Positions 1-34,840 of a stretch of DNA of 34,840 nt are shown piece by piece. Every line of letters begins with the position of its first letter. Positions within the stretch are counted from its first letter, which is position 1. Position numbers and translations under genes: made by a program. Below the pieces are notes generated by a model, which worked only from the letters and a program-made list of their open reading frames with translations, did no database searches and was not told the origin of the DNA. The stretch comes from Caulobacter sp. (GTDB lineage Bacteria; Pseudomonadota; Alphaproteobacteria; Caulobacterales; Caulobacteraceae), in contig JAQGIK010000007.1 of the NCBI GenBank assembly GCA_028291265.1, positions 1 through 34,840 on the forward strand, written 5' to 3'.

Positions 1-39
1 CGCCCGCAGACGGCACAATGACAGATCGCGAACACACAA

Positions 40-156
40 GGGCAGCGCCGGCCTTAAACGAAAAGGGCAGCGTCCGGGTGAAAACTATTCCCCCAGCGGC
101 GCTGCCCTCATCCGACCCCCTTCGGGGGCCACCTTCTCCCGGCAAGCGGGAGAAGG
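40..156. repeat. Intergenic hairpin repeat downstream of the exporter operon
   Basis: Three nested structures are visible between the left edge and the adaptor-gene stop at 164. GGGCAGCGCCG (40-50) is the inverted complement of CGGCGCTGCCC (97-107). A CCCCC-TTC-GGGGG hairpin lies at 116-128. A 10-bp stem CCTTCTCCCG / CGGGAGAAGG with a 5-nt loop lies at 132-156. The 12-mer GGCAGCGCCGGC (41-52) recurs in the element at 5359-5583, which suggests a dispersed genomic repeat. Lying just after the minus-strand operon, the hairpins could stop or stabilise its transcript, but there is no clear U-tract. Bases 1-163 hold no gene that I can support. Confidence 0.6.
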
Positions 157-163
157 GCGCTTA

Positions 164-1156
164 TCATTTCTTCTTCGGCTGGTCCGTCTTCGGCTTGGCG
201 CGGACCGCCCCGGCCGGGAAGCCCGGCTTCATGAACTTGACCAGCACGCGCTGGCCGACCAGCAGCGGGGCGCCGGTGGCCGAGACGACCACCTCGACGA
301 CGCGCTCGTCGCTGCGCTGGCTGGGGTCGTCCGAGGCCAGCTTGCGGGCCCCGAAGACGCCGGCGCGGCGCAGCACCTTGCCGACATAGACCTTGTTGGG
401 GTCCGATTCCGGGGTGATCTCGACCTGCTGGTCGTCCCGGATGTTGGGGATGTCGGCCTCGACGATCTCGGCGCGGACGATGCGGTCGGTGTTGGGCTCG
501 AGGTCGAACATCGTCGAGACGTTCAGGGTCGAGGCGCCGGCCCCGGGGTTGGCGTAGCGGCGGGCGATGCGGCCGTTGATCGGGGCCCGGATGATGGTCA
601 GTTCCAGGGCGTACTCGGCCTCGTGCAGGGCCGCGCGGCTGGTGTCGACCGTGGCGCGCTGGGCGCCGATCTGGGCCTCCCAGTCGCGGATCTCGTCCAT
701 CTTCTGGTCCATGCGCTGCTTGGCCACGAAGTTGCTGGCCTGCAGCTCCTCCAGACGGCGGTATTCGCGGCGGGCGGCGTTCAGCTTGACCTGCAGCACG
801 CCGATCTGGGCCTGGGCCTGGGCGACCCGGGCGCGGGCGCTGGCCACGGCCAGGCGCGGATCGTCGTCTTCCTGGCGGGCCAGGATCTGGCCGGCGGAGA
901 CCGCCTGGCCTTCCTCGACGTAGACGGCCTTGACCACCCCGCCGCGGCGGGCCGCGACCTGGATGATGCCGCCCTCGACGTCGGCCTTGCCGTTGCCGAT
1001 GGCCGCGAAGGGGCTGGGCGGCATGGCCTTGGCGGCGGCCTCGGTCTGCTTCTTCTTCTCAGCGCCGGCGCTCTTCATGAAGAAGAAACCGCCGACCATC
1101 GCCACCACGATGACAGTGATGATCCAGAACCAGGGCCTGCGCAGAAATCCGGGCAT
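164..1156 (-). CDS. HlyD/DevB-type periplasmic adaptor subunit of an ABC exporter
   Basis: This is a 330-residue membrane fusion (adaptor) protein that would link the inner-membrane ABC permease to an outer-membrane channel. A short basic N-terminus precedes one membrane anchor (about residues 10-28). A biotinyl-lipoyl-like half follows (GGVVKAVYVEEGQAV), then a long alanine/glutamine-rich helical hairpin (about 95-180), the second lipoyl half (TIIRAPINGRI) and a beta-barrel region. The lysine-rich tail (QPKKK) is unremarkable. The ATG at 1156 has AAGGA about 10 nt upstream and lies 21 nt after the ATPase stop, so it is the last gene of a three-gene minus-strand operon. The arrangement permease-ATPase-adaptor resembles the DevBCA glycolipid/envelope exporter family. 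The substrate cannot be told from sequence. Confidence 0.88.
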   Translation of the reverse strand: MPGFLRRPWFWIITVIVVAMVGGFFFMKSAGAEKKKQTEAAAKAMPPSPFAAIGNGKADVEGGIIQVAARRGGVVKAVYVEEGQAVSAGQILARQEDDDPRLAVASARARVAQAQAQIGVLQVKLNAARREYRRLEELQASNFVAKQRMDQKMDEIRDWEAQIGAQRATVDTSRAALHEAEYALELTIIRAPINGRIARRYANPGAGASTLNVSTMFDLEPNTDRIVRAEIVEADIPNIRDDQQVEITPESDPNKVYVGKVLRRAGVFGARKLASDDPSQRSDERVVEVVVSATGAPLLVGQRVLVKFMKPGFPAGAVRAKPKTDQPKKK

Positions 1157-1177
1157 TGAGGGGTCGTCCTTGAGAAA

Positions 1178-1933
1178 TCAGTGCGAGAGCGACGGCGGAT
1201 TGGGATCGGGCGTGCGGCGCACGTCGTCCAGGATCTTGCCGTCCTCGATGTGGATCACCCGGTCGGCATAGGCCTCCAGGCGGGGGTCATGGGTGACGCA
1301 GATCACCGCCGCGCCATGCTCGGTCGCGGCGCGGCGCAGCAGGCGGATGACGATCTGGCCGTTCTCGCCGTCCAGGGCCGAGGTCGGCTCGTCGGCGAAG
1401 ATCAGGTCGGGATTCTTGGCCAGGGCGCGGGCGATAGCCACGCGTTGCTTCTCGCCACCCGACAGTTCGGACGGCCGCTGGTTGATCTTCGGGGTCAGGC
1501 CGACCTCGTCGAGGGCCAGCAGGGCGCGGCGGCTGGCCTCGGCCGGCGAGGCGCCCTGGTATTTGAGGGCGGTCATCACCTGCTGCTTGGCGGTCAGGGC
1601 CGGGAACAGGTTGAAGCCCTGGAAGATGAAGCCGCAATGATCCAGCCGGAACTTGTCGATCCGGCCAGAGGACATGTCCCACAGGCTGCGCGCCTCCAGC
1701 GCCGAGACCGTGCCCTCGTCAGGCTCCAGCAGGCCCGACAGCGCCGCCACCAGCGTCGACTTGCCGGAGCCGGACGGCCCCATGACCATGGTGACATCGC
1801 CGTGGCGGGCGTCGAAGTCCACGCCCTTGAGCACCTCGATGAAGGTCTTGCCGGTCTTGAATCGCTTCACGATTCCCTTGGCCTGCAAGGCGATCTCGCC
1901 CAGCTTGTGGCCGTTGGTCTTCTGGGCGCTCAT
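1178..1933 (-). CDS. ABC exporter ATP-binding protein (DevA/LolD/MacB-like)
   Basis: This 251-residue ATPase powers the exporter. All nucleotide-binding motifs are intact: Walker A GPSGSGKST at residues 52-60, Q-loop in GFIFQGFNLFP, signature LSGGEKQRVAIARAL, Walker B LIFADEPTSALD and H-loop VTHD. The reading frame stays open upstream to 2245, but that extension overlaps the permease in another frame and has shadow-like composition. The ATG at 1933 is therefore chosen: it starts the conserved protein and overlaps the permease stop in an ATGA (1930-1933), a typical translational-coupling arrangement. The extended FQGFNLFP and the MacB-like spacing put it with exporters that handle lipids, lipoproteins or small molecules rather than importers. 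No substrate-binding protein is nearby, which agrees with export. Confidence 0.92.
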   Translation of the reverse strand: MSAQKTNGHKLGEIALQAKGIVKRFKTGKTFIEVLKGVDFDARHGDVTMVMGPSGSGKSTLVAALSGLLEPDEGTVSALEARSLWDMSSGRIDKFRLDHCGFIFQGFNLFPALTAKQQVMTALKYQGASPAEASRRALLALDEVGLTPKINQRPSELSGGEKQRVAIARALAKNPDLIFADEPTSALDGENGQIVIRLLRRAATEHGAAVICVTHDPRLEAYADRVIHIEDGKILDDVRRTPDPNPPSLSH

Positions 1934-3150
1934 CGCAGCAGATCCGCCGGTTGGCTGTTCTTCAGGACGCCGAGGGACAGCAGTCCCGACAGCATGGCGA
2001 TCAGCAGCAAGAACAGCGCGATGGCGGTGACGATGGGAAGGGGAAAAGCCATGGGCAGCCCGCCAAGGGACGCCAGCCCAGACACCGCCCAGGTTAGCAC
2101 CCCCGACATGCAGATGCCGACCACGCCGACCCAGAAGCTCAGCTCCATGACGATGACCCGCAGGCTGCCCATCGATACGCCAAGGGCCCGCAGCGAGGCG
2201 AATTCCTTGATGTTGGCCATGATCGCCCCGCGCAGGGTCTGCCACGTGATGGCGATGCCGATCACCGCGCCCATGATGACGGCGAAGATCAGGATGACGC
2301 TGATGAACTGCTCCTTGAACAGGGCGCTCTCGTTGGCGTCGGCCAGTTCCTGGCGGGTCCAGGCCCGAAACTTGCCGTCGCCGAGCTTGTTGAGTTGGGC
2401 GGCCACGATCTCGGCCCGGGCGGGGTCGGCGATCTTGACCATCAGCGGGCTGACTCGGGGACCGCTGTCGGCCTCGCCCAGCATCCCCAGGCTGTCGCGC
2501 GACATCACGATGGTGGCGTTCATCATGTTGGGATAGCCGGTGGTCACCGCGGCGATAGTGATCGTCTTGCCGTTGTAGATGGCCTTGTCGCCCAGCTTGA
2601 CGCCAAGGCGTCCCAGCGCCGTCTCGTCGACCGCTACGGCGTAGGGCTGGCGCAGGGTCTCGACCAGTTCGTCGCTGTAGTCGGTCGGCACGGTGACCCG
2701 TCCGGGGGCGGCATCGATCACCCGGACCTGAACGAATTCCATCTTGCGGTTCGTCGGCCCGCCGGGCGGGGCGTTCAGTTGCTCTTCGGGCGGAATGATA
2801 TTCTGGAAGCGGCCACCCGAACTATCCATGGTTGCCACCTCGACGACCTCAGGATGTCCGATGACCACCGGCATCAGTCGTCTCGGCAAGCCCGACGGTC
2901 CGCCGTTGAACAGCGCCGTGGCTCCAGGGCCCAGAACCATGATGTCGGCGCGGGAACGGTCGATCTGGGCAGTGAAGCCCTTGCCGATGCCCATGAACAT
3001 GCCGACGAAGGCCAGCACAAGCAGCCCGGAAAACGCCAGGGCGACGACGGCCGCCATGTAGCGCCGCCATTCGTAGATCAATGTAGCCAAAGCGAGCGAC
3101 ATAGGCGCCTGCAACCCTCCCGAACTGACCCCGGGTATGGACGACAGCAT
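1930..3150 (-). CDS. ABC exporter permease, FtsX/DevC-like
   Basis: This 406-residue inner-membrane permease has the FtsX/MacB/DevC topology. There is one N-terminal membrane helix (about 35-57, AAVVALAFSGLLVLAFVGMF), a large periplasmic domain (about 60-275), then three C-terminal helices (about 280-305, 330-355 and 370-395). The start at 3150 has a strong GGAGGGGGG ribosome-binding site. An internal ATG at 3102 (MSLALATLIYEW) also has a GGGAGGG upstream and matches where family members usually begin, so the first 16 residues may not be translated. It is the first gene of the permease-ATPase-adaptor operon and is transcribed divergently from the S46 peptidase gene. The shared upstream region (3151-3274) must hold both promoters. 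Confidence 0.88.
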   Translation of the reverse strand: MLSSIPGVSSGGLQAPMSLALATLIYEWRRYMAAVVALAFSGLLVLAFVGMFMGIGKGFTAQIDRSRADIMVLGPGATALFNGGPSGLPRRLMPVVIGHPEVVEVATMDSSGGRFQNIIPPEEQLNAPPGGPTNRKMEFVQVRVIDAAPGRVTVPTDYSDELVETLRQPYAVAVDETALGRLGVKLGDKAIYNGKTITIAAVTTGYPNMMNATIVMSRDSLGMLGEADSGPRVSPLMVKIADPARAEIVAAQLNKLGDGKFRAWTRQELADANESALFKEQFISVILIFAVIMGAVIGIAITWQTLRGAIMANIKEFASLRALGVSMGSLRVIVMELSFWVGVVGICMSGVLTWAVSGLASLGGLPMAFPLPIVTAIALFLLLIAMLSGLLSLGVLKNSQPADLLR

Positions 3151-3274
3151 CGCCCCCCTCCAAGTTAAATCGGGGTAAGGCCTGTCCGGAAAACTAGCCA
3201 GAAGGCCGGGTCGCGCGCTATTGCCGCATCTGGACGCACGAAGCTGCCGTCATCCCTCAGAGAAAAGAGCGTTT

Positions 3275-5347
3275 ATGACCCGTATCGCGTTGATGGCCGG
3301 CATCGCCGTCGCCACCGTTTCCGGCGCGGCTGCGCCCGCCCTCGCCGACGAAGGCATGTGGACCTTCGACAATCTGCCCACCGCCAGGATCGAGGCCGAC
3401 TACGGCGTCAAGCTGGACGCCAAGTGGCTCGACCACGTGCGCCTGTCCGCGGTGCGGATTTCGGGCTGCTCGGCCAGCTTCGTCTCCAAGGACGGCCTGA
3501 TCCTGACCAACAACCACTGCGTGGTCGGCTGCTCCAGCGCCCTGTCGTCCTCGACGACCGACTATGTGAAGAACGGCTTCCGCGCCAACCTGCGCGAAGA
3601 AGAACTCAAGTGCCCAGGCCAGACGGCCGAGGTGCTGCTGTCGATCACCGACGTCACCGGCGAAATTCGCGCCGCCGGCGCCGGCAAAACCGGCGAGGAC
3701 TTCGTCAAGGCCCGCGACGCCGCCTCCAGCGCGGCCGAGAAGACCGTCTGCGGGGCCGAGGCCGGCGTCCGCTGCCAGGCCATCAGCCTGTACCGGGGCG
3801 GCCAGTACAAGGTCTACAAGTTCCAGCGCTACACCGACGTGCGCCTGGTCTTCGCGCCCGAGTTCGACATCGCCTTCTTCGGCGGCGACCCGGACAATTT
3901 CAACTTCCCCCGCTACGACATGGATTCGGCCTTCCTGCGCGCCTACGGCGCCGACGGCAAACCGGTGCAGACCAAGAACTTCCTCAAGTGGAACGCCAGC
4001 GCGCCGAAGGAAGGCGACCTGACCTTCGTGGTCGGCAACCCCGGCTCTACAGAGCGCCTGCTGACCGTCGCCCAGATGGAAACCCAGCGCGACCTGACCA
4101 TCCCGATCGGCCAGCTGCAGCGCTCCGAGCTGCGCGGCCGCTACCTCGAATACGCCAAGGGCGGCGACGAGCAGAAGCGCACCGCCGGCGACGCCCTGTT
4201 CGGCCTCGAGAACGGTTTCAAGGTCTTCTACGGCCGCCAGCTGACCCTCAACGACAAGGGCTTCATGGACGCCAAGCGGGCCGCCGAAGCCGAACTGCGC
4301 GCCAAGGTGAAGGCCGACCCGGCCCTCTCGGCGAAACTCGGCGATCCCTGGGCCGACGTCGAACAGGCCCAGGTCGCCTACCGTGATAACTGGCTCGAAT
4401 ACCGCCAGCTGGAGACCGAGGCCGGCGGCGGCGCCCGCCTCTACAACTGGGCCCAGACCCTGGTCCGCGCCAGCCGCGAGAAGGCCAAGCCGGTCGCCGA
4501 CCGCTCGGCCGACTACAGCGACGCGGCCCTGGCCCGCATGGAACGCGGCCTGATGGCGGGCACGCCGGTCATCGCCGGCATCGACCAGCTCAAGCTTGAG
4601 CACTGGATGCTGAAGACGCGGGAATACCTGACGGTCGATCATCCCGGCGTGAAGAAGATCCTCGGCAAGGAAAGCCCGCAGAACCTGTCGGCCCGCCTGG
4701 TCGCCGGCAGCAAGCTGGGCGATCCGGCCGTCCGCAAGGCCCTGTGGGACGGCGGCATGGCGGCCATCGAGGCCAGCGACGATCCGATGATCAAGTTCGT
4801 GCTGGCCACCGAGGGCCAGGGCCGCGCCCTGAAGAAGGTCTGGGAAAGCCAGGTCACCGCCCCGGTCGACTCGGCCGCCGAGCGCATCGCCCAGGCCCGT
4901 TTCGCGGTCTACGGCGAGAGTGTCTACCCGGACGCCACCTTCAGCCTGCGGCTCAGCTACGGCAAGGTTCAGGGCTGGACCTACCGCGGGACCACCGTGC
5001 CGGCCTTCACCAGGATCGGCGGGACCTGGGACCGCGCCACCGGCGAGGCGCCGTTCGCCCTGCCGAAGTCCTGGCTCGACAAGAAGTCGGCGCTGAACCC
5101 CGAGACGGTGTTCGACTACACGACGACCAACGACATCATCGGCGGCAACTCCGGTTCGCCGGTGATCGACGCCAAGGGCCAGGTGATCGGCGCCGCCTTC
5201 GACGGCAACATCCACAGCCTGGGCGGCGCCTACGGCTACGACGGCACGCTGAACCGCACCGTCGTGGTCTCGACGGCGGCCATCACCGAAGCGCTGGTCA
5301 AGGTCTACGGCCAGACCAACCTGGTGAAGGAACTGACCGGGAAGTAG
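3275..5347 (+). CDS. Secreted S46 family serine dipeptidyl-peptidase (DPP7-like)
   Basis: This 690-residue exopeptidase removes dipeptides from the N-termini of peptides in the periplasm. A signal peptide is clear (about residues 1-24, ending PALA before DEGMW). Family motifs are present: TNNHCVVG with the catalytic His at residue 81, the FFGGDPDNFNFPRYDMD segment that contributes the Asp, and GGNSGSPV with the nucleophile Ser626. The residue 18 positions after the Ser is Gly (AAFDGN). In this family Gly at this site goes with DPP7-type broad hydrophobic specificity, and Arg (FDRN) with Asp/Glu-specific DPP11. The frame extends to an ATG at 3221, but the ATG at 3275 directly precedes the signal peptide. 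It is a single gene, divergent from the exporter and convergent with the acyl-CoA dehydrogenase. Confidence 0.93.
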   Translation: MTRIALMAGIAVATVSGAAAPALADEGMWTFDNLPTARIEADYGVKLDAKWLDHVRLSAVRISGCSASFVSKDGLILTNNHCVVGCSSALSSSTTDYVKNGFRANLREEELKCPGQTAEVLLSITDVTGEIRAAGAGKTGEDFVKARDAASSAAEKTVCGAEAGVRCQAISLYRGGQYKVYKFQRYTDVRLVFAPEFDIAFFGGDPDNFNFPRYDMDSAFLRAYGADGKPVQTKNFLKWNASAPKEGDLTFVVGNPGSTERLLTVAQMETQRDLTIPIGQLQRSELRGRYLEYAKGGDEQKRTAGDALFGLENGFKVFYGRQLTLNDKGFMDAKRAAEAELRAKVKADPALSAKLGDPWADVEQAQVAYRDNWLEYRQLETEAGGGARLYNWAQTLVRASREKAKPVADRSADYSDAALARMERGLMAGTPVIAGIDQLKLEHWMLKTREYLTVDHPGVKKILGKESPQNLSARLVAGSKLGDPAVRKALWDGGMAAIEASDDPMIKFVLATEGQGRALKKVWESQVTAPVDSAAERIAQARFAVYGESVYPDATFSLRLSYGKVQGWTYRGTTVPAFTRIGGTWDRATGEAPFALPKSWLDKKSALNPETVFDYTTTNDIIGGNSGSPVIDAKGQVIGAAFDGNIHSLGGAYGYDGTLNRTVVVSTAAITEALVKVYGQTNLVKELTGK

Positions 5348-5358
5348 GCGGCAATCGC

Positions 5359-5583
5359 CAGTTCCTCCTCCGGGGGCGCAGCCCACGGGGGAGGGGGACC
5401 GCGACCGAAGGTCGTGGTGGAGGGGGCAGCGCCGGCGGATGCGGTTTGATCCTGAACGCTGTCGTAGCGGCCGCGCCAGAACGCTGTTCATCCTGACAGG
5501 CCGGCGCTGCCCCCTCCCCCACCGGCCCTGAAGTCGGGCCGGCGGTCCCCCTCCCCCGTCGCTGCGCGCCGGAGGAGGAACTG
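5359..5583. repeat. Large interrupted inverted-repeat element between convergent genes
   Basis: This is a 225-bp palindromic element. The outer arms CAGTTCCTCCTCCGG (5359-5373) and CCGGAGGAGGAACTG (5569-5583) are perfect complements. Inside lie CGGGGGAGGGGGACCG (5386-5401) with its complement at 5543-5558, and GGAGGGGGCAGCGCCGGC (5419-5436) with its complement at 5500-5517. A 63-nt spacer (5437-5499) separates the arms. The element fills nearly the whole gap between the convergent peptidase and acyl-CoA dehydrogenase genes, so its transcript could fold into a long hairpin from either side and act as a bidirectional terminator or stabiliser. The shared 12-mer with 41-52 suggests a repeat family. 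Confidence 0.8.
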
Positions 5584-5590
5584 ACCGCGC

Positions 5591-6757
5591 CTAGATCCCC
5601 ATCTGACGCGCCGCCAAGTCGCGCATGATCTCCTCCGAGCCGCCACCAATCGCGTAGACCCGCACCTCGCGGTAGATACGCTCCACCCGGCCGCCGCGCA
5701 TGTAGCCGTTGCCGCCCATCACCTGCATGGCCTCGCGGGCGCAGTATTCCATGGTCTCGGTGGCCTGGACCTTGAGCAGGGCGATCTCGGCGATGGGTTT
5801 TTCGCCCTGCTGGACGCGCCAGGCCAGAGTCTCCAGCCAGGACTGGGTGGCGTTGATGCGCTTGTACATGTCGGCCAGCTTGTGGCGGATGACCTGGTGG
5901 TCGGCGAGCCGCTTGCCGAAGGTCTTGCGCTCCTGGGCCCAGGCCAGGGCGTCCTCCAGGCAGACCTTGGAAAAGCCGATGGCCCCGGCGGTCATGCCGA
6001 TCCGCTCGGAGTTGAAGTTGTTCATGATGCCGGCGAAGCCCTGGTTCTCGGCCCCGATCAGGTTCTCGACCGGGACGCGGACGTCGTCGAAGAACAGGGC
6101 CGCGGTGTCCGACGCCCACCAGCCCTGCTTCTTCAGCGGGGCGCGGGTGAAGCCCGGCCGGTCGCGCTCGATCAGGAGAAGCGAGACGCCGCCGGCCCCC
6201 TCGCCGCCGGTGCGCACCGCGACCGTGTAGTAGTCGGCCCGCATCCCCGAGGTGATGAACATCTTGCTGCCGTTGACGACGTACTCGTCGCCCTCGCGCC
6301 GGGCCGTGGTCTTCAGGTTGGCGACGTCGGAGCCGCCGGTCGGTTCCGTAATGGCCAGGGCGCTGATCTTCTCGCCCGACAGGACCTGCGGGATGATGCG
6401 GTCCTTCATCTCCTGGGTCCCGAGGTGGCGGATCGGCGGCAGGCCGATGCCATGGCTCATCAGGCTGGCGTTGATGCCGCCGGCTCCGTGGCGGGCCATC
6501 TCGGTCGAGGTGACGATAGACATGAAGGGGTCGGTGGGGATGCCGCCGTACTCCTCTGGCCAGCCGAGGCGGAGCAGGCCGATCTCCGAGGCCTTCCTGT
6601 AAAGCTCGCGGGGAAATTCCTCGGCCTCGTCCCACTGGTCGGCGAAGGGCATGATCTCCTTCTCGACCCACTTGCGCAGGGCGTCGCCCCAGGCGCGGTG
6701 GTGGTCCTGGTAGAAGGGGGACATGCGGGATTGGTAGAGGTGGTCGAGGGCAGGCAT
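5591..6757 (-). CDS. Acyl-CoA dehydrogenase family flavoprotein
   Basis: This 388-residue FAD enzyme oxidises an acyl-CoA to the 2-enoyl-CoA. Motifs in order: an N-terminal helical domain, ITEPTGGSDVANLKT (about 136-150, flavin/substrate contact), VVNGSKMFITSG (about 160-171), the C-terminal helical domain with ERKTFGKRLADHQVIRHKLADMY, and MQVMGGNGYMRGGRVERIYRE. The usual catalytic Glu in the C-terminal IYEGT motif is replaced (YAIGGGSEE). Glu251 in NSERIGMTAG aligns with the relocated base of isovaleryl-CoA dehydrogenase and long-chain enzymes, so the protein is probably active. The upstream open frame to 6892 is rejected because the ATG at 6757 follows a good GGGAGA site and begins the conserved fold. 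The substrate is uncertain: branched, terpenoid or long-chain acyl-CoA are possible. Confidence 0.92.
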   Translation of the reverse strand: MPALDHLYQSRMSPFYQDHHRAWGDALRKWVEKEIMPFADQWDEAEEFPRELYRKASEIGLLRLGWPEEYGGIPTDPFMSIVTSTEMARHGAGGINASLMSHGIGLPPIRHLGTQEMKDRIIPQVLSGEKISALAITEPTGGSDVANLKTTARREGDEYVVNGSKMFITSGMRADYYTVAVRTGGEGAGGVSLLLIERDRPGFTRAPLKKQGWWASDTAALFFDDVRVPVENLIGAENQGFAGIMNNFNSERIGMTAGAIGFSKVCLEDALAWAQERKTFGKRLADHQVIRHKLADMYKRINATQSWLETLAWRVQQGEKPIAEIALLKVQATETMEYCAREAMQVMGGNGYMRGGRVERIYREVRVYAIGGGSEEIMRDLAARQMGI

Positions 6758-6849
6758 GGTTTCTCCCGGGCCTCTCTGGCGGAGGCGCTTCGAGGAGCAT
6801 CCACCCTTTCCCCGTACGGAAGTCGAGAGGCCCCAAAGGAACAGCCTCG

Positions 6850-6864
6850 GTAACCTCTCGCTAA
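6850..6864 (+). promoter_or_regulatory. CtrA-like box upstream of ccrM
   Basis: GTAA-CCTCTCG-CTAA matches the spacing of the CtrA consensus TTAA-N7-TTAA with one mismatch in each half-site. It lies 69 nt upstream of the ccrM start, where a CtrA site over the -35 region would be expected. In Caulobacter crescentus ccrM is activated late in the cell cycle by CtrA. The match is degenerate, so this is an inference from position plus pattern. Confidence 0.5.
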
Positions 6865-6894
6865 CCACGTCCCCTAACGGGGCCTTCACCATGA

Positions 6895-8013
<1,119 letters not shown>

Positions 8014-8018
8014 AGACG

Positions 8019-8459
8019 GTGCAGCCGTGGCAGAGACTTTTGGCGCTGCGTGATCGCAACGAAGCGCCGATTGATTCCGAAGCCAACCTTGCCGACGTCA
8101 TTGCGCTGGAAAACAGCACGAAGTTGGCTCTGCCGCCCGACTTTCGTGACTATCTAATCCACGGCGTCGGTTCTGACGCCTGGACCGACCCTTTCGTTTC
8201 AACCTGGTGGGCCGTTTCGGCGGTCCGACCGATACGGGATGAATACGACCATCCGATAATCAACGACGAGGTCGCCGCGACGGCTCATCAGTGGCTTGTA
8301 TTCGCAGATTTCGCCATCTGGTCGCAGGCTTGGGCTATCGATTGTGGGCCGGGCGGCGGTCAGATCATGGTCATAAACGGAACAACGGACCACGTGGTCG
8401 CGCGATCATTCGCGGACTTTGTCGATACCTATCTGATGGACATCTTCGCTCTTCTCTGA
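8019..8459 (+). CDS. SMI1/KNR4 (SUKH)-like small protein
   Basis: This is a soluble protein of about 146 residues with the pattern of the SUKH superfamily: an early helical segment with ENSTKLALPPDFRDYLIHG (the family's L-P-x-x-[FY]-x-x-[FY]-L core), a central strand region with WLVFADFA, and a C-terminal SFADFVDTYL helix. SUKH proteins often serve as immunity proteins against polymorphic toxins, but many are orphans, and no toxin gene is visible here. No ATG lies near the family start; GTG at 8019, 5 nt after the ccrM stop, is the best choice, with only a weak GAGA before it. Base composition is lower in GC than its neighbours (TTTCGTGACTATCTAATCC-like stretches), which suggests recent insertion between ccrM and mutY. 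It ends 4 nt from the mutY stop. Confidence 0.7.
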   Translation: MQPWQRLLALRDRNEAPIDSEANLADVIALENSTKLALPPDFRDYLIHGVGSDAWTDPFVSTWWAVSAVRPIRDEYDHPIINDEVAATAHQWLVFADFAIWSQAWAIDCGPGGGQIMVINGTTDHVVARSFADFVDTYLMDIFALL

Positions 8460-8463
8460 CGCG

Positions 8464-9507
8464 TCAGAGCAGGAGCGGCGTCAGCAAGGCCTGGCGAGCG
8501 GCTTTCAGGAAGACGCTCGGCAGAGCGTCGAGGCCCTTCATCGGCGTCCAGACCACATCGGCGGCCTCGCCTTCCGCCCAAAGCACCCGCAGCGTCAGCG
8601 AGAAGTGGGTGAAGACGTGTTCGATCTCACCCGCCTCGCGCCACACCACATCAGCCGGCGCGCCCTGCAACACCGTCGGCGGCGCGACCGTCCAGTCGCT
8701 GGTCGGCAGACCTAGCATGCCGCCGAGAAGGCCCTTGTCCGGGCGGCGAACCAGGGCGACCTCGTCACCGTGCGTGAGGACATAGGCGATGCCGTAGCGC
8801 CGCGGCCGAGCCGCCTTCTTCGTCTTGCGTGGAAACGTGCCCTGGTCGCCGCGCGCGAAGGCGGCGCAGTGCATCGACACCGGGCAGCGGTCGCAGAGCG
8901 GTGACTTCGGTTTGCAGACGGTGGCGCCGAGATCCATCAGGGCCTGGGCCCAATCTCCTGGGCGGTGGCCGTCGACAAGGTCGCCGGCCAGGGCCTTCAG
9001 GCGCGGCTTGCTGTCCGGCAACGGTTCCTCGACGGCGAACAGGCGGCTCATCACCCGCTCGACATTGCCGTCGACGACGTTGGCGGCGCGGTCGAAGGCG
9101 ATGGCGGCGACGGCGGCGGCGGTGTAGGCGCCGACCCCCGGCAGGGCGCGCAGGCTCTCCTCGGTGTCCGGAAAGACGCCGCGGTGCTGACCGGCCACGG
9201 CGCGGGCGCAGGCCAGCAGGTTGCGGGCCCGGGCGTAGTAGCCGAGGCCCGCCCAGGCGGCCATCAGGTCGCCGTCCTCGACGTTGGCGAGATCGATCAC
9301 GGTCGGCCAGCGGCGGGTGAAGCTGAGAAAATAGGGCGTGGCGTGCGGCACGGTGGTCTGTTGCAGCATCACCTCCGACAGCCAGACCCGGTAGGGGTCG
9401 GCGCGGACCCCGGCGGCATGGTCGCGCGGTCGGACGCGCCAGGGCAGGTCGCGGGCGTTATCGTCGTACCAGGCCAGCAGGCGGGCGCGTAAGTCGGCGG
9501 TGTTCAC
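8464..9507 (-). CDS. mutY: MutY, A/G-specific adenine DNA glycosylase
   Basis: This 347-residue base-excision repair enzyme removes adenine mispaired with 8-oxoguanine. Catalytic Glu45 lies in SEVMLQQTTV. The helix-hairpin-helix is LPGVGAYTAAAVAAIAF (about 122-138) and is followed by Asp146 in VVDGNVERV. The 4Fe-4S ligands are Cys198, 205, 208 and 214 (spacing 6-2-5). A C-terminal NUDIX-like 8-oxoG recognition domain follows (about 230-345, YVLTHGDEVALVRRPDKGLLGGMLGLP). The frame continues open to 10107, antisense to the YceI gene, but the protein homology begins at VNTADLRARLLAWYDDNARD. GTG at 9507 is the nearest start codon and lacks a strong ribosome-binding site. It is convergent with the SMI1-like gene and divergent from the YceI gene. 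Confidence 0.95.
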   Translation of the reverse strand: MNTADLRARLLAWYDDNARDLPWRVRPRDHAAGVRADPYRVWLSEVMLQQTTVPHATPYFLSFTRRWPTVIDLANVEDGDLMAAWAGLGYYARARNLLACARAVAGQHRGVFPDTEESLRALPGVGAYTAAAVAAIAFDRAANVVDGNVERVMSRLFAVEEPLPDSKPRLKALAGDLVDGHRPGDWAQALMDLGATVCKPKSPLCDRCPVSMHCAAFARGDQGTFPRKTKKAARPRRYGIAYVLTHGDEVALVRRPDKGLLGGMLGLPTSDWTVAPPTVLQGAPADVVWREAGEIEHVFTHFSLTLRVLWAEGEAADVVWTPMKGLDALPSVFLKAARQALLTPLLL

Positions 9508-9616
9508 GGATGCGGACCTAGCACGCGGCGAAGTTTTTTCGAGGGGCGGTGTCGGAACCGGCTTGTACCCTGCGTCCTCAGTGTCGAAGACCGGACACAA
9601 CGAAGGAAGCCCAGTC

Positions 9617-10309
9617 ATGCGTCGCTCGCTCACCGCCCTCCCCGTCCTGATCCTCTTGGCCGCCTGCCAGCCCGGCGGCAAGCCGGCCGAAACGCCGAAG
9701 GCGGAGACCGCGGCTCCGGCCGCCCCGGCCCCGGATCTGCTGCCCGGCGCGTACAGGATCGACCCCGACCACACGACCATCCTCTTCCGGGTCGACCACA
9801 TCGGCATGTCGAATTTCACCGGCCAGTTCCGCAAGGTCGACGCCAGCCTGGTGCTGGACCCCAAGAACCCGGAGGCCTCCTCCATCGTCGCCGACATCGA
9901 CGTCGCCTCGCTGAGCACCAACGTCCAGGTGTCGCCGGGCTTCGACGCGACCCTGACCGGACCCGAGTGGCTGGACGGCGGGGCCCACCCGAAGATCACC
10001 TTCAAGTCGACGAAGGTGACCAAGACCGGGCCGGACACCGCCGACGTCGCCGGCGACTTCACGCTGAAGGGCGTCACCAGGCCGGTGGTGCTGAAGGCCA
10101 GGTTCAACAGCGGCTACAAGCCCAACGCCATGGACGGGGCCCGCATCGGCTTCTCGGCGACCACCAGCTTCAAGCGGTCCGACTTCGGGATCAGCTATGG
10201 CGTCCCGGCTCCGGGCACCAAGATGGGCGTCAGCGACGAGGTCCAGGTGATCATCGAGACCGAGTTCACCCAGGGCAAGCCGACCGGCGAACCCATGCCG
10301 GCGCACTAG
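9617..10309 (+). CDS. YceI-family lipoprotein
   Basis: This is a 230-residue protein of the YceI lipocalin-like family, which bind isoprenoid-type lipids in the periplasm. The N-terminus is a lipoprotein signal (MRRSLTALPVLILLAAC, lipidated Cys17), followed by a Pro/Ala-rich tether (about 18-44) and the YceI domain (YRIDPDHTTILFRVDHIGMSNFTG onward). Typical family segments are DIDVASLSTN, GPEWLDGGAHPKITFKSTKV and GDFTLKGVTRPVVL. The ATG at 9617 is preceded by GAAGGAAG and directly starts the signal; an upstream in-frame ATG at 9500 is rejected. The cytochrome b561 that often partners YceI proteins is not adjacent, although a b561 gene lies at 17579. The ligand cannot be predicted from sequence. 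Confidence 0.92.
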   Translation: MRRSLTALPVLILLAACQPGGKPAETPKAETAAPAAPAPDLLPGAYRIDPDHTTILFRVDHIGMSNFTGQFRKVDASLVLDPKNPEASSIVADIDVASLSTNVQVSPGFDATLTGPEWLDGGAHPKITFKSTKVTKTGPDTADVAGDFTLKGVTRPVVLKARFNSGYKPNAMDGARIGFSATTSFKRSDFGISYGVPAPGTKMGVSDEVQVIIETEFTQGKPTGEPMPAH

Positions 10310-10341
10310 AGGCGCCGGGAAGGGAGGGGTATAGCTTTCGT

Positions 10342-10887
10342 ATGCCGCCCCGCCGTCCCCTTCCGACCGCCGACGAAGCCGCGCAGATCCTGGCGCGGCG
10401 GCGGACCAAGCCGCAGCGGCGCCCGCCGCCGCCGGTCGGGCGGTCGCTGGCCCCGATGCTCAAGGCGCTGGACGAGCGGTTCGGCAAGGGCAGCGCCGGC
10501 CTGGCCGCCCGCTGGCGCGAGATCGTCGGCGAGACCCTGGCCCGCCACACCGAGCCGGTGCGGGTGGTCAAGGGCCGGGCCGGGCAACCCTCGATCCTGG
10601 AAATCCGCGTCGCCGGTCCGGCCGCCGCCATCGTGCAGCACCAGGCCCCCGACATCCTCTCCCGCGTCGGCATGATGCTGGGCGATCCCAGCGTGTCGAA
10701 ACTGCGCATCGTCCAGGGGCCGGTGAAGCCTCAGCCCGGCGCCAGGCAACAGGCCCGCAAGCGGCCGAAGGGGCCGCTGGACGCCGCCACGGAGGCCGAA
10801 CTGGCGCAGGGCCTCGCCGAGGCCCCGGACGGTCCGCTCAAGGCTGCGCTGTTGCGTCTCGGCCGCGAGGTGCTGCGGGAGCGTTGA
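10342..10887 (+). CDS. DUF721/DciA-like protein, candidate replicative helicase loader
   Basis: This 181-residue basic protein belongs to the DUF721 (DciA) family. The DUF721 domain spans about residues 33-130: a helix with RSLAPMLKALDERFG, then AARWREIVGETLARHTEPVRVVKG, LEIRVAGPAAAIVQHQAPDIL and a terminal strand LRIVQGPV. In bacteria without DnaC or DnaI, DciA binds the DnaB helicase and promotes its loading. A basic Pro-rich N-terminus (RRRTKPQRRPPPP) and a Lys/Arg-rich linker (ARQQARKRPKGP) leading to a short helical tail are extra to the core. ATG 10342 starts the protein; a GGAGG lies 14 nt before it. A TATAGC at 10330-10335 sits where a -10 box would give a nearly leaderless mRNA. It is followed after 105 nt by the DsbA-like gene and then smc. 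Confidence 0.82.
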   Translation: MPPRRPLPTADEAAQILARRRTKPQRRPPPPVGRSLAPMLKALDERFGKGSAGLAARWREIVGETLARHTEPVRVVKGRAGQPSILEIRVAGPAAAIVQHQAPDILSRVGMMLGDPSVSKLRIVQGPVKPQPGARQQARKRPKGPLDAATEAELAQGLAEAPDGPLKAALLRLGREVLRER

Positions 10888-10992
10888 CTCCTGAGGCTAG
10901 GCGCCGCATCGCGCCACGCTATTGCCGCCTTCGTGCGGTCTGCAGAATCGCGTTCTACTGATCCACTGCACTCTGGGGAGCTTCGAAAGCCC

Positions 10993-11628
10993 ATGGGCCT
11001 GTTCAACCGCCGCGCCGCCATCGGCGCCGTCATCGCCGTAACCCTCACCGCCGGCGCCAGCGTCGCGCTGGTCGGCTGCAACAAGGGGGCCGGGGGCGCC
11101 ATCGACGGCGACATGACCCTCGGCAGCACCGACGCCAAGGTCAAGATGATCGAGTACGGCTCGCTGTCCTGCGTCCACTGCGCCAACTGGAACAGGGACG
11201 TCTGGCCCGAGTTCAAGAAGAAGTACGTCGACACCGGCAAGATCCACTACACGTTCCGGCCCTTCAAGCTGAGCCCGGCCGACAGCTACACGGCCGCCGG
11301 CGACCTGCTCGGCCGCTGCGCCGGCAAGGACAAGTACTTCGGCGTCATCGACGCCCTGTTCCACAGCCAGGAAGAAGCCTTCGGCGCCGCCGGCGGGGCC
11401 AAGCAGGTGCTGTTCAACGTCGGGGCCCAGGCCGGTCTGTCGGAAGACGCCGTGCGCGCCTGCCTCAGCGACGACAAGGCCCTGCTGGCCCTCGACAAGC
11501 GCCTGAACGAGCCCAAGGCCAAGGAAGTGGCGGCCACGCCGACCTTCTTCATCGGCGACCAGAAGTTCGAAAGCGAACTGCCGATGGCCGACATCGACAA
11601 GGCCTACGCCAAGGCCGGCGGCAAGTAA
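10993..11628 (+). CDS. DsbA-like thioredoxin-fold lipoprotein
   Basis: This 211-residue envelope thiol oxidoreductase has a thioredoxin fold. A short signal with lipobox ALVGC (Cys29) suggests lipid anchoring. The active site CVHC is at residues 60-63 within YGSLSCVHCANWNRDVWP, and a cis-Pro loop (AATPTFFIGDQKF) lies near the C-terminus. The length and the helical insert (LLGRCAGKDKYFGVIDALFHSQ) fit the DsbA/BdbD subfamily found in Caulobacter relatives. Two further cysteines (about 109 and 163) flank the helical domain. The ATG at 10993 has GGGGAG 11 nt upstream. It lies 21 nt before smc, so the two are probably cotranscribed. A GANTC site overlaps the preceding dciA stop (10886-10890). The substrate proteins are not identifiable. 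Confidence 0.88.
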   Translation: MGLFNRRAAIGAVIAVTLTAGASVALVGCNKGAGGAIDGDMTLGSTDAKVKMIEYGSLSCVHCANWNRDVWPEFKKKYVDTGKIHYTFRPFKLSPADSYTAAGDLLGRCAGKDKYFGVIDALFHSQEEAFGAAGGAKQVLFNVGAQAGLSEDAVRACLSDDKALLALDKRLNEPKAKEVAATPTFFIGDQKFESELPMADIDKAYAKAGGK

Positions 11629-11649
11629 GGGAGTCCCAGGGGTCCGACC

Positions 11650-15090
<3,441 letters not shown>

Positions 15091-15122
15091 GTTTCGAAGC
15101 GAAGCGGCATTATAGCATCTGG

Positions 15123-15148
15123 TCGGGCCGAGGCCCGATTATTTATTC
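15123..15148 (+). terminator. Intrinsic terminator of smc
   Basis: TCGGGC-CGAG-GCCCGA forms a perfect 6-bp GC-rich stem with a tetraloop (15123-15138), followed by TTATTTATTC. It lies 33 nt after the smc stop. It is the clearest Rho-independent terminator on the plus strand. The rest of the gap up to 15279 is comparatively AT-rich at first and holds no gene that I can support. Confidence 0.8.
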
Positions 15149-15279
15149 AAGTAATTCAACAATTTACGACCACCCAGCGAGCGGCGAACGACCGCCTGCC
15201 TGTGCCGATTCGACCCCTCCACGGATCGCCGGGAACCACCCCGAGACCACCCTGGGCCTTCGGACGGTCGGGATCTTGG

Positions 15280-16263
15280 TCAGGCCGCCCTCACCGCCCG
15301 CATACCCTCGGTTCGAATTCTCACCTCCGGCGAGGCCAGGCAGGTCGCCACGGCCTCGTAGCCCGGAGCGCCGGGGTGCGGAGCGACCGGGGTCGGGGGG
15401 CTGTGGTTGGCCGGGCAGAGAAGAATGGCTTCGTCAGGACCGACGGCGGCGAGGTCGAGCATGGCGCTGGAGCGGGTCATGGCCAGGATCGGTCGGGTCG
15501 AGCGGTGACGGCGTAGCCAAGTGGCGAGGGCTTCCTGCGTGGCCTGGTCGAGGCCCTGTTCGACGAGGTCGATGACCAGGGCGCCGGGATCGTCACAGGT
15601 CAGAGCGACCAGCAGGGCGACGAGGGCGTCGGAAGCCGCACCGCCCTCCTCCACCACCCAGGCCATCGCCTCGTCGATCCGGCCATTCGTAGCGCCTGTG
15701 CGGTCCAGCCCCAGGAACGTCGCGCCGGGCAGGGTTTCGGCCAGGCGCATGGCCAGCCTCGTCTTGCCGCTGCCGAGCGGGCCGATGATCCAGGTCAGGG
15801 GCCGAAGGTCGCGCAGTTCGAAGCGCTCGCCGCCCCAGGGCCAGGGGAGGTCGAAGGCGGCGGCGATCTCTCCGGCCGGACGGGTCAGGCGGGTGAGGTC
15901 GGCGAGGGTCGGGGTGCGGCCCTGGGCCAATTCTGACCGCAGGCCGCGGACCTGTTCGGTTTGGGCGGCGAGGTCCCGCAATCGCGTCTCAAGCGTCGTT
16001 TGATGGGCGGCCAACGCCGGTTCCAACCCCGCGGCGTCACCATTCAGGACCCGCGCGACCTGGGCCAGGCTGAAGCCGAGCGCCCGCAGGGACGCGATCT
16101 CGCCGGCGCGGGCCATCTGTCCGGGGCCATAGGCGCGCCAGCCGGCCTCGGTGCGGACAGGGGCGACGAGGCCGCGCTGCTCATAGAGGCGCAGGGCCTT
16201 GGCGGAGACGCCGAGCCGCGACGCGGCCTCGGCGGGGCTGAAGTATCGGTTCGGAGCGCTCAC
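15280..16263 (-). CDS. MerR-family regulator fused to a P-loop NTPase-like domain
   Basis: This is a 327-residue two-domain protein. Residues 7-75 are a MerR winged helix-turn-helix (YFSPAEAASRLGVSAKALRLYEQRGL, then GWRAYGPGQMARAGEIASLRALGFSLAQVARVL). Residues 80-115 are a dimerisation coiled coil. Residues 150-327 look like an ATP-binding module: Walker A GPLGSGKT at 161-168, a hydrophobic strand ending in Asp (ALVIDLVEQGLDQ, 228-240) as a Walker B candidate, and PILAMTRSSAMLDL as a possible sensor strand. MerR proteins usually bind metals, drugs or redox cofactors in a short C-terminal tail, so this NTPase-like extension is unusual. What it senses and which genes it controls are unknown. 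It lies 57 nt after the XRE gene on the same strand and may share its transcript. Confidence 0.8.
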   Translation of the reverse strand: MSAPNRYFSPAEAASRLGVSAKALRLYEQRGLVAPVRTEAGWRAYGPGQMARAGEIASLRALGFSLAQVARVLNGDAAGLEPALAAHQTTLETRLRDLAAQTEQVRGLRSELAQGRTPTLADLTRLTRPAGEIAAAFDLPWPWGGERFELRDLRPLTWIIGPLGSGKTRLAMRLAETLPGATFLGLDRTGATNGRIDEAMAWVVEEGGAASDALVALLVALTCDDPGALVIDLVEQGLDQATQEALATWLRRHRSTRPILAMTRSSAMLDLAAVGPDEAILLCPANHSPPTPVAPHPGAPGYEAVATCLASPEVRIRTEGMRAVRAA

Positions 16264-16320
16264 GACTCACCTCGCGGGTTGATCACCGCGCCATCAGTCG
16301 GGGCGACCCCAGGGGCCGGG

Positions 16321-16527
16321 TCAAGCGCTGAGCTGGAACAGGGCCTCGACCGTCGTCTCCAGGGCCCGCGCCATCTTCAGGGCCAGCACCGTGGAGGGGA
16401 TGAAGACGCCGTTCTCCACGGTGTTCACCGTCTTGCGGGTGACGCCGACCTTTTCGGCCAGCTCCGCCTGGGTCCAGCCCTTCAGCGTCCGGGCCTCGCG
16501 CAGGCGGTTGGTCAGGCCTTCAGCCAT
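16321..16527 (-). CDS. Small XRE-family HTH regulator
   Basis: This is a 68-residue stand-alone Cro/CI-type helix-turn-helix protein. The whole chain is the five-helix DNA-binding domain: LREARTLKGWTQAELAEKVGVTRKTVNTVENGVFIPSTVLALKMARALETTVEALFQL. Its ATG overlaps the membrane-protein stop by 8 nt, so the pair is translationally coupled. Pairs of a short membrane protein and a minimal XRE regulator are common in bacteria and are usually autoregulated. The two tandem imperfect palindromes at 16998-17033 in front of the operon are natural operator candidates. Its effector is unknown. Confidence 0.9.
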   Translation of the reverse strand: MAEGLTNRLREARTLKGWTQAELAEKVGVTRKTVNTVENGVFIPSTVLALKMARALETTVEALFQLSA

Positions 16528-16981
16528 CCTTCTGGGCCCGGCGTTCGAGGCGGGCGAAGGTCAGCAGGCTGGCGGCGATGGCCAGGCTGAGGATGGTGTG
16601 CAGGGTCTGGCCGCTGGTGATCGGCGTGAACAGGCCGACGACGTAGAGGGCCAGGCAGCTGGCCATCGCCACCCAGAAGCCGACTGTGAAGGCGCGGCGG
16701 CGGTGTTCGATGGTGCTCTCGTCGTTGAGGATGGCCCGGGTCTGCCGCGACAGGGCCCAGCCGCCGCCGGTGGCGAGGAACAGAAGCAGCATTCCCGCCC
16801 AGACGACGTAGGCGCCGATCTTGATCTGGTTGACCGGGCGGACGAGGTCGAAGTCCTCGGGCTGCTGGGTGAAATAGCTCGTCTGCCAGATCAGGAAGAA
16901 GAAGCCCTGGACGAAGGCCAGCCGCGTGCGGCGCTTCTGGAGGCGTTCGATCCGCTCGGCGGAGGGGAGTTCGGAGGACAT
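16520..16981 (-). CDS. Four-helix membrane protein of unknown function, partner of XRE regulator
   Basis: This is a 153-residue integral membrane protein. A charged N-terminus (ERIERLQKRRTRLA) leads into four hydrophobic stretches: about 22-38 (FVQGFFFLIWQTSYF), 55-77 (AYVVWAGMLLLFLATGGGWAL), 98-118 (GFWVAMASCLALYVVGLF) and 122-144 (GQTLHTILSLAIAASLLTFA). The chain ends in a basic tail. I recognise no catalytic motif. The ATG at 16981 is chosen because the longer open frame (to 18232) is antisense to the cytochrome genes. It is first in a coupled operon with the XRE regulator, and its start lies 16 nt from the tandem palindromes, so repression by XRE would cover its promoter or leader. Confidence 0.82.
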   Translation of the reverse strand: MSSELPSAERIERLQKRRTRLAFVQGFFFLIWQTSYFTQQPEDFDLVRPVNQIKIGAYVVWAGMLLLFLATGGGWALSRQTRAILNDESTIEHRRRAFTVGFWVAMASCLALYVVGLFTPITSGQTLHTILSLAIAASLLTFARLERRAQKDG

Positions 16982-16997
16982 CGGTGTGGACCTGTGT

Positions 16998-17033
16998 TGT
17001 AACCTGTAGGTGACATGTAACCCTGAGGTGACA
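16998..17033. promoter_or_regulatory. Two exactly tandem 18-bp imperfect palindromes (operator candidate)
   Basis: TGTAACC-TGTA-GGTGACA (16998-17015) is followed without a gap by TGTAACC-CTGA-GGTGACA (17016-17033). Each unit is a dyad with one mismatch between the 7-bp arms and a 4-nt centre, and the two units differ only in that centre. They lie 16 nt upstream of the membrane-protein/XRE operon and 95 nt before the cytochrome c' gene, so they could control either or both. The size suits an XRE dimer, or a MerR-type dimer. Confidence 0.75.
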
Positions 17034-17101
17034 CGGCCGTCAAGCCCCTTCCGCGCGGGTTGTCGAAACGCCTTGCCGCCGCCACAGCCCACCGGCTTAA
17101 T

Positions 17102-17113
17102 GGCGTTAACGCC
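17102..17113. promoter_or_regulatory. Perfect 12-bp palindrome upstream of cytochrome c'
   Basis: GGCGTTAACGCC is a perfect dyad 15 nt before the cytochrome c' start and just before its ribosome-binding site (GTTGGAG). TTAATGGCGTTAA overlaps it and contains two CtrA-like TTAA half-sites, but at 5-nt instead of 7-nt spacing. It could be an operator; no regulator can be assigned. Confidence 0.4.
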
Positions 17114-17128
17114 AGTTGGAGCCTCTTC

Positions 17129-17572
17129 ATGAAACGCGCCCTTATCGCCGGTCTCGCTATCGCCCTCACGTCCGGCGCCGCCCTCGCCTACGACGCCGCC
17201 TCGCAGGTCAAGGATCGCCAGGCCGGCATGAAGCAGATCGGCGGCAACATGAAGGGCCTCTACGACACCCTGAACGGCGACAAGGACCCGGCCAAGCTCA
17301 AGCAGTACGCCGGCGCCATCAACACCCTGGCCGGCAAGGTTCCGAGCTTCTTCCCGGCCGGCAGCGGCCCGGAAAGCGGCGAGAAGACCAAGGCCAAGGC
17401 CGACATCTGGACCGACACGGCCGGCTTCAAGGCCGCCGCCGGAGCCTTCGCCGCCCAGGCCGCCAAGCTGAACGCCGCCGCCCAGACCGGCGACGCCGAC
17501 AAGGTGCAGGCCGAGTTCGCCGCCACCCGCGCCACCTGCAAGGGCTGTCACGACAAGTACCAGAACCACTAG
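17129..17572 (+). CDS. Cytochrome c' / c-556 family protein
   Basis: This is a 147-residue periplasmic four-helix-bundle haem protein. The signal peptide covers about residues 1-20 (MKRALIAGLAIALTSGAALA). The haem-binding CKGCH motif sits at the extreme C-terminus (Cys137, Cys140, His141), which is diagnostic of the c' / c-556 class. Family features before it include an early DRQAGMKQIGGNMKGL segment that could supply a Met ligand and AADIW-like spacing in KAKADIWTDTAGFKAAA. The ATG at 17129 directly starts the signal and follows GGAG. The cytochrome b561 gene begins 6 nt after its stop, so electrons probably pass between the membrane b-type haem protein and this carrier. Members of the class also bind NO or CO. 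Confidence 0.93.
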   Translation: MKRALIAGLAIALTSGAALAYDAASQVKDRQAGMKQIGGNMKGLYDTLNGDKDPAKLKQYAGAINTLAGKVPSFFPAGSGPESGEKTKAKADIWTDTAGFKAAAGAFAAQAAKLNAAAQTGDADKVQAEFAATRATCKGCHDKYQNH

Positions 17573-17578
17573 GCCATC

Positions 17579-18226
17579 ATGCCGACCCCGATCTGGGACC
17601 TGCCGACCCGGCTGTTCCACTGGCTGCTGGCGGCCCTGCTCGCCTTCTCCTGGTGGAGCCACTACGACCATCTCGACTGGCACAGGATCAGCGGCTTCAG
17701 CATCGCCGGCCTGCTGGTCTTCCGGCTGTGGTGGGGCATCGCCGGCAGTTCGACGGCGCGGTTCGGCAATTTCCTCAAAGGTCCGGCCGGGATCGCCGCC
17801 TACCTCAAGGGCGGCGCGGCCGGGGCCCCGGGGCACAATCCGCTCGGCGGCTGGAGCGTGGCGGCCATGTTGCTGGTGCTGATCGCCCAGGTCGGCCTCG
17901 GCCTCTTCGCCATCAACGAGGACTTCGAGGGGGGGCCGCTGACCAAATACGTCGACTACGACACCGGCCTGGCCATCGCCGGCTGGCATGAAGCGATGTT
18001 CAACGTCCTGCTCGGCCTGATCGTGCTGCACCTGGTCGCCATCGGCTTCTACGCAGCGCGGCGGAAGAACCTGGTCGGACCGATGATTACTGGCAAGGGC
18101 CCGCTGGCCGAGGGCGTGGACGCGCCGGTCATGGCCCCGCTCTGGCGGTTGCTGGTCGGGCTGCTGCTGGGCGGCGCGACCTTCGCTGTTCTCTATTGGC
18201 TGAACAGCCAGGCGTCGGCATTCTGA
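17579..18226 (+). CDS. Cytochrome b561 family membrane protein
   Basis: This is a 215-residue di-haem b-type cytochrome of the bacterial b561 / Ni-hydrogenase b-subunit type. An N-terminal LPTRLFHWLLAALLAFSWWSH leads into the first membrane helix, with His14 as a likely haem ligand. Further helices are ISGFSIAGLLVFRLWWGIAG, SVAAMLLVLIAQVGLGLFAI and MFNVLLGLIVLHLVAIGFYAARR (His residues flank and lie in the last one: GWHEAMFN, VLHL). A final helix WRLLVGLLLGGATFAVLYWL ends the chain. It starts 6 nt after the cytochrome c' stop, so the two form an operon, presumably passing quinol electrons to the c-type partner. The next gene follows after 35 nt. Confidence 0.92.
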   Translation: MPTPIWDLPTRLFHWLLAALLAFSWWSHYDHLDWHRISGFSIAGLLVFRLWWGIAGSSTARFGNFLKGPAGIAAYLKGGAAGAPGHNPLGGWSVAAMLLVLIAQVGLGLFAINEDFEGGPLTKYVDYDTGLAIAGWHEAMFNVLLGLIVLHLVAIGFYAARRKNLVGPMITGKGPLAEGVDAPVMAPLWRLLVGLLLGGATFAVLYWLNSQASAF

Positions 18227-18261
18227 CGCCAACAGAAAAGTCGGTACGGCGGGAGGCCCCT

Positions 18262-19419
18262 ATGAAGTTCCAGATCACGGCCCTGGCGATGTTCGCCAGC
18301 CTTGGGCTCTCCGGCCTCGCCGCCGCCCAGACGCCGCCGGCCGCCCCCGCCCCCGCTTCCAACGACTATTCGAAGCCCGAGACCTGGCTCTGCCTGCCGG
18401 GCCGCGCCGGCGACGCCTGCGGCGTCGACCTGGCCACGACGTCGGTGACGCCGGACGGCAAGGGCCATCTTCTCCCCGCCGGTTCGCCGGCGCCGGCGGC
18501 GATCGACTGCTTCTACGTCTATCCGACGGTGTCCGCCGATCCGACCCCGAACAGCGACATGGTCATCGACGAGGCCGAGCGCCGGGTCGTGGCCATCCAG
18601 TTCGCGCCGTTCAGGAACGTCTGCCGCCCCTTCGCGCCCATGTACCGGCAGGTGACCCTGACCGCGCTGCGCCAGTACATGTCGGGCCAGAAGCCCGCGG
18701 TGGACCGCGAGCTGGCCTACAACGACGTCAAGGCGGCCTGGGACTGGTACCTGGCCCATGAGAACAAGGGCCGGGGCGTCGTGCTGATCGGCCACAGCCA
18801 GGGCTCGGGCGTCATCCAGGAACTGGTCAAGCGCGAGATCGACGGCAAGCCGGTGCAGAAGCTGATCGTCGGGGTGATGCCGATCGGCTCCAACGTGCCG
18901 GTCGATGACAAGGGCATGTTCGGGACCATCCCCAGCTGTTCGGCCAAGGGCCAGACCGGCTGCCTGGTCTCTTACGTCAGCTTCCGTGACACCGTCCCAC
19001 CGCCGGCCACCAGCCGCTTCGGCAAGGTGGATGGGGCCGGCCTGCACGCGGCCTGCGTCAACCCGGCGGCGCTCGGGGGCGGCAAGGGCCAGCCGGCCTC
19101 GGCGTTCTGGAACCGGCCGCTGACGGGCGGCGCGCCGACGCCGGCCTGGGCCAGGGACCTGACCGTCGATACGCCGTTCGTCGCCACGCCGGGTCTGCTG
19201 ACCACCGAATGCGCGCGCAGTGGCGAGTACAGCTATCTGAAGGTGACGACCAACGCCGACCCGGCCGACGCCCGCACCGACGCCATCGCCGGCGACGTGG
19301 TCATCTTCGGCAAGGTCGACGCCAACTGGGGCCTGCATCTGATCGACATGAACATCGCCATGGGCGACCTGGTCGCTATCGTCGGCGAACAGGCCAAGGC
19401 CTGGAAGAAGAGCCGTTAG
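18262..19419 (+). CDS. DUF3089 alpha/beta-hydrolase-like secreted protein (copy 1)
   Basis: This is a 385-residue exported protein of the DUF3089 family, which has an alpha/beta-hydrolase (lipase-like) fold. The signal peptide is about residues 1-22 (ending LAAAQ). The family's DCFYVYPTVS motif is followed by GRGVVLIGHSQGSG, where Ser179 is the nucleophile-elbow candidate. ADARTDAIAGDV, NWGLHLIDMNIAMGDL and its His are C-terminal and could complete the triad. Several paired cysteines (LCLPG, DACG, VCRPF, IPSCS, TGCLVSY) suggest disulfides. The ATG at 18262 has a GGGAGG site; the extra 22 codons upstream lack one. It is followed after 19 nt by a close paralogue in the same orientation. The substrate is unknown. 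Confidence 0.9.
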   Translation: MKFQITALAMFASLGLSGLAAAQTPPAAPAPASNDYSKPETWLCLPGRAGDACGVDLATTSVTPDGKGHLLPAGSPAPAAIDCFYVYPTVSADPTPNSDMVIDEAERRVVAIQFAPFRNVCRPFAPMYRQVTLTALRQYMSGQKPAVDRELAYNDVKAAWDWYLAHENKGRGVVLIGHSQGSGVIQELVKREIDGKPVQKLIVGVMPIGSNVPVDDKGMFGTIPSCSAKGQTGCLVSYVSFRDTVPPPATSRFGKVDGAGLHAACVNPAALGGGKGQPASAFWNRPLTGGAPTPAWARDLTVDTPFVATPGLLTTECARSGEYSYLKVTTNADPADARTDAIAGDVVIFGKVDANWGLHLIDMNIAMGDLVAIVGEQAKAWKKSR

Positions 19420-19438
19420 CCGGAAGGAAGACCGCGCC

Positions 19439-20569
19439 GTGAAGACCCATCTCATCGCGCTCGGCGCGGCCCTGCTGCTGGCGGGCGGGGCCGGCTGCGC
19501 GGCGGCGCAGAATCCGCCGAGCTTCGCACCCAACGACTACGGCGACACCAGGACCTGGCTGTGCCTGCCCGGGCGGTCGGACCCCTGCTCGGTTCCGGAC
19601 CTGACCACGACGGTGGTCGCCGCCGACGGGACGACGACGGTCGAGCCCTTCGTCCGGGCGTCCGACCCGGCCATCGACTGCTTCTACGTCTATCCGACCA
19701 TCTCCACCGACAGCACGCCCAACAGCGACATGACCCCGGACGACGAGCCGCGGGTGGCGGCCGTGCATTTCGCCCGCTTCGGCGGCGTCTGCCGCACCTT
19801 CGCGCCGCTGTACCGGCAGGTGACCCTGGCGGCGCTGTACAGGGCGGTGCGCGGCGAGGACTCCGGGGCCGACCGCGAGCTGCCCTATCGCGACGTGAAG
19901 GCGGCCTTCGACTGGTACATGGCCCATGAGAACAAGGGCCGGGGCGTCGTGTTGATCGGCCACAGCCAGGGGGCGGGCATCGTCCAGCGACTGATCAAGG
20001 ACGAATTCGACGGCAAGCCGCTGCAGAAGCAATTGATCGGGGCGATGCCGATCGGCTGGAGCGTGCCGGTCGACGACAATGGCATGTTCGGGACCATCCC
20101 CAGCTGCTCGAAGCCGGGTCAGACCGGTTGCCTGGTCTCCTACGTCAGCTTCCGCGATACGCTCGGACCGGTCCCGGCGACGATGTTCGGGCGGGTGAGC
20201 GGCGCGGGCCTGCATGCCGCCTGCGTCAACCCGGCGGCCCTTGGCGGCGGCAAGGCCCAGGCCCACAGCTATCTGCGGACCAAGAGCGGCGCCGGCAAAC
20301 AGCCCTGGGCGCAGGGCAAGAGCATCGAGACGCCTTACGTCTCGGTTCCCGGCCTGCTGGCCACCGAATGCGTGCGCGAGGGCGCCTTCACCTATCTGAA
20401 GGTGACCACCAACGCCGACCCGGCCGACCCCCGCACCGACAGCATCGGCGGCGACCTGAACAACAATGACCCGCTGTGGGGCCTGCACACGCTCGACATG
20501 AACATCGGCATGGGCGACCTGATCGCCGTGGTGCGGGCGCAGGCCGAGGCCTGGAAGAAGAGGCCCTAG
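19439..20569 (+). CDS. DUF3089 alpha/beta-hydrolase-like secreted protein (copy 2)
   Basis: This 376-residue paralogue of the preceding gene arose by tandem duplication. The two share long identical stretches, including the segment around the nucleophile elbow (AHENKGRGVVLIGHSQG, Ser176), GLHAACVNPAALGGGK and KVTTNADPAD. The signal peptide is about residues 1-24 (LLLAGGAGCAAAQ). It starts at GTG 19439, 19 nt after copy 1, with GGAAGGAAG upstream. Differences cluster in the N-terminal third and in the substrate-facing loops (for example the AHSYLRTKSGAGKQPWAQG stretch), so substrate ranges may have diverged. Its TAG stop overlaps the stop of the convergent flagellar-like gene within CTAG (20566-20569). 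Confidence 0.9.
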   Translation: MKTHLIALGAALLLAGGAGCAAAQNPPSFAPNDYGDTRTWLCLPGRSDPCSVPDLTTTVVAADGTTTVEPFVRASDPAIDCFYVYPTISTDSTPNSDMTPDDEPRVAAVHFARFGGVCRTFAPLYRQVTLAALYRAVRGEDSGADRELPYRDVKAAFDWYMAHENKGRGVVLIGHSQGAGIVQRLIKDEFDGKPLQKQLIGAMPIGWSVPVDDNGMFGTIPSCSKPGQTGCLVSYVSFRDTLGPVPATMFGRVSGAGLHAACVNPAALGGGKAQAHSYLRTKSGAGKQPWAQGKSIETPYVSVPGLLATECVREGAFTYLKVTTNADPADPRTDSIGGDLNNNDPLWGLHTLDMNIGMGDLIAVVRAQAEAWKKRP

Positions 20570-20784
20570 GCCAGCATGTCGAGCAGCACGCCGGTCATCT
20601 CGTCGGCGGTGCGGATGACGGCGACGTTGGCCTTGAAGGCGGTCTTGGCCTGGACCTGTTCGACGACTTCTTTCGCCAGGTCGACGTTCGAGTCGAGGCC
20701 CCAGGACGCAGTCCGGCGGGCGCTGGCGTCGAGGCGCTGGGTGGCGGCCATGAGGCCGGCGGTGGCGGAACCGATCGCTTGCAT
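20566..20784 (-). CDS. Miniature flagellar rod/hook-like protein (72 aa)
   Basis: This short protein is built like the two ends of a flagellar rod or hook protein with the middle removed. The N-terminal IGSATAGLMAATQRLDASARRTASWG resembles the Flg_bb_rod motif (family pattern AxSGLxAxQxRLDxxAxNIAN). The C-terminal NVDLAKEVVEQVQAKTAFKANVAVIRTADEMTGVLLDML resembles the Flg_bbr_C helix (DLAxExVxMIxAQxAYxANxxVIxTADEMxxxLL). It might be a small rod-like component, a regulator of rod assembly, or a decayed paralogue. The preserved frame and its good match to both terminal helices argue for selection. No other flagellar gene is in the window. The promoter would lie in 20785-20886. Confidence 0.72.
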   Translation of the reverse strand: MQAIGSATAGLMAATQRLDASARRTASWGLDSNVDLAKEVVEQVQAKTAFKANVAVIRTADEMTGVLLDMLA

Positions 20785-20886
20785 GGGCCCACAGATATCG
20801 AGGCGCGGTTAAGTCCTCGCTCGCAAACAAGGTAAATCCGCGCGGTGGCCTTTCCCCGGCCCCAACCGGGTGTTTAAAACGGACGC

Positions 20887-22818
20887 ATGAGCGGCAAGAC
20901 CGAAAGCCCGACCGAACCCTTCAAGCGCGCGCTGGCCCATGCCGCGCGGTCGCTGGCCGAGATGCCGGACCTGGAGGTGGTGTTCTCGGGCGACGGGCCG
21001 CAGCTGTCGGGCAACCGGGCGGTGCTGCCGCATCCGCCGCGCGACCTGACCATGGCCGAGGCCTCGCGGATTCGCGGGCTGGCCGACCAGATGGCGCTGC
21101 GCCTGGCGCACCATGACCCGGTGGCCCATTCGCGCGGCAGGCCGGCCTCGCCGCAGGGCCAGGCCGTGTTCGAGGCCGTCGAGCAGGCCCGGATCGAAGC
21201 CATCGGCTCCAACAACCTGGGCGGGGTGCGCAAGAACCTGGCGACGGTTCTGGAGCTCAGCCTCGAGCGCAAGGGTCTGGCCCGCATCCAGGACCGGGCC
21301 AATGCGCCGCTGGCCGACATCGTCAGCCTGATGGTGCGCGAGCGGCTGACCGGGCAGCGGCCGCCGCAGGCCGTACAGCCGCTGGTCGACATGTTCCGCG
21401 CCGAGATCGAAGCCAAGGCCGGCGCCGACCTCGACCGGCTGGCGGCCAGCATCGACAACCAGACCGCCTTCGCCAAGGTGACCCGGGCCATCCTGCGCGA
21501 CCTCGACATGGGCGACGAGGGCGCCGACCCGACCGAGGGCGAGGACGACGAGCAGGGCGAGGAGCAGCAGGAGCAGTCGGACGACAGCGAAGGCGACGGC
21601 GAGGGCCAGTCGCCGGAAGGCTCGTCGATGCAGGAGACCGAGACCACCGACAGCGACCAGGACGACGGCGAGGAACAGGCGGTCGAGACCGAAGACGACC
21701 AGGATGCCGAGATGAGCGACGAGGCCCCGGAGATGGGCGACGGCGCCAAACCGGCCCGGCCCGATCCCAAGGACAGCGGCAAGCCGGAGCCGGCCTACAA
21801 GATCTTCACCAGCGCCCATGACGAGATCGAGCCGGCCGAGGACCTCTGCGATCCCGAGGAGCTGACCCGGCTGCGCGCCTATCTCGACCAGCAGCTGGCC
21901 AGCCTGTCGAGCGTGGTCTCGCGCCTGGCCAACAAGCTGCAGCGGCGCCTCTTAGCGCAGCAGAACCGGTCCTGGCAGTTCGACCTCGAAGAGGGCATGC
22001 TGGACGTCGCCCGCCTGCCGCGGATCATCATCGACCCGACCGCGCCGCTGAGTTTCAAGCAGGAGAGCGACACCGACTTCCGCGACACGGTGGTCACCCT
22101 GCTGATCGACAACTCGGGCTCGATGCGCGGACGGCCGATCATGGTGGCGGCGGTCTGCGCCGACATCCTGGCCCGGACCCTGGAGCGCTGCGCGGTCAAG
22201 GTCGAGATCCTCGGCTTCACGACGCGGGCCTGGAAGGGCGGCATTTCGCGCGACGACTGGATCAAGGCCGGCAAGCCGCCGTCCCCCGGCCGGCTGAACG
22301 ACCTGCGCCACATCATCTACAAGTCGGCCGACAGCCCCTGGCGGCGGGCCCGCAAGAACCTCGGGCTGATGATGCGCGAGGGCCTCTTGAAGGAGAACAT
22401 CGACGGCGAGGCGTTGATGTGGGCGCACCAGCGGATGATGAGCCGGCCCGAACAGCGCCGCATCCTGATGGTCATCAGCGACGGCGCCCCGGTCGATGAT
22501 TCGACCCTGTCGGTGAACAGCGGCCACTACCTCGAGCGCCACCTGCGGCAGGTGATCGGCGAGATCGAGAACCGCAGCCCGGTCGAACTTCTGGCCATCG
22601 GCATCGGCCATGACGTCACGCGCTACTACCGGCGGGCGGTGACCATCGTCGACGTCGAGCAGTTGGGCGGGGTGCTGGTCGAGCAGCTGGCGTCGCTGTT
22701 CGAGGAGGAGCCCAAGCGGGTGGCCAAGGCGCGCGGCCTGCTCGGCGCCCTGCCGACCGTCGTGCCGACGCCGATGAAGGCGACGACCTTCGCGGCGGTG
22801 AAGGAAGCCCTGTCGTGA
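20887..22818 (+). CDS. cobT: CobT, cobaltochelatase subunit (aerobic cobalamin pathway)
   Basis: This 643-residue protein is a subunit of the CobN-CobS-CobT chelatase that inserts cobalt into hydrogenobyrinic acid a,c-diamide. The N-terminal domain (about 1-205) is helical ([41 protein letters not shown]). It is followed by a very acidic linker (about 208-300, rich in Asp, Glu and Gln) and a C-terminal von Willebrand A-type domain with the MIDAS sequence DNSGSMRG (Asp408) and later [30 protein letters not shown]. All features fit CobT. CobS, which usually lies just upstream, is not adjacent; the upstream neighbour is the flagellar-like gene. The stop overlaps the next gene as GTGA (22815-22818), so the two are coupled. 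Confidence 0.95.
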
Positions 22819-23801
22819 GACGGCTGGCGGGCCTGACGGCGCTGGCGGCGTTGCTGGCCTCCTGCGCCGCGCCGCCGCCGCCCTTGCCGGACAAGCCGCA
22901 GCCGGCCGGACCGGAGATCCAGATCGTCACCACGCCCGTGCCGTTCGATCCGTCGAACCCGGCGCGCAGCAACCTCAGCGGCTTTACCTACATGGGCGGG
23001 GTGGCGATCACCGATCCCGTCACCAACCGGGTGCACGGTCTGTCGGACCTGAAGGTGACGCCGGACGGCCGCGTCGTGGCGGTCAGCGACCTGGGCGACC
23101 TGTTCGAGGCGCGGCTGCAGTTCGGGGCCGATTCGCGGCTGAGCGGCCTGATCGACGGCAAACTGTGGACGCTCAAGCGCCCCGACGGCCAGCCGGTGCA
23201 GGGCAAGCTGGAAGGCGACGCCGAGGGGCTGGCGATCCTCGCCAACGGCGACCGGCTGGTCAGCTTCGAGCGCGATCACCGCATCTGGCGCTATCCGGCC
23301 GCCGGCGGCCCGCCGGTCGTCGCCCCCAAGCCCGGCAACCTGTTCTCCGAGAACGAGGGCATGGAGGGGCTGACCGAATATCCCTTCGCCGGCCCCGACG
23401 CCTATCTGGTCGGCTCCGAGGAGGGCGAGGTCTGGCTCTGCAGGCTCAGCGCCGCCTGCCAGAGCTTCAGCGTGCTCAACGGGCCCGACCTCGAGTATGG
23501 CCTGACCGCCCTGGCCCCCTTCCAGGACGGCAGCCTGGTGGCCGTGCACCGGGCCTTCGATCCCCTGCGCGGGGTGAGGATCACCGTCTCGGTCTACGTC
23601 GCCGCCGCCCTGAAGGGCCGCCAGCCGCAGCCGATGGCCCGCCTGACCCTCAACGCCCCGCTGACCACCGACAACATCGAGGGCGTCGCCCTGATCACCT
23701 CGCCGACCGGCGCGGCCCGCATCCTGCTGCTCAGCGACGACAACGCCAGCGCCTCGCAGCGGACCCTGCTGCTCGTCTTCGATTGGACCGGCCGCAAATG
23801 A
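22815..23801 (+). CDS. Esterase-like phytase-family lipoprotein
   Basis: This is a 328-residue lipoprotein of the 'esterase-like activity of phytase' family, predicted to have a beta-propeller fold. The signal [17 protein letters not shown] gives a lipidated Cys17 followed by a Pro-rich tether ([15 protein letters not shown]). The propeller region carries typical strand repeats such as [66 protein letters not shown] and [10 protein letters not shown], each with acidic turns that could bind calcium. Start is GTG 22815, overlapping the CobT stop in GTGA; the stop in turn overlaps the lactate dehydrogenase start in ATGA. The three-gene coupling may be only transcriptional convenience; I see no functional link to cobalamin. 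Confidence 0.87.
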
Positions 23802-24937
23802 AACCTGCCTGCGTCACCGACTACCGGGAGCTGGCCAAGCGGCGCATCCCGGGCGTGCTGTTCGACTACATCGACGGCGGCTCCTATGCCGAGGAGACGC
23901 TTCGCCGGAACACCGCCGACTTCCAGGAGCTGGCCCTGCGCCAGCGGGTGATGAAGGACGTCTCGCAGATCTCGCTGTCGACCGAGCTGTTCGGCCAGCA
24001 GCTGTCGATGCCGGTTGTGCTGTCGCCGATCGGCATGGCCGGCATGTACGCCCGCCGCGGCGAGGTGCAGGCGATGAAGGCGGCGAAGGCGGCCGGGGTG
24101 CCGATGTGCCTGTCGTCGCTGTCGATCTGCGACGTCGCCGAGGTGACCCGGGATGGCGGGGCGGCGCCCTGGTACCAGCTCTACATCATCAAGGACCGCG
24201 GCTACATGAAGGCCCTGCTGGAGCGGGTCAGCGAGCTGGGCAGCCCGGTGGTGGCCTTTACCGTCGACCTGCCGGTGCCCGGAGCCCGGTACCGGGACGT
24301 GCGGTCGGGCCTGTTCGGGGCGACCTCGCCGTTCGTGGGCCTGCAGCGGGCCTGGGACGGCGTCACCCATCCCGACTGGCTGTTCGACGTCATGCTGGGC
24401 GGCGGTCCGCACACTTTCGGCAACCTGGCCCCGGCCATCCCCGAGGCCAAGGGGGTGATGGAGTTCTGGCCCTGGGTGACCAAGAACTTCGACCCGACCC
24501 TGACCTGGAAGGATCTCGACTGGATCCGCCAGCACTGGAAGGGGCCGCTGGTCATCAAGGGGGTGCTCGATCCCGAGGATGCCAAGGAAGCCGCGCGCTG
24601 CGGAGCTGACGGCCTGGTCGTCTCCAACCATGGCGGACGGCAGCTGGATGGGGTGCTGAGCGGCATCCGCGCCCTGCCCCCTATCGCCGACGCCGTGGGC
24701 GACCAGCTGACCGTGCTGATGGACGGCGGCGTGCGTTCGGGGCTGGACGTGGTCAAGGCGCTGGCCAGCGGGGCCAAGGGCTGTTTCCTCGGCCGGGCCT
24801 GGGCCTACGCCCTGGCGGCCCGCGGCGAGGCGGGCGTCGCCCATGTGCTGCAGATTCTCCGCCAGGAGATGATGATGGCCATGGCCCTGACCGGCTGCAC
24901 CGACGTCAAGGACGCTGACCGAAGCCTGTTGGCCTAA
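23798..24937 (+). CDS. lldD: FMN-dependent L-lactate dehydrogenase / alpha-hydroxy-acid oxidase
   Basis: This is a 379-residue TIM-barrel flavoenzyme that oxidises L-lactate (or a related 2-hydroxy acid) to the keto acid, passing electrons to the quinone pool or oxygen. Family motifs: FDYIDGGSYAEETLRRN with the active-site Tyr region (about 22-38), SPIGMAGMYARRGEVQAMKAA (FMN contacts), WYQLYIIKDRGYMKALLERV, and SNHGGRQLDG with catalytic His278 and Arg281. The C-terminal phosphate-binding segment is VLMDGGVRSGLDVVKALASGAKGCFLGRAW. The length and the ALTGC tail match LldD. ATG 23798 overlaps the previous stop (ATGA). The stop TAA overlaps the convergent DUF72 stop within CTAA. Glycolate oxidase or mandelate dehydrogenase are alternatives. 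Confidence 0.92.
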   Translation: MKPACVTDYRELAKRRIPGVLFDYIDGGSYAEETLRRNTADFQELALRQRVMKDVSQISLSTELFGQQLSMPVVLSPIGMAGMYARRGEVQAMKAAKAAGVPMCLSSLSICDVAEVTRDGGAAPWYQLYIIKDRGYMKALLERVSELGSPVVAFTVDLPVPGARYRDVRSGLFGATSPFVGLQRAWDGVTHPDWLFDVMLGGGPHTFGNLAPAIPEAKGVMEFWPWVTKNFDPTLTWKDLDWIRQHWKGPLVIKGVLDPEDAKEAARCGADGLVVSNHGGRQLDGVLSGIRALPPIADAVGDQLTVLMDGGVRSGLDVVKALASGAKGCFLGRAWAYALAARGEAGVAHVLQILRQEMMMAMALTGCTDVKDADRSLLA

Positions 24938-25668
24938 AGCCGGCCCTTCAGCGCCAGGGCGTCGGCCGCCGCCGCGCCGGAGGCGGTGTTGTCGAAGATG
25001 CACCAGGCGTCTGCAGGACCGGAGGTCAAGGCCTTGGCCAGGCCATCGAGCCGTTCCGGCTCGTAGGGCGAGAAGTACATGCGCGGCGAGCCATGCAGGC
25101 GCCAGTAGGCGAAGTCCGGCCAGCCGCCGGGCGTGGCCGCCATCGGATGCGGCGCGGGATCGGCGGCGACGCGGGCGATGCGGTGGTCGATGAGCAGGCG
25201 CTCGGGCTCGTCGTCAAACCAGCTGGCATGGCGCGGCTCGATGGCGACCCGCCCCTCCCAGACAGCGCGCAGGTCGTCGAAGAAGGTCCGGGCGACGGCC
25301 GGATCGAACGTCAGGCTCGGCGGCAGCTGGACGAGCAGCGGTCCCAGGCGGTCCCCGAGCCCCGACACCTCGGCGGCGAAATCCCGCAGCAGGCCGGCGC
25401 AATCGGCCAGCCGGGCCTCATGGGTGATGGTCTTGCGCAGCTTGACGGCGAAGCGGAAGCCGGGCGGCACGCTGTCCCGCCAGCGGGCGTAGATGGCCAG
25501 CTTGTGAGGCCGATAGAAGGTGCTGTTGATCTCGGCGCAATCGAGGCGGTCGGCATAGCGCTGCAGGCCCGTACCCTCGGTTGGAAACTGGCCGGCGACC
25601 GCGCGCGGCACAGCCCAGCCCGCCGTTCCGATCCTGATCTCGCCTGGCTTGCTCATCAATGGATGCAA
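24934..25668 (-). CDS. DUF72 family protein (TIM-barrel-like)
   Basis: This is a 244-residue soluble protein of the DUF72 (YecE) family. Recognisable segments are IRIGTAGWAVP, the EINSTFYRPH signature, FAVKLRKTITHEARL, LGPLLVQLPPSLTFD, VAIEPRHASWFDDE and YWRLHGSPRMYFSPYEPERLDGL, ending in the family's AWCIFDNTASGAAAADALAL. The biochemical role is unknown; the fold resembles sugar-isomerase/endonuclease-IV-like TIM barrels. The ATG at 25668 gives MHPLMSKPGE; the second ATG at 25656 is an equally good start. Its stop is shared with lldD in CTAA. The gene lies after the rpmB terminator, so it should have its own promoter in the short gap 25669-25700. Confidence 0.88.
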   Translation of the reverse strand: MHPLMSKPGEIRIGTAGWAVPRAVAGQFPTEGTGLQRYADRLDCAEINSTFYRPHKLAIYARWRDSVPPGFRFAVKLRKTITHEARLADCAGLLRDFAAEVSGLGDRLGPLLVQLPPSLTFDPAVARTFFDDLRAVWEGRVAIEPRHASWFDDEPERLLIDHRIARVAADPAPHPMAATPGGWPDFAYWRLHGSPRMYFSPYEPERLDGLAKALTSGPADAWCIFDNTASGAAAADALALKGRL

Positions 25669-25700
25669 GCCGCCACGGCGCCGTCAGGTTCCGGACATGC

Positions 25701-25730
25701 AAAACGGCCCGCGAGTCGCCTCGCGGGCCG
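25701..25730 (-). terminator. Intrinsic terminator of rpmB
   Basis: A perfect 11-bp stem CGGCCCGCGAG / CTCGCGGGCCG (25705-25715 and 25720-25730) has a 4-nt loop. Read on the minus strand it is followed by TTTT. It lies 25 nt after the rpmB stop. Confidence 0.9.
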
Positions 25731-25755
25731 CTTCGAAATCTTCAGAAGCCGTGGC

Positions 25756-26052
25756 TTAAGCCGCGGCCTGTTCGGCCAGCTTGGCCTTGACCTGACGCTT
25801 GATCTTCAGGGCGCGGGGCGAGAGGTCCTCGTCCTTCAGCTTGACGATCACGGCGTCTAGGCCGCCCCGGAAGTCCAGGGTGCGCAGCGCGGCGTTGGTG
25901 ATCCGCAGCTTGAACGACTGGCCGAGCACGTCCGACACCAGGGTGGCGGGCGACAGGGCCGGCAGGAAGCGGCGCTTGGTCTTGATGTTCGAATGGCTCA
26001 CGTTGTGGCCGACCATCGGGCCGACACCGGTGAGTTCGCAACGACGCGACAT
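25756..26052 (-). CDS. rpmB: 50S ribosomal protein L28
   Basis: This is a 98-residue large-subunit ribosomal protein. The conserved N-terminus MSRRCELTGVGPMVGHNVSHSNIKTKRRF and the KLRITNAALRTLDFRGGLDAVIVK core are diagnostic of L28. No zinc-binding CXXC pairs are present, so this is the zinc-independent type. ATG 26052 has GAAGG 9 nt upstream; a longer frame to 26103 is rejected because it adds residues absent from the family. It has a good sigma70-type promoter (26115-26143) and an intrinsic terminator, so it is transcribed alone. Its usual partner rpmG is not adjacent, as is normal in alphaproteobacteria. Confidence 0.98.
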   Translation of the reverse strand: MSRRCELTGVGPMVGHNVSHSNIKTKRRFLPALSPATLVSDVLGQSFKLRITNAALRTLDFRGGLDAVIVKLKDEDLSPRALKIKRQVKAKLAEQAAA

Positions 26053-26114
26053 GATAGAACCTTCGCAATAGAATTTCGGGCGCGCCAGGGAGGCCCTGCG
26101 CACGAGAGGGGCGT

Positions 26115-26143
26115 CTATAGGGGTAAGGGCGGGGAAACGTCAA
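26115..26143 (-). promoter_or_regulatory. rpmB promoter, housekeeping type
   Basis: On the minus strand TTGACG (26143-26138) and CTATAG (26120-26115) are separated by exactly 17 nt. They are close to housekeeping -35 and -10 boxes and lie 62 nt or so before the rpmB start, consistent with strong ribosomal-protein transcription. Two GACTC (GANTC) sites lie just upstream at 26154 and 26166. Confidence 0.75.
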
Positions 26144-26268
26144 CCCTTTGGGGGACTCTCAAATCGACTCAGCGCGCCTCTGGCGAGAGAACACTTCAGC
26201 CGCCATTCATGCGCCGCCATTATGGAACAGGACTGCAAGACCGACGCTCTGGAACTCCAGAAGGACCT

Positions 26269-26730
26269 ATGCCCGATATGATCCGCCCGGCCGCCATCAT
26301 CGCCACAGTCGCCCTGCTGGCCATCCCGGCCGTCGCCTCCAGCCAGGCGACGAACACCATCCTGCCCGGCTACTGGGAATACCGCAGCAAGGTCAGCTAC
26401 GGGGTCTCCTCGAGCAGCGTCGAAAAGAAGTGCGTCGAGCCCAAGGACATCGACAAGTTCTTCAGCGGCCCCAGCAATCGCCACTACAAATGCACCTACC
26501 CGACCCGCAACGTGGCGAACGGCAAGGCCGAGTTCCAGGGCACCTGCGTCGACAAGCGCGGGCGCACGGCGCAGGTCACCGCGTCCGGAACCTACAGCCC
26601 CAAGCACTTCACCCTGAACGCCAGAATCAAGACCAGCATCATCGGCGTGCCAATCACCCCGACCGGTTCGATCGACGCGACCTGGATCGGCCAGACCTGC
26701 CCGCCCAAGCCGCCGAAGAAGGCCAAGTGA
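26269..26730 (+). CDS. Secreted DUF3617 family protein
   Basis: This is a protein of about 153 residues with an N-terminal signal peptide (IRPAAIIATVALLAIPAVASSQA). It has the DUF3617 layout: a PGYWEYRSKVSY strand after the signal, KKCVEPKDIDKFF with the first conserved cysteine, HYKCTYPTR, FQGTCVDKRGRTAQVTASGTYSP, and a C-terminal WIGQTCPPKP. Four cysteines suggest two disulfides in the periplasm. No function is known for the family. ATG 26269 and ATG 26278 are both possible: AAGGA lies 3 nt before the first and 12 nt before the second, so neither spacing is ideal. It is divergent from rpmB, with the shared control region at 26053-26268. Confidence 0.83.
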   Translation: MPDMIRPAAIIATVALLAIPAVASSQATNTILPGYWEYRSKVSYGVSSSSVEKKCVEPKDIDKFFSGPSNRHYKCTYPTRNVANGKAEFQGTCVDKRGRTAQVTASGTYSPKHFTLNARIKTSIIGVPITPTGSIDATWIGQTCPPKPPKKAK

Positions 26731-26735
26731 CTTCT

Positions 26736-26823
26736 GAGTCTTGTGGTTAATCGGCGTTAAGATACAATAGCTTGTAGGGAACAAATGCCGAATCGGACGA
26801 AGTCGCCGATTCGGTCCCGATTC
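26736..26823. promoter_or_regulatory. Cluster of four GANTC sites before the amidohydrolase gene
   Basis: GAGTC (26736), GAATC (26790), GATTC (26808) and GATTC (26819) lie within 88 bp, 118-205 nt before the chosen start at 26941. Two of them sit in the arms of an inverted repeat CCGAATCGG / CCGATTCGG (26788-26796 and 26806-26814, 9-nt loop). TTAA-TCGGCG-TTAA (26747-26760) is CtrA-like but with a 6-nt gap. Together these suggest CcrM-dependent control; the 26731-26877 stretch holds no gene. Confidence 0.6.
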
Positions 26824-26940
26824 GTTTCGCGCCTGTTCGCGTGCGCCAGCCCTCGTCGTTAACCCCGCTCCCCCGAAGTGCCCGCTGATCGCGTGGCGTG
26901 CTATCGTCCGCGAAACAACGACTCTCTCCGGGGCCATCCC

Positions 26941-28638
26941 TTGCACAAGTTCCTCCGCCCACTGGCCGCCATCGGCGCCCTGATCCTTGTCGGCTGCTCG
27001 GCCCAGGCGGGGACCGCCGACGGCGACGACTTCCTGATGTTCGGCGGGCCGATCTTCAGCGACGGCGGCGCGGCCCAGGCCGATGGCTCGACCCAGGTCA
27101 TCCCGGCCGAGGCGTTGGTGGTTCGCGACGGCAAGGTGGTGTTCGCCGGCGATCTGGCCGCCGCCCGGGCCCAGGCCAAGGGCCTGCCGCTGATCGACCT
27201 GAAGGGCGCGGCCGCCTACCCGGGCTTCATCGACAGCCATGTGCATCTGACCGGTGTGGGCCTGCGCGAAATGACCCTCAACCTCGACCAGGTGAAGTCG
27301 GTCGCTGAACTGACAGAGGCCGTGAAGGCCTGGAATGCCGCGCACCCGGGCGCCGAGCCGTTGACCGGCCGGGGTTGGATCGAGACCCACTGGCCGGAGA
27401 AGCGATTCCCCAACCGCGCCGACCTCGACGCCGTCGTCGCCGACCGCGCCGTCGTGCTGGAGCGGTCGGATGGCCACGCGGTGGTGCTGAACAGCGTCGC
27501 GCTGACGCTCGCGGGCATCACCAGGGACAGCAAGGACCCCAGCGGCGGCCGCATCGAGCGCGACGCCGCCGGCGAGCCGACCGGTATGCTGATCGACAAC
27601 GCCCAGGGCCTGATCGGCGCCAAGCTGCCGCCGCTGAGCTACGCCCGCCGGCGCGAGGCGCTGGAGAAGGCGGTCAACCTCTACGCCGCCCGCGGCTGGA
27701 CCGGCGGGGCCAACATGAGCACCGAGGCGGACGACGTGAGGGTGCTGTTCGAGCTGGCCGCCGAGAAGAAGCTGCCGATCACCGTCGACGTCTTCATGAC
27801 GCCCGAGGATTCGGCCGAGGTCCTGCGCCGCGGTCCCTACAGCGACCCGACCGGCATGGTCCGGGTACGCGGGGTGAAGCTCTACATGGACGGCGCGCTC
27901 GGCTCGCGCGGGGCCCTGCTGCTGGCCCCCTACAGCGACCAGCCGGCGACCAGCGGCCTGCAGATCGCCCAGCACGACGAGGCGCTGGGGATCATGAAGC
28001 AGGCCCTGAAGGTCAAGGCCGACATCGCCTTCCACGCCATCGGCGACAGGGGCAACCGCCAGGCGCTGGACTGGATGGCCGAGGCCTTCGCCAGCGATCC
28101 GGCCGCTGCGAAAAAGGTGCGCTGGCGCATCGAGCACAGCCAGATCGTCAACCCCGCAGACATCCCGCGCTTCCGCCAACTGGGCGTCGTCGCCTCCATG
28201 CAGCCCTCGCACGCCATCGGCGACCTCTACTTCGCCCCGGCGCGGCTCGGTCCCGACCGGCTGAAGGGCGCCTATGCCTGGCGCAGCCTGACAACCAGCG
28301 GGGCCCTGGTCATCGGCGGCACCGACGCGCCGGTCGAGGTCGGCGACCCGCGGATCGAGTTCTACGCCGCCGCCGTGCGCAAGGACCTCAAGGGCGACTC
28401 GGGTCCCGACTGGCATCCCGAAGAGGCGCTGAACCGCGTCCAGGCCCTGGCCCTGTTCACCGTCAATCCGGCCCAGGCCGACCACCGCCCCGAAGGCTGG
28501 GGTCGGCTGGTCGCCGGCAGCCCGGCCAACATCACCGTCTTCTCCCGCGAGCTCCTCACCGCCGCCGACGCCGACATCATGAAGGCGACGCCGGTGCTGA
28601 CGGTGGTCAGGGGCCGGACCGTCCACGACGCCCGCTAG
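26941..28638 (+). CDS. Amidohydrolase-family (YtcJ-like) lipoprotein
   Basis: This is a 565-residue metal-dependent hydrolase of the Amidohydro_3 (YtcJ) group. An N-terminal lipoprotein signal has Cys19 (GALILVGCSAQ). The metal-binding HxH is at His100/His102 (GFIDSHVHLTG). Other family residues are VFMTPEDSAEVL, VKLYMDGALGSRGALL, the FHAIGDRGNRQALD His and the late IGGTDAPVEVGDPRIEF Asp. The C-terminal propeller strand is GRLVAGSPANITVF. No good ATG exists; TTG 26941 starts the signal directly and has CGGGG upstream, while the longer GTG start (26878) adds a non-signal stretch. The gene is preceded by the GANTC cluster. Its stop overlaps the convergent RTX gene stop in CTAG. The natural substrate is unknown. 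Confidence 0.87.
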   Translation: MHKFLRPLAAIGALILVGCSAQAGTADGDDFLMFGGPIFSDGGAAQADGSTQVIPAEALVVRDGKVVFAGDLAAARAQAKGLPLIDLKGAAAYPGFIDSHVHLTGVGLREMTLNLDQVKSVAELTEAVKAWNAAHPGAEPLTGRGWIETHWPEKRFPNRADLDAVVADRAVVLERSDGHAVVLNSVALTLAGITRDSKDPSGGRIERDAAGEPTGMLIDNAQGLIGAKLPPLSYARRREALEKAVNLYAARGWTGGANMSTEADDVRVLFELAAEKKLPITVDVFMTPEDSAEVLRRGPYSDPTGMVRVRGVKLYMDGALGSRGALLLAPYSDQPATSGLQIAQHDEALGIMKQALKVKADIAFHAIGDRGNRQALDWMAEAFASDPAAAKKVRWRIEHSQIVNPADIPRFRQLGVVASMQPSHAIGDLYFAPARLGPDRLKGAYAWRSLTTSGALVIGGTDAPVEVGDPRIEFYAAAVRKDLKGDSGPDWHPEEALNRVQALALFTVNPAQADHRPEGWGRLVAGSPANITVFSRELLTAADADIMKATPVLTVVRGRTVHDAR

Positions 28639-31600
28639 AGCAGCCAGTCCTCCTTCGGCGCTTCCGCCGGCATCGGGGAAGCGGTGATGAAGTCGGCGGC
28701 GCTCAGGCTGGAAGCCTGGACGCCGGTCAGGATGACATAGCCACCGTCGGCGAAGATCACCTTGGCTCCGGCCGCCAACTGGCCGATGGAGCTGTAAGCC
28801 CCGCCGTAGCCGGTGGTATCGATCAGGTCGATGCCGTCCTGGAAGTCGGCGATGGTGTTGGCGCCGTCTCCGGTCGCCAGCACGAAGACGTCCGCTCCGG
28901 TCCCGCCAGTCAGGGTATCCTGACCCGCCCCGCCCACCAGCACATCGTCGCCGTCGCCGCCGTTCAGCTTGTCGGCGCCGTTGCCGCCTTCCAGCCGGTC
29001 GGCCCCGCCCAGCCCGTTCAGAGTGTCGTTGCCGTCCAGGCCCTGGATGGTTTCCCGCCGTTCGTCGCCGGTGAGGGTATTGGCCCCGGCCGTGCCGGTC
29101 AGGGTCCGCTCGTCCCCGACCGGAGGCGGCGGTGGCGGCGGGGGCGGCGCAGGCGCCGGTCCGCCGATGAAGTTGGCCGCTGTCAGGGTGGCGCCGTCGA
29201 CATCCATCAGCAGCACTGACCCGCCGTCGGCAAAGGTCAGCACGGCGCCCTCCGCAGTCTGTGACAGCGTGTAGGCGCCCGCCATGGCCGCGACCTCCAG
29301 CCGGTCCTGCAGGGCATAGAAGTCGACGATGGTGTCGTGGCCGTCGCCGGGGGCGAAGATGAAAATGTCCTCGCCCGCGCCGCCGACCAGCAGGTCGTCG
29401 CCCTTGTCGCCGGAGAGGGTGTCGTCGCCGGCGCGGCCTTCGACAAGGTCGGCGCCGGCGCCGGCGTAGAACAGGTCGTTGCCGCCCTTGCCCTGGATCC
29501 AGTCGCGCTGGACGAAGGTGTTGCCGGGAGCGCCGACGGTGCTGTCGCTGTCGTTCGCCGATTGGGTCAAGCCGGCGTAGTAGCCGTACACCGGGTGCGG
29601 CTCCGGCGGCGGCGGCGGTGGCGGCAGGCCGATGAAGGCGGCCGGCGTCAGGTCGGCGGCCTGGATGCCGGTCAGGATGACGTAGCCGCCGTCGCTGAAC
29701 AGCACCTTGGCTCCGGCGGCCAGTTGGGCAATCGACTGATAGCCGCCGTAGGCCGTCACATCGATGCGATCGACGCCCAGTTCGAAGTCGGCGACGGTGT
29801 TGGCCCCGTCGCCGGGCCCGAAGGTGAAGACGTCGATCCCGGCACCGCCGGTCAGGGTGTCCTGACCCGCGCCGCCGATCAGCACGTCGTCGCCATCGCC
29901 GCCGAACAGCTTGTCGGCGCCGTCGCCGCCCTCGAGCCGGTCACGTCCGCCCAGGCCGTTCAGCGTGTCGTTGCCGCCCAGGCCCTGGATCAGTTCGGCG
30001 CGGCCATCGCCGCTCAGGGTGTTGGCCGAGGCTGTGCCGGTCAGGGTGCGCTCAGGCGTGATCGGCGGCGGTCCCGGCGGCGGCGGAGGCGGCGGCGGCG
30101 GCGGCGGGGCTGGCGGCGGGATCGGCGGTGCGGGCGGGGGCGGCGGCACGGGCGGATTGTTGATGAAATTGGCCGCCGACAGGTGGGCGGGCTGGACACC
30201 GAACAGGGTGACGTAGCTGCCGTCGATGAAGATCACCCGGGCGTCGGCGTCCTCGGTCAGGATGATCGAGGCGTAGCCGCCGAAAGCGCTGACGTCGATC
30301 CGGTCCTGAGCGACCGAGAAGTCGTTGATGCTGTTGCGGTCGTCGCCCGGCCGGAAGACGAAGGTGTCAGCGCCGGCCCCGCCGGTCAGGCTGTCGGCGC
30401 CCTTGCCGCCGATGAGGATGTCGTCCCCGTCGCCGCCAAAGAGCTTGTCGCCGCCATCGCTGCCTTCGAGGCGGTCGTTGCCGCCGAGGCCGTTGAGGGT
30501 GTCGTTGCCGGCCAGGCCCCTGAGGATCTCGGCTCGCGCGTCGCCGTCGATCGTGTTGGCTCCCGCCGTGCCGTGCAGCAGCCGGTCATAGACGGGCGGC
30601 TCCGCCGGAGGGGGTGGCGGAGGCGGTGGCGGCGGAGGGGGCGGCGGCGGAGGTGGTGGAGGCGGTGGTGGCGGCGGCGGCGGTGGTGGAGAAGGCGGCG
30701 GCAGCGTTGGCGGCGGGCTGGCCGTGGTGATGAAGTTCTCCGCGGTCAGGCTGCTCGCCTGCACGCCGGTCAGGGTGACATAGCCGCCGTCGGCGAACAT
30801 CACCCGCACGCCGGCGCCGGTCTGCACCAGCGAGGAATAGCCGCCCCAGGCGCTGACATCGATCCAGTCCTCGGTCGCGTTGAAGTCACTGATGGCGTTG
30901 TTTCCGTCGCCGGGACCGAAGACGAAGATGTCGTAGCCGGCGCCGCCGGACATGTTGTCGGTGCCGGCGCCGCCGACGATGACGTCGTCCCCGTCGCCGC
31001 CATAGAGCTTGTCGCTGCCGTCGCCGCCCTCGAGGCGGTCGGCGCCGGCGAGGCCGTTCAGGGTGTCGTTGCCGCCGAGCCCCTGGATGGCCTCGGAACG
31101 GCCATCACCGGTCAGGGTGTTGGCGGCGACCGTCCCCGTCAGCGTCCGCTCGTAGGTCGGCGTCGCCGGCATCGGGCCGTGCGGCGGCGGCGGCGGGGGT
31201 GGAGGCGGCGGGGGCGGCGGAGGGGGTGGCGGAGGCGGTGGCGGCGGAGGCGGAGGCGGGGGTGGCGCGGTCGGCGGGGGCGGGGGTGGCGGCGGAGGCG
31301 GCGGGAGCGTGTTCGGCAGAGCGAAGTTGCCGTCGCCGAGGCTGCCGGCGGCGACGTTCTGCAGTCGCAGCGTTCCGCCGCCCGTCAGGTTGAACAGGGT
31401 GTCGGCTCCGTCGGCGATGCGGGACTGCCATTCTTCGAGCGAGGACAGGATCACCTTGTCGACGGCCACGTCGAAGTCGGTGACCAGGTCGGCGCCGCCG
31501 TCAGCGTCGAGCACGACCACGGTGTCGGCGCCGGCGCCGAGCGTCATGACGTCGTCGCCGCCATAGCCGCGCAGGAGGTTGGCGCCGCCATCACCGGTCA

Positions 31601-32219
31601 GGGTGTCGTTGAAATCGGAGCCGTAGATATTCTCCACGCTTACCAGGGTGTCGCCTTGGGCGTGGCCGCCCAGAGCTGGACCGCCAAGGGTCACGCTGAC
31701 GGCCGCATTGGACAGGCGGTAGTCGACCGTATCGGCGCCGGCGCCGCCGTTCATCTGATCGGCGCCCAGCGAACCGGCCATTATGTCATCGCCGCCCAGC
31801 CCGATCAGATCGTTCTCGTCGGCATCGCCGTACAGCAGATCGCCGACCGAACTTCCGACGTCGTCGAGGGCGAAAGCGGTATTGCGGGTTATATAGAACG
31901 GACCAAAGGAGAGGCTCTCATCATAGAAAGGCCACCAGGTGCTGTAGAGCCGCAGGTCTCCATCGATATCAAGAAGGTAGTCATCATTGTAAGCCGGGGT
32001 ATAGAATATACCGATCTCATATCCGAAATCATTATATTGATTATATGCATTCCCATGCACGATATCCAAGGTTTCGACCGCGTTTCCCCACACCACGAAG
32101 ACTTCGAATGTCTCGCCCGGCGTGCTTCCGATGACGAAGAAGGTGGCGGTGTTGGCGACGCCGGTTTCGTCCTCGATCGTGAGCCCCCAGCCCGTACCGA
32201 ATTGAATGATGGTCGCCAC
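28635..32219 (-). CDS. Giant RTX protein: six calcium-binding modules joined by polyproline linkers
   Basis: This is a protein of about 1194 residues. Residues 1-125 form an aromatic-rich N-terminal domain that I do not recognise. Six RTX regions follow, each with GGxGxDxxx nonapeptides (for example GGDGDDVLIGGAGQDTLTGG) that bind calcium as parallel beta-rolls: about 128-304, 355-500, 545-687, 725-865, 880-1018 and 1036-1185. Most open with RTLTGTxxANTLxGD and close with a FADGGYVxLTGVQA segment. Between them are five proline linkers: about 306-346 (P11-TA-P28), 511-538 (P28), 690-722, 865-875 and 1020-1034. GTG 32219 has GGGAG 6 nt upstream and is preferred to GTG 32237. RTX proteins leave by type I secretion, but no transporter genes are nearby. 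A surface or matrix protein is likely. Confidence 0.9.
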   Translation of the reverse strand: MATIIQFGTGWGLTIEDETGVANTATFFVIGSTPGETFEVFVVWGNAVETLDIVHGNAYNQYNDFGYEIGIFYTPAYNDDYLLDIDGDLRLYSTWWPFYDESLSFGPFYITRNTAFALDDVGSSVGDLLYGDADENDLIGLGGDDIMAGSLGADQMNGGAGADTVDYRLSNAAVSVTLGGPALGGHAQGDTLVSVENIYGSDFNDTLTGDGGANLLRGYGGDDVMTLGAGADTVVVLDADGGADLVTDFDVAVDKVILSSLEEWQSRIADGADTLFNLTGGGTLRLQNVAAGSLGDGNFALPNTLPPPPPPPPPPPTAPPPPPPPPPPPPPPPPPPPPPPPPPPPPHGPMPATPTYERTLTGTVAANTLTGDGRSEAIQGLGGNDTLNGLAGADRLEGGDGSDKLYGGDGDDVIVGGAGTDNMSGGAGYDIFVFGPGDGNNAISDFNATEDWIDVSAWGGYSSLVQTGAGVRVMFADGGYVTLTGVQASSLTAENFITTASPPPTLPPPSPPPPPPPPPPPPPPPPPPPPPPPPPPPPAEPPVYDRLLHGTAGANTIDGDARAEILRGLAGNDTLNGLGGNDRLEGSDGGDKLFGGDGDDILIGGKGADSLTGGAGADTFVFRPGDDRNSINDFSVAQDRIDVSAFGGYASIILTEDADARVIFIDGSYVTLFGVQPAHLSAANFINNPPVPPPPPAPPIPPPAPPPPPPPPPPPGPPPITPERTLTGTASANTLSGDGRAELIQGLGGNDTLNGLGGRDRLEGGDGADKLFGGDGDDVLIGGAGQDTLTGGAGIDVFTFGPGDGANTVADFELGVDRIDVTAYGGYQSIAQLAAGAKVLFSDGGYVILTGIQAADLTPAAFIGLPPPPPPPEPHPVYGYYAGLTQSANDSDSTVGAPGNTFVQRDWIQGKGGNDLFYAGAGADLVEGRAGDDTLSGDKGDDLLVGGAGEDIFIFAPGDGHDTIVDFYALQDRLEVAAMAGAYTLSQTAEGAVLTFADGGSVLLMDVDGATLTAANFIGGPAPAPPPPPPPPPVGDERTLTGTAGANTLTGDERRETIQGLDGNDTLNGLGGADRLEGGNGADKLNGGDGDDVLVGGAGQDTLTGGTGADVFVLATGDGANTIADFQDGIDLIDTTGYGGAYSSIGQLAAGAKVIFADGGYVILTGVQASSLSAADFITASPMPAEAPKEDWLL
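30606..30689 (-). repeat. Polyproline-28 triplet tract (linker 2)
   Basis: These 84 nt encode 28 consecutive prolines (residues 511-538). Codons are a mixture of CCG, CCC, CCT and CCA rather than one pure triplet. Positions 30607-30638 are identical to 31219-31250 in linker 1. Translation of this run should need elongation factor P. Confidence 0.9.
31182..31306 (-). repeat. Polyproline tract P11-TA-P28 (linker 1)
   Basis: This encodes residues 306-346 of the RTX protein: eleven prolines, Thr-Ala, then 28 prolines. Codons are mixed, all CCN. The tract shares a 32-nt identical block with linker 2, which indicates duplication or gene conversion between linkers. The triplet bias makes it prone to length changes. 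Confidence 0.9.
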
Positions 32220-32271
32220 GGCGCGCTCCCAATCCACCCACGGTCAGCCGCCGCAGAGCCCATTTCGGGGA

Positions 32272-32299
32272 AATATACCACAGGTTGAGCTCTGACCAA
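32272..32299 (-). promoter_or_regulatory. Candidate promoter of the RTX gene
   Basis: On the minus strand TTGGTC (32299-32294) and TATATT (32277-32272) are 16 nt apart, about 50 nt upstream of the GTG start. ATTTC-GGG-GAAAT (32262-32274), a perfect 13-bp dyad, overlaps the -10 edge and the likely start of transcription, so a repressor could act there. The divergent helicase gene begins at 32442; the rest of the gap 32300-32441 shows one GANTC site (32413). Confidence 0.5.
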
Positions 32300-32441
32300 G
32301 CTGCGCTTGAACACGGTTCCGCGATGCATTTGCCGGCGCCGCAGGAACAATTGCGCCCAAGCCGCGATTGATCGTCACCTGATCGCGCGGAGGACCATCT
32401 CGATGCTTGCCCGACTCGCACCCGCGCCCCACCTATAGGTC

Positions 32442-34840
32442 ATGAGTGACCGCTCGACCGGCCAGGCGCCGGCCCGGCTTACGGCCGTTCTGGGGCCAAC
32501 CAACACCGGCAAGACGCATCTGGCCGTCGAGCGGATGTGCGGCCACGCCAGCGGCATGATCGGCCTGCCCCTGCGCCTGCTGGCGCGGGAGATCTACGAC
32601 CGGGTGGTGGCGCTGAAGGGCGTCCGTGAGGTGGCGCTGATCACCGGCGAGGAGAAGATCGTCCCGCCGCGCGCCAACTATTTCATCTGCACCGTCGAGG
32701 CCATGCCGCTGGGCCGCGAGGTCGAGTTCATGGCCATCGACGAGATCCAGCTGTGCACCGATCCCGAGCGCGGCCACGTCTTCACCCACCGGCTGCTGCA
32801 TGCGCGCGGCAAGTTCGAGACCATGCTGCTGGGGGCCGGCACCATGGCCAACCTGATCCGCCGGCTGCTGCCCAAGGCGGAGATCGTGACGCGGGAGCGG
32901 TTCTCCTCCCTGACCTACGCCGGACCCAAGAAGCTGACCCGCCTGCCGAGGCGCAGCGCCGTCGTCGCGTTCAGCGCCGACCAGGTCTACGGCATCGCCG
33001 AGCTGATCCGCCGCCAGCGGGGCGGCGCGGCGGTGGTCATGGGCAGCCTCTCCCCCCGCACCCGCAACGCCCAGGTCGCCCTCTACCAGTCGGGCGAGGT
33101 CGACTTCCTCGTGGCCACCGACGCCATCGGCATGGGGCTGAACATGGACGTCGACCATGTCGCCTTCGCGGGCCTGCGCAAGTTCGACGGCAAGCGGAGC
33201 CGCTGGCTGCACGCCACCGAGATCGCCCAGATCGCCGGCCGGGCCGGCCGCTATCGCCGCGACGGCACCTTCGGGGTGACCGGCGAGGCCGACGACATCG
33301 ACGAGGACCTGGTCGAACGGGTCGAGAACCACCAGTTCGAGCCGATCACCACGGCCGAATGGCGCAACAGCCGCCTCGACTTCACCAGCCTGACGACCCT
33401 GATCAAGACCCTGGACGAGGCCCCGCAACGCGAGGGCCTGAAGCTGTCGGCCGAGGCGCTGGACGAGCTGACCCTGAAGCGGCTGGCCGAGGACCCCGAC
33501 ATCGCCCACCGCGCCAAGGCGAGGCCGCAGCTGGAGAAGCTGTGGGAGGTCTGCCAGACGCCCGACTTCCGCAAGATCGCCAGCGACGATCACCTCAACC
33601 TGCTGCGCCGCATCTTCAACGAGCTGACCAGCGGCCGGCGGCGCATTCCCGACGACTGGATGGCCGGCCAGTTCGCCACCCTCGACCGCACCGATGGCGA
33701 GATCGACGCCCTGGCCGGGCGGCTGGCGGCGGTGCGCACCCTGTCCTACGTCGCCAACCGGCCCGACTGGCTGCACGACCCGGCCTTCTGGCAGGCGACC
33801 ATGCGCCAGCTGGAGGACAGGCTCAGCGACACCCTGCACGAGAAGCTGATGGCCCGCTTCGTCGACCGGCGGACCAGCGTGCTGATGCGCCAGCTGGGCG
33901 ACCGCGAGGCCATGCTGGCCGGCGTCGCCGAGGACGGCACGGTGACCGTCGAGGGCCACTATGTCGGCAGGCTGCAGGGCGTGGTCTTCGACCAGCCCAA
34001 GGCCATCACCAGCCTCGAGGAAAAGGCCCTGCGCGGCGCCGCTCAACGCGCCGTGGCGCCGGAGGTGGCCAGGCGCCTGGGCGCCTTGGCCGCCGAGGAC
34101 GACGAGGCCTTCAGCCTGACGCCCGACGGCATGGTGCTGTGGCGTGGCGCGGCGGCCGGGCGGCTCGATGCGGCCGGCAAGGTCAAGCTGCTCGGCGAGC
34201 TCGGTCCCGCGCCAGCCCGTGAGCGGGCCCAGCGGCGGCTGGAGGCCTGGCTGGCCCATGAGCGGGCCCGCAAGCTGTCGCCCCTGGCGGCGTTGGAGAC
34301 GGCGATGAGCGAAGGCGGCTTGCGCGGCCTGGCCCGGGGCCTCGCCCACCGCCTGCTGGAGACCGGCGGCGTCCTGCCCCGCCGCCAGGTCGAGGCGGAG
34401 ATGAAGGTGCTCAGCCAGGCCGAGCGCCGGGCCCTGCGCAGTCTCGGCGTGCGCATCGCCGCCTTCAGCCTGCACCTGCCGGGCCTGCTGACCGAGGAGG
34501 CCCAAGCCTTCGCCCAGTCGCTGAACGCCGACACCGCCGGGCCGCCCCCCGGCAAGGTCAGCCGGCTGCAGCCGGGGCCGGTCGACGCCAAGGGGCTGTC
34601 GGCCCGGGGCCTGATGGCGGTCGGCGGCCTGGCCGTGCCGGTCGACCAGCTGGAACGGCTGGATGAGGCCCTGCGGGCGGCGCCGCAGAAGGCCGGCGGC
34701 TCGGTCGTGTCCGACGCCCTGCTCGAAGGGCTGGGCTTGAGCGCCAAAGACGCCGCCGACATCCTGCGCGGCCTTGGCCTGGCGCCGGTCAACCGCGACT
34801 ACCCCATCGCCTGGAGGCGGCGCGGCGCCGCCAGGGCCGC
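32442..34840 (+). CDS. SUV3-like superfamily II DEAD/DEAH-related helicase (3' end outside window)
   Basis: This gene runs open to the window edge, so only the first 799 residues are seen. Helicase motifs: Walker A GPTNTGKT (18-25), the Walker B variant DEIQ (100-103) in FMAIDEIQLC, GAGTMANLIRRL, FSADQVYGIAELIRR, the motif V-like VATDAIGMGLNMDVDHVAF, and motif VI QIAGRAGR (263-270). DEIQ with QIAGRAGR is typical of the SUV3 family, mitochondrial RNA helicases whose alphaproteobacterial relatives are common. The C-terminal half is Ala/Leu/Arg-rich, with EFEPITTAEWRNSRLDF-type family sequence and no recognised extra domain. ATG 32442 has a weak AGG before it. It is divergent from the RTX gene. 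The role is probably RNA turnover or unwinding; the cellular target is not known. Confidence 0.93.
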   Translation, partial: MSDRSTGQAPARLTAVLGPTNTGKTHLAVERMCGHASGMIGLPLRLLAREIYDRVVALKGVREVALITGEEKIVPPRANYFICTVEAMPLGREVEFMAIDEIQLCTDPERGHVFTHRLLHARGKFETMLLGAGTMANLIRRLLPKAEIVTRERFSSLTYAGPKKLTRLPRRSAVVAFSADQVYGIAELIRRQRGGAAVVMGSLSPRTRNAQVALYQSGEVDFLVATDAIGMGLNMDVDHVAFAGLRKFDGKRSRWLHATEIAQIAGRAGRYRRDGTFGVTGEADDIDEDLVERVENHQFEPITTAEWRNSRLDFTSLTTLIKTLDEAPQREGLKLSAEALDELTLKRLAEDPDIAHRAKARPQLEKLWEVCQTPDFRKIASDDHLNLLRRIFNELTSGRRRIPDDWMAGQFATLDRTDGEIDALAGRLAAVRTLSYVANRPDWLHDPAFWQATMRQLEDRLSDTLHEKLMARFVDRRTSVLMRQLGDREAMLAGVAEDGTVTVEGHYVGRLQGVVFDQPKAITSLEEKALRGAAQRAVAPEVARRLGALAAEDDEAFSLTPDGMVLWRGAAAGRLDAAGKVKLLGELGPAPARERAQRRLEAWLAHERARKLSPLAALETAMSEGGLRGLARGLAHRLLETGGVLPRRQVEAEMKVLSQAERRALRSLGVRIAAFSLHLPGLLTEEAQAFAQSLNADTAGPPPGKVSRLQPGPVDAKGLSARGLMAVGGLAVPVDQLERLDEALRAAPQKAGGSVVSDALLEGLGLSAKDAADILRGLGLAPVNRDYPIAWRRRGAARA

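What the first reader, a model, noticed from the sequence alone, without database searches (positions are those of the whole stretch)
28635..32219. RTX protein with six modules held apart by extreme polyproline rods
Seen: six RTX modules alternate with five proline-rich linkers, two of which contain 28 uninterrupted prolines. Known: long polyproline forms rigid PPII helices and stalls ribosomes without EF-P, and RTX repeats fold only in calcium after type I secretion. Inference: the protein is a calcium-hardened, beads-on-rods extracellular fibre or holdfast/biofilm component, and its synthesis should be very sensitive to EF-P. This combination is the most unusual architecture in the window.
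Basis: partly seen in the sequence, partly recalled or inferred. Interest (0 to 1): 0.75.

Follow-up and report, generated by a model that had tools for sequence, protein, structure and literature searches.

The report
Secreted RTX beads on polyproline rods
This bacterial gene encodes a probably secreted protein made of six calcium-binding-type beads joined by runs of up to 28 prolines in a row, and it belongs to a family of such proteins in a few Caulobacter-like bacteria, some of them headed by enzymes, which gives a natural test case for how cells make and use extreme polyproline.

The parts
28635..32219 (-). six-bead polyproline RTX protein, 1194 aa, GTG start
   Evidence: translation; start favoured by the G060 relative
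31845..32219 (-). N-terminal head (residues 1-125), no known family
   Evidence: no Pfam hit there, no protein hit at E<=0.001 among 86 candidates, no PDB sequence hit at E<=10 for residues 1-123; found in 1 of the 74 other genus genomes searched, G060
31320..31844 (-). bead 1 (residues 126-300), divergent RTX module
   Evidence: bead profile hit 183-299, 71 bits
31158..31316 (-). linker 1 (residues 302-354), runs P11 and P28
30729..31151 (-). bead 2 (residues 357-497)
   Evidence: 162 bits; modelled
30594..30716 (-). linker 2 (residues 502-542), run P28
30162..30587 (-). bead 3 (residues 545-686)
30054..30155 (-). linker 3 (residues 689-722), runs P5 and P11
29631..30053 (-). bead 4 (residues 723-863)
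   Evidence: 164 bits
29592..29624 (-). linker 4 (residues 866-876), run P7
29166..29510 (-). bead 5 (residues 904-1018), divergent
   Evidence: 108 bits
29121..29159 (-). linker 5 (residues 1021-1033), run P9
28686..29111 (-). bead 6 (residues 1037-1178)
   Evidence: 166 bits; PDB sequence matches to CyaA RTX blocks (E 1e-39, several stretches) and to 2z8x 489-615 (E 2e-11)
28638..28685 (-). C-terminal tail ending in DWLL, like the PrtG-type secretion end (Asp plus three hydrophobics)
   Evidence: similar ending in 21 of 26 polyproline ORFs that reach a stop inside their contig, loose pattern, counted; motif meaning recalled, Ghigo and Wandersman 1994 seen only as a reference in PMC3430570

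Best explanation
The gene encodes a type I-secreted RTX protein in which a head of unknown function is followed by an array of calcium-folding RTX beads separated by polyproline rods. The array works as a modular export and display tail. The C-terminal bead and DWLL end engage a PrtD-type ABC exporter, the chain leaves the cell unfolded, each bead folds when it meets calcium outside, and the stiff proline spacers hold beads and head apart so that they fold and act separately and at a distance. The same tail is carried by a lineage-specific family with different heads, some of them proteases or a glycosidase-like domain. Shown here: the architecture, the family, the fold class of the beads modelled, linker placement outside beads, proline-rich composition with free length, and presence of an exporter and of EF-P genes in the genomes. 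Inferred: secretion, calcium folding, rod stiffness, display and EF-P dependence.
Against: None of the nine window ORFs tested is a PrtD-type exporter; the nearest ABC-type genes in the window are an efflux-like HlyD plus MacB-like set at 164-3150, about 25 kb away. The head has no relative of known function, so a display role for this member is by analogy. The linker is modelled at low to middling confidence (pLDDT blocks 48-79, pTM 0.47), so rod geometry is not shown. The exporter was not tested in genus members that lack the family. Linkers are less pure in C. ginsengisoli (71 of 352 core codons not proline), G066 (17 of 106) and G079 (15 of 198). Orthologous linker lengths differ up to threefold, so no fixed spacing is needed. 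Synonymous differences are close to the level between unrelated paralogues (pS 0.23-0.44 against a median of 0.40), which weakens the dN/dS figures.
Confidence: 0.62

Rival explanations
1. Structural or adhesive fibre: the array itself is the function, a calcium-stiffened extracellular filament, adhesin, S-layer-linked or biofilm component.
Against: Paralogues with the same tail carry enzyme heads. No anchor, holdfast or matrix gene among the nine window ORFs tested. The RsaA match has rmsd about 21 A over both beads, so it shows only a shared RTX fold.
Confidence: 0.22
2. Mutational by-product: CCN triplet expansion at tolerant domain borders, with no selected role for the rods.
For: Lengths change fast (53 vs 16, 42 vs 28 between orthologues); 11 of 41 runs of at least 18 show third-base periodicity at p<=0.05, with clean 7-codon and 2-codon repeats in two, so growth by in-frame tandem duplication is likely. 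CCG is still the commonest linker codon in G000 (49%), as in bacterial low-complexity regions generally (passage of PMC6821194).
Against: Third bases are mixed while the first two stay CC: 0 of 396 non-proline core codons in G018, 15 of 791 in G000 (the definition of a linker favours purity). C. ginsengisoli keeps proline-rich linkers through PPPS/PPPA/PPPV units. CCT plus CCA are 42% of linker prolines in G000 against 7% of other prolines in the same ORFs, more than plain CCG growth would give, though this excess is weak or absent in G041, G066 and G076. Beads of this type in the other genome-contig loci lack such linkers (0 of 101 preceded, 1 of 101 followed).
Confidence: 0.1
3. Translation-timing device: the runs pause ribosomes between beads, so that expression is tied to EF-P activity or proline supply.
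For: Polyproline stalling and EF-P relief are established (abstracts listed); EF-P with a lysine tip is present.
Against: RTX beads are expected to fold only outside in calcium, and type I export is C-terminus first (recalled), so pausing between beads has no obvious folding benefit. C. ginsengisoli has PPPS-type units in the same places, which keeps extension but changes the stall motif.
Confidence: 0.04
4. Assembly artefact in a draft genome: wrong linker lengths or joined genes.
For: G000 is a draft of 198 contigs and four of its 12 family ORFs run into contig ends; the G060 relative is broken in bead 1 and linker 5.
Against: The same architecture is open in G018, a genome held as one contig, and the frame stays open through all five linkers here.
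Confidence: 0.02

Closest known systems
Family I.3 lipases (PML, TliA, LipA), C-terminal secretion/chaperone domain
   Different: One such domain per lipase, no polyproline runs (recalled); here six RTX beads with rods between them
RTX domain of the CyaA adenylate cyclase toxin
   Different: No polyproline in those linkers (recalled); the toxin's catalytic and pore parts have no counterpart in the window protein's Pfam result
Azotobacter AlgE mannuronan epimerases with repeated R-modules
   Same: Repeated RTX modules of about 150 residues; fold matches 2ml1, 2ml2, 2ml3 and 2agm
   Different: Recalled: A and R modules joined by short linkers, no proline runs; no epimerase head here
Serralysins and Caulobacter Sap protease
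   Same: Two G000 paralogues pass the serralysin cut-off; Sap is a precedent of an RTX protease fused to another surface module
   Different: Window protein has no protease; the SapA model is below its cut-off in both paralogues (428 and 363 of 1200 bits)
Proline-rich spacers: cellulase PT linkers, streptococcal AgI/II P-region, algal SPPP rods (recalled)
   Same: Head joined to another module by an extended proline-rich spacer; C. ginsengisoli PPPS units look like the algal ones
   Different: Those are of mixed composition; here pure runs of up to 53 prolines alternate with RTX beads

Membership tests
RTX proteins secreted by type I systems | GGxGxDxUx nonapeptide repeats | tested here: met
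   PF00353 224 bits, 14 stretches; 23 motifs by a loose pattern
RTX proteins secreted by type I systems | calcium beta-roll fold | tested here: met
RTX proteins secreted by type I systems | C-terminal end of PrtG type in sequence (Asp plus hydrophobics) | tested here: met
   ends in DWLL; similar ends in 21 of 26 comparable family ORFs (counted); signal function not shown
RTX proteins secreted by type I systems | secretion by an ABC/MFP/OMP exporter | not testable with these tools
   exporter candidate on another contig; none among nine window ORFs tested
Serralysin (M10) metalloproteases | zinc protease domain and NCBIfam NF035945 cut-off 500 bits | tested here: not met
   window protein 190 bits, best stretch in the repeats; paralogues 590 and 543 pass
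RTX family hemolysins | NCBIfam NF033943 cut-off 1000 bits, beyond the repeats | tested here: not met
   214 bits, best stretch in the repeats; no other Pfam domain over its score
S-layer protein RsaA | global match to the RsaA lattice domain | tested here: inconclusive
Family I.3 lipase | lipase catalytic domain | tested here: not met
   no lipase domain in Pfam; only the C-terminal RTX domain is shared

The most novel reading that the evidence does not exclude
A few lineages of the genus evolved a display platform in which fast-diversifying heads (proteases, a glycosidase-like head, unknown ones) ride on a more slowly evolving array of calcium beads spaced by pure polyproline rods of up to 53 residues, a length-tunable molecular ruler that is also among the hardest natural substrates for EF-P.
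Probability: 0.35. Interest if true: 0.78.

Novelty: new variant of a known kind. Interest (0 to 1): 0.6.

Why it matters
Runs of 20 to 53 prolines in about a dozen predicted secreted proteins of one bacterium would be an extreme natural test of EF-P, of ribosome processivity and of type I export of stiff chains. E. coli, in the passage seen of PMC4218817, has no protein with three or more PPP units. If the rods are spacers, this is a ready-made set of calcium-switchable, length-variable display tails for enzymes, with orthologues that differ in rod length and so allow direct tests of what rod length does.

Tried and rejected
Avoidance of the slippery codon CCC inside linkers: it looked depleted (8.7% against 31% of other prolines in G000), but prolines outside linkers that are followed by C show a similar level (8.2% against 7 of 73), so it is a context effect and was dropped. 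The CCT/CCA excess survives that control in G000 (about 42% against 2 of 73 codons) and stays unexplained.

A lipase-type VTLIG motif in every bead: loose patterns matched only 24 and 27 of 58 beads, so it is not claimed.

Simple homogenisation of beads within a gene: median aa identity 0.50 within genes against 0.53 between genes (45 and 390 pairs), so none in general; only a few same-gene pairs are unusually close.

Structure of the N-terminal head: the single-sequence model failed (mean pLDDT 36) and was not used. Homologues of the head: none at E<=0.001. Promoter and terminator scan of 32150-32500: nothing. Rfam on the whole window: nothing. Plasmid records, query 24000-34840: three weak hits, which map to the helicase.

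RTX remnant at the syntenic site in G018: none seen; the gap matches the window only in the helicase-proximal 45 bases and in a 19-base match at E 0.03.

Printed record: eight library searches listed no paper that by title or abstract describes RTX beads with polyproline runs. Two of them held more papers than were listed (15 of 84, 15 of 67), and only the held open-access library was searched. The RTX review PMC3034196 has 0 occurrences of proline in its main text. Papers were seen as listings, abstracts or passages; only section 26 of PMC3034196 was read in full. PMC12700997 (find) and PMC8277102 (find) gave nothing used here.

Full report
The observation. The minus-strand frame from GTG 32219 to the stop at 28635 encodes 1194 residues without interruption. 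Pfam sees only RTX repeats above its score (PF00353, 14 stretches). A bead profile seeded with module 6 finds modules at residues 183-299, 357-497, 545-686, 723-863, 904-1018 and 1037-1178. Five linkers hold proline runs of 11+28, 28, 5+11, 7 and 9. Shuffling the residues 2000 times never gave a run above 8. The protein has 141 prolines, 124 aspartates, 192 glycines, no cysteine and a calculated pI of 4.05.

A family, not a curiosity. The same search in the window's own genome (G000, 4.35 Mb, 198 contigs) gave 272 matches. In the regions I fetched, 12 ORFs of G000 (window included) carry both RTX repeats and proline runs of at least 6: 41 runs, 15 of them at least 20, the longest 53. Four of the 12 run into contig ends, so the number of genes may be lower. 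G018, a genome of the same genus held as one contig, has 7 such ORFs with 22 runs in the fetched regions, the longest 28. With the last bead as query, 9 of 75 genus genomes (G000 included) match at E<=1e-25. I fetched regions from the eight others: seven have runs of at least 6; the eighth, G060, could not be judged because its contig starts inside the linker. Among named genomes the nearest is Caulobacter ginsengisoli DSM 18695, 69% identity in the bead. G041 is probably the same genome, since two contig lengths are equal. There the linkers are mostly PPPS, PPPA or PPPV units, with some pure runs up to 19.

Rarity elsewhere. Of 101 beads found in RTX ORFs of the other genome-contig loci, none is preceded and one is followed by a polyproline linker. 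One Sphingobium MAG protein has a beta-helix-like head (by eye), 20 prolines and an RTX end, a likely independent case of the same plan. In about 321 kb of G000 and 130 kb of G018 fetched around these genes, 37 and 22 runs of at least 8 lie in RTX ORFs and 2 and 2 outside (this sample was chosen for RTX genes, so it is no genome-wide statement).

How linkers evolve. Of 86 merged linkers with a run of at least 6, 0 are inside a bead, 64 between (ORF ends allowed), 20 touch one side, 2 neither. Composition is held better than length. Non-proline core codons are 0 of 396 in G018, 15 of 791 in G000, 2 of 116 in G065, 0 of 65 in G070, 0 of 13 in G076, 15 of 198 in G079, 17 of 106 in G066 and 71 of 352 in G041 (the definition needs a run of 6, which favours purity). 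Orthologous linkers flanked on both sides by reciprocal best pieces measure 53 against 16, 42 against 28 and 10 against 11 (the only three that met that condition). CCT plus CCA make 42% of 743 linker prolines in G000 against 7% of 363 other prolines in the same ORFs, and 38% of 396 against 12% of 224 in G018; G065, G070 and G079 show it too, G041, G066 and G076 hardly. Growth by in-frame tandem duplication is visible in some (11 of 41 runs of at least 18 at p<=0.05).

Heads. Of four G000 proteins scanned, two have serralysin heads above the curated cut-off (590 and 543 against 500 bits). A G018 member has a GH114-like head just above the gathering score (28.7 against 27). Others begin with long RTX stretches or NSG-repeat regions (by eye). 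Between G000 and G018 heads diverge faster than beads (dN/dS about 0.48-0.66 in four heads, 0.10-0.31 in seven beads; rough, since synonymous sites are far diverged and low-identity alignments inflate dN). The window protein's head of 125 residues has no relative found except in G060, and a single-sequence model of residues 1-305 failed.

This gene's history. G060 has the head beside the helicase on one contig (helicase 95%, head 87% identical) and the last bead beside the amidohydrolase on another (82% and 88%). The first contig ends inside bead 1, the second starts inside linker 5, so the middle is not seen. In G018, G065 and G079 the same two neighbours are about 670, 60 and 180 bases apart, and no RTX sequence is found in the fetched stretches. 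In G041 the helicase was not in the fetched stretch, so that site was not compared. Gain in the G000/G060 line is the simplest reading.

Export and translation. A PrtD-type exporter passes the curated cut-off in 6 of 6 family-bearing genomes searched and in 0 of 14 controls. In G000 it sits with an HlyD-type adaptor and four RTX ORFs on another contig. None of nine window ORFs tested is such an exporter; an HlyD plus MacB-like set lies at 164-3150. The protein ends in DWLL; by a loose pattern 21 of 26 polyproline ORFs that reach a stop within their contig end alike, and so do many RTX ORFs without proline runs (counted). That this is the PrtG-type signal is recalled. EF-P is present in 8 of 8 genomes searched, two of them without the family, and its loop reads PGKG with lysine in G000 and G018, the kind lysylated in E. 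coli (recalled). EF-P is widespread, so this says only that the factor is there.

Reading. A polyproline-spaced RTX array used as a secretion, folding and spacing tail for diverse heads explains the shared tail, the varied heads, linker placement, the composition constraint and the free length. A fibre or adhesin role is the main rival for this member because its head is unknown. A purely mutational origin explains length drift but not purity, placement and lineage restriction. Every functional step beyond sequence and predicted fold is inference.

Noticed in passing
window 6904-8013: DNA methyltransferase with N6_N4_Mtase and RAMA domains, CcrM-like by domain make-up (the name is recalled).
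   Followed up: no
L013:15826-16731 and L013:11530-12492, with look-alikes in L150:13448-14335 and 9247-10167: Small genes with a similar N-terminus (FAAKL motif by eye; HTH_3 found in one of the two scanned) sit beside polyproline-RTX genes in both G000 and G018, a possible linked regulator family.
   Followed up: partly
L046:4414-6564: Sphingobium MAG protein with beta-helix-like head (by eye), 20 prolines and an RTX end, apparently an independent head-rod-RTX protein.
   Followed up: partly
L156:37-1485: G070 ORF in which an unrelated N-terminal part runs through ten prolines into one bead: odd fusion or contig misjoin.
   Followed up: no
L148 (424-aa minus-strand ORF) and the start of L012: Non-RTX ORFs with 9 and 19 prolines followed by a hydrophobic IVIIAA / IVVVAA segment, perhaps a second polyproline protein type.
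   Followed up: no
linkers of G000, G018, G065, G070, G079: CCT and CCA codons are strongly enriched in the proline runs compared with other prolines in the same ORFs; cause unknown.
   Followed up: partly
L189, about 2329-3003: At the syntenic site G018 carries an unrelated small open frame instead of the RTX gene, so this spot looks variable.
   Followed up: partly
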